DNA from: a virus
Virus record (IMG/VR): IMGVR_UViG_3300029893_000200
Location: 1 to 47,492 of that record
Reading direction: 5' to 3' (one strand)
Length of the DNA: 47,492 nucleotides
The translations under genes were made by a program, and so were the position numbers. Under the pieces are notes generated by a model. That model was not told the DNA's origin. It ran no database searches and saw only the letters and a program-made list of their open reading frames with translations. Below, in pieces: positions 1 through 47,492 of this stretch. Numbering within the stretch: the stretch's first letter is position 1; the number at the start of each line of letters is the position of its first letter.

Positions 1-77
1 CGGGTACAAGATTTTTTAAACCCTTGTAATTAAGTGTTGACAAACGTAACGTATCTATGGTAAGATACCTGTAAGGA
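1..77 (+). repeat. Promoter-bearing direct repeat, copy A
   Basis: These 77 bases are identical to 46513-46589, and the two copies diverge at the next base (c versus t). The repeat contains a sigma70-like promoter and the inverted repeat TACAAG...CTTGTA (5-10 and 23-28). It ends in AAGGA, the same five bases that begin the 73-134/47431-47492 repeat. It is therefore either a real second promoter copy or the trace of a sequence variant captured at the contig end. Confidence 0.95.
37..66 (+). promoter_or_regulatory. Early promoter with operator-like dyad
   Basis: The -35 TTGACA (37-42) is followed by an 18-base spacer and the -10 TAAGAT (61-66). An inverted repeat GTATCT-ATGGTA-AGATAC overlaps the spacer and -10 element, which is a plausible repressor site. 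The promoter points at the gene starting at 119. An identical copy lies at 46549-46578. Confidence 0.75.
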
Positions 78-134
78 CGAAACACGGCTATAGAAGCCGT
101 GTCACGGGAGGTGATTATATGATCAAGGATAAAT
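73..134 (+). repeat. 62-bp near-terminal direct repeat, copy A
   Basis: Identical to the last 62 bases of the window (47431-47492). It spans the leader hairpin, the ribosome binding site and the first codons of the gene at 119. It indicates that the map closes into a circle, or is terminally redundant, by joining 47430 to 73. Confidence 0.95.
82..102 (+). promoter_or_regulatory. 5' leader hairpin before the gene at 119
   Basis: ACACGGCT (82-89), loop ATAGA and AGCCGTGT (95-102) form a perfect 8-bp stem between the promoter and the ribosome binding site GGGAGGTG. No U-run follows, so it is not a terminator. A 5' mRNA-stabilising or processing element is the likely role (inference). The second copy is at 47440-47460. 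Confidence 0.6.
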
Positions 135-361
135 CCGTACGTGTGGATCAACTTGAATGGCTGTTTTTAAAAACCATACGTAAAAACAGGGGAAGGATGC
201 TCACCATTCTTACAGGCATTAAACACGACCATGAGAGGGTCTTAAAAAAGGCTGAGACATCCGTCAATTATCCTAATGTTGCGCCAGCATTACAACAGGA
301 CATTAACGCACTGGCAAGGCTATGCGTTGCCGTTCAAAAATGCGATGAAAGGGGGGAATAA
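119..361 (+). CDS. Hypothetical early protein (80 aa)
   Basis: This is the first gene behind the repeated early promoter, with ribosome binding site GGGAGGTG 7 bases before ATG. The protein is basic in its N-terminal half (several K/R between residues 20 and 55) and predicted mostly helical, with no motif I recognise. It ends three bases before the next gene, so the two are probably co-transcribed. Its position fits an immediate-early host-takeover protein, but that is inferred from location only. A copy of its first five codons is repeated at the right end of the window. Confidence 0.7.
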   Translation: MIKDKSVRVDQLEWLFLKTIRKNRGRMLTILTGIKHDHERVLKKAETSVNYPNVAPALQQDINALARLCVAVQKCDERGE

Positions 362-363
362 GC

Positions 364-690
364 ATGAGTAAAAAGCCGTGGAAGGTTATCACAGAGGAAG
401 GAAGATCGGGAGAGATCAAAGTATATGGCAATCATCATTACAGGCCGGTAGATTATGCCGTTCCTGACTGGAACGAAGAAACGGGAGAGGAGGAGGCCTG
501 TTTTAAACACAAGGGTAATACTTATTTTTTGTCGGAATTTGTGAACATACACAACAAAGTTCATAACCCGAACCCTCCCGAATGGATGAAGGAATTCGAC
601 GGTTATATGTCGGATTCTTACTTTTCCGGGCTGCTCATAAAACTTTCAGAGTGTGGGGAAGGCGTAAAGGTTTATACTTATATAAGCTGA
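364..690 (+). CDS. Hypothetical early protein (108 aa)
   Basis: The start ATG follows GGGGGGAATAAGC, a purine-rich ribosome binding site inside the end of the preceding gene. The protein is acidic and rich in aromatic residues (Trp, Tyr, Phe), soluble, without signal peptide or membrane segment. I do not recognise the family. It belongs to the early operon with the gene at 119. Confidence 0.65.
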   Translation: MSKKPWKVITEEGRSGEIKVYGNHHYRPVDYAVPDWNEETGEEEACFKHKGNTYFLSEFVNIHNKVHNPNPPEWMKEFDGYMSDSYFSGLLIKLSECGEGVKVYTYIS

Positions 691-721
691 AGGGGGAATA
701 GTTATATTTAATTATTATGGC

Positions 722-808
722 GTGTCTTTTATCTTGTTTAACTTTGCTTTTGTGGCATATCTGTTTTATCAAATCTATTTGATGGAAGGGGAAGGTAAAA
801 ATGAATGA
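722..808 (+). CDS. Possible 28-aa membrane peptide, start uncertain
   Basis: A short frame beginning at GTG 722 encodes a strongly hydrophobic segment (FILFNFAFVAYLFYQIYL) followed by a charged tail. It ends in TGA overlapping the start of the gene at 801. An AGGGGG sequence sits at 691-696, somewhat far upstream. It could be a single-pass membrane toxin-like peptide or chance coding, and the short length makes this a weak call. Confidence 0.3.
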   Translation: MSFILFNFAFVAYLFYQIYLMEGEGKNE

Positions 809-1088
809 GAGTAACATCACAGCAGAAGAGTACAAAAAAGGACTAGAGGAAGGCAGGGTGTTTTTAACCTGTAGTAACAACAGGGAAACATATTATCAAG
901 TCTATATAATCGAAAATAACAAACCGAAAAGTATCTATGTTCCCGGGTCCGGTTATTGGAATGAGAAAAAAGGCTGTTACTACTGCAATGCAATGGGAAC
1001 AAGCAGATCGTTAGAAGTTATATTAAGTATAGGTAGAAGTTTGAACCTGCCTTTCCGTGAGATACGGCAGAATTATCAAGTGTTGTAA
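801..1088 (+). CDS. Hypothetical early protein (95 aa)
   Basis: ATG follows GGGGAAGGTAAAA. The protein has no membrane segment. The first third is acidic, and the second half has a CYYC pair (GCYYCNAMG) that does not form a complete zinc knuckle. Family not recognised. It lies in the early rightward operon, and the next gene starts 17 bases after its stop. Confidence 0.6.
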   Translation: MNESNITAEEYKKGLEEGRVFLTCSNNRETYYQVYIIENNKPKSIYVPGSGYWNEKKGCYYCNAMGTSRSLEVILSIGRSLNLPFREIRQNYQVL

Positions 1089-1105
1089 GAAGGGGAAGAA
1101 AAAGA

Positions 1106-1375
1106 ATGAGTAAATACTATGTAACTATGACAGACAAATTTATGTCAGGGTGGGGAATGGCTGAGAGGAAAATTAATAAATTAATATTTGAGTGCGATAG
1201 TTACGAAGAGGCCGAAATAGTTGCCGACAATGCCCGGAATAGAACGGATATGAAACATATCAATATTTGCACCCGTAAGCCTTATTACAATTACAGCAGA
1301 TATTATCCACAAACAAAAACCAAAGAAGAATACGAAAATTGGTATAAGAAGGATTGCTTCAAAAACAGAGGGTAA
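1106..1375 (+). CDS. Hypothetical early protein (89 aa)
   Basis: ATG follows AAGGGGAAGAAAAAGA. The protein is rich in Tyr and Lys towards the C-terminus and resembles many small phage early proteins in composition, but I cannot assign a family. The segment FECDSYEEAEIVADNA has the rhythm of a small helical repeat. The stop codon lies in the rising arm of a terminator-like hairpin, so this is the last gene of the first early operon. Confidence 0.6.
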   Translation: MSKYYVTMTDKFMSGWGMAERKINKLIFECDSYEEAEIVADNARNRTDMKHINICTRKPYYNYSRYYPQTKTKEEYENWYKKDCFKNRG

Positions 1376-1399
1376 ATTTTACCCTCTTTACTTCCTTTA
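1367..1399 (+). terminator. Probable intrinsic terminator of the first early operon
   Basis: AGAGGGTA (1367-1374) pairs with TACCCTCT (1380-1387) around AATTT, followed by a T-rich stretch. The stop of the preceding gene lies within the stem. The T-run is interrupted, so read-through is possible. Confidence 0.5.
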
Positions 1400-1415
1400 T
1401 ACCCTCATGTATAAT
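1387..1415 (+). promoter_or_regulatory. Putative promoter for the gene at 1447
   Basis: TTTACT (1387-1392), a 17-base spacer and a consensus TATAAT (1410-1415). The -35 element matches the consensus at 4 of 6 positions. It is placed directly after the terminator-like hairpin and 32 bases before the next start codon. Confidence 0.5.
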
Positions 1416-1446
1416 ATACATATATGTTTAAGAAAGGGGGTGCTTT

Positions 1447-1566
1447 ATGAAGAGAGTACCAGTAACAGGAGTACATTCCGGATTAGGGGAGAGTGGGTGC
1501 CTTTTGCTTGAAGCTATGATCATTATGGGAGGGGTATGGTTGTTTACCTTATTAAAAGTGAAGTGA
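1447..1566 (+). CDS. Small membrane protein (39 aa)
   Basis: The start ATG follows GAAAGGGGGTGCTTT, a strong ribosome binding site. The C-terminal half (CLLLEAMIIMGGVWLFTLL) is one hydrophobic helix with a short basic end. Function unknown; single-pass early phage membrane peptides often affect host envelope or exclusion functions. It is followed 12 bases later by another short gene with its own ribosome binding site. Confidence 0.5.
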   Translation: MKRVPVTGVHSGLGESGCLLLEAMIIMGGVWLFTLLKVK

Positions 1567-1578
1567 GGAGGAGAAGGA

Positions 1579-1677
1579 ATGAAAGAATTGAAGGAATTTA
1601 TAAAAGAAAATAATATAAGAATGAAAAGAGAGTATGAGGGATACCACACTTTGTTATATGATACCGAAAGGCTATAA
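1579..1677 (+). CDS. Small charged peptide (32 aa)
   Basis: ATG follows GAGGAGGAGAAGGA, a very strong ribosome binding site. The product is highly charged (MKELKEFIKENNIRMKR at the start) and probably a single amphipathic helix. It ends 8 bases before an intrinsic terminator, which supports a real two-gene transcript with the membrane peptide at 1447. No known family. Confidence 0.45.
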   Translation: MKELKEFIKENNIRMKREYEGYHTLLYDTERL

Positions 1678-1684
1678 AACAAAG

Positions 1685-1712
1685 GCCCGGATACTATTTC
1701 CGGGCTTTTTAT
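1685..1712 (+). terminator. Intrinsic terminator
   Basis: GCCCGGA (1685-1691) pairs with TCCGGGC (1699-1705) and is followed by TTTTTATTTATTT. It closes the transcript carrying the two small peptides. Confidence 0.85.
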
Positions 1713-1724
1713 TTATTTATACCC

Positions 1725-1753
1725 TTGACTATAAATATACATAGGTGTATAAT
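1725..1753 (+). promoter_or_regulatory. Near-consensus sigma70 promoter
   Basis: TTGACT (1725-1730), a 17-base spacer and TATAAT (1748-1753), 35 bases before the start at 1788. It lies immediately after a terminator, so the 200-aa gene is an independent transcription unit. Confidence 0.8.
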
Positions 1754-1787
1754 AGAATTAATTTATGAGAGAAGGGAGACAAAATAC

Positions 1788-2390
1788 ATGTCTAGGACTG
1801 CGACAATTAACATTTATACGGTTAAAGAATTGTCAGAGGAGGCAAGGCAAAAAGCATATTATAACTGGTGTGGTAATAATGATTATCCGTGGGGGGAGGA
1901 TAACGAGAATACCTTAAAGGAATTTGAGAAAGTATTTCCTATAAAAATTAGAAGCTGGGAGTATGGTGATAGGGGGGAACATATCAGCTTCATTTTTGAG
2001 GGTGATGAGGACATAGAGAATTTAACAGGAATACGGTTAATGAAGTATATCTATAACAATTATTATGATAATCTTTTTAAAGGGAAGTATTATTCAAAAG
2101 TAAAATATGTTAACGGCACGTATACTTATAAACATAGGTATTCTAAAATTGTAAAAGATAATTGCTGTGTATTAACCGGATACAGTATGGACTATGACAT
2201 ACTACAACCTATATATGATTATTTAAAGAAACCAGACAACAGAACATTCAAAGAATTACTAGATGACTGCCTTCAATCGTGGTTAAAGGCATGTTCAACG
2301 GATTATGAGGATTATTATAGCTGGGACAGCTTCCTTGAGGAATCAGAAGTAAATGAATGGGAGTATACAGAGAACGGGGATATATTTTAA
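1788..2390 (+). CDS. Hypothetical acidic protein (200 aa), single-gene unit
   Basis: The start at 1788 is chosen because it follows GAAGGGAGACAAAATAC and lies downstream of the promoter at 1725-1753; an upstream extension of the frame would run into the promoter. The protein starts MSRTATINIYTVKELSEEA, a pattern that recurs in many uncharacterised phage proteins. It is acidic and very rich in Tyr, Trp, Asp and Glu, with no membrane segment. Having its own promoter and terminator suggests a strongly expressed early protein. A DNA mimic or host inhibitor is conceivable, but nothing here proves it. Confidence 0.75.
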   Translation: MSRTATINIYTVKELSEEARQKAYYNWCGNNDYPWGEDNENTLKEFEKVFPIKIRSWEYGDRGEHISFIFEGDEDIENLTGIRLMKYIYNNYYDNLFKGKYYSKVKYVNGTYTYKHRYSKIVKDNCCVLTGYSMDYDILQPIYDYLKKPDNRTFKELLDDCLQSWLKACSTDYEDYYSWDSFLEESEVNEWEYTENGDIF

Positions 2391-2409
2391 ACTATCCCCG
2401 TCATTTTTT
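2374..2409 (+). terminator. Intrinsic terminator
   Basis: ACGGGGATA (2374-2382) pairs with TATCCCCGT (2393-2401), followed by CATTTTTTC. It overlaps the end of the 200-aa gene and separates it from the convergent leftward genes. Confidence 0.85.
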
Positions 2410-2426
2410 CTTCCCTGTTTTTAAAT

Positions 2427-2675
2427 TCATTTCATCGAACGCAGATCAAGGTTAACTATCTTCGGGATAGTCTCTTGTAATTCTCCCCACTTCCATATCA
2501 TTTCATCGAATTCTCTTTGATGCGCCCTGTTAGCTAGTATATCCTGCCTTTCCTCTGCCGTTTTACTGTGAAACCATAGCCACTCATGGAAGTTCTCATG
2601 CTGCTTCTTTGCGTTTTCCTCCATATAGTTTCCTATACCCTTCCCGACCATTCGACCGAGGGAGTATATACTCAT
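2427..2675 (-). CDS. Hypothetical protein (82 aa), replication block
   Basis: Last gene of the leftward replication block. Its start overlaps the end region of the replication-relaxation gene. It is Trp- and His-rich with helical segments (NFHEWLWFHSKTAEERQDIL) and no membrane helix or known motif. Translational coupling to the upstream gene suggests a connected role, but I cannot name one. Confidence 0.6.
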   Translation of the reverse strand: MSIYSLGRMVGKGIGNYMEENAKKQHENFHEWLWFHSKTAEERQDILANRAHQREFDEMIWKWGELQETIPKIVNLDLRSMK

Positions 2676-2676
2676 T

Positions 2677-3351
2677 TCATCGAACCTCCTTCCACATTTC
2701 CTCTAATGTCTGCACCTTAAACCTCAGTCCTACATCATTTTGTCGGGCTATATGTTTTTCAACGAACTGTTTAGCTTTCATTGTGTCACACACTACAAGT
2801 ATTGTGGCGAACCTCTCACCTCCGGGCCAATCCTCTGTAGCCCACACACCTGTCTTAAAGTATTGTGTATAAAGTGTGGGCTTGTCGAAACGGGTATTCA
2901 CCTCCCGGTGTACCTCTAGGAAATAAGGCTGACCGTTCCACACGAAGAAGGCATCGGGCTGTAACCCTTCGAGTACCGGTTCATCTTTCCACCTTTGCAA
3001 ATTTCCAGATTTTTCATACTTTACCCATACCCAGTTTTGGAGTACCTTATGTTCCAGATCATCCGGTCTTTTCCCTAAACGGAAGTAAACCCAATCACTT
3101 ATTCCCATGATTTTTGTCCGACGAACCAACCCAGCATCGAACAACTTCTTCGTTTCAACGCTTGCCTTCCACAATCCATAATTAGTTAACTCAAAAACTA
3201 CAGCCGCTACTTGCTTATTAATTAATGCAATACGATTATCTAAAATACTAAGCACCTGCGCACGGCGCAAAACATGCACCCGGCAGTCAATTTCGAGCAT
3301 GGAACCCTTGACACTACCAGCTTTCAGCTTACATCCGTTTTGTTCGTTCAT
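2677..3351 (-). CDS. Replication-relaxation (Replic_Relax) family protein
   Basis: The 224-aa protein has an N-terminal winged-helix-like region (about residues 25-80, ending in the wing-like VYFRLGKRP). A C-terminal nuclease-fold-like region follows, with LQPDAFFVW and YFLEVHRE, an acidic pattern similar to PD-(D/E)XK folds. This matches the replication-relaxation proteins found on Gram-positive plasmids, integrative elements and some phages, usually beside an FtsK-like ATPase, as here. The ATPase stop and this ATG overlap as ATGA, so they are translationally coupled. Likely role: relaxing or melting the replication origin (family knowledge; not directly visible). Confidence 0.7.
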   Translation of the reverse strand: MNEQNGCKLKAGSVKGSMLEIDCRVHVLRRAQVLSILDNRIALINKQVAAVVFELTNYGLWKASVETKKLFDAGLVRRTKIMGISDWVYFRLGKRPDDLEHKVLQNWVWVKYEKSGNLQRWKDEPVLEGLQPDAFFVWNGQPYFLEVHREVNTRFDKPTLYTQYFKTGVWATEDWPGGERFATILVVCDTMKAKQFVEKHIARQNDVGLRFKVQTLEEMWKEVR

Positions 3352-4532
3352 GGGACCAGCCTCCGTACATTGTTTGGTACACTAATTGGATACAACCTTT
3401 GTAATATACCCTCACAGTCCTCCGGTTCGAGCCACATCACCTGTACCTGACGGGGATACCCATTGAGATATACAGCCCTGCCTTTATCTTTAACAAACGC
3501 TGCCATACTGTTCTTGTCTCCTAAAGCCCACTGACTGTTAGCCTTGTCACTTGTCTTAAAGCACAGCCGTACCGGGAGCATGGCCTTTGTGGTTCCCGGC
3601 ATGGCATCCGTTGTAGCACGTTGAACACAGATGATCGGATGCACACCGGCGAAACTGCCAGCCATGCAGATTTTAGTTATATTGTCTTTCACCTCATTGT
3701 CCAAAAGTCCGTACTCGTCAATAGGCAGTAGGATGTGTGGGATATAATCCCTGCCAAGGGTATTGTACTCCAATATGCTTGTAACCCTTGCCTCTTTGAT
3801 CTTAATAGCCCTAACACGTATTTCATTGAGAACCTCCTTCACTACTCTTGCAGCTTGCTCATTATTACCAGCCCACATCTTTGTGTGTGGGCATCGTTGG
3901 AACTTGTCAAACTCCACACCGTCTTTTAAATCAATCGGGTACATAATTACTTGTAGTGGTGTGTAGTTGGTGACAACAGCCGTTAGTGCCTGACGGAACC
4001 ACACACTCTTACCCCACCGAGGCATACCCATAACCAGTACACCGAACTGCTCACCTTGGAATAGTTTAAGAATGACGAAGCCCTGTCTGCTTATACCTAT
4101 AGGTAAAGCTAACGGGTACTTCTTAATACGTGCGGCAAGCTCTTTGTCGTACATAAACCGTCTAGGCAGTCCTCGGTTGAACACTTGAATGTGGAGCCAG
4201 TTAGAGTTATCCATCCATAACTTACACTCACCCTCTACCGCATAACACAACTCCGGGTATCTTTGCATAATGGTATCGAAGGATATACCGGGGTACAATC
4301 CCACAATCATTTTAAAACCATATGGTGCTTTGTATATCCTTGCTATCTTTGGCTTGAATACTACTTTACCTTGTTCTGTTTTAACCAACCCACTGTTGAC
4401 AAAAAACTGTTCTACCCTCTCACGTAAACTGTTACCGGGGAACAGTCTCCATGCTGGCATAACCACATCCCGTTTAAGGGCATCGAGAAAACGTGTAAGT
4501 TCTTCCTTTTGGACGGTATCAAGTAAATTCAA
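3348..4532 (-). CDS. FtsK/SpoIIIE (HerA)-type DNA-translocase ATPase
   Basis: The 394-aa protein starts at TTG, overlapping the preceding stop (TGATTG). Walker A is GMPRWGKS, and the Walker B-like segment is ILLPIDEYGLL. Further FtsK-like features are the AGSFAGVHPIICVQR strand and the MLPVRLCFKTS motif. The N-terminal 150 residues lack membrane helices, so it is a soluble plasmid-type member, not the cell-division FtsK. It pairs with the replication-relaxation protein, an arrangement typical of plasmids and conjugative elements. Role: hexameric ATP-driven DNA pumping or origin processing in replication or maintenance (inference). Confidence 0.8.
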   Translation of the reverse strand: MNLLDTVQKEELTRFLDALKRDVVMPAWRLFPGNSLRERVEQFFVNSGLVKTEQGKVVFKPKIARIYKAPYGFKMIVGLYPGISFDTIMQRYPELCYAVEGECKLWMDNSNWLHIQVFNRGLPRRFMYDKELAARIKKYPLALPIGISRQGFVILKLFQGEQFGVLVMGMPRWGKSVWFRQALTAVVTNYTPLQVIMYPIDLKDGVEFDKFQRCPHTKMWAGNNEQAARVVKEVLNEIRVRAIKIKEARVTSILEYNTLGRDYIPHILLPIDEYGLLDNEVKDNITKICMAGSFAGVHPIICVQRATTDAMPGTTKAMLPVRLCFKTSDKANSQWALGDKNSMAAFVKDKGRAVYLNGYPRQVQVMWLEPEDCEGILQRLYPISVPNNVRRLVP

Positions 4533-4748
4533 TCAGATCACTTCTTTCTTTAATACTTGATTAAGGAGTTCTCTTGTAAAAACCCATACGCAAAAATCCT
4601 TAAACCCTTTCACCTCGCCTTTTTTAAAAAGTTGATCAACATAACTCTCTGCTTCTTCCTCTGTACTAAACCCCTCGTAGCAAATAAATTTATCCTCTCC
4701 GGTAACAGGGTTTAATACCAATAAAACAATATAGTCATTTAGCAGCAT
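4533..4748 (-). CDS. Hypothetical small protein (71 aa)
   Basis: I place the start at 4748 (MLLNDYIVLLVLNPVTG) because GGAGGAG lies 8 bases upstream; a longer frame to 4814 is open but has no ribosome binding site. The fold looks alpha/beta, with an acidic FSTEEEAESYVDQLF helix. Its start overlaps the end of the zinc-ribbon-like gene at 4735-4896, so the genes are coupled. Function unknown. Confidence 0.55.
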   Translation of the reverse strand: MLLNDYIVLLVLNPVTGEDKFICYEGFSTEEEAESYVDQLFKKGEVKGFKDFCVWVFTRELLNQVLKKEVI

Positions 4749-4896
4749 CCGGTATCTCCTCCCTACAGGAATCACAGTACCATATCTCTCTGTAACCATC
4801 GTCATAAAAATCATCTATCTCAATTACAAGACCTAACTCTTCTGTTGGGTACTCATCTCCGCAGTATTCACAGTCTACCCATTTAGTTTCTTTCAT
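4735..4896 (-). CDS. Small zinc-ribbon-like protein (53 aa)
   Basis: A short gene with ribosome binding site AGAGGAGGG upstream of ATG at 4896. The product has two CxxC pairs, CEYCGDE near residue 9 and CDSCREE near residue 43, separated by an acidic segment. This is the layout of a treble-clef or zinc-ribbon mini-protein. Many phages carry such proteins as transcription or replication accessory factors, but no specific family is recognisable. It ends overlapping the start of the next gene. Confidence 0.65.
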   Translation of the reverse strand: MKETKWVDCEYCGDEYPTEELGLVIEIDDFYDDGYREIWYCDSCREEIPDAAK

Positions 4897-4916
4897 TAGT
4901 ATTTAACCCTCCTCTT

Positions 4917-5048
4917 TTAGTCTAAGGCATCCGGTATGTTATCACCCTCCTTCCATGTTCTCTCCCTCTCTGATCGTACTTGCAGGAATATCTCCATCAG
5001 TCTGAAAGCTGCCACACTCAAGATAGTCACTCCGATTGTTTCTAACAT
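4917..5048 (-). CDS. Small single-pass membrane protein (43 aa)
   Basis: ATG at 5048 follows AAAGGGGGTGCTAATT. The first 20 residues (MLETIGVTILSVAAFRLMEI) form an amphipathic or membrane helix, followed by a charged tail. It is the first gene after the terminator at 5112-5139. Function unknown. Confidence 0.5.
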   Translation of the reverse strand: MLETIGVTILSVAAFRLMEIFLQVRSERERTWKEGDNIPDALD

Positions 5049-5111
5049 AATTAGCACCCCCTTTAGTACAATAAATGTATGCCGGGGGTGCTTGTCTGTG
5101 TGTATGGTAAT

Positions 5112-5139
5112 TAAAAGAAAAAACCCCTCATTCGAGGGG
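5112..5139 (-). terminator. Intrinsic terminator (leftward)
   Basis: On the minus strand GCCCCTC pairs across GAAT with GAGGGG, followed by TTTTTTC. It includes the stop codon of the gene at 5128 and ends the primase-helicase operon. Confidence 0.85.
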
Positions 5140-5349
5140 CTTATCGTTTTTCTCTTTTTTGAATAGTATGAAAAGTATTCCGAGGGGAACCCACACTATA
5201 CCAAGATTGACAGCGTAATTAATCACTGTTACTCCTATGTCTACATGCCTTCCTCCGAGTGGCCCTGATACCTCCGGTGTCGTTCCAAGGAGTACAATTA
5301 CTGTACCTATACCAACGAGAACAAGTATTATTTTCTGTGCCAGTGTCAT
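5128..5349 (-). CDS. Small membrane protein, two TM segments (73 aa)
   Basis: The start at 5349 (MTLAQKIILVLVGIG) is chosen because AGGAGGTGG lies just upstream; a frame extending to 5463 overlaps the helicase gene without a ribosome binding site. There are two hydrophobic helices, at about residues 5-22 and 38-60, with a lysine-rich tail. The topology is holin-like or membrane-anchor-like, but its place behind the primase-helicase, far from the lysis genes, argues against the main holin. Confidence 0.6.
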   Translation of the reverse strand: MTLAQKIILVLVGIGTVIVLLGTTPEVSGPLGGRHVDIGVTVINYAVNLGIVWVPLGILFILFKKEKNDKPLE

Positions 5350-5392
5350 CCCTTTACCACCTCCTGAGATAGTATATGCACCACATCTAAAA

Positions 5393-7258
5393 TTAATCAC
5401 CACACCACTTCCACATCTCTTTTTGACCGCCTTGCTTTCCTTTAATGTACTCAACCTCTCCACTTTTTTTAAGGTACTCTAAAATACTTAACAGCTTTCT
5501 TGGGGTCAAACCGGACACCTGCTTTAACTCAATAGGTGTAGCTTGTCCTTGACTCTTTAACAACCCTCTTAATCTTTCAACCACTTGGTTCTCTTCTTCT
5601 ATGTTCGCACGGTAGAAGGTCTGACCGGCCTCCCCTATATCGAAGCTTATACGACATCTACCCGGCTTGGCGAAGCTGCGGAACTCCCTCTCTATTTCAA
5701 CCGTAGTCTTGTCCTTCAGCTTAACGTACATGGCACTCTCTACCCATGCGTGCCACATGGTACTACCATACATCCTTTGACCGCCACGCTTACTAATACC
5801 AGCCTTGTTCCAGTGGTGGATCAGCATAACAGCCGTACTATATTCATCACTTAATCTAAGCAACCAGTTAAGTATAGGACGAATATCCTTCGCTGAGTTC
5901 TCATCAAGACCGCCGAGCATTAAGTAAACAGGGTCGAAGATAACTAAAGCAGGTTTCATTTCCTTTACCTGCTGTTCTAACATCATCCTATCTTCATCCT
6001 CTGCGAAGCTGAACTGTTGTGTATTGAGGAAGTAGATAGGAAGTGTGGGAGGTCGTTGGAACTCAAGCTGGTTTCTGATTATCTTAGCCTTACCTTCGAG
6101 TATCTTCTTGTTATTAGCTACCTTCCTTAGCCTATCCTGTACTGTGTAGCTGTCATTCTCCTCTTGCACTATCAGTACCGGCCCCGTATGCTTTACCGGA
6201 AACGTACCGAATAACGGTCTGCCTGATGCAACCGATACTGCTATGTCGGTGCTGATAAAACTCTTAAAAGTTTTTGGTTCCCCTGCTATAATACCATGAC
6301 TGTTCTTCTGCCACCAGCCTTCAATGAGCCACTCAGGACGGTTGATCTTACGTCCCATAAGCTCAGTATAAGTAGTCCACTTCTTCTCCGTGGCTTCTAT
6401 TACAATATCGTCCTGTGTTTTTTCTAACTGAGCATCAAGGCGCAGCTCCCTGTCGTGGCGGTCAGCAAACTTATTCCACACAGATAAGTCCAAAACCTTA
6501 CGGACTGTCTCCTTTGGTACTCTTGCTTCCTCAAGCAAACGCTGTAGCTGCCACAGCCTAGCACTCCTGTCTTTGTCTTGTGTGGCCTCACTTGCTGGAG
6601 TATTAATAAGTTCCCATGCTCTTGCTGTAATCTTTTTACGGTAAGGGTAAAGTAAAGAGGTAATATTCTCAGACACTTCCTCTTCTACCTCACCGACAAT
6701 CTCAGGGGTGTGGATAAAACTGTGGATACTGTGGACAACCTTCTTCGCATAAAGTAGTTTACCCTGCTCCCCTCCTCGTTTGTAATTGATACTCCCCGGT
6801 ACTCTCAATACCCTGCTTGCGTTCCATGTTCCTTTATCTGCTTTAATCTTATAAGTAAGTTCTTTATTAACCTCGTCAAACTTTTCTACATCTAAAGGAG
6901 TATCAAGCAACCACACCGCATGACGGTTATTGTCGCTTGTTTTCCACACAATGCTAGGCTGTGGGTTTATCTGTTTTAAAGGAAGGCAACCCTTCTCGCT
7001 GTCAAGGTCGGCCCACAGTACCTTAATCTTGTCTATGTTCTCTCTGACTCTGCTTTCGGATTGATAAACAGCTACAGCCCAGTAGACATCTCTCTCTGCT
7101 TTTTGTGCCTGTTTTATGTACTCAAGCATATCCCTCTTATCGCTAGGCCAAGGGAAGAATCTATCCTCCCATGAGCCGTTTACAGCAGGGTTGTTCGAGG
7201 AGAGACAAACATAACCCGACCCCTGCCAGTTCCACACAAACGATGGTACGGTCAGCAT
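5393..7258 (-). CDS. Primase-helicase: RepB-type primase fused to RecA-like (RepA-type) helicase
   Basis: The 621-aa protein begins at ATG 7258 after GCAGGAGGCG. The N-terminal ~200 residues match RepB-like/archaeo-eukaryotic-type primases: KVLWADLDSEKG carries the catalytic Asp pair, followed by NRHAVWLLD and RVLRVPGSIN. From about residue 320 comes a RecA-fold NTPase with Walker A GEPKTFKS, a Walker B-like ALVIFDPVYL and AVMLIHHWNK, as in RepA hexameric helicases. The C-terminal ~70 residues form a winged-helix-like segment. Role: primes and unwinds DNA at the replication fork. It sits in the plasmid-like replication block. Confidence 0.8.
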   Translation of the reverse strand: MLTVPSFVWNWQGSGYVCLSSNNPAVNGSWEDRFFPWPSDKRDMLEYIKQAQKAERDVYWAVAVYQSESRVRENIDKIKVLWADLDSEKGCLPLKQINPQPSIVWKTSDNNRHAVWLLDTPLDVEKFDEVNKELTYKIKADKGTWNASRVLRVPGSINYKRGGEQGKLLYAKKVVHSIHSFIHTPEIVGEVEEEVSENITSLLYPYRKKITARAWELINTPASEATQDKDRSARLWQLQRLLEEARVPKETVRKVLDLSVWNKFADRHDRELRLDAQLEKTQDDIVIEATEKKWTTYTELMGRKINRPEWLIEGWWQKNSHGIIAGEPKTFKSFISTDIAVSVASGRPLFGTFPVKHTGPVLIVQEENDSYTVQDRLRKVANNKKILEGKAKIIRNQLEFQRPPTLPIYFLNTQQFSFAEDEDRMMLEQQVKEMKPALVIFDPVYLMLGGLDENSAKDIRPILNWLLRLSDEYSTAVMLIHHWNKAGISKRGGQRMYGSTMWHAWVESAMYVKLKDKTTVEIEREFRSFAKPGRCRISFDIGEAGQTFYRANIEEENQVVERLRGLLKSQGQATPIELKQVSGLTPRKLLSILEYLKKSGEVEYIKGKQGGQKEMWKWCGD

Positions 7259-7262
7259 CAGG

Positions 7263-7430
7263 TTATGCGCCTCCTGCTTTTTCTTTTTTAGGTATATCCT
7301 CTTCGCTGATGATCCAGTTCCACCCTACCTTACGGGCTTTGAGCCTCCTTGTCATAATCATATACCATACTTGGTCGTATTTTAAACCAAGCATCTCTGC
7401 TACCTCTGAGATAGAGTATAATTTTTCCAT
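7263..7430 (-). CDS. Excisionase/MerR-like helix-turn-helix protein (55 aa)
   Basis: ATG at 7430 follows TGAGGTGAGATT. The protein starts MEKLYSISEVAEMLGLKYD, the canonical HTH_17 pattern, followed by RRLKARKVGWNWIISEEDI, which forms the wing. This is the small DNA-binding fold of excisionases and MerR-type N-termini. It lies directly before the primase-helicase, so it probably regulates this operon or acts at the origin; with no integrase seen, an excision role is unlikely. Confidence 0.7.
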   Translation of the reverse strand: MEKLYSISEVAEMLGLKYDQVWYMIMTRRLKARKVGWNWIISEEDIPKKEKAGGA

Positions 7431-7507
7431 AATCTCACCTCAAAAATAACATAACAGAAAATTTTTCCTCATACAATAATAATTTGGAAATTTTATTGGA
7501 AAATATC

Positions 7508-7536
7508 TTGACAGCAATCAACCAGTTTGCTAATAT
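7508..7536 (+). promoter_or_regulatory. Consensus-like rightward promoter
   Basis: TTGACA (7508-7513), a 17-base spacer and TAATAT (7531-7536). It points rightward into the hairpin at 7561-7584 and the oppositely oriented gene at 7583-7807, beyond which the main rightward replication operon begins at 7889. It may therefore start the replication operon transcript or an antisense RNA. Confidence 0.6.
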
Positions 7537-7560
7537 ATGGTTAGTAAAATTGAGAGCAAA

Positions 7561-7584
7561 AAAAAAACCCCCATTAAGGGGTTT
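7561..7584 (-). terminator. Intrinsic terminator (leftward)
   Basis: AAACCCC pairs with GGGGTTT around CATTAA, and the minus strand continues into a long T-run (seven or more T). It ends the single gene at 7583-7807. The same hairpin faces the rightward promoter at 7508. Confidence 0.8.
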
Positions 7585-7807
7585 AATGATTGCGAATCTG
7601 TTTCATATTCTTTACCTTAATCGGATCATGAATGGTTATCTTGAAGCGGAACTCTCGTTCTTCGGCAACAATGATCTCTTGAGGACTATACCCATCTATT
7701 AGGTATTTTGACATAGTTTCGACAAGAGTATCATAACTAACGAGTTTAACCGTACCGGGGATGTCCTTCTCAAGAGCAACTAGGTATCGTCTTTCTGTAC
7801 TCGGCAT
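7583..7807 (-). CDS. Hypothetical protein (74 aa)
   Basis: A leftward single gene with ribosome binding site AGGAGGTGACATC and its own terminator, lying divergently from the gene at 7889. The protein is small, alpha/beta and charged, with a C-terminal cluster of basic residues. Its position between the two replication operons suggests a regulator, but no DNA-binding motif is obvious. Confidence 0.6.
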   Translation of the reverse strand: MPSTERRYLVALEKDIPGTVKLVSYDTLVETMSKYLIDGYSPQEIIVAEEREFRFKITIHDPIKVKNMKQIRNH

Positions 7808-7844
7808 GATGTCACCTCCTGTGAATAGTTATACCACACTGTTT

Positions 7845-7863
7845 AGGAGGTGTAACCATGTAA
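7845..7863 (+). promoter_or_regulatory. Start-stop element: strong RBS + ATG TAA
   Basis: AGGAGGTG (7845-7852) is followed at ideal spacing by ATG (7858-7860) and immediately by TAA. It lies 26 bases before the start codon of the gene at 7889. Direct repeats GTTATACCA flank it (7828-7836 and 7864-7872). It could hold a ribosome on the leader and modulate translation of the next gene, or be a decayed gene start. Confidence 0.5.
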
Positions 7864-7888
7864 GTTATACCAAAAAAGGAGTGGTTTT

Positions 7889-8254
7889 ATGGAAGGGATT
7901 AAAAAAATCATAATCTATGAACGTAACGGAGGTGTTACAAAAGTAAAAAAAGACTTCCTACTGTTCCACATTGATCAGGTAGAAGGGGGCAGGGAGGTTG
8001 TAGCAGCTTCAGACCTTAGCGGTGACGACAATCTGCAACTGCTTGGTATGCTAGTAGCCATGATAACCAACTCGGTTAAAAAAGACCTCCCACCTGCTAT
8101 AAGAGGGCAAGCGTACATGACTATACTTGATACACTAAAAGGAGCAGCAACACAAGTATTCGAGGAACATCAGGAGGACATAGCTCTTGTAATCAAAGAT
8201 GAAATGAGCGAACACTTAAAGAAGAGGATTATCCTCCCCGGTGATGTTAATTGA
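7889..8254 (+). CDS. Hypothetical protein (121 aa), first gene of replication operon
   Basis: ATG at 7889 follows AAAAAGGAGTGGTTTT. The protein has a beta-rich N-terminus, a mid segment with hydrophobic helices (LLGMLVAMITN) and an acidic helical C-terminus. I do not recognise the family. The stop overlaps the TTG start of the SNF2 helicase, so both are translated from one message. A helicase or replisome accessory role is suggested by context only. Confidence 0.65.
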   Translation: MEGIKKIIIYERNGGVTKVKKDFLLFHIDQVEGGREVVAASDLSGDDNLQLLGMLVAMITNSVKKDLPPAIRGQAYMTILDTLKGAATQVFEEHQEDIALVIKDEMSEHLKKRIILPGDVN

Positions 8255-9621
8255 AACTGCGAACAAAGCCGTACCCTTTTCAGCTACAAGCACTCAAGCA
8301 AGCTATAATCAAAAAGAGGTATGCCTTGTGGCTTGAACCGGGATTAGGCAAAACCAAAATAGCTATTGACTTCTGTTCCTACTACTTCAATAAGGGATTG
8401 TTAAAACGTGTAGTCATCGTTTGCCCTCTGTCAATCATAGGGGTGTGGGAGGACGAGATCGCAAAACACTGTTCAGTACCTTTTAAAATATGCACAGGCC
8501 CGTTTGAACCACTGACAGATAATGTACTTCAGTTCTATATTACCTCATACGGTTATATGTCATACCGTAACAGAGATAATAGAAAGTGGAGACACCTTGA
8601 AGAGTTCTTCAAATTGAAACCAGAATGTGTGATAGCCGATGAAGCACATGGCATTAAAACCCACACATCCAACCGTACCAAAGCTGTTAGACTCTTATGC
8701 AAGGACAAGCCTTTTATTCTACAGCTCACAGGTACACCACAACCGAACAATGCTCTTGACTTATATAGTCCTATGGAGATAATCTCCCCCGGCATATTCG
8801 GTAAGTGGGTAGATTTTAAAAACCGTTACGCAGTATACGACTTTAACGGTTTCAAAGTAATCAAATGGTTAAACCTCGACGAGCTGAAAAAGAAGATACA
8901 ACCACATGCTATTAGAATAAGGAAGGATGATGCCTTAGAGCTACCGGAGAGAACACATCAAATAATACCTGTCAACCTTCAGATAATACAGAAGGATGCT
9001 TACGAGAGAATGAAGAAGGAATCCTACCTGCGGTTATCGGAGAAGGACGAGGTAACGGCTGACATCGTACTGACACAGTACCTCCGTTTGCAGCAGATAA
9101 CCGGGGGGTTCACAGTAACCGACAAGAAAGAGATATTAAAAGTAGGGGAAGCAAAAGACCTAGCACTTGAAACTTTACTGCCAACATACACAAGCGGCAA
9201 AGGGAAAATAGTTATATTTTGCAGGTTCCTCGAAGAGATACGAAGAAGTGTGGAGGTAGCTAATAGGTTAAAACTAAATCCGTTGCAGATAACAGGAGGA
9301 ATGTCAAAAGATGAAAGGGACAAAGCGAGGGTACTGTTCCAAGAAAACAGCAAATGCAAGGTACTTGTACTTCAAATTGCTACGGGAGGTTGTGGAATTA
9401 CTTTACACAGAGCAAACACAGCGATATTCTATTCGCTCACGTTTAACTCTGCGGAACACGAACAAGCCTGTGACCGAATCCACAGAATCGGGCAAAAGGA
9501 AAAGTGTCTTTACCTTTACCTCTTGGGAAGATGTACTATAGACGAGTACATTTATAAGTCCCTCATTAAAAAACAAAAACTGGCTGACCTTACTGTAAAT
9601 TGGAGGGAGGTGTTGAAGTGA
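8251..9621 (+). CDS. SNF2-family DNA helicase/translocase
   Basis: The 456-aa protein starts at TTG overlapping the previous stop. SF2 motifs appear in order: Q-like YPFQLQAL, motif I WLEPGLGKT, motif II IADEAHGIK, motif III QLTGTPQPN, and in the C-terminal lobe motif V GGCGITLHRA and motif VI DRIHRIGQ. The last is diagnostic of SNF2 proteins. Phage members of this size lack extra targeting domains and are thought to remodel replication or recombination intermediates. It lies in the replication operon, overlapping the AbrB-like gene. Confidence 0.9.
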   Translation: MKLRTKPYPFQLQALKQAIIKKRYALWLEPGLGKTKIAIDFCSYYFNKGLLKRVVIVCPLSIIGVWEDEIAKHCSVPFKICTGPFEPLTDNVLQFYITSYGYMSYRNRDNRKWRHLEEFFKLKPECVIADEAHGIKTHTSNRTKAVRLLCKDKPFILQLTGTPQPNNALDLYSPMEIISPGIFGKWVDFKNRYAVYDFNGFKVIKWLNLDELKKKIQPHAIRIRKDDALELPERTHQIIPVNLQIIQKDAYERMKKESYLRLSEKDEVTADIVLTQYLRLQQITGGFTVTDKKEILKVGEAKDLALETLLPTYTSGKGKIVIFCRFLEEIRRSVEVANRLKLNPLQITGGMSKDERDKARVLFQENSKCKVLVLQIATGGCGITLHRANTAIFYSLTFNSAEHEQACDRIHRIGQKEKCLYLYLLGRCTIDEYIYKSLIKKQKLADLTVNWREVLK

Positions 9622-9812
9622 GAGGAATAGTAAGAGCTGTGGACGGTCTAGGGAGAGTCACGCTTCCTATGGAGTGGCGTAAGGCACTTGAATTAAAGGA
9701 ACAGACCCCCGTTGAAATGGTACTAACTGGTGATGGTATCCTTATCATACCTTACAAAAAACGTAAAGAAACCTGTCCCCATTGTGGAGAAGAGTTGACA
9801 AAGGAAAGTTAA
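9618..9812 (+). CDS. AbrB/SpoVT-like transcription regulator with C-terminal CxxC
   Basis: I choose GTG 9618 (reading VRGIVRAVDGLGRVTLP) because GGAGGGAGG lies just upstream; the longer TTG frame begins inside the SNF2 gene. The sequence matches the swapped-hairpin AbrB fold: G-V-R-x-V-D-x-L-G-R-x-x-L-P, then EWRKAL and a glycine turn before ILIIPY. The tail CPHCGEE could bind zinc or dimerise. In Bacillus and Clostridia AbrB proteins control transition-state genes and phage development, so this may be a host-derived regulator redirecting transcription (inference). Confidence 0.8.
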   Translation: MRGIVRAVDGLGRVTLPMEWRKALELKEQTPVEMVLTGDGILIIPYKKRKETCPHCGEELTKES

Positions 9813-9844
9813 ACATATATACTTAAACAAGGAGGTATAAGAAC

Positions 9845-10192
9845 ATGACTCGTATAACAATAGAAACGGAAGGCCAAGAACCGAAGGTACTAGAAACAAG
9901 GGATGATCAGTATATTGTTGGTGTAACGGAAGATATAAACGGGAAGAAACTAGGCGTTGAGTTAAATATTCACTGTGACAAACAATCATTAACACGTATA
10001 GTACAGGGCATAATTGAAAACCACGGTGAAGATATATTATTATTATTTTTAACTATAGAGAAAAAACTGAGGAGGCTTATAGGTGACAACAAAGAAGAGT
10101 CCAGCGGAGATAAAGAGCCTGATACTGAAGGCGAAATGGCATCTGCTTTGCATAGACATCTGCAAGAACTCTTACGAAATATCGGGAAATAA
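9845..10192 (+). CDS. Hypothetical protein (115 aa), tail overlapped by next gene
   Basis: ATG follows AAGGAGGTATAAGAAC. The N-terminal 80 residues are beta-rich and well composed, while the last ~35 residues (from DNKEESSGDKEPD) are low-complexity and overlap the start of another frame at 10083. Function unknown. It is a member of the replication operon between the AbrB-like gene and the polymerase. Confidence 0.6.
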   Translation: MTRITIETEGQEPKVLETRDDQYIVGVTEDINGKKLGVELNIHCDKQSLTRIVQGIIENHGEDILLLFLTIEKKLRRLIGDNKEESSGDKEPDTEGEMASALHRHLQELLRNIGK

Positions 10193-10280
10193 GGGAGACT
10201 TGGAGGAAATCCCTTACCATAAAAGACTTGCTGAACAATACATGAAGGAGGCTAAACAATGGCAAAAAAACAGACAGTAG
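10083..10280 (+). CDS. Hypothetical basic protein (65 aa), overlapping two neighbours
   Basis: Starts at GTG 10083 after GAGGAGGCTTATAG, inside the tail of the gene at 9845 (110-bp overlap, +1 frame). It ends in TAG overlapping the first codons of the gene at 10259. The product is Lys-rich and helical with a CIDICK pair. A good ribosome binding site on each side supports both overlapping frames being used, but it could be spurious. Confidence 0.5.
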   Translation: MTTKKSPAEIKSLILKAKWHLLCIDICKNSYEISGNKGDLEEIPYHKRLAEQYMKEAKQWQKNRQ

Positions 10281-10528
10281 TAAAGCCCAACAAGGACACA
10301 GTTATTACAGGTGCTTTATTCCTCATCGGTGAAGCAGAGATAGAGATCGGTAAACTCACAACACCACAGCTTACACAGTGGGCAAGACAAAATGTTGCCG
10401 ATAGTGCAAGGGGGTATCTAAGAACTGCAAAGGAACAACTGAACACCCTCCTCGACGAGAACGTAGAAAAAGTATCCACACTCGTTGAAGAAGATGTGGT
10501 GATACTAGATGACGATACGGAATCCTAA
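10259..10528 (+). CDS. Hypothetical helical protein with acidic tail (89 aa)
   Basis: ATG follows GAAGGAGGCTAAACA. Mostly alpha-helical with a strongly acidic C-terminus (EEDVVILDDDTES). Acidic tails are common on phage single-strand-binding and replication accessory proteins, where they contact partners. The gene overlaps the start of the DNA polymerase by 20 bases in another frame, suggesting translational coupling to it. Family not recognised. Confidence 0.6.
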   Translation: MAKKQTVVKPNKDTVITGALFLIGEAEIEIGKLTTPQLTQWARQNVADSARGYLRTAKEQLNTLLDENVEKVSTLVEEDVVILDDDTES

Positions 10529-12383
10529 CTGTAACCTATGCGGACTTGGGGCAGGGGCAAACTATCCCTGCCTCACTGGTCGAGGAAACACCAAAGCTAA
10601 GCTGATGATAGTAGGACAGAACCCCGGTTACAATGAGGATCAGTGTGGCAGACCCTTTATCGGCAGAGCCGGTGAGTACCTTGACAACTCTCTCGCTCAA
10701 TACGGTATCCAACGGTCGGAGTGTTACGTGACTAACACCGTTAAGTGTTACACTGAAGGCAACCGACCACCGACAAAAGCCGAGGTCAAGGCTTGTGTCC
10801 CTTACTTGTGGAGGGAGATAAAAGCACTTAAACCACAGTACATAATGTTGCTTGGTAACACAGCTCTATCAGCTATTGGTATGTCGGGTGTGATGAAGTA
10901 CCGGGGCAGGGTAATAGAAAAGGAAGGCTTCTCGTTCTATCCAACAGTCCATCCAGCCGCCGTACTACGTAACCCTAAGAACGATACAATATTCAAACAG
11001 GATGTGGCGTACCTCGCCAACCTACTTAAAGGCAAAGACACCACACCACAGTATGACATACAGTACGTTACCGACATTGACCGTATTAAACAGATGTGTA
11101 AAGAGATAGATTCATCCAAGATGATAGCTTACGATATAGAGTCTGAGGACTTGGATGAAAGACAAGGTAGGATATGGCTTATGGGTGTAGCTGTTAGTCC
11201 TACAAGAGTATGGGTACTCCCAGTAGAACACCCCGACAACCGTGGAGCCGATTGGGTTTTTAAGTTCTATCTTAAAAGGATGATAGAAAAAATTAACTCA
11301 AAAACACGATGGAGGGTAGCACAGAACGGCAAGTTCGACAACAGGTGGTTAAAGCATCACATAGGCATAGCCCCTCGGATGAATTGGGATACCATGCTTG
11401 CCTCACACCTGCTCAATGAGAACACACCTAACGACCTTGAGTATTTGTCACAGACCATGCTCGGTATGCCTCCCTACAAGGGAAAGATAACATTCTCAGG
11501 CGATAAGTTATCCTCCCTTAAAGAGATGGGAGACTACTGCGGAGAGGACTGCTGCAACACCTACCGAATAGCACAGAAACAGATACCACAAGTAAGGGAC
11601 GATACCCGGTTATGGAAGCTCTATACTAAACTCATTATACCTTTGTCTAAAACACTTGAAGATGTGGAAGCGGTAGGCGTGTATATAGACACTGACAGGC
11701 TTGCCGAGCGTAAGCAGATATGTGAGGAAAAGATAAAGAGCTTCGAGGATGAAATGACATCTCTTGTACCGGATACCCTAGAACGTCCGGTCAAAAAGTA
11801 TAAGACCAAAGAAGATGTGGTACTCCCTTGGAACTTCAACAGTTACCAGCAGGTAGGCAAGATGCTCTTTAATGAGAAGGGATTTAATCTGACACCGTAC
11901 AGTCTTACACCTACCGGGGAGCCTTGCACCGATGACGAATCACTTACCTTTTTAAAAGACGATGCACCGGAGGAAGCGGTAAAGTTTATTGACACCCTTT
12001 CCACATACCGTACATGGCGTAACAAATACCTTGGTACTTATATAAGTGTGTGGGAAAGCAAACTGCAAGATAGTAGGGTATATACCTCATTCAAAATACA
12101 CGGTACAGTTACCGGGAGGCTCTCAGGAGACTTCCAGCAAGTACCGAGGGAGAAGTTCATCCGGTCGATTATCTCCACACCTCCCGGTTGGTCAATAGTT
12201 GAACTCGATTACAGCCAGCTTGAGTTAAGGCTAATAGCCTTTGCATCAGGCGATCCTCGAATGATAAGGGTTTATCAAACAGGAGGAGACATTCACACTG
12301 AAACCGCTTCAATCGTTACGCATAAAGCTATGAGTGAGATTACGAAAGAGGAGCGTTTCAAGAGCAAGGCGATCAACTTCGGT
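10509..12383 (+). CDS. UDG-like/family A DNA polymerase fusion, exon 1
   Basis: Residues 1-625 of an inferred 806-aa protein. Residues ~1-180 are a family 4-like uracil-DNA glycosylase domain: CNLCGL cysteines, LMIVGQNPG, GRPFIGRAGEYLD, NTVKCYTEG and PTVHPAA. Next comes a 3'-5' exonuclease with DIESED (Exo I), QNGKFDNRW (Exo II) and YCGEDC (Exo III). The polymerase domain follows, with motif A DYSQLELR (Asp567) and motif B K620-AINFG625. The apparent continuation after 12383 into a 23-residue tail is intron read-through, not protein. The reading frame resumes at 12966. Role: replicative polymerase. Confidence 0.9.
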
Positions 12384-12965
12384 GGTGACTTCACAGGCCG
12401 AAGTAAAACCCACTCAAAACGGGGAAACCTTACGAGGCAATCCCGTGCTGCGTAAGTAGTGTAGAGACTTATTACAGGCCGACTACTCTTAAAGAGTAAA
12501 TCAAACGAGCTTGTATATACGGTGGGCTTGGAGGAGTAAAAATGATATGCAATTACAGCATCAAAAACTGTAAAAGGTGTAACGAACCGTTCAAACCAAA
12601 CAGTGGTAGACAACTTTACTGTGAACCCTGCCAACGGGAAGTTAATACTGAAAGGTGTAAAGACAGGTATAGAAAAACTTACCAAAGAAAAGGGTATAAT
12701 CAGTATAGGGAAAATAATAATAACTGGAAGAACGGAATCGGAGTATTCAAGGATATTGCTTATAATAGCTTACCACGCCTATGTAATAGGTGCGGTTCAA
12801 CAAGGTTCTTAGTAGTCCATCATAGAGATCACAATAAAAGCAATAATGACCTTAGTAACCTTGAAATACTCTGTAAAAGTTGTCACCAGAAACACCACAA
12901 AGTATACTTAAACTTCTCCAAGAAGGTATAGTCCGGTACTCCCGGTGACGGGAGACAACACAAAG
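12384..12965 (+). other. Group I intron in DNA polymerase motif B
   Basis: The 582-base element interrupts the codons for NFG|LCYG. P1 is explicit: exon CTTCGGT (12377-12383) pairs with GCCGAAG (12397-12403), giving the required U.G wobble at the 5' splice site. P10 is also visible: intron CACAG (12392-12396) pairs with 3' exon CTGTG (12966-12970). The intron ends in G (12965). Core-like blocks CAATCCCGTGC (about 12440) and AAGGTATAGTCC (about 12924) resemble group IA P7/S sequences. It carries an HNH endonuclease gene whose 3' end runs into the core. Confidence 0.92.
12542..12931 (+). CDS. Intron-encoded HNH homing endonuclease
   Basis: A 129-aa protein within the group I intron, with ribosome binding site TTGGAGGAGTAAAA. 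The N-terminal zinc finger has CKRCNE and CEPC pairs. The C-terminal HNH domain has CNRCGS, VHHRDHNKSNNDLSNLEIL and CKSCHQKHH, containing the conserved His-His, Asn and His residues. It is likely to cut intron-less polymerase alleles and promote intron homing. The TAG stop falls inside the conserved intron core sequence GGTATAGTCC, so coding and ribozyme structure overlap. Confidence 0.9.
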   Translation: MICNYSIKNCKRCNEPFKPNSGRQLYCEPCQREVNTERCKDRYRKTYQRKGYNQYRENNNNWKNGIGVFKDIAYNSLPRLCNRCGSTRFLVVHHRDHNKSNNDLSNLEILCKSCHQKHHKVYLNFSKKV

Positions 12966-13511
12966 CTGTGTTACGGAATGTCAACGAACGGCTTCCGTAT
13001 TTATGCCAAGACGGATTATGGACTAGAACTTACACAAGAGGAGGCAGAACTCTTCCGTAAGAGATACTTCGAGGCTTATGTGGGACTGAAACCGTGGCAC
13101 GAAAGGCAAAGGGATATAGCCCGTAGGCTTGGGTATGTAAGACACGCAAATGGCCGTATCAGGAGGCTTCCCGATATTCATAGTACCGAGAAGGGGATAC
13201 AAGGCGAAGCAGAACGTCAAGCAATTAACTCACCCATTCAAGGTTTCGGCGGTGAGATTAACAACCTCGCTGCGGTAAGAGCAAAGAGACAAGTGGATTG
13301 GGATAAAGCTAAACTGTTTCTGCTTATACATGACTCTCAAATGTGGTATGTACGTAACGACTACATTGACACTTTCATACCTATGGTCAAGGGTATAATG
13401 GAGAACAGGGAAGCGTTGGTAGATGCTTTTGACGTAGAACTCACAGTACCTTTAGTAGTGGATGTTAAAACCGGCACACATTGGGCTGAACTTGAGGAAA
13501 TAAATTTATAA
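12966..13511 (+). CDS. Family A DNA polymerase, exon 2
   Basis: Residues 626-806 of the spliced protein. It resumes with LCYGMSTNGF, completing motif B (KAINFG-LCYG, the O helix), and includes INSPIQGFGGEINN and motif C LLIHDSQMWYV. The catalytic Asp is about residue 748; the usual Glu after it in HDE is Ser here (749), a substitution seen in some phage polymerases. The in-frame ATG at 12945 belongs to the intron, so the mature segment has no start codon of its own. A terminal TAA sits just before the promoter at 13519. Confidence 0.9.
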   Translation: MCYGMSTNGFRIYAKTDYGLELTQEEAELFRKRYFEAYVGLKPWHERQRDIARRLGYVRHANGRIRRLPDIHSTEKGIQGEAERQAINSPIQGFGGEINNLAAVRAKRQVDWDKAKLFLLIHDSQMWYVRNDYIDTFIPMVKGIMENREALVDAFDVELTVPLVVDVKTGTHWAELEEINL

Positions 13512-13518
13512 AAACTTG

Positions 13519-13547
13519 TTGACATCCCTTAAACCCTTTGGTATAAT
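13519..13547 (+). promoter_or_regulatory. Perfect-consensus sigma70 promoter
   Basis: TTGACA (13519-13524), a 17-base spacer and TATAAT (13542-13547), all exact matches to consensus. It lies 34 bases before the gene at 13581 and should drive the recombination module independently of the polymerase transcript. Confidence 0.9.
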
Positions 13548-13580
13548 AACCTCAACACAAAGGTTAAGGGGGTGTAAACA

Positions 13581-13886
13581 ATGGAGTATAAGTACCCGAA
13601 CACTGTTGAACTTTGCAGTAAACCGGAAACCGTAAGGTATGCGTGGGTACTGGTTGTAGGTGATGACCCCTACATAGGAATGACCTACAACGGACTATTA
13701 AAAGTGTTTAAACGTGAGGGCATAGAACCGGAAGGCCCACTACCAGAAGGGGTCACACTTAAAATAGTAGACATCATCGACAATGTTATGATAGTTATAC
13801 CTAAAGGCTTTGCTGTAGAAAAACTGCTCAAAGGTTGGAGAATAAACTACTATAACCCTAACTGGATACTAGGGAAAAGGAAATGA
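13581..13886 (+). CDS. Hypothetical protein (101 aa), first gene of recombination module
   Basis: ATG follows AAGGGGGTGTAAACA directly behind the consensus promoter. The protein is alpha/beta with a Tyr/Trp-rich N-terminus and basic end, without a recognised motif. Its stop overlaps the start of the Cas4-like gene (ATGA), so it is coupled to it. A role in recombination or in early host takeover is possible. Confidence 0.65.
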   Translation: MEYKYPNTVELCSKPETVRYAWVLVVGDDPYIGMTYNGLLKVFKREGIEPEGPLPEGVTLKIVDIIDNVMIVIPKGFAVEKLLKGWRINYYNPNWILGKRK

Positions 13887-15073
13887 TTAAAGGACAAGAG
13901 CTGACACACATACCCACAGGCAGACCGGTAGTTGTCTGGAAGGTTAAAAAGGACTCTTTTGAGGTAGTAACAACGGACGACGATGGTTGTCTGTGGGGGC
14001 TGTCCAAGGATTACATTAAAGATTTTAGAGAAAGGAGTGAGAGTATGAGTAGACTTGTGTATTGGGGTAAAGACCCTAACCCGGAAGAGTTCAAAGCTAT
14101 GTGTCCTCCGATGGTTGGAACATACTCGGAGATCGCATCACGAAGAAGGTGTCCTCTACAGCACCATTATAACTACAAGATGAAGTTAGAGAAAAAGGTA
14201 GCAGGTCTGCCGTTGACACTTGGCTCGCTAGGACACACACTCATGGAAGCCCGTTACCGTGAAGGTGATTGGAAGCCCACACTAAAGAGCTATGTGGAGA
14301 ACGAGTGGCAAAAGATGTTTGACGAACAGAGGGCAGAATACGGAGACTTGCCCGGTGAGGTTGACAGACTGATGAGAGGGTATGACTACTTTTACCGTAA
14401 CGATCAATGGACAGTCATAGATACTGAAGTATCGTTCCTCACAAAACTGACCGACAACATAGGGTTAGCTGGTAAGATTGACCTTGTTGTAGAGGATGTT
14501 AACGGTAAACTGTGGGTGGTTGACCATAAGTTCGTCAAGCAACGCCCCGACGATGACTTCTTGGTGATGGAGCTACAGACCACACTTTATTATTGGGCTG
14601 CTACACTCAAGTATGGTAAGGACGAGGTAGTCGGTGTCATACTTAATTACATAAAAACAAAAGCACCCTCGATACCACACCTTAATAAAGACGGTACAAT
14701 GAGCAAGGCAAAACTGGACACGGACTTGTTCACACTGTTAAGGTTCTTTAAAGAGAACAACTTAAACCCGAAGGAATACAAAGAACAGGTAGAGAGGGCA
14801 AGGGTAACAAGCAATGAGTTCTACGTCAGGAAACGTCTTGACAGACCGGGTTCGATGCTGAAGGTAGCACTAAAGGAAGCCGTAGCCACAATAGCCGATT
14901 GTTATTCTAAACGTCCCTTAACCCGTACCACAATCAAACAATGCTCTTGGGACTGTGACTTTCAACCACTGTGTTTTGCCGAACTCCAAGGACACGATAC
15001 TAACTTCCTCATTAAGTCTCAGTACAGGGTAAAAGAAGGGAAGAATCAGGAGGTGACTGCTAATGTCGGATGA
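13883..15073 (+). CDS. Cas4/RecB-like PD-(D/E)XK exonuclease
   Basis: The 396-aa frame contains a RecB-family nuclease: YSEIASRRRCPLQHHYNY (N-terminal Cys), GSLGHTLMEARY, GKIDLVVED and VVDHKFVKQ, giving the D-x(n)-D-x-K core. The C-terminal cysteine cluster CSWDCDFQPLC completes a Cas4-like Fe-S site. The first ~55 residues look like a separate small domain; an internal ATG at 14045 after AAAGGAGTGAGAGT could start a shorter form that keeps the whole nuclease. It is next to a Sak4-like ATPase and ssDNA-binding protein, so it probably resects DNA ends for recombination. Confidence 0.85.
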   Translation: MIKGQELTHIPTGRPVVVWKVKKDSFEVVTTDDDGCLWGLSKDYIKDFRERSESMSRLVYWGKDPNPEEFKAMCPPMVGTYSEIASRRRCPLQHHYNYKMKLEKKVAGLPLTLGSLGHTLMEARYREGDWKPTLKSYVENEWQKMFDEQRAEYGDLPGEVDRLMRGYDYFYRNDQWTVIDTEVSFLTKLTDNIGLAGKIDLVVEDVNGKLWVVDHKFVKQRPDDDFLVMELQTTLYYWAATLKYGKDEVVGVILNYIKTKAPSIPHLNKDGTMSKAKLDTDLFTLLRFFKENNLNPKEYKEQVERARVTSNEFYVRKRLDRPGSMLKVALKEAVATIADCYSKRPLTRTTIKQCSWDCDFQPLCFAELQGHDTNFLIKSQYRVKEGKNQEVTANVG

Positions 15074-15827
15074 TTTTGTGGAACTCACCCCCCAACCGGA
15101 TAACTTCGACCCAAGAGAGATTGAAAACCTAATCCAAGAAGTAGACGATATGGATGATTATATATCTATACTGGTGTATGGGGTATCGGGGGTAGGCAAG
15201 ACACGTTTCGGAGCTACAGGAGATAAGGTATTGCTTATCAACTGCAACGAGCAGAAGCCTATCTCCATCCGTGGCACAGGTTCAAAGGTTATTACAGTAA
15301 GAAGAGTACCTGATGATACCGAAAAAATTTTCTGGTACTTGAGAAACGGAGGCCACAAGAACTTTAATACTGTGGTAATCGACGGGCTATCCTCACTTCA
15401 GAAAATGTACGAGAGGCGTGTAGTGAGTGACGAGTCCAAGCTGAACAAAGATAAGCATAAAATCATTGTTACTCAACGTGACTACGGTATCGTAAACAAC
15501 TATATGTTTGTAGATATAATGAACTTCCGTAACCTTCAAGATAGTATGAATGTCGTATTCCTCGCACTCGAAAGGGAACCGGATGAGAAAAACGATAGAT
15601 ACCGTCCCGACCTTACCCCCGGCTCCACAAGAGCTGTGGAATCTGCGGTGAATATCATAGCTCGTATGACACTTGAGGAAGTAACAGTAAAGGGTAAAGA
15701 CCTCACCCTGCCGGTACAATACTACGGGCCACATACGGAGTGTGTTACAAAGGATTGCACAGGGAAGCTCGGTCAAAGAATTTTTAACCCCACAATTCCT
15801 AAGATACTCGAAAAAATTTATAAATAA
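15063..15827 (+). CDS. Sak4-like RecA-fold ATPase (AAA_24)
   Basis: The 254-aa protein has Walker A YGVSGVGKTRFG and a Walker B-like strand NTVVIDGLSSL; a later segment MNVVFLALERE fits the RecA core. This matches the phage nucleotide-binding/Sak4 family of single-strand annealing or RecA-like recombinases, which are found beside ssDNA-binding proteins. A C-terminal CVTKDC pair is unusual. The start overlaps the nuclease gene. Role: DNA strand annealing or exchange during replication-linked recombination. Confidence 0.8.
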   Translation: MSDDFVELTPQPDNFDPREIENLIQEVDDMDDYISILVYGVSGVGKTRFGATGDKVLLINCNEQKPISIRGTGSKVITVRRVPDDTEKIFWYLRNGGHKNFNTVVIDGLSSLQKMYERRVVSDESKLNKDKHKIIVTQRDYGIVNNYMFVDIMNFRNLQDSMNVVFLALEREPDEKNDRYRPDLTPGSTRAVESAVNIIARMTLEEVTVKGKDLTLPVQYYGPHTECVTKDCTGKLGQRIFNPTIPKILEKIYK

Positions 15828-15844
15828 AAAGGGAGGATATTAAA

Positions 15845-16567
15845 ATGGCACAAGCTATTACTGTTGATTTTACCAATGTAACTGAAGGTGGCGTAACCCG
15901 GATACCTGCCGGTGACTATGTGTTCAAGGTAGTCAAGGTGGAGCAGAAGAAGTCCAACAAAGAGGGTGCTTTCCCATACCTTAACTGGAAGCTGCTCGGT
16001 GTAAACAGAGAGGCCAAGAACACCACAATGTATGAGATTACCACACTGAAACCGGAGGGGCTGTTCAACCTTTTCAACTTCCTCGTAGCTCTTGGTATCA
16101 ACGTACCCAAGAAAAAAGTACAGATACCCCTTGACAAGTGTATTGGTAAATACATCGGTGCTACTGTGGACGATGAGGAATACCAAGCTAAAGACGGTTC
16201 TCAAAAGAAGAAGTCTGCAATCGTCAGTGTGTTCGGTGTTAAGAAAAACGCCAAGGGTCAATGGGAGAAGGTCGGCGGTGCTGACGAGATTGAACCCGAC
16301 GAACCCGATCTGTCCGAGGATGAAATGAACGAACTCGGTGACGAGCTTGAGGAAGAAAACATCCAAGAGGAAGAGACAGTCGAAGAACCCGTTGCTGAAG
16401 AAAAACCAAAAGCAAAGAAAACCATTACTGCTAAGGTATCAAAGCCCAAGGAAAAGGCAAAGCCTAAGAAAGAAGAACCTGTTGTAGAGGACGAACCGGC
16501 TACAGACGATGATGACCTCGACCTCGAAAACGAGCTGGCAGCACTAGAAGCTGAGTTGAATGTCTAA
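15845..16567 (+). CDS. DUF669-like single-stranded-DNA-binding protein
   Basis: A 240-aa protein with ribosome binding site GGGAGGATATTAAA. Residues 1-135 form a beta-barrel-like domain typical of DUF669 phage proteins (IPAGDYVFKVVKVEQKKS, NWKLLGV, GKYIGATVDD). The C-terminal ~100 residues are a low-complexity tail alternating acidic stretches with Lys/Pro runs and ending acidic, a typical SSB interaction tail. It sits directly behind the Sak4-like ATPase, the usual pairing. Role: coats ssDNA and recruits replication or recombination proteins. Confidence 0.75.
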   Translation: MAQAITVDFTNVTEGGVTRIPAGDYVFKVVKVEQKKSNKEGAFPYLNWKLLGVNREAKNTTMYEITTLKPEGLFNLFNFLVALGINVPKKKVQIPLDKCIGKYIGATVDDEEYQAKDGSQKKKSAIVSVFGVKKNAKGQWEKVGGADEIEPDEPDLSEDEMNELGDELEEENIQEEETVEEPVAEEKPKAKKTITAKVSKPKEKAKPKKEEPVVEDEPATDDDDLDLENELAALEAELNV

Positions 16568-16853
16568 TCCCGAAACCCTGCTTGTTAATAAGATAATAAA
16601 AGCCCTCAAGGAACGGGGAGGGTACTGGTTAAAAGTACATGGCTCCCCGTTCCAAAAACGAGGGGTACCGGACATTGTAGGATGTTACGAGGGGTATTTT
16701 ATAGCTTTTGAGGTAAAGCTACCCGGAGGCTCATACGATGCCACAGAACTACAGCTAAAAAATATACGTGACATCCTCAATGCTAACGGTATGGCAACCG
16801 TGGTAAGGAGTGTCGAAGAGGCACTAAAAATAATAAATTTCAAGGAGGAGTAA
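16560..16853 (+). CDS. VRR-NUC domain nuclease
   Basis: A 97-aa protein whose start overlaps the SSB end by 8 bases. The VRR-NUC signature is visible: E5, GGYWLKVHGSPFQKRGVPDIVGC, then FIAFEVKLPGG (catalytic D...E-x-K). Stand-alone phage VRR-NUC proteins of this size are structure-selective nucleases that cut Holliday junction-like DNA. The gene completes the recombination module. Confidence 0.88.
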   Translation: MSNPETLLVNKIIKALKERGGYWLKVHGSPFQKRGVPDIVGCYEGYFIAFEVKLPGGSYDATELQLKNIRDILNANGMATVVRSVEEALKIINFKEE

Positions 16854-16855
16854 AA

Positions 16856-17119
16856 ATGAGTGGAGATGTTTTAGAGATTGACTTGTCAGGTGTAGACGAA
16901 AACCAGAAAACAGAAAAACCAAAGAAGCCGGTGAGAAGAAAACCAGCCCCAAAGAAGCCAGCCGCCAGTAATGGGTTGACCGAAAAAGCAGTCAGAGATG
17001 TAATGGACACAGCCTTAACCGCAGCAAAGGCATTTGTCAAACCGGGAATGACTGTGGCAGAGCTTGACACAGCATGGACGAACGCCCTGACCGCCGCCAA
17101 AGCAATAAATAAATTGTAA
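16856..17119 (+). CDS. Hypothetical Lys/Pro/Ala-rich protein (87 aa)
   Basis: ATG follows AAGGAGGAGTAAAA. The N-terminal 45 residues are disordered and Lys/Pro-rich (KPKKPVRRKPAPKKP), reminiscent of histone H1-like tails. The rest is an Ala-rich helical segment. A nucleic-acid-binding role is plausible. It is the last gene of the rightward operon, ending at a bidirectional terminator. Confidence 0.65.
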   Translation: MSGDVLEIDLSGVDENQKTEKPKKPVRRKPAPKKPAASNGLTEKAVRDVMDTALTAAKAFVKPGMTVAELDTAWTNALTAAKAINKL

Positions 17120-17150
17120 AAAAAACCCCTCAAACGAGGGGTTTAGTTTT
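17119..17150. terminator. Bidirectional intrinsic terminator
   Basis: AAACCCCTC (17123-17131) pairs with GAGGGGTTT (17136-17144) around AAAC. T-rich runs flank both sides (AGTTTTT on the plus strand, a long T-run on the minus strand). It separates the rightward replication genes from the leftward late genes. Confidence 0.9.
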
Positions 17151-17319
17151 TCCTAGATAGTACAGCACCGGCAGAAGGTAAACCCACGGCTATACCGAAC
17201 CATTTCATAATCTCAAGCATCTCAGGAAAAGGCTTACCTGTGAAGTGTCCGACTATATAAGACAAAAGACACAAACCCATCCCTCCCACAAATATATACT
17301 CTATATTAAATCTTTCCAC
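17143..17319 (-). CDS. Holin-like small membrane protein (58 aa)
   Basis: I place the start at GTG 17319 (reading VERFNIEYIFVGGMGLC) because AAAGGAGGTG lies 6 bases upstream; the longer frame to 17412 overlaps the neighbouring gene. There are two hydrophobic segments (IFVGGMGLCLLSYIVGHF and FGIAVGLPSAGAVL) with a short basic tail, the size and topology of small phage holins. It is adjacent to a coiled-coil/TM protein resembling XhlA, the usual lysis pair. Likely role: pore formation letting the amidase reach peptidoglycan. Confidence 0.65.
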   Translation of the reverse strand: MERFNIEYIFVGGMGLCLLSYIVGHFTGKPFPEMLEIMKWFGIAVGLPSAGAVLSRKN

Positions 17320-17336
17320 ACAAACCACACCTCCTT

Positions 17337-17564
17337 TTATAGTTTTAATAGGGCTTTTATAGTCCAACCGGCAAGTACAATAAGACCACCGATTACACCC
17401 CTCCTGTACCACTTCAGCTCGTCCTCAATACCATCTACTCGTTCTTTTAATGCAATAATCTCGGCTATTGTTCCCAAGCCTTTCACGCCCTCTTCCAATC
17501 TCGCTAGTCTGTCAATCACCTCGAAGGCAAATTCTTGAAAATCCATAGTTTCTTTACCAGCCAC
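17337..17564 (-). CDS. XhlA-like coiled-coil membrane protein
   Basis: About 75 aa. The N-terminal half is a charged coiled coil (FAFEVIDRLARLEEGVKGLG and IIALKERVDGIEDEL), followed by WYRRGVIGGLIVLAGWTIKALL, one transmembrane helix. This is the organisation of hemolysin XhlA-type phage lysis proteins. The start is uncertain: GTG 17564 fits the ribosome binding site GAAAGGG best, while GTG 17573 and ATG 17546 are alternatives. It partners the holin-like gene downstream. Confidence 0.6.
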   Translation of the reverse strand: MAGKETMDFQEFAFEVIDRLARLEEGVKGLGTIAEIIALKERVDGIEDELKWYRRGVIGGLIVLAGWTIKALLKL

Positions 17565-17592
17565 CGGAACCACACCCTTTCGGAACCAGAAG

Positions 17593-20500
17593 TTATCTTA
17601 AAGACCTAACATCGGGTACGGTTATACCCGAATCTCCGAGTAGTCTGATCAAAGCCCGTAGCCTGTCCCTCTCCTCGTATGTGGAAATCTCCCCTGCCCT
17701 CTGTGCTGAGAACAACTGTGGGCCTCCTAAGAAACTCATCATACGGGCTAATGCTCTCTCCTCGTCTGTTCCTTCGGCTCCTACATCCATACCTAACTGT
17801 GCTAAAAGTTCCGCAAGTATACCATATCCGGGTACTGCCGGTGACATTGTAGCCACATTACGATACAAGGGTATGTTCTCTAGGAGGTAAGCTAAGCCTC
17901 TCTTATCTAAGCCAGCCTCTCCCGGTAATCCTTCTGCCTTTTCACCTTCATAACTTTCGATAGGTGTGTTAGAGAAGAACTTCTTATTCATAGCCAGCTC
18001 AACAGGGGTTCTGAATATCGGGTTAATATTTGATAACATCTCAGAGAGAGTACGCCAATCCATCGGTAGTCTGGAGAGGTCTTGATACGGCAACGGGGAT
18101 GATAGGAACATCTCTCCTCCGGGTAGTTTCATAGCTTCGCTCTCTTCAAGGAATGACGGTACCTGCCCCGGATCCTGTTCCTCACTTAACCCTCTGTGGT
18201 ATTTTCCTACAGTGGCGAGCTTACCGGGCTGTTTAAAGGCTTCCTTGATCTGAAGCGGTATGTTCTTACGCATCCAAGTATAGAAAGGGAATACCCTCCG
18301 CATCCACGTTCTCTCAAAAGGTGTAAGATCGCCGTAGTCAAAGAGGTATGTCTTGACTTTTGCGGCTGCATCCTCGAAACTATCACCTTTCTTTAACCTG
18401 TCGAGGAACCCAAGAATACGGGAGGAGTTATCGGTTAACTTCGTAACAGTGACCATCTTACCTGTATACCACCACTTCTGAGGGTCAATCGTTGCAAATT
18501 GTTTCAATTTCGCCTTATTAATACTACCGTCAGGGTTACGCCAAGGCTCAAGCCTTAATGCTCCTGTCCTCGGCCCTTCCAGTGACCACCATCCGGTATC
18601 TATAACACCCTTAGCAGATGCCTGTCGCATAACCTCAAGGTAGGGTACATCTCTACCTCCGACTTTAACGGTCTTACCGAGTACCTCCGAAACATGAGGC
18701 AGAGCATCATTCTGTATGATAGCTACTGCCCCCTCCTTACTAGCAAGAGGATTAAAAGCATTATCCACATACGTCCAACCCTGTCTCGGCAGGTCGGGCA
18801 GTCCGGTGCTTGTAGGGAATATGATATGTCTGTCAAGTACAGAGGCCAGTCTAAATGACTCAGGGATACCACTTACGTTACGAGTACCCATAAGCCAAAG
18901 GTTATAGAGGTTACTCATAAAGTCACGAGGAACGTGACCCGGAGTGACCATATAGGCAAGGGTTCTGAACTGGCTTGTGGCATTATCAATGAACCGCAGA
19001 AAGGAGTTACGCTCTACAGGGTTGGTGTGGAGTTTGGTATAGGACTCCCATGCATCAGCCATCTCCACAGGGAGAGCGAATGTTTGAGAATTATCTGCCT
19101 CTCCCTTTTTACCTGTGGCAAGCTCCCGAAGAAAGGATGTCTCTTCTTCTGCTCCTACCTTTTCGATTGATACCCTGCCCGATTTATCACTCGTTTTGAC
19201 ACGATACAATCCGTAGCCTTCGGGTACGAATGTTTGACCGGCGTTACGCAACCTGCCCACATCCATACCGTACTCATTCCGTAGCATTTTGACAGCGTTT
19301 ACGGCTTGCTGTGAACGTATGAAACGCTCCTGTACGGTAGCTATTATGTTATATAAATCCTCTTCGAGTAGGGGTTTCATTCCTTTACTAACGAGGTACT
19401 CATTAACCTCCTGCGGAGACAAAGCACCTGACGTTACTTCTCTGTCTTTAAGGAATGGGTTTTTCTTAGAAGCCATTTCAAACAGGCTATCATTGAATGA
19501 ACCGACATCAGAATGTGGTACAAGCTGATCCACCGCACTACCGTATTTAAGTTTTAACACACCTGCCTCGGTCTTTGATGGAGGACGTAGGAACATATTC
19601 GGAACCCATGCAGGTAGCCATGTATCACGAATACCTTCCTGTGTGTACCACTTCTCCATATCTCTGCGAAGGTTATGAAAACGAAGGGATGCAAACGCCT
19701 CATTGTCCGTGAAACCTAGTTTTTTAATATCTTCTATAGCTTCAGTTTTGGGTTTAGTTTCAAACAGGTCTGTGAAACGTCCCTCCATTGAAAGCTCTCT
19801 TGTTAACTCCTTACGTCTGCTTAAAGGGATACCCTCGAAGTCTGCCCTTACAGCCTTAATATTCTCTTCAAGGTCACTTCTTGAAAGGTCATCCATACCT
19901 CTTACAATCTTTTGGAAGTTCTTCCCGGCCTCCCCTGCCGTGAGTATCTGCATCTCGTCACCATCAAGCATCCTCATAATACTATTTGTGGGCCGTGACG
20001 ATATGAAGCCTGTGTCAAATGCCTTACCAAGAGAAGTACCCATAGGTGTCTGCATGAATTTTTCACCCATACGAGAGAGGTTAGTTACAATAGGCTTACT
20101 GCCGGGGATGGCTGCCTGTGCTACTTTGGCATTGATAATAGGCACAGACAAACCAGCCGTTAGGTGCTTGTCTCCCGTTGGTAGCTTTTTCTTAGCCCCC
20201 ACACGCCCTAGCTCTGTCTCTAGAAGCTTACGGAAGTTATCGTAATCCTCTGGAGCTATCCTTTGTAACCGAAGGCTCTCATCGGCTTTCTTCAAAAGAC
20301 TCCCTACGAGATCACCCACACTCTCTCCGGTGACTCCCTCTGCCCTTTTACCAAGTGTCTCTGCAATGGTTTTAGCCGTGTCATCTCCAAAGGCTTTTTG
20401 AAGTAACGGTGTACCCCTTGACATACCCTTCGCCGCTGCCGAACCCACACCAAAGGTGAGCCAGTTAACGGGGTCTAAGGGGTTCAGCACAGAGCCAAGG

Positions 20501-20901
20501 AACCCAGCAATACCGGCAGGTGAGGGGGATACCTTAAACTTGTCAAACAAGGTAGTCTCAAATAAAGGCTCCTCGGATACCCCACGATGAACGGCTATAT
20601 CTCTCGGTTTAATACTCTCCACACCTCTAAAACCCCGTCCAAAGGCCGAGAGTGGGTCAAACTGTGGGGTGGAGGACAGGCTGGGAGCTAACAACTCCCC
20701 TGCCGCCCCTCCTGCCCCACGCTCGAACCTTTCAAGGAAGCCGAATACCTTTGAAAGAAAAGACTCACTGTTCTCAGGCTCGGCTTCCTGTCCATAACCA
20801 ATAGCCCGTAATCTTGTACGGGCATTGTCTACCTCTCGTTTTGTCCTTGATAAGTTTGTAGAGGCTCCCCCAAAGAGGGAATCATACATACCTGTTGCCA
20901 T
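17593..20901 (-). CDS. Large internal-virion (ejection)-type protein, ~1102 aa
   Basis: The start is taken at ATG 20901 (MATGMYDSLFGG) with GTAGGTGG upstream. It is the longest protein of the phage. Long helical stretches alternate with a middle region (LRFIDNATSQFRTLAYMVTPG through FMSNLYNLWLMGTRNV). That region looks like the LPD38 domain of large polyvalent phage proteins. The position is after the tail genes and before lysis genes, next to a coiled-coil protein. This fits the large inner-core/ejection proteins of podoviruses, which enter the host with the DNA. No lytic transglycosylase motif is evident. Confidence 0.6.
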   Translation of the reverse strand: MATGMYDSLFGGASTNLSRTKREVDNARTRLRAIGYGQEAEPENSESFLSKVFGFLERFERGAGGAAGELLAPSLSSTPQFDPLSAFGRGFRGVESIKPRDIAVHRGVSEEPLFETTLFDKFKVSPSPAGIAGFLGSVLNPLDPVNWLTFGVGSAAAKGMSRGTPLLQKAFGDDTAKTIAETLGKRAEGVTGESVGDLVGSLLKKADESLRLQRIAPEDYDNFRKLLETELGRVGAKKKLPTGDKHLTAGLSVPIINAKVAQAAIPGSKPIVTNLSRMGEKFMQTPMGTSLGKAFDTGFISSRPTNSIMRMLDGDEMQILTAGEAGKNFQKIVRGMDDLSRSDLEENIKAVRADFEGIPLSRRKELTRELSMEGRFTDLFETKPKTEAIEDIKKLGFTDNEAFASLRFHNLRRDMEKWYTQEGIRDTWLPAWVPNMFLRPPSKTEAGVLKLKYGSAVDQLVPHSDVGSFNDSLFEMASKKNPFLKDREVTSGALSPQEVNEYLVSKGMKPLLEEDLYNIIATVQERFIRSQQAVNAVKMLRNEYGMDVGRLRNAGQTFVPEGYGLYRVKTSDKSGRVSIEKVGAEEETSFLRELATGKKGEADNSQTFALPVEMADAWESYTKLHTNPVERNSFLRFIDNATSQFRTLAYMVTPGHVPRDFMSNLYNLWLMGTRNVSGIPESFRLASVLDRHIIFPTSTGLPDLPRQGWTYVDNAFNPLASKEGAVAIIQNDALPHVSEVLGKTVKVGGRDVPYLEVMRQASAKGVIDTGWWSLEGPRTGALRLEPWRNPDGSINKAKLKQFATIDPQKWWYTGKMVTVTKLTDNSSRILGFLDRLKKGDSFEDAAAKVKTYLFDYGDLTPFERTWMRRVFPFYTWMRKNIPLQIKEAFKQPGKLATVGKYHRGLSEEQDPGQVPSFLEESEAMKLPGGEMFLSSPLPYQDLSRLPMDWRTLSEMLSNINPIFRTPVELAMNKKFFSNTPIESYEGEKAEGLPGEAGLDKRGLAYLLENIPLYRNVATMSPAVPGYGILAELLAQLGMDVGAEGTDEERALARMMSFLGGPQLFSAQRAGEISTYEERDRLRALIRLLGDSGITVPDVRSLR

Positions 20902-20910
20902 TTGTACCAC

Positions 20911-22281
20911 CTACTTTAATAGGTTTAGAATATAACTAAGAGGGTTATTTACCGGAATATCATACTTACTCTGGGTGGTTTGAGTACTAGGGGCTAATCC
21001 TGTTTTATTCGTGTACCACTGATCAAACCCTTGTGCAAGGGAGCCTCCGCTACCTCCTTGTTTTACAGGCCATGTTCTGTCGATAGCTGCTTGGATATAA
21101 GCTCTGTCGGCTGCCGATATGATACCACCATAGTTACCTAAGTAATTCTCTGCATCTTTACGACTCTTAGATGCAAGAACTGAATCCAGCACTTTAATAC
21201 CGGCCTCGGTCATATTACCAACCATACTAGCAGAACCACCACCGCTACCACCACCGGAACTTCCCCTCATACTGGCAAGCTCTCTCTGAAGTGCTTGGTT
21301 GGCTTCGGCTATTCTCATATCTGCTGTCTTTGTGCCTGTGGGTATATCCAATCCTAAACCTGCAAGGGTTTTAGATAGATTATCGTCTACCACACCTACA
21401 GATGACAGGAGGGAGATAGCTCTTTGTAGATTCTGTCCTGCCTGTTCAATATCAAGACCTCTGCCTTGGAGTCCTAATTCCTGAGAACGGAATCCTCCAG
21501 AACCGTACTCACTGTTTGTTCGTAACGATTCGTTACTAAGTCTACCTTGCTCGATACCAAGCATACCCTGACGATACTTCATTTCATCACTTGCATTAAG
21601 AGCTTGAAGGGCAAGAGACTTATTTCGGTATGTCTGATCAGCGATAGCTTTCGCCACATCTGCCTCATACCCTGCCCTTTGAAGTGCCTCTTGGTAAGCA
21701 TCAGCCATTAATTCTGCTTCAATGGATGCAAGAGTACGGTCAAGCATAGACCTTGCTTCATTCTCCTGCTGAAACCGGGCATCACTGGAAAGGAACCCCG
21801 ATGCCGATAACTGATTACGAACCATCGGCAAAGTCTTACTATCGAAATCAGCTTTAGCTTGATTTTTTCTCTGATCCATGAGGTTTTGTTTTGTACCGAG
21901 TACCTCTTGGTAAATCTGACTAATATTAGGCATAGCCATAGGTTGTTGTTGCCCCATTAACTGATTAATTAAAGCCCACAGTTGTTCCATCTCAGGTTGT
22001 TGCTGTAGTGGTGGTTTTTGCATATAGGGGGCAAATGCTGTAGCCTCTGCTTGATTAACTATACCCTTAACCCTATCAGGCAACGTATCGTAGGAAGGTA
22101 ATGGTGATGTGTTACCCCCATACTCACCATAAGCTATCGGCCTATCTGTAGGAGCTGCTGGCGCACCTACACGGGATAGTTCTGTCTGTGCCTTAGACTG
22201 TAGTTGTGGTGATAATTCTTGAAACCAGTTAGGGTTATACCCTGAGATACTTCCGGGGTCAATAGTTCTTGTAACTGCCAA
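20911..22281 (-). CDS. Internal-virion-like coiled-coil protein (456 aa)
   Basis: TTG start at 22281 after GGAGGTGTTTAACC. The protein is Gln/Ala-rich and dominated by long helices, with a proline/glutamine-rich segment near residues 90-120 and a Gly/Ser linker (SGGGSGGGS) near residue 345. It ends in TAG. Genes of this type between tail fibres and the largest virion protein in podoviruses encode the second ejection protein of the inner core. Assigned by context and composition, not by a conserved motif. Confidence 0.55.
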   Translation of the reverse strand: MAVTRTIDPGSISGYNPNWFQELSPQLQSKAQTELSRVGAPAAPTDRPIAYGEYGGNTSPLPSYDTLPDRVKGIVNQAEATAFAPYMQKPPLQQQPEMEQLWALINQLMGQQQPMAMPNISQIYQEVLGTKQNLMDQRKNQAKADFDSKTLPMVRNQLSASGFLSSDARFQQENEARSMLDRTLASIEAELMADAYQEALQRAGYEADVAKAIADQTYRNKSLALQALNASDEMKYRQGMLGIEQGRLSNESLRTNSEYGSGGFRSQELGLQGRGLDIEQAGQNLQRAISLLSSVGVVDDNLSKTLAGLGLDIPTGTKTADMRIAEANQALQRELASMRGSSGGGSGGGSASMVGNMTEAGIKVLDSVLASKSRKDAENYLGNYGGIISAADRAYIQAAIDRTWPVKQGGSGGSLAQGFDQWYTNKTGLAPSTQTTQSKYDIPVNNPLSYILNLLK

Positions 22282-22296
22282 GGTTAAACACCTCCT

Positions 22297-23019
22297 TTAT
22301 AGGTTAAGGAACCTCTTGACATGTTCGTACTTAATACCGTAGCCAAGACCCACAATCTGTTTTTGTGCATCAAACCAACGAGCTACTACCACACCTACCA
22401 GATCACCATACTCGTTAAAAACAGGCCCACCGGAGTTACCCGGATTAATAAGTGCATTGGTCTGAAAGTTCCTGCCCTCGCTTCTGTCATCGTGACTCAC
22501 TTGACCTACCGAGAGAGTATCGGTATGACCCGCAGGTGAACCGATAAGACCTACGGCTTCTCCGTACCTCGCCGCACGTTTAGCCAGCTTCAGTATCGGT
22601 TTCTTAACAGCTACCTTTACCAAAGCAAGGTCGAAGTATGAGTCTTTCTTTACCACTTTACCGAGGTAATTAGGTGAACCGTCCTTGATTATTGTGACCT
22701 CGGAAAAATCACCTACAACATGATTGTTGGTAAGAATGTAACCGGCATCGTCGAAGAAAGCCTGTTGGTCAACATACGCACCACTACCAAGACCGGCAGG
22801 TGTGGTAATTGTTACAACTGACTGTCTAACTGTCGGGGCCACATCTGAAAAATCACCATCACGCTTAGCCTTTAGGTATAATAGTGTGGCTATCTGCGCT
22901 CTTGTAACAGGCTCGTCAGGCTTAAAAGTACCATCAGGAAAACCGTACATAATACCGTTTTCCACACACCACCTCAAGGCTTCGGAATACCAAGCATCTA
23001 CCGGGACATCTTTGAACAT
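22297..23019 (-). CDS. SLH domain-trypsin-like serine protease fusion
   Basis: The 240-aa protein starts at ATG 23019 after GGAGGGG. Residues 2-50 are one S-layer-homology domain (FKDVPVDAWYSEAL, GIMYGFPDGTFKPDEPVTRAQ). Residues ~65-240 are a DegP/trypsin-like protease with the complete triad: TNNH100VVG, YFD130LALVK and NPGNS196GGP. There is no signal peptide, so it is either carried on the virion or released at lysis. SLH domains bind pyruvylated secondary wall polymer in Gram-positive S-layered cells. Its position among tail genes suggests a tail-borne enzyme that docks at the wall and cleaves S-layer or other surface protein. Confidence 0.9.
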   Translation of the reverse strand: MFKDVPVDAWYSEALRWCVENGIMYGFPDGTFKPDEPVTRAQIATLLYLKAKRDGDFSDVAPTVRQSVVTITTPAGLGSGAYVDQQAFFDDAGYILTNNHVVGDFSEVTIIKDGSPNYLGKVVKKDSYFDLALVKVAVKKPILKLAKRAARYGEAVGLIGSPAGHTDTLSVGQVSHDDRSEGRNFQTNALINPGNSGGPVFNEYGDLVGVVVARWFDAQKQIVGLGYGIKYEHVKRFLNL

Positions 23020-23165
23020 ATACACCCCTCCAACTCTTCAAGCACTACAAGGAGTAAATCTCTTAACTCCTCGTTAGTCACTTTATCCTTCTGTTTCATG
23101 GCAACCATAAGTTGTTTATGTGTTTCTTTCTTTAGTGTCTTTTCGCCTTTTTCAACTTTTATCAC
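22998..23165 (-). CDS. Small Lys/Leu-rich protein (55 aa)
   Basis: GTG start at 23165 follows GGAGGTGGTGATTGA and overlaps the stop of the upstream gene (GTGA). It is charged, helical, ends in TAG, and overlaps the start of the SLH protease gene by 22 bases. The arrangement implies translational coupling across three genes. No family recognised. Confidence 0.55.
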   Translation of the reverse strand: MIKVEKGEKTLKKETHKQLMVAMKQKDKVTNEELRDLLLVVLEELEGCICSKMSR

Positions 23166-23518
23166 TCAATCACCACCTCCACCTCGCCCCAAGCGTTTCC
23201 GCATCGGGCTGTCAGTTTAAAGGTTCCCGGTTCTGCGCTTTGAAATTGTGTTTCTGCGATACCGTCAACCGGGGTCAGTTCTTCCGATTGGCCTTGGCAT
23301 GATATGATAATTGGGTTTTCTGGTTGTACAGTTTCATACTGACCAATTTCCAAGTTAAACCTCTGGAAAGTTAGCGAAACGTTTATTACTTGGTTCAACG
23401 GTACTGGGTTAACTTCTGGGGTTATTTCTATTTTTTCAATTGGGAAAACTGGCTTAGTTATCCGGCTACCACTTGGAGCTATTACTATGCCATAAACATA
23501 ATCACCCTGAATTATCAT
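23162..23518 (-). CDS. Ig-like beta-sandwich tail protein (118 aa)
   Basis: The ATG at 23518 overlaps the stop of the discoidin-bearing protein (ATGA). The sequence is strand-rich with an Ig-like pattern: MIIQGDYVYGIVIAP, PVNQ-like turns, INVSLTFQRF, then GTFKLTARCGNAWGEVEVVIE, as in bacterial Ig-like domains on phage tails. Likely an accessory fibre or tail-tip adhesin. Assignment rests on strand pattern and context only. Confidence 0.5.
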   Translation of the reverse strand: MIIQGDYVYGIVIAPSGSRITKPVFPIEKIEITPEVNPVPLNQVINVSLTFQRFNLEIGQYETVQPENPIIISCQGQSEELTPVDGIAETQFQSAEPGTFKLTARCGNAWGEVEVVIE

Positions 23519-24774
23519 GATAACACCACCGCCACTCCCATAATATTTACGCCTGATGTCGTGTTTATCTCATACTTAAAACTGCCCTTAAAACCTATAG
23601 GAATAAGTCCTATCGGCCCTGTATTAGCGGCATTTTGCCTAACATGGCCCCAGTTTCCTATCGGGTCATAAAGTGGGCTAAACTCCCCGATACCACCATT
23701 TCCATACGTACGCCATCCCTCGTCTTGTTTAATTGCCAAAACGGAACTTGATGTGTCATCTAATACTGCACCGTCAACTGTTAAAACAACTCTACCTTGC
23801 CTGTCCGTGGTATCTGCTGACGCAATAGCAACATACGCTAAACCCTCTCCAGTCACATCAATAACCGTTTGTAGCGAATTGGAGTTTGTTTTTAGTCTTG
23901 CGTATGTTGGTGTTTTGGCTGTCCAATCAAACGCTTGCGGTATAGAACCTATCCAAGTCCAAAAAGGCATATGCAACTCTGGTGTCGTATCACTTGTACT
24001 AACCCTTGTAAGTGTAAACACCAACCGCAAAGTTTTGTAAGTTTTAGTGTCAATACCCGACAAATCGCCACCATCGGTCACACTTGCAATTAATACGTTA
24101 TTGCTCGTATCTTTAACCGCACAAGTAACGGTTGTATTCGCCGGGGTTACTGTTTTAAAGTATAATTTTAACCATTCGTAAACATCCTCGGTAACGTCAA
24201 GGGTTACGGTTCCTGATAAAGGGGGACCGTACAGCCCTATCTCAGCAATATCGGCTTGTGAAGCACTTCTAACTGCTGTTACATATATACGATAATATAA
24301 ATATGCTGTCGTATTCGCTATGTTGTATATCAGTATTGCCCCTTCTGCTGGAAGAGCAACGCTGGTTTGCGTGTCAAGGTCTGTCCAAGCTGACCCATCA
24401 TTTGACCCTTGCAACTTCCAGCTATCCGGGAAGGACGCGTTGCCCGGATTCCTTACTTGCAACGTATATCTGTTCACAACAACCGCAGACGGGAATTGGT
24501 ATGTTATTGTTGGGGTAGACGAAGGGTATCCACACCAATAAGTGCTTGCGTTTTGGTCAAACGCTTTCCATGCATAGTTGGTGCCATCTGTTACGTTTGC
24601 GCTAACTATACCAGATGGTTCTGTGTTACTTGTCATAGCTGGTGTTAAAATCGTTTGCCCCAAAGTCGCAACACTAGATAAAATCATGGTACCACTTAAA
24701 ACCGCACCATTAAAACCACCGTTTATCTGCAATCCCGGTGTACTACCAATCCTTACAATATCTCCACTTCCCAT
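23515..24774 (-). CDS. Tail fibre/adhesin with F5/8 type C (discoidin) domain
   Basis: A 419-aa protein. Residues ~50-180 match the discoidin (F5/8C) carbohydrate-binding fold: AWKAFDQNASTYWCGYPS, ITYQFPSAVVVNRYTLQV, SFPDSWKLQGSNDGSAWTDL and YYRIYVTAV. The remaining regions are beta-rich and typical of receptor-binding fibres. It is located between the collar/fibre protein and the SLH protease, so it likely recognises a glycan on the host surface. Confidence 0.75.
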   Translation of the reverse strand: MGSGDIVRIGSTPGLQINGGFNGAVLSGTMILSSVATLGQTILTPAMTSNTEPSGIVSANVTDGTNYAWKAFDQNASTYWCGYPSSTPTITYQFPSAVVVNRYTLQVRNPGNASFPDSWKLQGSNDGSAWTDLDTQTSVALPAEGAILIYNIANTTAYLYYRIYVTAVRSASQADIAEIGLYGPPLSGTVTLDVTEDVYEWLKLYFKTVTPANTTVTCAVKDTSNNVLIASVTDGGDLSGIDTKTYKTLRLVFTLTRVSTSDTTPELHMPFWTWIGSIPQAFDWTAKTPTYARLKTNSNSLQTVIDVTGEGLAYVAIASADTTDRQGRVVLTVDGAVLDDTSSSVLAIKQDEGWRTYGNGGIGEFSPLYDPIGNWGHVRQNAANTGPIGLIPIGFKGSFKYEINTTSGVNIMGVAVVLS

Positions 24775-24776
24775 AC

Positions 24777-25688
24777 TTACACCTCCACCAAATATAAACC
24801 GTCATTATCAACTCTTAAAAGATATTGAACACTTGTGTCTTGATTGACTATATGATGAGATTCTATGTTGTCATTTATATGAGTAGTTAAATTACTCTGC
24901 ACCGCATCTGCTTTTGCTTGCGCTCCTGCTGGTGTTTCAGCACCTATACTTGCTGGTGTTATTTCATCTGTTCCACCTGATGCGTGTTGGTCTGCGTGTG
25001 CTGCTGGTACAGCTTCACCTGTAGCAATAATAGTAATCGTTTTTGCCGTGTTATTAGGAGTTATTGTGATTCCTGTTCCAGCCACTAAATCAACATTACC
25101 GCCAGCATTAGAAACCCCATCAACCGAAGCTATGGCCCCTACCTGTGCAGATGTAACACTGTGAGGGTTATTGGTAAGCGCGCCGTGAGTGTTTACTTTA
25201 GCTTGCGCTCCTGCCGGAGTTTCGTGTCCAGCATGAGGAGCAGAGGCGGCTATATGGGTATCAACTTGTGCATGTGTATTTGTCCCTTTATCGGATAGGT
25301 TTGTGTGGCTTACTGTAGCCCCATTGTTTGCTGTACCGTTATGACTGTGACCTGTAGAAGCATGAAACTTATCCCACAAACCTGATATACTAGAGGCGGC
25401 ACTGTCATACCAGTTAGTTACACTTCCTTTAACAGCCTTCACACTTTTAGCAAGCCAGCTAAGTAAACTTGTTAAATCACCTGTGCTTGCATCTCCAACT
25501 AACGTTTGATCTACTGTTCTATTGCCTATCTTTGCATCGGTAACAGAACCGTCTGCCAGATTATCAGTATCTATCCCACCATTCAATACCGCTAAGATGT
25601 TATCAATGTCCTGTTCTAATGCATCTTGACCGGCGGAACCTTGAGATAATTCACCATCACTAGCACTAAAAACCCTTGAAATCGGCAC
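24777..25688 (-). CDS. Tail fibre with His/Asn-type repeats (303 aa)
   Basis: GTG start at 25688 after GAGAGGTGATGAGACA. The middle contains repeated segments such as SHTNLSDKGTNTHAQVDTHI, APHAGHETPAGAQAKVNTH and ETPAGAQAKADAVQSNL, the His-rich, Thr/Ala-rich repeats common in trimeric phage tail fibres. A short C-terminal beta segment ends the protein. Role: fibre shaft/base connecting the tail to the discoidin-type adhesin. Confidence 0.7.
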   Translation of the reverse strand: MPISRVFSASDGELSQGSAGQDALEQDIDNILAVLNGGIDTDNLADGSVTDAKIGNRTVDQTLVGDASTGDLTSLLSWLAKSVKAVKGSVTNWYDSAASSISGLWDKFHASTGHSHNGTANNGATVSHTNLSDKGTNTHAQVDTHIAASAPHAGHETPAGAQAKVNTHGALTNNPHSVTSAQVGAIASVDGVSNAGGNVDLVAGTGITITPNNTAKTITIIATGEAVPAAHADQHASGGTDEITPASIGAETPAGAQAKADAVQSNLTTHINDNIESHHIVNQDTSVQYLLRVDNDGLYLVEV

Positions 25689-25708
25689 TGTCTCATCACC
25701 TCTCTTTT

Positions 25709-27298
25709 TTATACCTCCGTTACATCTGCCTCAGTAGCCCAAGGCATAGTACGCAATACCATAGCACCAAAACCATATATATGACAAGGCTCATCAACCG
25801 TGTTATTCTGAAATCTCACCTGTAACCTATCACCAAAAAAACCTACAGGTAAAGATTTACGGATAAGGTCTGTCCATCCCCACTTCTTACCCCACACGCT
25901 GTTACCCCACACAAAAGACTCTTGGAGGTCAACATCCCATTCTTTGCTTTGATACTCCATAACAGCCGTAATACTAACATTCGATGCTATCAATGGTTGT
26001 GGCGCACGTAAGAACATCCTCAAAACAAACTGTCTGCCCTCGTTTCCGAGAAGTCTTAAAAGACCTGTTTCCACATCCATTGTAATGACCTCAGACACAT
26101 CGTTATATACACCGTCTGCAAACTTCTTAACATGGCCTGATGTGGAAAGAGCATCGGCATAATGCAACACGCCATCACGGGCAAGCCAATCGTTGACATA
26201 AATACCTTCCCACAGAACCCATGCTCCCTGATGCCAAGGCGTATTCGGTATCCTGATAAGAGTATCCAATACCAATACACTGTCGTTGCATGTACTTGTT
26301 GAATACTGCTGAAAGGCTAAGTAATACTTACCATCGTGGCCTATGGCACACATATTCTGTTTGTTGTAAGCATTACGAATGTATGAGGCTATAGCATCCC
26401 CTAGTCTTACACTCGAAGGGTTATCCTTATCAAGTGTCTTTAAACCGTAGACGTTACGCCTCCCTGGGTATGCAAGCATATCTCCTACAAGAGCTACAGC
26501 CCTTCCAGAACACGGCCCCTCCTCTGCCACAATTTTAAATAAGGAACGGTTTGTAGTGTCCGTAGGGTCATTGAATAACGCCCACACCTCTCCGGGAGTA
26601 TAAGCACCTGACTGTCTAAGAATAGCAAGTCCGCTAAGAAAAGGCTCACACCGTACTATTTTGGAAGCATTACTAGACAGTAGATTTATTTGCCGGTCGG
26701 CATCCTTAAAGAAACCGGGATCTTCTAACTGACTGTAATATAAACTATGTGGACTTTCGGGATCACCATAGGCATACATCCTTGAACGGTAAGTAGCCAA
26801 CCCGGAACACCTTTTAACTGCTGACATAGAGGAACTACCCGACGAGGCCGCAACGGTTGTAGTGCCTGATGATTTACCGTTGGTGCGGTAGTATTTGTCA
26901 CCATTAACAAAGTAACAGTAGTCAATCATAGGGGTAAAATGCAGGTTAGCGTTAGCCAATCCTGTTGTCAGCTCTGTCGTACCTTCTAGTTTTAGCCTTG
27001 CACCGGAGGCGTTTAATTTAAACACATCACCGCCCCAACGCTCGAAGTCAAAGATACGCTTTAATGCTCCTCCTGTACTGTATCCTCCGGTACTTCCTGC
27101 ATAAGTAGTACCGTCCCTCTTTTTAAATCCTCCCGACCTCTCAAGGATTATGTTTTTAGCAGTACGCAAGGCACGAGGGTCTAGGTTGTCAATAGAGGTC
27201 ATAACGTCAAGACCATAACTGAAATCCGCATACTGGATTACCTGCCATGCCTGTTCTTCCTCTACACCTATACTTAAATCAGGCTCATAGAAGTTCAT
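25709..27298 (-). CDS. Tail nozzle / tubular protein B-like
   Basis: I choose ATG 27298 (MNFYEPDLSIGVEEE) because TTGGAGGC lies upstream and the ATG overlaps the adaptor stop (ATGA). The ~529-aa protein has the NLDPRALRTAKNIILERSGG/FKKRDGTTY pattern seen at the N-terminus of podovirus tail-nozzle proteins. Strand-rich repeats with Asp/Gly/Trp turns follow, consistent with a beta-propeller-like structure. It follows the adaptor gene, the conserved order for short tails. Confidence 0.7.
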   Translation of the reverse strand: MNFYEPDLSIGVEEEQAWQVIQYADFSYGLDVMTSIDNLDPRALRTAKNIILERSGGFKKRDGTTYAGSTGGYSTGGALKRIFDFERWGGDVFKLNASGARLKLEGTTELTTGLANANLHFTPMIDYCYFVNGDKYYRTNGKSSGTTTVAASSGSSSMSAVKRCSGLATYRSRMYAYGDPESPHSLYYSQLEDPGFFKDADRQINLLSSNASKIVRCEPFLSGLAILRQSGAYTPGEVWALFNDPTDTTNRSLFKIVAEEGPCSGRAVALVGDMLAYPGRRNVYGLKTLDKDNPSSVRLGDAIASYIRNAYNKQNMCAIGHDGKYYLAFQQYSTSTCNDSVLVLDTLIRIPNTPWHQGAWVLWEGIYVNDWLARDGVLHYADALSTSGHVKKFADGVYNDVSEVITMDVETGLLRLLGNEGRQFVLRMFLRAPQPLIASNVSITAVMEYQSKEWDVDLQESFVWGNSVWGKKWGWTDLIRKSLPVGFFGDRLQVRFQNNTVDEPCHIYGFGAMVLRTMPWATEADVTEV

Positions 27299-27960
27299 CC
27301 TGTGTGCCTCCAATTCGTGTGACTATACACATCTACAGTCCCCACATACCCTGTCTGATCTTCTGCCTCATCGTCTGCAATCTCACGCAACCTCCCGTGA
27401 TACATAGATGACCTCCGAGTGGCTGTAGCAAAGTCCCTGTAATTCTCGGCTATCTGCCATAAAGCATAGTGGATATAAATATCATCCCATTCGGTAGGTG
27501 TGGACACACTCCCTGTACCGTCTGTCGGTAAAGCCGTAGACTTGTAAATATACTTTAGGGTAGCTGTGGAAGCTGTGGTTATAGCATCACTATCAGGAGC
27601 AGGTGTTATATAAATCTTACCCATACCCTTATCTACAGCATAGTACAAAGGTGTACCGGAGTTATCTGTATCTCTCCAATTCTCATCGTTCTCGTCAAGC
27701 CACTCAAGAGACACCAAACGCAGAGGGGTATCGTTCCACCATACAGCTTCTACCTCTTGACAATCAGAAGGAAGGTCGTAAGCGTAAGTATCCTCAGTAA
27801 GAGTTAAACTGTACTCCTTCTTCTTACTTGTCATTTTGTAAAGCTGTTTTTGAACATGCTCAAAGTGTCCAGCAAATATATTACTGCTTACACTTTCAGC
27901 TATAAAGTAATCGTTTTTACATTTAGTTATTAAACTAGATACGGTGCTTATTCTAAACAC
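27295..27960 (-). CDS. Tail adaptor (tubular protein A-like), 221 aa
   Basis: GTG start at 27960 with AAGGGGGTG upstream. N-terminal helices are followed by a beta-rich middle (YDLPSDCQEVEAVWWND, GKIYITPAPDSD) and a C-terminal helix region (IHYALWQIAENYRDFATATR). This is the standard fold layout of short-tail phage adaptor proteins that connect portal to nozzle. Strong context support from the following nozzle gene. Confidence 0.75.
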   Translation of the reverse strand: MFRISTVSSLITKCKNDYFIAESVSSNIFAGHFEHVQKQLYKMTSKKKEYSLTLTEDTYAYDLPSDCQEVEAVWWNDTPLRLVSLEWLDENDENWRDTDNSGTPLYYAVDKGMGKIYITPAPDSDAITTASTATLKYIYKSTALPTDGTGSVSTPTEWDDIYIHYALWQIAENYRDFATATRRSSMYHGRLREIADDEAEDQTGYVGTVDVYSHTNWRHTG

Positions 27961-28018
27961 CCCCTTAAAAATGAGCGAAAGGAAGGCTTACGCCTCCCCT
28001 CCACCGCAGTAGAATACT

Positions 28019-28852
28019 TTACTTGTCTTGTGGTGCTTCCTTGGAAAGCCCTGAGTACGGCGACCACACTTTCAAGTAGTAACCGTCCTCTGCAACCCTA
28101 CCACGCAGGTGATTGATGCTACCGTCAAGTTGTGCAATCTGTTCTTTAAAGTCCTTACTCATATTATCAAAATCTGTTATCATTTTGGCACGTTGGTTGA
28201 TAAAGTCATTTATCTCCTTCTCGTGTCCCTCTATCCGGGCTTTCATACGTTGTCGGAACGGGTTGCGTTCCTTATACCCGTATGGGTAAATAGTCCTCAA
28301 AAGGTCTGACTTCGGAGATATTTTCACTTTAATACCACGACCACGAGCAAAACCTATAAAAAATTCCACAGACGGTCTTTGATTGCCATACTCACTGTCA
28401 GCACACATATCCACACCGTACAGGTGTATCTCTTCCCACTTACCTTCGTATATAGCTACAGCAAGCATGTAGGATATGGTGTTCGTAAAGTACCCATAAT
28501 ACATCAGGTCACTGTCAGTAGTACCTTCCGGTATATCATCACCAAAGAAGTACCTTATCAACTCTTCAATAGGGTATCTAATTGCATGAGGTATGTCGGG
28601 GAACCTCTCCTGCATATAAACGGGTATATTAGACTCCCTTAACTCCTTGAGATGATCACGCACATAAGGGTGCGCCTCAATCAGCTCCCTGTCGTGCATC
28701 TCAAACCACCTATCACCCCTCGGTATTAAACGGTATAGGTCGTTTAACCCCCACACCTCGAAGCTGGGATCATCAAAAGGGGCATCATCTCTGCTAGAGG
28801 GAGCAAAACCCATAATAATTAGTTTGGTTCTTTCCGAAACATTAACACTCAT
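28019..28852 (-). CDS. MptE/Maf-like Rossmann-fold protein in virion operon
   Basis: A 277-aa protein. The N-terminus LIIMGFAPSSRDDAPFDDPS followed by EVWGLNDLYR and RWFEMHD is a recognisable phage family with a nucleotide/sugar-nucleotide-binding Rossmann-like core. It resembles MptE-like (DUF115) and motility-accessory (Maf) glycosyltransferase folds. Later blocks are EIHLYGVDMCADSEYGNQRPS and a C-terminal coiled coil (residues ~210-260). It lies between capsid and tail genes. Given the sugar-biosynthesis operon it could transfer a nonulosonic acid onto a virion or host protein, but similar genes occur in phages without such operons. Confidence 0.5.
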   Translation of the reverse strand: MSVNVSERTKLIIMGFAPSSRDDAPFDDPSFEVWGLNDLYRLIPRGDRWFEMHDRELIEAHPYVRDHLKELRESNIPVYMQERFPDIPHAIRYPIEELIRYFFGDDIPEGTTDSDLMYYGYFTNTISYMLAVAIYEGKWEEIHLYGVDMCADSEYGNQRPSVEFFIGFARGRGIKVKISPKSDLLRTIYPYGYKERNPFRQRMKARIEGHEKEINDFINQRAKMITDFDNMSKDFKEQIAQLDGSINHLRGRVAEDGYYLKVWSPYSGLSKEAPQDK

Positions 28853-28875
28853 ACAATTAAGATACCTCCTGTTTT

Positions 28876-29346
28876 TTAGGTTGAAGCGGCAACACTTGTT
28901 GTTTTTCCAATAATAATGTACCTTGCTGATGTCAGATACTCTACATCGAAGAAACCGAGGTTGGTAAACTTCATTCTACGATTCGTACCGTCGAATGTGG
29001 CAGCAGCCGTACTCCCTGAGTATACCTTCACCCATGCGGTAGAGCTTGCACTTTTACACAAAATACGCTTTCTCACTCCTGCTACAAGAGTACCGAGGTT
29101 GAATGTTTTAGCCGCACCTGCTGTTGACTTATCGAGTATAGAGTCACCATAAACAGATAGGGTAGTACCTGTAGAGGTTACGTTCTCTGTTTTAAAGGTA
29201 CCTAGTAACAACTGTGTAGCCGCTGTTGATAAGGAACAACCCGATCCTATGGTTTTATTTTGAAGCACTTCTGCTACTTGACGAATAAGCGTACCGTTTT
29301 CTTTAAACCCTTGGGAAGAGTTAAACGGCCCTTTTATGTTACCCAA
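28876..29346 (-). CDS. Small virion-like protein (156 aa)
   Basis: TTG start at 29346 after GGGAGGTGTAATAAA. Ser/Thr/Gly-rich beta protein containing TFNLGTLVAGVRKRILCKS, which parallels FDLGTLLAPFKYVQFRG in the protein at 31667, so the two may share a domain. It sits right after the major capsid gene, suggesting a capsid fibre, plug or head-completion protein. Its ribosome binding site lies in a small hairpin (TCCCT...AGGGA). Confidence 0.55.
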   Translation of the reverse strand: MGNIKGPFNSSQGFKENGTLIRQVAEVLQNKTIGSGCSLSTAATQLLLGTFKTENVTSTGTTLSVYGDSILDKSTAGAAKTFNLGTLVAGVRKRILCKSASSTAWVKVYSGSTAAATFDGTNRRMKFTNLGFFDVEYLTSARYIIIGKTTSVAAST

Positions 29347-29379
29347 TTTATTACACCTCCCTTAGAGGGATAAGGTCAA

Positions 29380-29400
29380 ACCGGGTATTAAGTACCCGGT
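29380..29400 (-). promoter_or_regulatory. Hairpin enclosing the capsid gene stop
   Basis: ACCGGGTA and TACCCGGT form a perfect 8-bp stem around a 5-base loop. The stop codon of the major capsid gene lies in the loop. There is no clear U-run on the minus strand, so this is probably an mRNA-stabilising or attenuating hairpin that favours capsid over downstream genes. Confidence 0.55.
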
Positions 29401-30272
29401 GAGCCTATCCAACCTCTGAAATCAGAATAACCGCAGGAGAAACGCTCATAACCGAGCCAACTTGCAAGCATGGTTGTAAACTCTTTGTCCTTGTTGAACT
29501 CAGGACGTATCCTCCACCAGAATATCAAACTCTCGAATGAAGGGTCTTGAAGGAACCATGCCGTTGCACTGGTCAAGTAATCCCACACAAAGGGGGTGAT
29601 ACCTTTCAGAGCGTTTACGTTGTTGTCTGTGGTATCAGACTCAAGGGGTGATTGGGTAATCTTAATCGCTGTAAACTCAAGGTCGGCAGGTATTACCAAC
29701 CTCTTACCCTTCCACTCGATCTTCATCCCGGCATCGTCGGTCATCTTACGTCCAAGGGTAAGACCTGTTTTCAGTGTGGCATCAGACAAAGCACCGCTAT
29801 GGAGGTTGTCCACAGTACCTCCAATAGCCCCCCGACGAGGGTGGCTGTTGGAGAACAGCGATACTCCGTCATAACCTGTATTGGCAAAACCGCCATTCAA
29901 TACTTCAGCAGATATTTTCTCTGGCTTTTGTCTTGCACCTTTACCCAAAGACTTAGGAATCTTTTGAATGACATCGTACATTTCATCATCAACGAACTTG
30001 CGTTCAATCTGACACTGTTTACCGTATTCATCGTGGGTATATACAACATCATCTCCCGGACGAATAACGTCAGAGGTAGGCGCACCCATTGACTCTTTAA
30101 CATCCCACTCACCGATACCTGCGATATGGTAGTCAGTCTCTTTTGCTTTCTTGGAAGTCTTGACTGTAAACAGAACGCTGAACTGTTCTGGCAGGTCTTT
30201 ATATGATTGGAAGAATACCTTCCTTAGTCCCGGCTCAAGCAGAACTCCAAAATTTGAACTTGCTACTGGCAT
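29388..30272 (-). CDS. Major capsid protein (Mu gpT-like)
   Basis: A 294-aa protein with ribosome binding site GAGGTGAAATAAAA. The N-terminal VLLEPGLRKVFFQSYKDLP, the central VVYTHDEYGKQCQIERKFVDDEMYDVIQ and the C-terminal region (KLxxPFVWDYLTSATAWFL-like) are the pattern of Mu-like gpT major head subunits with an HK97 fold. It is flanked by a decoration-like gene and the scaffold gene. The hairpin at its stop is consistent with high expression. Confidence 0.8.
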   Translation of the reverse strand: MPVASSNFGVLLEPGLRKVFFQSYKDLPEQFSVLFTVKTSKKAKETDYHIAGIGEWDVKESMGAPTSDVIRPGDDVVYTHDEYGKQCQIERKFVDDEMYDVIQKIPKSLGKGARQKPEKISAEVLNGGFANTGYDGVSLFSNSHPRRGAIGGTVDNLHSGALSDATLKTGLTLGRKMTDDAGMKIEWKGKRLVIPADLEFTAIKITQSPLESDTTDNNVNALKGITPFVWDYLTSATAWFLQDPSFESLIFWWRIRPEFNKDKEFTTMLASWLGYERFSCGYSDFRGWIGSPGT

Positions 30273-30299
30273 TTTTATTTCACCTCTTTATTAATTAGT

Positions 30300-30740
30300 T
30301 TACCTGCCTGATAAGACAGAACACTTATCGGCTGCTATTTTAACAAGTGCTTTCTTCTGCGTGTTGTCATAACCCACAAGAATAAGGGGAGCAGCACCGG
30401 TAGAGATACCTGTAGTGCTTATCTTATTCAAAGAACCCGGATACAGCTTATACCTAGAACCGATATTGGTACTGGCAAAGTTCGCCGCTGTGCTGTAGTA
30501 GTAAGCCTCAAAAATGGTATTCTCGGTAGGGACTATAACTTCCACATCGTACCCTGCCGCTGTGGATGAAGCCACATTACTTACAACCATACCAGCTATA
30601 GCGGTATCGTTTGTGGTGTAATTATCTAACGCCCCGGACTCGAAGTTGGCGAGATAGCCTTGTACCCATGTTTTACTAGCAGCAGACGGTAGCACTTTTA
30701 CAACCGGAACACCACCGCCGTCCATTCTCGCAAATTGCAT
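30300..30740 (-). CDS. Head decoration-like protein (146 aa)
   Basis: ATG at 30740 after GAGGTGAAGTTAG. Strand-rich Ala/Ser/Thr-rich sequence with YPGSLNKISTTGISTG and LILVGYDNTQKKALVK, resembling small capsid-stabilising decoration proteins. It lies between scaffold and major capsid genes, the normal place for such a gene. No specific family motif. Confidence 0.6.
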   Translation of the reverse strand: MQFARMDGGGVPVVKVLPSAASKTWVQGYLANFESGALDNYTTNDTAIAGMVVSNVASSTAAGYDVEVIVPTENTIFEAYYYSTAANFASTNIGSRYKLYPGSLNKISTTGISTGAAPLILVGYDNTQKKALVKIAADKCSVLSGR

Positions 30741-30746
30741 CTAACT

Positions 30747-31589
30747 TCACCTCTTTTGGTTTTTCTTTTTATGGAACCTGTCAAAATCATCAATATTTAC
30801 TTTCTCACCGGATAAAGCCTTGAACTCGTCAGCATCCATTCCGAACTGAGAAGCTACATAGGCTTGATCCTGATTATCGAACTTGCCGCCGCCTGTTCCT
30901 ATAGCAGAACCCCCACCTGATACCACACCTAAAGACCAGTTCTGCTCTCTTGTGGCTATTGCCCTCTGCTCGGCCTCACGTGCAAGTTGTTCGGCACGAT
31001 TGGCACCATTGACCGCCCAATACGCTTGCTCAAGGGATACCCCAAACTTATCAGCATAGTCCTCAACATCTTTAGCAACCTGATCATAGTCAGCGTATTT
31101 TGGGTTGGTTTTAATCTGACCACGCTCGAAGTCTCGTTTTAACCTCTTGGTTTCCTGCTCGGTGTGTTTTAACGCACCTGCCATATTGGTAAATGTCTGA
31201 AACAGCTCAGGCGACATACCGGCAGGTGGTTGCACAGCCTGACCGCCAAAAGGCTGTTGTATCTGGTTTTCAAGCTTCTGTCTAATCTGTGTGGGCGTTA
31301 AACCTGTTACCTTAGTTAAGTGACTAACTACTGCCTCATGGTCTGCATACTGAGCTTTGATTTTTGCTTTCTCGGCTCTGATAGTAGCAGAAGCGGCCTC
31401 GTTACTCACACCGCCTGTTGCACCTTCACCAGCACCGCCTGTCTGTTGGCTCCCTGCCCCTTCACCAGCACCGCCCTGTCCATCAGGGTCAGCACCACCG
31501 GAACCTTCGCCACCACCAGCAGTACCAGCACCGCCATCCTCATTGAAACATACCCATGACGGTTGCTTAAAAAACCTTGTATACCACAT
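30747..31589 (-). CDS. Scaffolding-like protein (280 aa)
   Basis: ATG at 31589 after AAAGGAGGATTATTAT. The N-terminus is a long Gly/Ala/Glu low-complexity region (residues ~17-65). Helical coiled-coil segments rich in Gln, Lys and Glu follow (TKVTGLTPTQIRQKLENQIQ, EQETKRLKRDFERGQI), with a basic C-terminus. This is the typical build of a phage scaffold, and the gene directly precedes the decoration and capsid genes. Confidence 0.7.
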   Translation of the reverse strand: MWYTRFFKQPSWVCFNEDGGAGTAGGGEGSGGADPDGQGGAGEGAGSQQTGGAGEGATGGVSNEAASATIRAEKAKIKAQYADHEAVVSHLTKVTGLTPTQIRQKLENQIQQPFGGQAVQPPAGMSPELFQTFTNMAGALKHTEQETKRLKRDFERGQIKTNPKYADYDQVAKDVEDYADKFGVSLEQAYWAVNGANRAEQLAREAEQRAIATREQNWSLGVVSGGGSAIGTGGGKFDNQDQAYVASQFGMDADEFKALSGEKVNIDDFDRFHKKKNQKR

Positions 31590-31666
31590 ATAATAATCCT
31601 CCTTTTAACGTCACGTTGGACGACTCGCCCGTTTTCAATAAACCCGGCGACGGTCAGTATTAGTTT

Positions 31667-32023
31667 TTATCTTTTAAGGTGTATTTTAAGTGTACGTTCT
31701 CCCGTCGAAGCCGAAGCCCCGAATGTGGAACCCTCTCCTCTGAACTGCACATACTTGAATGGTGCTAAAAGTGTGCCAAGGTCAAACGCCTTACTTGCTC
31801 CCACACTTCTTAATCTCTGCACCCCTCCGGTGGTATTGGATAACTCTCTTAAAGAACCAGTAGCATTACCTACTCGAATGGAAAGGTTAGCTACCGCTGT
31901 CGTCCACCCTGTAGATGTCTCTACTCCTGTATATACCCAATCCTCGATGTCAACCACAGCAGAGAGGGCTGTTGCCCCTGTACTCAGCGTGAATGACTTA
32001 GTCTGGCTTAATGGATAAGTCAC
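31667..32023 (-). CDS. Hypothetical virion-like beta protein (118 aa)
   Basis: GTG start at 32023 following GGAGGTGTAACGAAAA. Thr/Ser-rich beta protein with FDLGTLLAPFKYVQFRG, resembling a segment of the protein at 28876. It lies between the zinc-ribbon gene and scaffold gene. Possibly a head-surface or fibre protein. Confidence 0.55.
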   Translation of the reverse strand: MTYPLSQTKSFTLSTGATALSAVVDIEDWVYTGVETSTGWTTAVANLSIRVGNATGSLRELSNTTGGVQRLRSVGASKAFDLGTLLAPFKYVQFRGEGSTFGASASTGERTLKIHLKR

Positions 32024-32029
32024 TTTTCG

Positions 32030-32425
32030 TTACACCTCCTTGTAGTGTTTATATATAGGAGGGCCGGGAGGCCCGTGGTAATGGCATTCAGGACAGGTGA
32101 CATATATACCTCGTCTTACCATAACACCGTAATTATCTTCTTCCATATATGCAGGAGGATCGCCGGGAAGCCTGTCACGAAACGCCGCTTTCTCACACCT
32201 CGGACACGATGGTAGCTCCATTCTCCTTACAGCCACATCCGGTCGTTTCATAAACCTAGAGGTAAAAGCATGACGTAGGTACTTTTCCTCAATAGGTCTT
32301 GTAACAATGTGGGCTTGTGGCTTAGCGGCTTCCTCAAGCACAGCTAAAGCCCTCTCGAACTTCTCACTGAATGTCCTTTTTACAATGTTCTGCATGTACG
32401 CTTTACTGAAAGTATTAGGAAGCAA
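32030..32425 (-). CDS. Zinc-ribbon-containing structural-operon protein (131 aa)
   Basis: I choose TTG 32425 because GGGAGGTGG lies 8 bases upstream; the frame is open to 32434. The N-terminal half is helical and basic. The C-terminal half contains two CxxC pairs, CPRC and CPECHYHG, about 40 residues apart, forming a zinc ribbon. It lies directly after the portal gene (overlap with its end). A head-assembly or DNA-packaging accessory is likely, but unassigned. Confidence 0.65.
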   Translation of the reverse strand: MLPNTFSKAYMQNIVKRTFSEKFERALAVLEEAAKPQAHIVTRPIEEKYLRHAFTSRFMKRPDVAVRRMELPSCPRCEKAAFRDRLPGDPPAYMEEDNYGVMVRRGIYVTCPECHYHGPPGPPIYKHYKEV

Positions 32426-34241
32426 CTTGTCCACCTCCCATAGCTGTTATAAGATTATTGAGTATCTCAGGAGGTATACCCTGCTCCGTATTACCAAAAG
32501 GCTGTCCACCGGAAGGCATCGGTATACCTTGCTGCTGGTTCATCATAGCCGTTACATCAGGAGGTACATTACGACCGGCAAAAGTGCCTACAGGGTTCAA
32601 GGGGTCGATTACCGGGAAGTTCAAACGCTCCTTCAAAAACATCCTTGCTTCTTCTGTAGTGATAAGTCCCATCTGATGAAGCTCTGTAACTGACTGATAT
32701 AAAAACGCCATGTTGTTAGGAAGTCCTGCACCAATACTTACCTTAATGTCAAACATGGCTTCCTTCATCATAGGATTACCGTCACTACCGACCAGCGGAG
32801 ATAGACCGAACTCTTCCTCTCCTGTCTCCTGATTTACTGTCGGAGAGGGTATCAATCGTGGGATACTCTGTAACTGAGAACCCCTAAACCATATATAGTC
32901 CTCATTCTTACTGCCGACAATACGGTAAGCACGTTCCTCGGTGAAATACTCTTTAACGTAGTCAATGAGTAATTCCACAACCTCTTTGAGTCCTGCTTGT
33001 AAGAGGAATCTCTTATGGTTAACCCTCTTATTACCTGCTTCTTGTAGAGCCAACACAGCAGCGGCAGCACGTAAGCTACCCATCTTTCTACCTTCTGTAG
33101 CATCCGTCCGACCGCTGATAAGCTGAGACTCGAAGTTAATCGCCATGTTACGTCTGTTCTCTATGTAAGCTGGCATCGAAGGCGGTTGAACCATCTTCCA
33201 AGCTTCATGATCACGTGCAACAATATTAAGACCGGCCTTATTAGTCCACTTCTTAGGGTTAATACCGGAAGCTATACCTATAACCTTCTGTATATTACCC
33301 ATAAGTCTTGCATTACGGCGTATTTGATCATCAAGGTCATTGATTAAGTCCTGTGTAGGTATTAAAAGTTCTACATCTCCCACACCCCACAGTACACCTT
33401 CCCTTGCGTAGCAAGGTATAGGAACCATAGGATACCTCCCATGACGGTAAAAGTTAAGCGATCCTCTTGTTTTCATATCCTCTTTGCTGTCATATAAAAG
33501 GATATTATTCGCAGTAACCCTTAAACGTAAGTAACACTTGCCTTCCCATATATCCTTACTCCACATCTCCACAAACAGGCACTTGTTACGGGATATTTCC
33601 TCATAACCGCCTTCTGTTGTCTCGTCCTCAAATATCCTCATATCACGTGGAGAAAAGTATTCATACGGCCTTAACGCTTTAGCCCTTGAACCGTAGATAG
33701 GGTGTCGTTTCACCCATCCGATAGACTTATACATAGCGTGGGCAGCAAAGTCACCCTCTTGGAAATTCTCTATAGATGTTACCTTCGGGTCAGGCATAAA
33801 GCTAACCGGACTTATGAAGTCAATTACAGGTAATCCTCTGCCACGCAGAGCATCAGGGCTATAATACACTTTAGGAACACCTATACCGAACTTGGTTCTG
33901 TGGTGTTCCCCCTTGTCGAGTTTAAAAGGTAACTGGTTTTTGTCTAAAATCCAGCGTATAATCTGTTGAATGTGCATGGAAAAAGCGTGGTCTGAAGGCT
34001 CCTCCCCTATAAGGAGGGTTTCAAGCGGTTGGTCTACGGTGTCGGCAACAAGGCTCTCAACAACAGGAAGGATAATATTTGTCTCCGAGCCGGGGTCCTC
34101 TTCCGAGGACGGTTCATTAACACGACCGAATGTGTAGTCATCAAAATCTACCCAATCATCGTGTAAACCCAACTCTTCCTTGTAGTCATAAGCGGCTTCA
34201 TAATTACTGAGAACTTCTTTAACTCTAGGGTCGAGGCTCAC
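32415..34241 (-). CDS. Portal protein
   Basis: The 608-aa protein begins at GTG after GAGGGTTCGGA. Portal-like features: MSLDPRVKEVLSNYEAAYDY, then a long clip/stem region, QDLINDLDDQIRRNARLMGN, and SGRTDATEGRKMGSLRAAAA with helices that form the crown. A Pro/Gly/Gln-rich C-terminus follows (NQQQGIPMPSGGQPFGN). Its position is between the terminase large subunit and scaffold, as expected. Role: ring at the unique vertex for DNA entry and exit. Confidence 0.85.
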   Translation of the reverse strand: MSLDPRVKEVLSNYEAAYDYKEELGLHDDWVDFDDYTFGRVNEPSSEEDPGSETNIILPVVESLVADTVDQPLETLLIGEEPSDHAFSMHIQQIIRWILDKNQLPFKLDKGEHHRTKFGIGVPKVYYSPDALRGRGLPVIDFISPVSFMPDPKVTSIENFQEGDFAAHAMYKSIGWVKRHPIYGSRAKALRPYEYFSPRDMRIFEDETTEGGYEEISRNKCLFVEMWSKDIWEGKCYLRLRVTANNILLYDSKEDMKTRGSLNFYRHGRYPMVPIPCYAREGVLWGVGDVELLIPTQDLINDLDDQIRRNARLMGNIQKVIGIASGINPKKWTNKAGLNIVARDHEAWKMVQPPSMPAYIENRRNMAINFESQLISGRTDATEGRKMGSLRAAAAVLALQEAGNKRVNHKRFLLQAGLKEVVELLIDYVKEYFTEERAYRIVGSKNEDYIWFRGSQLQSIPRLIPSPTVNQETGEEEFGLSPLVGSDGNPMMKEAMFDIKVSIGAGLPNNMAFLYQSVTELHQMGLITTEEARMFLKERLNFPVIDPLNPVGTFAGRNVPPDVTAMMNQQQGIPMPSGGQPFGNTEQGIPPEILNNLITAMGGGQVAS

Positions 34242-34501
34242 TCCGAACCCTCCCTCTTCTTCTTATAAGGCTCCTCTGTAGGTGTTACAGGGTCTAAATT
34301 CATTGGTGGGAGGTCATCCATAATTGACATAAATGTTTTTCTTGGTTTCGGTACTTTTAACTTCTTAGAGTCATTTTGGGTTAATATGCTACAAATGTAA
34401 TCAATATCCTCGCTTCGGGACTTTCTACCAATATAATATCCAAGATATACTAACAATGCAACTACAATTGTATACACAGGTATAAAAATAATATAGTTCA
34501 C
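34238..34501 (-). CDS. Small membrane-anchored protein between terminase and portal (87 aa)
   Basis: GTG start at 34501 after AGGAGGTATTTACT. The N-terminal 24 residues (IIFIPVYTIVVALLVYLGYYIG) form one clear transmembrane helix, followed by a basic-acidic cytoplasmic tail. Its stop overlaps the portal start. A membrane protein at this position is uncommon in podovirus head clusters; it may act at lysis or in host modification. Function unknown. Confidence 0.55.
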   Translation of the reverse strand: MNYIIFIPVYTIVVALLVYLGYYIGRKSRSEDIDYICSILTQNDSKKLKVPKPRKTFMSIMDDLPPMNLDPVTPTEEPYKKKREGSE

Positions 34502-34514
34502 AGTAAATACCTCC

Positions 34515-35900
34515 TTACATATAATCTATATAGTCAACCTCAGTCATAAGTTCCTCGTTATCCAAGTCCTCATCAAGAGAGTAATGCCTGTGTTTAATCC
34601 TATCTCTAACTACCTTGCGAGGGTCTACCACCTCTAACCAATCACCAATCCTCGGTAAAGACACAAGGGTATAAGCAAGAGCATCATAAGCGTGGTCGTT
34701 TTGTTTCAAACGTTTGCCCTCTCGGTTGGAGTCCCACCGCTGGCCTTTAAGAGAATCAATGAGGTGTACACAGTTCTTAGCTATGAGCAATTTGTTCTTG
34801 ATAAGGTACTGGTGAACCGTGGTGATCTTAGTATCATCGTCGTTTGTCAACGATGGTTGAAGTGTGATGCCCTCACGGGAGTAAAGCATAGCCGGTGACT
34901 CTTTATTAGCTCCCCTGTTCCTTGTGGAAGGGTCGGCCCACACCCATGATAACCCGTGTGCCTTAATCCATCCGGCTACCACTGAAATATCGGCTTCCTG
35001 TTGGTGGTACTCATCAGTAACCACAACCAGTCCCGTTGATGGGTCTTGTCGGCAGATAAGAGCAGCGGTAGGTGCTGCCACACCGAAGTCAAAGCCCCCC
35101 TCCTTCGCCCACGATGTACCAATATCGAGACTACTCTTCTCTTCTGTATGAGTACCCTCATCAAACTCGGTGAATATCTGCCCCTCGAACACATCGAAAG
35201 AGGCATCAAGGAATCTCTTGACCCATGTATCGGGGTTATTTGCCCGAAGCATTTCCTCATAACCGGGAGGCAGGTAAAGGTTGTCCCTGGTCTTAACGCA
35301 GAAACCCATGTAGTCTTTAGAGTTTTTTCTGTTAGGACTGAAGAACCAATTATAAACCCAATCTCGACCACCTGAGTTCGTAGTAATAAATCCACGTAAC
35401 GGCCCCACAAGCCCTCTAAGACGGGCCTGTAACATCTGAAATGTGGACTCAGGAACCTCGGAACCGTCAGGCTCGTGGGCTTCGTCAATCCACCAACCGT
35501 CAACATCAAGAGAACCGAGCTGTCCAGGGTCATCGAGGTGTCTGAAAAGTATCTCTGTGTAAAGACCGGGGACAGGGGTATGGAGCATAAGCCTACCCCT
35601 TGTCTCCTGCCAGTGGGCTATAAGCTGAGGGTCAAGCTCATCAAAAAAGGTCTTTTGCGTGGTGTCCTTTAAAGCAGTAGAAGTCAAACGACCCACAATG
35701 AAACGTCCACCGGGGTACATCTGACTCCATTTAATTATCTCCTGTGAACCCATCTTGGTCTTACCACCACCCACACCTGACACCATAGCCCTGTACTTAG
35801 CGTTACAAGTGTGGAACATCCTTTGGTGTGGTAAAGGCTGATATGGTTCACGTTTTACAAATGTTCCTTTTTTAATTCGTTGACTAAACTTTCCCGGCAT
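34515..35900 (-). CDS. terL: Terminase large subunit (TerL)
   Basis: A 461-aa protein. ATPase motifs: Walker A SGVGGGKT (about residue 45), Walker B DGWWIDEAHE. RNase H-like nuclease acidic residues are in GGFDFGVAAPTAAL, VWADPSTRNRG and DHAYDALAYTL. The start overlaps the stop of the terminase small-subunit gene. Role: motor and endonuclease that packages phage DNA into the prohead. Confidence 0.92.
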   Translation of the reverse strand: MPGKFSQRIKKGTFVKREPYQPLPHQRMFHTCNAKYRAMVSGVGGGKTKMGSQEIIKWSQMYPGGRFIVGRLTSTALKDTTQKTFFDELDPQLIAHWQETRGRLMLHTPVPGLYTEILFRHLDDPGQLGSLDVDGWWIDEAHEPDGSEVPESTFQMLQARLRGLVGPLRGFITTNSGGRDWVYNWFFSPNRKNSKDYMGFCVKTRDNLYLPPGYEEMLRANNPDTWVKRFLDASFDVFEGQIFTEFDEGTHTEEKSSLDIGTSWAKEGGFDFGVAAPTAALICRQDPSTGLVVVTDEYHQQEADISVVAGWIKAHGLSWVWADPSTRNRGANKESPAMLYSREGITLQPSLTNDDDTKITTVHQYLIKNKLLIAKNCVHLIDSLKGQRWDSNREGKRLKQNDHAYDALAYTLVSLPRIGDWLEVVDPRKVVRDRIKHRHYSLDEDLDNEELMTEVDYIDYM

Positions 35901-36583
35901 TAGTTCAAAATCTCCTCACCTTTAGCTATAGCTTTTGCCCTCACACACTCTTCCGGTGACATCACATCCTGATTGACAACAAACGTAACACCTGTACCTG
36001 TGCTTGCGAGTTTAGCATCCATATCCACACGATCTCTATAAACTGCCGGTCTACGGGCCTTCAAGAAGAATGTAATCATTGTCGGGTTTCCGGTAATAGC
36101 AAGCCTGTAACCCATATACTCAATGTCCTGTGTGAAACACTCAGCGGCTTCCTCACACGCTTCTCGGAAAAGTCTACAATGTTTTTGGTAGTAGTTGCGT
36201 TCGGTAAGAGATACACCTGAGTAGTCCGAAGCGTGGTTAAATGTACCGTGGTCTGCGAGAGCTTTGAGGAACAGTATCATTCTCCGTACCACATCTACCC
36301 TTGTGAGATTATGCCTCTTCATATAATCCTTTAGCTCTCTGCTCTGACTTACTTCGTGTAGAGCCGAACTCCTGTCTAACAGGTTAGCAACCCGTTCCTT
36401 ACGCTGTGCTTTAGCTATTTCAAGGTCTGCCTGTGTAACACGGACAGTCATGGCAAGCTCTTTAGCTTCGGCTATCTCTTCCGCAGAGTATCTCCCTCTC
36501 GACTTGCCTTTCTCGGCTCTCTTTGTACTCAAGATGTTACGCTCAAGATCGTCTAACTCAAGTTTCTCCTTCTTTCTCGCCAC
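35900..36583 (-). CDS. terS: Terminase small subunit-like protein
   Basis: I choose GTG 36583 (reading VARKKEKLELDDLE), downstream of AAAGGAGG. The protein has a charged N-terminus and a central HTH-like segment (LTRVDVVRRMILFLKALAD, SDYSGVSLTERNYYQKHCRL). The acidic C-terminal part includes FFLKARRPAVYRDR, the typical small-terminase signature. It lies directly before the large subunit with a 1-base overlap. Confidence 0.8.
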   Translation of the reverse strand: MARKKEKLELDDLERNILSTKRAEKGKSRGRYSAEEIAEAKELAMTVRVTQADLEIAKAQRKERVANLLDRSSALHEVSQSRELKDYMKRHNLTRVDVVRRMILFLKALADHGTFNHASDYSGVSLTERNYYQKHCRLFREACEEAAECFTQDIEYMGYRLAITGNPTMITFFLKARRPAVYRDRVDMDAKLASTGTGVTFVVNQDVMSPEECVRAKAIAKGEEILN

Positions 36584-36607
36584 GTTTCGTAACACCTCCT
36601 TTGGATA

Positions 36608-36636
36608 AATATACCCTAATACTTAAAAAAAGGCAA
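36608..36636 (-). promoter_or_regulatory. Probable late promoter
   Basis: On the minus strand TTGCCT (36636-36631), a 17-base spacer, then TATATT (36613-36608), 24 bases before the terminase small-subunit start. It lies immediately behind a terminator hairpin, so late structural genes have their own promoter separate from the sugar operon. Confidence 0.65.
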
Positions 36637-36664
36637 GAAAAAGACCCACCATATCTGATGGGCC
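36637..36664 (-). terminator. Intrinsic terminator of the cargo operon
   Basis: The minus-strand stem GCCCATCA-GATA-TGGTGGGT (one G.U pair) is followed by CTTTTTC. It ends the long sugar-biosynthesis/amidase operon and is directly followed by the late promoter. Confidence 0.65.
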
Positions 36665-36763
36665 TTCTTCCGAAAGGAGAGAAAGGAGAATGCCATTGGG
36701 CCTGACCATGCGTTTATTATTATGTAAATACTATACTCCTTATCTTTCCAACTTTCAATAGCT

Positions 36764-36922
36764 TTATTCCTTTATTTTTCGACAATCTTCAACATCAGGA
36801 TAACGCCCATTCAAGATAAGAAAACTCAAAAACTCTTCTATACTTATCTGCAACTTTAAAGCCTCCATCTTCAACTTCTGCTTTGCTTCCTGACTAATAC
36901 GGGAAGTAAACTTAACCTTCAA
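36764..36922 (-). CDS. Ribbon-helix-helix (Arc/MetJ-like) DNA-binding protein (52 aa)
   Basis: TTG start at 36922, 17 bases after AAGAAGGTGATAATTA, the end region of the amidase gene. MKVKFTSRISQEAKQKLKME, then ALKLQISIEEFLSFLIL, is the classic beta-strand, helix, helix pattern. Such small proteins repress phage promoters as dimers. It lies just before the late promoter and may control late transcription, which is inference. Confidence reflects clear pattern but short length. Confidence 0.65.
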   Translation of the reverse strand: MKVKFTSRISQEAKQKLKMEALKLQISIEEFLSFLILNGRYPDVEDCRKIKE

Positions 36923-36928
36923 TAATTA

Positions 36929-37525
36929 TCACCTTCTTTCAAGATTTAATGCAGAACTTAAACCAAAAGCAATTTCATTACCGACTGCATAAGCAAAATC
37001 AATGTCTTGTAGTAGTTTACGCTCTTTCTCGTTGTCTATAAACAGTATCTCAAGAAGAGAGGAATCACAATGCTGATCATCCGTCTGTTCTATAACATAG
37101 TAATTCTTATACTTTTTACCCCTATCTACAATACCATACTGTTTGAGGTATGCCATAGTACAATCGTGTATTACATTACGTTTATAATCGGAATAGCTAC
37201 CACCCTCTGAAACCTTGACGTAACTCTCAAAACCTTTACCGCCGCCGCTGTTTGCGTGTATAGATAAGTAATAAGTAGCACCTACTGTTTTTGCAAACAC
37301 CACAGGTATAACAAGTTCGTCCCTCTTGTTTGACGGTATCCACATACTCGGTTGAATAATATACACTGTAGCTTTATAAGATGTCAAAGCCTTTTTAACC
37401 CCATTGGCTACCCACCAGTTAAATAACTTCTCATTAAAACCACCACTTACAGCACCCGGATCAGAACCTCCTTGCTAATGGCCCGGATCAATAACAATAA
37501 TATGTTTGTTACTATCCTTAGACAC
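36929..37525 (-). pseudogene. N-acetylmuramoyl-L-alanine amidase (Amidase_3) with an in-frame amber codon
   Basis: The full frame from GTG 37525 encodes 198 codons, with TAG at codon 17 (37475-37477). The sequence reads HIIVIDPGH(TAG)QGGSDPGAV: the amber follows directly after the zinc-ligand His16 of the motif I DPGH. The rest of the fold is intact: YYLSIHANSGGG (second His), EQTDDQHCDSSLLEILFIDN (catalytic Glu). An internal start cannot restore the first zinc ligand, so a functional enzyme needs readthrough or suppression. Ribosome binding site AAGGAGGTG precedes GTG 37525, which overlaps the HNH gene's stop. Likely the phage endolysin. Confidence 0.75.
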
Positions 37526-38001
37526 TAGCACACCACCTCCTTAATAAATCTACCATAATTGTCCCTACTACGCTTATGCAATATATTATTATGACAGGAT
37601 ACACACACAACTTGAAGATTATCTAATGAATTATTTTTTCTATTTTTATCTTTATGATGGATATGAACTCCTTCTGTTACACCACAAAACTCACATACCA
37701 TTTCTTTATGGATAAGTGCGATCCTACGCCATGTGTCCCCTTTCATAGAACTCCTACCGTCTTTGTAGGAGGGGGCAAGGACTCCTTTTCTACCAAACAT
37801 AGGATTGTTACAACCAGAAACATCAGCATGATTATCACTTATTCTCTTACGAACATCATCCATTTTAGAATAATTATTATACAGGTTACGAAAAGTAACA
37901 CCACAGCTGATAGAACAAAATAAACCACGACCCTTTCGCACTACACAGCAATCAACAAGAAAAATACTCTCACACTGTTTACAAATACGTATGAATTTCA
38001 T
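37525..38001 (-). CDS. Free-standing HNH homing endonuclease
   Basis: A 158-aa protein with N-terminal zinc knuckles (CKQCES, CSISCG), a NUMOD3-like segment GCNNPMFGRKGVLAPSYKDGRS, and an HNH domain CEFCGVTEGVHIHHKDKNRKNN, NLQVVCVSCHNNI. Such genes insert between phage genes and spread by cutting homologous DNA. It lies between the methyltransferase and the amidase, sharing a base (TAG/GTG) with the amidase start. Adjacent insertion may have disturbed the amidase region. Confidence 0.88.
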   Translation of the reverse strand: MKFIRICKQCESIFLVDCCVVRKGRGLFCSISCGVTFRNLYNNYSKMDDVRKRISDNHADVSGCNNPMFGRKGVLAPSYKDGRSSMKGDTWRRIALIHKEMVCEFCGVTEGVHIHHKDKNRKNNSLDNLQVVCVSCHNNILHKRSRDNYGRFIKEVVC

Positions 38002-38016
38002 ACCGTCACCTCCTTA

Positions 38017-38694
38017 CTACTTCTTGAGACTACAAACAAAGTTCCACGATGCCATCTTATAATACTCCGGTATCTCCCTTAGTGTAATCTTATGCTCAAG
38101 AGCCTCAAAAGTGAACCCCTCAAACAACTCATAAAGATGTTCTCTGCTTGAAAAATGTACCTTACCCACACCTTTAAACAGCCCGTCTTTAAAATCGGTA
38201 TAAGTGAAACCATCTACAACTACAGTATCCCTTTTCCTGTGGTATCCATCATGGTCTGTAGAGAACCAATCTATACCAACGTATTTACCTCCGGGCTTCA
38301 GCTTGTCCTTTACAAGTTCGATACAACGCTTGATACTTTTTGTATCGTTATGGGTTACGGCTGCTCGATCGAAGATAAGGTCAAACTGACCTTCAAATGG
38401 AATCTCTTTTGTGAAATCGGTACACTTAAACTCAACATGAGGGTAGTGCATAACTCCGTGATAAGAATTACAAAGACTTATAGCTCTTTTACTACCGTCA
38501 ACACCAAAATAATAACGTACAGGAGTATACACAAACAACCCAACATTAGCCCCTGCCCCACACCCTAATTCCAATATTCTAACAGTTTTTGAATCTGTAT
38601 ACCTTTTTACAAACGAAACAAGGTCACTCCAAGGCCACCGTGAAAGGTGTCTGCCCTCTCTAAATTCCCTATCCCACTCAGGCGAGAATGTCAT
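38017..38694 (-). CDS. SAM-dependent methyltransferase
   Basis: A 225-aa class I methyltransferase: motif I RILELGCGAGANVGL, motif II-like YYFGVDGSKRAI, DLIFDRAAVTH and GGKYVGIDWFS. The N-terminus starts EWDREFREGRHLSRWPWSDL. Stops TAG TAA occur in tandem. In the sugar operon it may methylate a sugar or the sugar-carrying product, as methyltransferases in nonulosonic acid loci do. Substrate not visible. Confidence 0.8.
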   Translation of the reverse strand: MTFSPEWDREFREGRHLSRWPWSDLVSFVKRYTDSKTVRILELGCGAGANVGLFVYTPVRYYFGVDGSKRAISLCNSYHGVMHYPHVEFKCTDFTKEIPFEGQFDLIFDRAAVTHNDTKSIKRCIELVKDKLKPGGKYVGIDWFSTDHDGYHRKRDTVVVDGFTYTDFKDGLFKGVGKVHFSSREHLYELFEGFTFEALEHKITLREIPEYYKMASWNFVCSLKK

Positions 38695-39381
38695 TTATAA
38701 CACCCCCCTCCGTTTCTTTAACAAGTATTCAGCGTATTCGAGATCGGCTAAAGTATCAATATCTACCGACCGTTCTCTCGGCATGAAGTAAGGAACTACC
38801 CTACCGCCGTAAAAATCCTTGCACTGTTTTAAAGAATCAGCATAACCAAAAATAACAGCCCCGTTGTGGTGATAAAGTGTTCTCCACTCCTGTGACTGCT
38901 CTCTTATCTTGACAGGAAACTCCTTCTCTAAAGAGCCTGACTCTTCCACAGATAATGCTTGGTATGGGTGGTAGTAGTATTCGGTAACACTCATTACAAA
39001 ATCACACTCTGCCGACTTGAATATCTTATATGCTTTACGAATATCACCAGCAGTACGTAAAGGGCATGTAGGAAGAAGGACAGAAAAAGTAGCCATCCGT
39101 ATAGAATAAAACTCAGTTAACAACCACACAACGTCAACAACTGTATCCTTATCGCCTACAAACTTACTACCTCTATCATAATTGTATACATCCATCTCGT
39201 CTGCCACACTAAGAGCTATAGGGTCATCCGATGTAACAATAATCTCGTCAAACACCCCACTGTCCTTCGCTGCTTTAATAGTGTAGTATATTAAAGGTTT
39301 ACCGTCACACATGATAACATTCTTCCGGGGGAGTCTCTTACTGCCCATACGGGCAGGGATTATACAAATAGGATTAGACAC
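38695..39381 (-). CDS. CMP-nonulosonic acid synthetase (NeuA/PseF/LegF-type)
   Basis: A 228-aa cytidylyltransferase starting at GTG 39381. Signature IIPARMGSKRLPRKNV and GKPLIYYTIKAAK, with DEIIVTSDDPIA, LPTCPLRTAGDI and DIDTLADLEYAEYLL at the C-terminus. These are the conserved motifs of acylneuraminate/pseudaminate/legionaminate cytidylyltransferases, which activate a 9-carbon acid as CMP-sugar. Which acid is used cannot be settled from this alone. It is the activating step of the pathway whose other enzymes are upstream in the operon. Confidence 0.88.
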   Translation of the reverse strand: MSNPICIIPARMGSKRLPRKNVIMCDGKPLIYYTIKAAKDSGVFDEIIVTSDDPIALSVADEMDVYNYDRGSKFVGDKDTVVDVVWLLTEFYSIRMATFSVLLPTCPLRTAGDIRKAYKIFKSAECDFVMSVTEYYYHPYQALSVEESGSLEKEFPVKIREQSQEWRTLYHHNGAVIFGYADSLKQCKDFYGGRVVPYFMPRERSVDIDTLADLEYAEYLLKKRRGVL

Positions 39382-39538
39382 TACTAATCACCGCCTGTAA
39401 CAAACAACCAAACATACCAAGTAAAAACAATAAAACTGAAAGAGCTAGAAGCAGAAAAGTAACAACCATCATCCTCTCTAACCACTTATCAACATTATCA
39501 ACAACACCATCTATCCAACCCGTTATGCGCTCAAACAT
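39374..39538 (-). CDS. Small membrane protein between NeuB and NeuA (54 aa)
   Basis: ATG at 39538 follows GAGGTGGGAGG. A short charged N-terminus is followed by MMVVTFLLLALSVLLFLLG, a single membrane helix. The end overlaps the start of the CMP-sugar synthetase. Function unknown; a membrane partner of the sugar enzymes or a regulator is possible. Confidence 0.55.
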   Translation of the reverse strand: MFERITGWIDGVVDNVDKWLERMMVVTFLLLALSVLLFLLGMFGCLLQAVISSV

Positions 39539-40589
39539 CCTCCCACCTCACCATCTCATTCCTCTTTACGTCACGGACTAAAGGATTTCCAATAAACCTG
39601 TCAGCCGTAAGAGGTGATATACCTGTCCCCGGTCTACGGCAAGCGAGGTGCTTTTCCTCCACCACAGTGCCTTCGGAGAGGTCGGCATCATACACAAGGG
39701 ACGTAAAGTATTTGTCTTTCATACGCAAGTCCTCAAGAGAGGGTTTAACAGTGTAATCACCAAGCATATCCTTAACAGCCCTCATCATTCCCACATACCC
39801 CCCAAGTTTAGCTGTGTGGAGTGCTTTATTGTGGTGATGTCCGGTATTTCCCGGAGTTATGGTTATACGTTTCTCAATATAGGAAGCACCTAATGTAATA
39901 GCTATAGTCTCAGGTAAATCAATTACCCTGTCAGAAGCAAACCCGACAGGGAGATTAAATGTATTACGAAGGTAAGGTATAGTGTTCATGTTGTACTCAG
40001 GTAAAGCACCATGACACTCATGCACAAGCATTACTTGTTTGTTGCCTTCCTTCTCAATAATGTGAAGCATTTGAAGTATCTCACCGATAAGAGAAGGGCC
40101 GAGATCAATCAGTATTGGCTTTCCTGTCCTAGCTACCCGCTTAATTAAGGGATAATGTCGGATGTCCCATGCACCTATCTTGTAAGCAGGTATCCCTAGC
40201 TGTTCGGCAAGATCAACGTCAGGAAGGTTGTCTACCGATACAAAGAGGGTAATATTAATGCTCTTAGCATAACGCACCATTTTCGCCCACTCGTCGGGAG
40301 TAAACATAAGCCCCTTAAACATCTGATACATATTAACCTTCTGAATACCCATAGAACTCTCGTACTCGTACATAACACCTTTATCTGCCATGAACTCGTC
40401 AGGATTAATCATCTGAAATTTCACAGCATCCATACCGGCCTGAGCAGAAGCACGAATTAAATCAAGAGCAGTATCTAAATCACCATTGGCTGTAGTGCCT
40501 ACCTCCGCCGCAAGATACAAAGGTGCACCTCTGCCTATCATCTTACCCTCAATACCTATATACGGGTAAAAGTTTGTTGTTATCTGCAC
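39531..40589 (-). CDS. NeuB-type nonulosonic acid synthase, full length (PseI/LegI-like)
   Basis: A 352-aa protein. TIM-barrel part: LYLAAEVGTTANGDLDTALD, DAVKFQMINPDEF, FVSVDNLPDVDLAEQLGIPAYKIG and MLVHECHGALPEYNMNT. The C-terminal domain SEGTVVEEKHLACRRPGTGISP is the antifreeze-like (SAF) lid found in full-length synthases. Family reaction: condenses phosphoenolpyruvate with a 6-carbon amino sugar to give a 9-carbon acid. It is next to PseC, consistent with a PseI-type role. Start chosen at GTG 40589; an internal ATG 16 codons in is a weaker option. Confidence 0.85.
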   Translation of the reverse strand: MQITTNFYPYIGIEGKMIGRGAPLYLAAEVGTTANGDLDTALDLIRASAQAGMDAVKFQMINPDEFMADKGVMYEYESSMGIQKVNMYQMFKGLMFTPDEWAKMVRYAKSINITLFVSVDNLPDVDLAEQLGIPAYKIGAWDIRHYPLIKRVARTGKPILIDLGPSLIGEILQMLHIIEKEGNKQVMLVHECHGALPEYNMNTIPYLRNTFNLPVGFASDRVIDLPETIAITLGASYIEKRITITPGNTGHHHNKALHTAKLGGYVGMMRAVKDMLGDYTVKPSLEDLRMKDKYFTSLVYDADLSEGTVVEEKHLACRRPGTGISPLTADRFIGNPLVRDVKRNEMVRWEDV

Positions 40590-41626
40590 CTCTGAACAAC
40601 CTCCCTCACATTTTTTATTACGAAGCCCACCTCTTCGTCAGTCATTGTTGGGTATAAAGGCAGACTCAAACACTCTTTAGCATACTCAGTAGCATTTACA
40701 AACCTGCTATAACAGCTATAATAAGGGTGTCTATAAATAGGTTGGTAGTGTATTTGTGTTCCTATACCCCTCTGATAAAGTAACTCTTTCACGGTATCAC
40801 GGTTAGGCACACGAATAATATAAAGGTGTAAGGCGTGATTTATAAGGTTCGGTGTTTTTACCACACCTTTTAACTCATTGTTGTACCTTAAAGCTATAAG
40901 CTGTCTACGTGTGCTCCACTCACTTAGTTTTTTTATCTGACTCATTCCCAAAGCACAGCTAATATCAGACATACGATAGTTATGTCCTATACTTACTGTC
41001 ATACGTCTATCGTCCCTTCCGTTATCACGGAACCGTAGTAGACGTTTAAGAACTCTCCTGTCATTAGTAGTCACAGCACCACCTTCTCCTGTGGTAATGT
41101 GTTTAGCAGGGTGAAAGCTATAAACAACCGCATCCGATTTACTGTTATAAATGTAACCGAAAGCATGGCAAGCATCCTCCACAACCCTACAACCTCTCCT
41201 ATAAGCTATCTTCCTGATAGCCTCCATATCACACAGCTTGCCTCCTAAATGAACGGGAACAATAATATCCCCCTCGTCTGCCTTAAACTCAATATCACCA
41301 ATATCCATACAGTAAGTATCGGGGTCAATATCGGTAAGATAAACCCTAGCACCTTGGGATACGACAGCATTAGCTGTTGCCACAAAAGTTATAGCAGGTA
41401 CAAAAACCTTTTGAAAATTAAGATCATCACTAACCGCATAGTAGGCAGCTTCGAGAGCAGACGTACCGGAGTTGAAAACTACCGCATACAAAGAGCCTGT
41501 TACTTCTTGTATCTTACGCTCGAACTCTTCAACAAGCGGCCCTTGGGTTATCTTTTCCGAACGCAAACACCTAACAACTGCTTGTATATCGTCCTCGTCT
41601 ATACAGTGTTTAGTGTAAGGAATCAT
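40580..41626 (-). CDS. DegT/DnrJ-family aminotransferase, PseC-like
   Basis: A 348-aa PLP enzyme: IPYTKHCIDEDDIQAVVRCL, SEKITQGPLVEEFERKI, AVVFNSGTSALEAAYYAV, VFVPAITFVATANAV, SFHPAKHITTGEGGAV (PLP lysine). The N-terminus with ITQGP is typical of PseC, the UDP-4-keto-sugar 4-aminotransferase. It overlaps PseB (TAATG) and the downstream NeuB, so the three are translated together. Role: adds the 4-amino group in nonulosonic acid precursor synthesis. Confidence 0.85.
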   Translation of the reverse strand: MIPYTKHCIDEDDIQAVVRCLRSEKITQGPLVEEFERKIQEVTGSLYAVVFNSGTSALEAAYYAVSDDLNFQKVFVPAITFVATANAVVSQGARVYLTDIDPDTYCMDIGDIEFKADEGDIIVPVHLGGKLCDMEAIRKIAYRRGCRVVEDACHAFGYIYNSKSDAVVYSFHPAKHITTGEGGAVTTNDRRVLKRLLRFRDNGRDDRRMTVSIGHNYRMSDISCALGMSQIKKLSEWSTRRQLIALRYNNELKGVVKTPNLINHALHLYIIRVPNRDTVKELLYQRGIGTQIHYQPIYRHPYYSCYSRFVNATEYAKECLSLPLYPTMTDEEVGFVIKNVREVVQRCR

Positions 41627-42567
41627 TACATATCACTCCTATACTCAAAACCTTGAGGAACCGATACCCCTTTTACCGAACCCCTATCCCACCAGTTAAA
41701 CTCAGGCTCAATCACATAGTAATTACCGCAGTCTATTGTACGCCTTCCTTCCTCCTTGGTGATAAGAACTTCGTGCAGTTTTTCTCCGGGACGGGTGCCG
41801 CTGCAAGACACAACACAATCAGGGGCAATAGCATTTACCACATTCAAGATAGACTTTGCTTTTAGCTTTGGTACAAATACCTCGCCACCTTGCATATTAC
41901 CGATACCCTTCAAAACAAAACCAACCGCATCCGACAGAGTAACCCAAAAACGAGTCATGTTAACATCGGTAACTGTAACAATACCATTCCCTCTTTGCTG
42001 TTCAAAGAGCTTAACTACACTACCCCTGCTTCCCCACACGTTTCCGTACCTTACAATCGAGAACAGGGTACGCTCATCCATACCACCAGCATAAGCATTA
42101 CCGTTAATGAATAGCTTTTCCATGCACAGCTTGGTAGCACCATAGAGATTAACCGGGTTACATGCCTTATCCGTTGAGAGGGCTACCACCTTCTTAACAC
42201 CGCAGTCAATAGCAGCCTCGATTATGTTCTGCGCTCCAATGATATTTGTCTTGATAGCTTCGAAAGGGTTGTATTCCGCTGTGGGTACTTGCTTTAATGC
42301 CGCAGCGTGTACCACAATATCTACGCCTTGGAACGCTCTGCAAAGTCTGTCCTTGTCACGAATGTCCCCAATGAAGAAACGCAGACGGTTGTCATTGAAC
42401 TGTTGCCCCATCTCCCATTGTTTCAACTCATCACGGGAGAATACTACAACCTGTCTTGGATTATAGTTATTAAGTAGAGTCCTTACGAACTCCTTACCGA
42501 AGGAACCCGTACCTCCGGTAATCAATACTCTCTTTTCGTTTGTAGCTAACACACGTTCATCCACCAA
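41626..42567 (-). CDS. PseB-type UDP-GlcNAc 4,6-dehydratase
   Basis: A 313-aa SDR enzyme: RVLITGGTGSFGKEFVRTLL (NAD site), VVVFSRDELKQWEMGQQF, VVHAAALKQVPTAEYNPFEA, STDKACNPVNLYGATKLCME (catalytic Tyr/Lys in YGATK). The AALKQVP and NPVNLYGATK blocks are diagnostic of PseB/FlaA1-like inverting dehydratases. It performs the first step of pseudaminic acid synthesis. The TTG start overlaps the WbqC-like gene end. Confidence 0.87.
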   Translation of the reverse strand: MVDERVLATNEKRVLITGGTGSFGKEFVRTLLNNYNPRQVVVFSRDELKQWEMGQQFNDNRLRFFIGDIRDKDRLCRAFQGVDIVVHAAALKQVPTAEYNPFEAIKTNIIGAQNIIEAAIDCGVKKVVALSTDKACNPVNLYGATKLCMEKLFINGNAYAGGMDERTLFSIVRYGNVWGSRGSVVKLFEQQRGNGIVTVTDVNMTRFWVTLSDAVGFVLKGIGNMQGGEVFVPKLKAKSILNVVNAIAPDCVVSCSGTRPGEKLHEVLITKEEGRRTIDCGNYYVIEPEFNWWDRGSVKGVSVPQGFEYRSDM

Positions 42568-43205
42568 TCAATCACTCCCATATTCGGTACAAATTCTTTA
42601 GTCCGCTGTTGCTTATACGTGGGATGCTCGAACTCATGGTAAACAATCTCAATACCTGCTTTTTTGAAATCCTCTTCCTTTAAGTAATCCTTACCGAACG
42701 GCCCTGAGAGGTAGGTACTTGCTCCAAGGTGTTTACAGACACTCAATACGAGTTCTGATCCTTTACCTCCAACGGGTAAATCACTTGCTCGGCATATTTT
42801 TGTATCTATACCCATAATAAAAACCCAATGTAATAGTTGATAGTGACAGAGGTCAGCTATATTTATAACAGGGGAGTGGTAGTATAACTGATCAAGCAAT
42901 AACTGTTTAAACCCAAAACGGGAACACCTCTTGTAGTTACAAATAATAGAATCAAGATGCTTACTTTTCCAATCTGTTGAGTTATCAATCAGCATATCTT
43001 TAATAGTTGATTGAGTGTGTCCCTTGAGCCTCACCGGAACAGTAAGCCATTGTGGGCCTTGTGGTGTGAGTATCTTATTACGATTGATAAATGAGTTCTT
43101 CTCAAATTGCACATTATCAAGAACCACAAAAACGTCAGACTTCTTGATACGGTCAAGATAGCCTAACCACGGGAGGTACGCTGGCTGGTGAATCGACACT
43201 ATCAT
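42546..43205 (-). CDS. WbqC-like family protein
   Basis: A 219-aa protein starting MIVSIHQPAYLPWLGYLDRI and VFVVLDNVQFEKNSFINRNK, the defining WbqC N-terminus. WbqC genes occur in O-antigen and nonulosonic acid loci; their biochemical role is poorly known, perhaps acylation or transfer. Ribosome binding site AAGGAGTATTACT precedes ATG. The stop TAG sits within the PseB start region. Confidence 0.8.
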   Translation of the reverse strand: MIVSIHQPAYLPWLGYLDRIKKSDVFVVLDNVQFEKNSFINRNKILTPQGPQWLTVPVRLKGHTQSTIKDMLIDNSTDWKSKHLDSIICNYKRCSRFGFKQLLLDQLYYHSPVINIADLCHYQLLHWVFIMGIDTKICRASDLPVGGKGSELVLSVCKHLGASTYLSGPFGKDYLKEEDFKKAGIEIVYHEFEHPTYKQQRTKEFVPNMGVIDWWMNVC

Positions 43206-43593
43206 AGTAATACTCCTTCACTTTCATAGGATTACCGCTTACCAATGAGTACGGAGGTATCTTTACAGGGTCTACCACTGTCCCGGCGGCTATTACAGAG
43301 TAATGACCGATGTGCGCTCCTCCCTTAATCATACAATGGGAACCAACAAACACATTGTTCTCCAACACAATAGGACGATACTCATGCTCATCCATCAAAC
43401 CGATACACTTTTTATGGCTGTCAGCCACATTAATAGCACAAAAGGAACCGATGTCGCAGTTATCTCCTATGGTTATAGACGAGTGTTTGCCATTAAGCTC
43501 TGTCCAAAAACCGACAGACACGTTCTTACCTATCTTAACCTTACCTCTAATCCTCACACTAGGATACTTTTCAATCCTTCTTAAACCCCTCAA
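43153..43593 (-). CDS. Hexapeptide-repeat acyltransferase (left-handed beta helix)
   Basis: A 146-aa protein with hexapeptide repeats: VRIRGKVKIGKNVSVG, ITIGDNCDIGSFCAI, IVLENNVFVGSHCMIKGG, HIGHYSVIAAGTVV, and the terminal Y-x-L-V-S-G-N-P. These form the LbetaH fold of sugar N/O-acetyltransferases such as NeuD-type enzymes. In this operon it may acetylate the amino group of the sugar precursor or the final acid. It overlaps the WbqC gene by 53 bases. Confidence 0.8.
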   Translation of the reverse strand: MRGLRRIEKYPSVRIRGKVKIGKNVSVGFWTELNGKHSSITIGDNCDIGSFCAINVADSHKKCIGLMDEHEYRPIVLENNVFVGSHCMIKGGAHIGHYSVIAAGTVVDPVKIPPYSLVSGNPMKVKEYYYDSVDSPASVPPVVRLS

Positions 43594-44407
43594 GCTTCTC
43601 CCTCCTTCCTAAAACGTACTCACGCATTTTCTTTACTTTTCCGCTAATCTCAAAACTACCGTTTCCTAATGCTACTCTAGCATTGTTAATATCACGCACA
43701 TAATCACGGAACTCATCAGGAGTCAGCGAGAAGCTGTGATCAGGCCCGTCAAGCTTGTGGTCAAGTGTGAAGTGCTTTTCAAATACAACAGCACCTTGGG
43801 CTAAAGCGAGCTGTGCTGCCAACGATGAACAGGTATGGTCGGAGAAACCAATAGGGATACAAAGACTGTTTTTTAAGTAACGAATACGTGCGACATTAGC
43901 ACCCCATAAAGGTGTAGGATACAGTGAGGTACATACCATGAGTGCTATGTCACCATACACATAATCAAACGTATTCATAATCTCGTGAAAGTTTTTAACC
44001 ATACCGCATGATAAAATGAATGGTTTATCTGTCATACTGCGCATCTTTTTAATCATTTCAGTATTATTGAAATCGTCAGAGCCAATTTTCACGTAAGGTA
44101 CATCCAACGTGAGCAGGAACTCAAGGTCTGATGGGTTCTGAGCAGTAGCAAAAAAATCAATGCCTATCCAATATGCATAAATCTTTAAGTCTATCCACAC
44201 CCCCAAGGGAAGCTCACACTTCTTGAATGTCTCATACAAAGGGTCATCAGGTGTGGTAAACTCGTCAGTTACATACTTCTGAAACTTGATAGCATCAGCA
44301 CCGGATTTTTTAGCTTCTTGTATCATCCAAGAGGCTATCTCAGGATCACCGTTATGATTAATACCTGCTTCAGCTACTATATACGGATACTTAGTAAACA
44401 ATGCCAA
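43571..44407 (-). CDS. NeuB-type synthase, short form without SAF domain
   Basis: A 278-aa protein: YPYIVAEAGINHNGDPEIAS, DAIKFQKYVTDEFTTPDDPL, YVKIGSDDFNNTEMIKKM, IGFSDHTCSSLAAQLALAQG and VFEKHFTLDHKLDGPDHSFS, the TIM-barrel core of sialic acid-type synthases. It ends at REKLEGFKKD without the antifreeze-like domain present in the second copy (39531-40589). It may make a different 9-carbon acid or depend on the other copy. TTG start at 44407 after GAGGAGGG. Confidence 0.85.
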   Translation of the reverse strand: MALFTKYPYIVAEAGINHNGDPEIASWMIQEAKKSGADAIKFQKYVTDEFTTPDDPLYETFKKCELPLGVWIDLKIYAYWIGIDFFATAQNPSDLEFLLTLDVPYVKIGSDDFNNTEMIKKMRSMTDKPFILSCGMVKNFHEIMNTFDYVYGDIALMVCTSLYPTPLWGANVARIRYLKNSLCIPIGFSDHTCSSLAAQLALAQGAVVFEKHFTLDHKLDGPDHSFSLTPDEFRDYVRDINNARVALGNGSFEISGKVKKMREYVLGRREKLEGFKKD

Positions 44408-45080
44408 CCCTCCTCACTGTCTTAAATGCTTCAGCGTATGTGCATCCTGCTTGAGTACCCCGGTAACGTGCCAGTGTTTCAATAGCTGATGCATTACGGG
44501 CAGGTGTATCCTCTTTGTAGAGGTTAAACAACTGTACTTTTTCAAGAAGCGTGTCTTTAATATCGACGAAGGTATCAGGCTTGAATAGTACTGATGCAAG
44601 CTCTGTGGATGAGGGAATCTCAAAGGAGTATATCTGTTTAACTGAAGGATACTTAAATGGTCTGCAAGCTGTAACAACAGCTTGATAGGTAATACGATGG
44701 TCAATGTTCAAGTCATGCTCGTAGTGTGTGAGTATAGTTGTGGGTTTAATCCCCTTAATCGCACCTTCCACACGCTTTACCACATCGAGGAATACCTCTG
44801 AATCAATCATGTTATCAGGAATACCTGCAAATATAGGGTTTTCGCAGAACAGCTTAGATGCTACTACTTTGCAAGCCTCTTGCCTTTCTGATACTGCCAC
44901 ACCATAACTCTTATGATTATCTAAAAATATTCCGCAAACCTCCCCCGGATGACTGTGATAACGACTGCCTACACCGTCAGTCATTACACTCAGATACTTC
45001 TTCCCTTCCATCTGAAGCAGAGTACCACCGCAGCCTAACACCTCATCGTCGGGGTGAGCAACCACAACTAAAATACTCAA
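44391..45080 (-). CDS. PIG-L/LmbE-family deacetylase
   Basis: A 229-aa protein: SILVVVAHPDDEVLGCGGTL (the AHPDDE zinc motif), ITLTHYEHDLNIDHR (HxxDxNxDH catalytic), and later FKPDTFVDIKDTL. This family removes N-acetyl groups from GlcNAc-type sugars. In this operon it may deacetylate a sugar intermediate so that another acyl group can be added. TTG start after AAAGGAGGACAAGCC. Confidence 0.87.
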   Translation of the reverse strand: MSILVVVAHPDDEVLGCGGTLLQMEGKKYLSVMTDGVGSRYHSHPGEVCGIFLDNHKSYGVAVSERQEACKVVASKLFCENPIFAGIPDNMIDSEVFLDVVKRVEGAIKGIKPTTILTHYEHDLNIDHRITYQAVVTACRPFKYPSVKQIYSFEIPSSTELASVLFKPDTFVDIKDTLLEKVQLFNLYKEDTPARNASAIETLARYRGTQAGCTYAEAFKTVRRVGIVY

Positions 45081-45093
45081 GGCTTGTCCTCCT

Positions 45094-45336
45094 TTATCTA
45101 AATATACAACACGAACACTTGAGCTTTGCCGAACGTGTCTTTAAGTACTCGTCTTTAAGGAACTCGTGGGGTACGTCACCACATAAGTCAACGAAGTAGT
45201 GGTCTTGTATACGCACCTGCCAATCAGAAAAGAAACCAAAATACACTATTGACGAGTCATCTGCAATATAGTAACCGCACTTATCCTTTAACATGTCATA
45301 ATTTATGTCATGTATCGTACAATACCTGTATGCCAT
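45094..45336 (-). CDS. Hypothetical Cys/Tyr-rich protein (80 aa)
   Basis: ATG at 45336 lies directly after the stop of the DUF1653 gene. Rich in Tyr and Cys (six Cys, including CSCC near the end). No signal peptide or membrane helix is visible. Family unknown; a member of the cargo operon. Confidence 0.55.
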   Translation of the reverse strand: MAYRYCTIHDINYDMLKDKCGYYIADDSSIVYFGFFSDWQVRIQDHYFVDLCGDVPHEFLKDEYLKTRSAKLKCSCCIFR

Positions 45337-45615
45337 TTACTCATCAACCCTCTCGAACCGCCACACGTTTCTACCGCCTCTGTTCACCGATGCCATGAAC
45401 ATACCCAAAGGTCTTGCATAGGTCTTATTGTCTTGCTTTCTAGCATACACAACCATGTCGGTACTCGTTTCAGTATGTAATGCTCTTGTGATAATAGTAT
45501 ACACGCCGCCTTTGAAGTGCTTCCACACCTCTCCGGGCTGTGGTGTACTTCTGGAACCCACTTGTTTACCACCACCCTTTTTATTTAATAAGGCGTGGGA
45601 TAGGGGGGTACCCAC
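45337..45615 (-). CDS. DUF1653 family protein
   Basis: Open from GTG 45615 to 45337, 92 aa; an alternative start GTG 45561 gives about 74 aa, the usual family length. The segment PGEVWKHFKGGVYTIITRAL, TDMVVYARKQDNKTYARPLG and MFMASV is the DUF1653 signature. Role unknown; such proteins are small beta proteins, seen in many bacteria and phages. It is the first gene of the leftward cargo operon. Confidence 0.75.
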   Translation of the reverse strand: MGTPLSHALLNKKGGGKQVGSRSTPQPGEVWKHFKGGVYTIITRALHTETSTDMVVYARKQDNKTYARPLGMFMASVNRGGRNVWRFERVDE

Positions 45616-45798
45616 CCACGCTTTTAATTATGATATGGACAAACACCTGTTATTTTAATAGAAAAAGGTCAAAAAGGTAAAATACAGAGAGGGTTTTCAC
45701 CTCCTTGTTATTTTTAATAAGAAATGTATGAAGTAACCGGAAAGGGAGGTTCACCTCCTTTTAGTTGTCAGGGCTTGTCCATTAATCATCTAATTAGT

Positions 45799-45827
45799 AT
45801 AATATACCAGCTTGCTGGCAAAGTCAA
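45799..45827 (-). promoter_or_regulatory. Main leftward promoter with operator dyad in the spacer
   Basis: On the minus strand TTGACT (45827-45822), a 17-base spacer and TATTAT (45804-45799). The spacer contains the dyad CCAGC-AA-GCTGG, an apparent repressor or activator site. It faces the cargo operon starting at 45615. Between promoter and gene lie two ribosome-binding-like AAGGAGGTGAA sequences in hairpins (about 45700-45760). Confidence 0.75.
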
Positions 45828-46260
45828 GAAAAATTTCCCACATTCTTTTAGGCTCTCGTCCTTATACCTGATTGTTTACGTGTCCTGATTACCACATATC
45901 CCTCGTGTTTTCGTCGTGGACGGGTGTCTTTCTAGCGTGGACACGAGTACACGGCTGGTTTTCTTATACAAAAGGGTATAGTATTAAAGTTTGGTAAAAA
46001 TTTAGAGGGGGTTAAGTATTTGTGTATAAGTAAACCCTTTACCTTAAAAATTTAGAGGGTGGATACGACCATCCATTACCCCGTTCGTGCCTCCCCCTAG
46101 GGGGTATACCTGAAGGCAAGGGGTAAACTAGCACGTAGATTTAAAGAAACCGGGTATTTACACGGGTATAACAGTATAAAACGTAGTGATATCAAGGCTT
46201 TGGGTTACTTATTTACAGGTGTATAGTGTAAAGGGCTTGGATATAGAGACGGTTAAAGGA

Positions 46261-46286
46261 GAGAGACTTAAAAAGTCTCTCCTTTT
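46261..46286 (+). terminator. Probable intrinsic terminator
   Basis: GAGAGACTT (46261-46269), loop AAA and AAGTCTCTC (46273-46281) form a perfect 9-bp stem followed by CTTTT. It would end a rightward transcript from the non-coding region, so a short RNA upstream is possible. Confidence 0.55.
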
Positions 46287-46512
46287 ACCATTTATCCCCT
46301 TTAAAAAACCGTTTTTTATATATATAAGGCCCGAAAAAGACACATTTCCACCCCAGGTGGACACTAAACCCTACAAGCCTACAGCCTCAAGGCTTCCGTG
46401 TCACAAAAAAAGTACCCGATTTTGCCCTTATACCCACGGAAATAAGCGATTTTTTTCGTTAACAATCGTAACGCAACTTTTACCTAAAAACCTTACAACC
46501 CTACAGCCTCAA

Positions 46513-46589
46513 CGGGTACAAGATTTTTTAAACCCTTGTAATTAAGTGTTGACAAACGTAACGTATCTATGGTAAGATACCTGTAAGGA
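46513..46589 (+). repeat. Promoter-bearing direct repeat, copy B
   Basis: Identical to 1-77. Contains the same TTGACA-N18-TAAGAT promoter (46549-46578). After base 46589 the sequence departs from copy A into the 46590-47430 segment that carries two small genes. Confidence 0.95.
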
Positions 46590-46789
46590 TTAAACACTGG
46601 ACTAAAGGAGGGCAGACAGCGCACGACAAACGACACTCCACAAAGAGCGACACCACAGTGTGGGGCAGGTGTTATATTAGCAAGTGGCATAAGTCGGGCA
46701 GCATAACCACACACGCAACAGAACCAGACAGGGAAAGGGATTTTTTGGTGGTAGATTAAACAATAAAGTATAATAAGGAGGAAACGAAA

Positions 46790-46933
46790 ATGTATGCATT
46801 GGAATACAGGGACGATGAAGGCAACAATTATAAAATTGAATATGATTGGACATGGTTTGAAGCTCTAGCAACTATTAAAGATTTAAAACGGGACGGGTTT
46901 ACAGATATTGAATTGACTTACATAGGAGAGTAA
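46790..46933 (+). CDS. Small acidic protein (47 aa)
   Basis: ATG at 46790 follows AAGGAGGAAACGAAA. Acidic protein with MYALEYRDDEGNNYKIEYD, then a short helix. No known family. It is the first gene behind copy B of the early promoter. Confidence 0.55.
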   Translation: MYALEYRDDEGNNYKIEYDWTWFEALATIKDLKRDGFTDIELTYIGE

Positions 46934-46944
46934 ACATAAACCCC

Positions 46945-46968
46945 AGCCGGGAGGGTAAAGTCCCGGCA
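46945..46968 (+). promoter_or_regulatory. Leader hairpin between the two small genes
   Basis: GCCGGGA and TCCCGGC pair around GGGTAAAG. It is not followed by a U-run, so it is not an ordinary terminator; an mRNA stabiliser or attenuator is more likely. Confidence 0.4.
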
Positions 46969-47078
46969 AATTAAAAAATAGGGAGGGGTTTTAAAACGGT
47001 TGTTTTGCTGAGATTAAAATACTATAAACAAATAATCAGCCATGTACAAGGGAAATAAAAAACAAGGAGGAACAAAAA

Positions 47079-47411
47079 ATGTCTAAAATTAATGTCTATC
47101 CGTATGAGGAGAGCAACGAGGTTATTGCGAGGGTTAACTACAATAATGATCTAGACTACTGGGACGGGAGTAACTATACTAACGGAGGTGTGGGTATGCA
47201 TAAAGGTATTACACGGCTTAAAGATGGCAGATATGTTATCATCTACGGTAGTCAGTGGCAAGGATCGAGGGATTATGGACTACCTGTCTCTGATAAGGAG
47301 GCATTAAACGAAATCCTCAATAGTGATAATGAGGAACTCCTTGAGAATCCCCGGTTTGCTAAATTAAAGCAACTAGCAATAGAATCCGGGCTGTATGATA
47401 GTGAGGGTTAA
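47079..47411 (+). CDS. Hypothetical protein (110 aa)
   Basis: ATG at 47079 follows AAGGAGGAACAAAAA. Beta-rich N-terminus with many Asn/Tyr residues and an acidic helical C-terminus (ENPRFAKLKQLAIESG). No family recognised. It ends 19 bases before the right-end repeat and lies in a segment that may be present or absent among phage variants. Confidence 0.6.
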   Translation: MSKINVYPYEESNEVIARVNYNNDLDYWDGSNYTNGGVGMHKGITRLKDGRYVIIYGSQWQGSRDYGLPVSDKEALNEILNSDNEELLENPRFAKLKQLAIESGLYDSEG

Positions 47412-47430
47412 ACCCGTCTGAAGAGTCCTA

Positions 47431-47492
47431 AAGGACGAAACACGGCTATAGAAGCCGTGTCACGGGAGGTGATTATATGATCAAGGATAAAT
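47431..47492 (+). repeat. 62-bp near-terminal direct repeat, copy B (truncated gene start)
   Basis: Identical to 73-134, including the leader hairpin, ribosome binding site and first codons (MIKDK) of the gene at 119. The window ends inside this copy. Confidence 0.95.

Follow-up and report, generated by a model that had tools for sequence, protein, structure and literature searches.

Introduction

Proteases of the HtrA type are trimers. LysBT1, a prophage endolysin of Brevibacillus thermoruber, carries a single C-terminal S-layer-homology (SLH) domain, trimerises and binds the cell wall; within its TRAE motif the arginine is needed for cell binding and the glutamate is not (PMC12285257). A C. 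difficile endolysin with a host-derived wall anchor works beneath the S-layer (PMC9045149). In the available text of two surveys, the lysis system consists of holin, endolysin and spanin, and bacterial S-layers figure solely in the part of a coat or a receptor (PMC6116005, PMC12596118); the available text of the second, a 2025 survey of viral lytic proteins, contains neither SLH nor trypsin (PMC12596118). Our literature search, mostly of open-access papers, returned LysBT1 and S-layer-dependent phages, and no description of a phage SLH-protease. How phages leave S-layered Gram-positive cells, or enter them, has been little studied.

Here we describe an SLH-protease gene on an IMG/VR virus contig of 47,492 bases (the window, meaning the whole stretch of DNA analysed), together with a recurring family of relatives. 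Judging from domain make-up and gene neighbourhoods, this family of SLH-anchored, PDZ-less HtrA-type phage proteases probably works together with the endolysin and targets the host envelope as infection ends.

Domain structure of the SLH-protease

The gene and the parts of its product are located as follows.

22297..23019, minus strand: SLH-protease gene; ATG start, 240 aa (242 aa from an upstream GTG at 23025)
22888..23016, minus strand: single SLH domain, aa 4-46 in GTG numbering; W12, GIMYG, TRAQ with R42; Pfam SLH 1.1e-14
22306..22839, minus strand: HtrA/DegS-like trypsin-fold protease domain without PDZ, aa 63-240; Trypsin_2, 1l1j and DegS-deltaPDZ matches
22720..22722, minus strand: catalytic His codon, His100 from the ATG; invariant (23/23)
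22630..22632, minus strand: catalytic Asp codon, Asp130 from the ATG; invariant (23/23)
22432..22434, minus strand: catalytic Ser codon, Ser196 from the ATG, in GNSGG; invariant (23/23)

The open reading frame spans 22297-23025 on the minus strand, and the GTG at 23025 abuts the ribosome-binding site; the ATG at 23019, following GGAGGGGTGTAT, is the better start. An in-frame stop lies 4-5 codons upstream of the GTG, just 5' of the gene start, and no signal peptide is therefore encoded, in agreement with the earlier note on this DNA. The protein has no export signal or membrane anchor, and its N-terminus is the SLH domain. Modification of the host surface by a lysogen was also considered, and is unlikely for a protein with no signal peptide.

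The SLH profile, the conserved tryptophan (W12), the GIMYG loop and the motif arginine R42 (codon at 22900-22902, minus strand) are all present. The motif reads TRAQ and not TRAE, with the glutamate replaced and the arginine kept, and Pfam finds one SLH copy, compared with three in tandem in S-layer proteins. Retention of W12, the GIMYG loop and R42 supports the original suggestion that the domain would target secondary wall polymer.

Pfam Trypsin_2 matched aa 80-212 (E=6.6e-23), and T. maritima HtrA (1l1j) was matched with E = 6.6e-20. AlphaFold2 modelling with the family alignment gave a mean pLDDT of 88, and the best PDB fold matches of the model were DegS-deltaPDZ chains (E=4.9e-15; TM 0.66 for the query and 0.77 for the target). 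The trypsin-like double barrel, the His-Asp-Ser triad and the GNSGG motif that mark S1C proteases are all present, and the protein ends with the protease domain, with no C-terminal PDZ. Counted from the ATG, the triad residues are exactly His100, Asp130 and Ser196, as first reported (H102, D132 and S198 from the GTG), and the triad is apparently competent. The SLH and Trypsin_2 matches are both far above cut-off and bear out the description of one SLH domain joined to a DegP-like protease; by sequence and predicted fold, the protein is a serine protease of the HtrA/DegS type that lacks a PDZ domain and is preceded by an SLH domain. Pfam detected only the SLH and protease domains, and no peptidoglycan-cleaving domain.

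Genomic neighbourhood in the window phage

The late genes are podovirus-like, and include terminase, a P22/SU10-type portal, a Mu gpT-like capsid protein, an SU10 adaptor, fibre and F5/8C proteins. After the fibre and F5/8C genes, the order continues with the SLH-protease and then the 456-aa and 1105-aa proteins. The fibre block flanking the SLH-protease gene occupies 23162-25688.

22998..23165, minus strand: 55-aa ORF overlapping the SLH-protease start; no family match
23162..23518, minus strand: 118-aa protein closing the fibre block; a single-sequence model reached a pLDDT of just 47, with strands predicted
23515..24774, minus strand: protein with an F5/8 type C domain, probably a receptor-binding or fibre protein; Pfam 1.2e-10, PHROG tail 3.6e-28
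24777..25688, minus strand: tail fibre protein; PHROG tail fibre 1.6e-10
20911..22281, minus strand: 456-aa protein immediately downstream; by position only, probably an internal or ejection protein
17593..20910, minus strand: 1105-aa protein, probable ejection protein; homologues in L017 (37%, 6e-24) and G005 (32%, 3e-153)

The homologues of the 1105-aa protein occupy the same relative place in these two podovirus contigs, and the position of the 456-aa protein matches that of a 518-aa protein in L017 and a 493-aa protein in G005. The earlier note had placed the gene between tail fibre and ejection genes; the flanks are as it described, and we infer the ejection role of the downstream proteins.

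This setting bears on an entry role, in which the protease would be carried by the tail, dock on wall polymer and cut S-layer or other surface proteins so that the short tail reaches the membrane. The location between fibre genes and those of the ~500-aa and ~1050-1100-aa probable ejection proteins, shared by the window and L017, speaks for it, as do the lack of a signal peptide and the place of the gene on the late strand, with a gap of 15 bases to the next gene. Set against the positions of homologues described below, we regard this role as unlikely.

No holin or endolysin gene was found adjoining the SLH-protease gene in the window phage. About 14 kb separate that gene from the phage's own endolysin gene, located just upstream of the gene for the terminase small subunit (TerS), and the SLH-protease was rejected as the phage's endolysin because this separate gene is present.

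36929..37522, minus strand: Amidase_3 endolysin gene, upstream of TerS; Pfam 2.1e-13, PHROG endolysin 1.1e-15

The Amidase_3 gene contains an in-frame TAG at 37475-37477, inside the catalytic motif (DPGH*QGGSDPGA), and an HNH endonuclease gene lies immediately upstream (37525-38001). TAG is the terminal stop in only 4 of the 39 genes checked. Elsewhere in the window, a sugar cluster (38695-45080, minus strand) encodes two NeuB synthases, a cytidylyltransferase, a DegT aminotransferase, Polysacc_synt_2, a PIG-L deacetylase, WbqC and a hexapeptide transferase, and looks like a pathway for nonulosonic (pseudaminic/legionaminic-type) acid synthesis. A DNA polymerase A with a fused uracil-DNA glycosylase domain is encoded at 10509-13511 (plus strand); an HNH ORF (12542-12931) separates the two ORFs into which the polymerase is split, while the G005 polymerase likewise forms two ORFs, with no HNH gene between them.

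Distribution and conservation of the family

No relatives emerged when viral contigs were scanned with the window protein alone, with the portal or with the 1105-aa protein, and an HtrA-seeded alignment was therefore used. The first alignment, of the window protein (P0001) with four HtrA proteins, matched further viral contigs across both domains. A second, built from these matches, retrieved 19 further distinct IMG/VR contigs with E <= 6e-22 across SLH and protease, separated by a gap from plain HtrA proteins, which matched mostly from about residue 76 only; a third scan gave the same contigs. With bacterial genomes and the window included, the family comprises about 24 distinct loci, and many of its contigs are fragments.

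Alignment of 23 members showed the triad, GNSGG, the SLH arginine R42 and G28 to be invariant (23/23). The SLH tryptophan W12 is kept in 21 of the 23, and the motif glutamate position holds E in 18 and Q in five, the window protein among the latter. In two members (L182 and L186) the SLH domain is too worn for Pfam and visible only by alignment.

Among other collections, the best tblastn phage match with long coverage (MT835589) was dropped, as it looks like actinobacterial DNA, and the remaining phage-collection matches were mostly plain HtrA/DegQ/DegS genes, several of them probably bacterial contamination. Plasmid matches aligned 97% of the query at ~30% identity, and are annotated only as trypsin-like proteases. 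The scan of bacterial genome contigs was swamped by chromosomal HtrA; one true member was recovered via a Syntrophopropionicum genome, and one prophage host is Candidatus Syntrophopropionicum ammoniitolerans.

Two bacterial genomes contain chromosomal relatives (L252 and L253) with the same SLH-protease order and a signal peptide, whereas the phage copies have no signal peptide. Most simply, the phages would use the same design and dispense with the signal, delivery being left to a holin or the virion. The protease-domain tree is weakly supported; it suggests several separate fusion events, their number not being firm, and does not settle the direction of transfer.

Several members have distinctive surroundings. 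A signal-less SLH-protease gene at L216:1483-2199 (minus strand) lies amid chromosomal-looking genes (ParB-like, membrane proteins), and is perhaps a stranded phage gene. On L176 (5236-6174 and 6356-7090, plus strand), the neighbour of the SLH-protease is a protein of 312 aa that carries an SLH domain at its C-terminus and no recognised enzyme domain, the pair sitting amid methylase and polymerase genes. Two small ORFs separate the SLH-protease of a Syntrophopropionicum prophage from what is apparently a reverse transcriptase (YMDD; L240:8051-9178, minus strand), which adjoins tail genes and may be part of a diversity-generating element.

Linkage to lysis genes

Lysis linkage was observed at 17 of the 24 loci, made up of five intact fusions, one remnant and 11 adjacent arrangements. 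In the intact fusions, the protease is joined to a peptidoglycan hydrolase as M23-SLH-protease (L015, L016), Amidase_3-SLH-protease (L177), Amidase_2-SLH-like-protease with the amidase in front (L182) or SLH-protease-Amidase_2 with the amidase behind (L021); L215 keeps an in-frame amidase remnant. In a search of the family contig records, some of them partial contigs, for Amidase_3, Amidase_2 and M23, no record yielded more than one such protein. In all five fusion records, the sole protein found of these three families, the ones sought across the records, is the fusion itself, which is therefore likely to be the endolysin there.

Each of the 11 further loci has a gene for a holin, XhlA or an endolysin no more than two genes away from the SLH-protease. 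A holin_4_1 gene stands beside L019 and homologues beside L022, L175 and L178; XhlA is found at L179 and L241, and weak holin matches at L180. Endolysin genes lie beside L020, L181, L185 and L240, where the XhlA-like calls at the last two are by position only and were not confirmed by Pfam. Some neighbouring endolysins have one SLH domain of their own, namely an Amidase_3 (L178), an Amidase_2 (L020) and a glucosaminidase (L181). In a Syntrophopropionicum prophage, the SLH-protease gene overlaps an Amidase_3 gene, and two prophages of one genome carry near-identical SLH-proteases, each beside a different SLH endolysin. Fusion to three kinds of hydrolase and repeated linkage to holin, XhlA or endolysin genes point to a function in lysis. 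Against this, the fused hydrolases could in principle be virion lysins.

The same comparison bears on entry. The closest phages found to carry the gene, L183/G005 and L186 (TerL 53-55% and portal 50-51% identical), have it upstream of TerS, and the tail location is therefore not conserved; in G005, the window's 1105-aa protein has a 1074-aa homologue, after which come the amidase and a probable holin. The gene order of L017 resembles that of the window, within a podovirus tail block, yet the L019 protein of a siphovirus, 87% identical to that of L017, sits between a fibre gene and those of a holin and an M23 endolysin. Fusion of the protease to the sole endolysin-type hydrolase in five phages likewise counts against entry. 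With the tail position not conserved and the homologues linked to lysis, the first proposal, of a virion tail protein cutting surface proteins for entry, is not supported; on these comparisons the protein more likely aids phage exit than tail entry. Seven loci have no lysis neighbour (the window, L017, L176, L183, L184, L186 and L216), and an entry role may therefore still apply to the window lineage.

Proposed role at the end of infection

In the lysis-stage pathway that we favour, the protease would be made in the cytosol, as the lack of a signal indicates, from the late-gene strand and presumably late in infection. Opening of the holin, or the endolysin's own route, would then bring it to the wall, as the holin linkage suggests, released together with the endolysin or as part of it. 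Here the single SLH domains may form trimers, in keeping with the threefold HtrA assembly, and attach to secondary cell wall polymer, by analogy with LysBT1 and given the conserved arginine. Since LysBT1 forms a trimer with one SLH domain per chain and HtrA proteases are also trimers, an SLH-protease homotrimer would rebuild the three-SLH head that S-layer proteins carry, atop a protease trimer. Finally, the protease, held at the S-layer attachment zone, would cut S-layer or other wall-anchored proteins, so that the emptied envelope opens and the phages exit. Protease and hydrolase may be joined as one protein or act as two that share an SLH anchor; the window phage has the stand-alone form of the protease, in an unusual place. 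The host of the window phage is assumed to have an S-layer.

Other activities at the same stage can be envisaged. The protease might activate or trim phage or host wall proteins, for example autolysins or the endolysin, and leave the S-layer undissolved. Fusion or adjacency of the SLH-protease to endolysins would fit such processing, and HtrA-type proteases can have few specific substrates, DegS being an example; no cleavage site was identified, and the wall anchor argues for a wall-bound substrate, making this very improbable. Alternatively, protease freed at lysis might strip receptors from cell debris and so prevent re-adsorption, while the SLH anchor spares healthy cells. The linkage to lysis cassettes again implies release at lysis, and the host-origin wall anchor of the C. 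difficile endolysin was proposed to spare uninfected cells (PMC9045149). Fusion to a hydrolase suggests a direct part in wall opening, and we consider receptor clearing improbable.

A more specific form of the lysis-stage role, which we put forward tentatively as a little short of an even chance, is a dedicated S-layer lysis protease of phages that infect S-layered bacteria. It would provide a third lysis function next to those of holin and endolysin, with a host S-layer anchor for homing and a threefold SLH-HtrA assembly, and would sometimes form one three-domain enzyme with the endolysin. For the passage of phages across S-layered envelopes, a recurring phage family that couples a host S-layer anchor to a protease, and sometimes to an endolysin, offers a concrete candidate, with S196A as the active-site control. 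Against S-layered bacteria, the family would bring a further lysin design that is of practical interest.

Comparison with known systems

The protease domain is related by sequence or fold to phage proteins in PHROG 11383 and PHROG 9683, and to the BFVD entry 'Periplasmic serine protease' of Podoviridae sp. ct9P15, all annotated only as proteases. The chromosomal proteases L252 and L253 (~272 aa) have the domain order of the phage copies, but differ in the signal peptide at their start and in their chromosomal gene surroundings. With the spanins of Gram-negative phages there is a loose analogy only, the shared idea being a third step in lysis, directed at the outermost layer of the envelope; spanins are not proteases, and share no sequence or mechanistic relation with the SLH-protease. 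The window protein resembles HtrA, DegP and DegS (MEROPS S1C) in its trypsin-like fold, H-D-S triad and GNSGG, and differs from them in having no PDZ, signal peptide or membrane anchor and in the SLH domain placed in front. Like LysBT1, it is phage-encoded and carries one SLH domain with a TRAE-type arginine, the demonstrated trimer being that of LysBT1; the enzyme of LysBT1 is an amidase with no protease, whereas the window protein is a protease with no peptidoglycan hydrolase.
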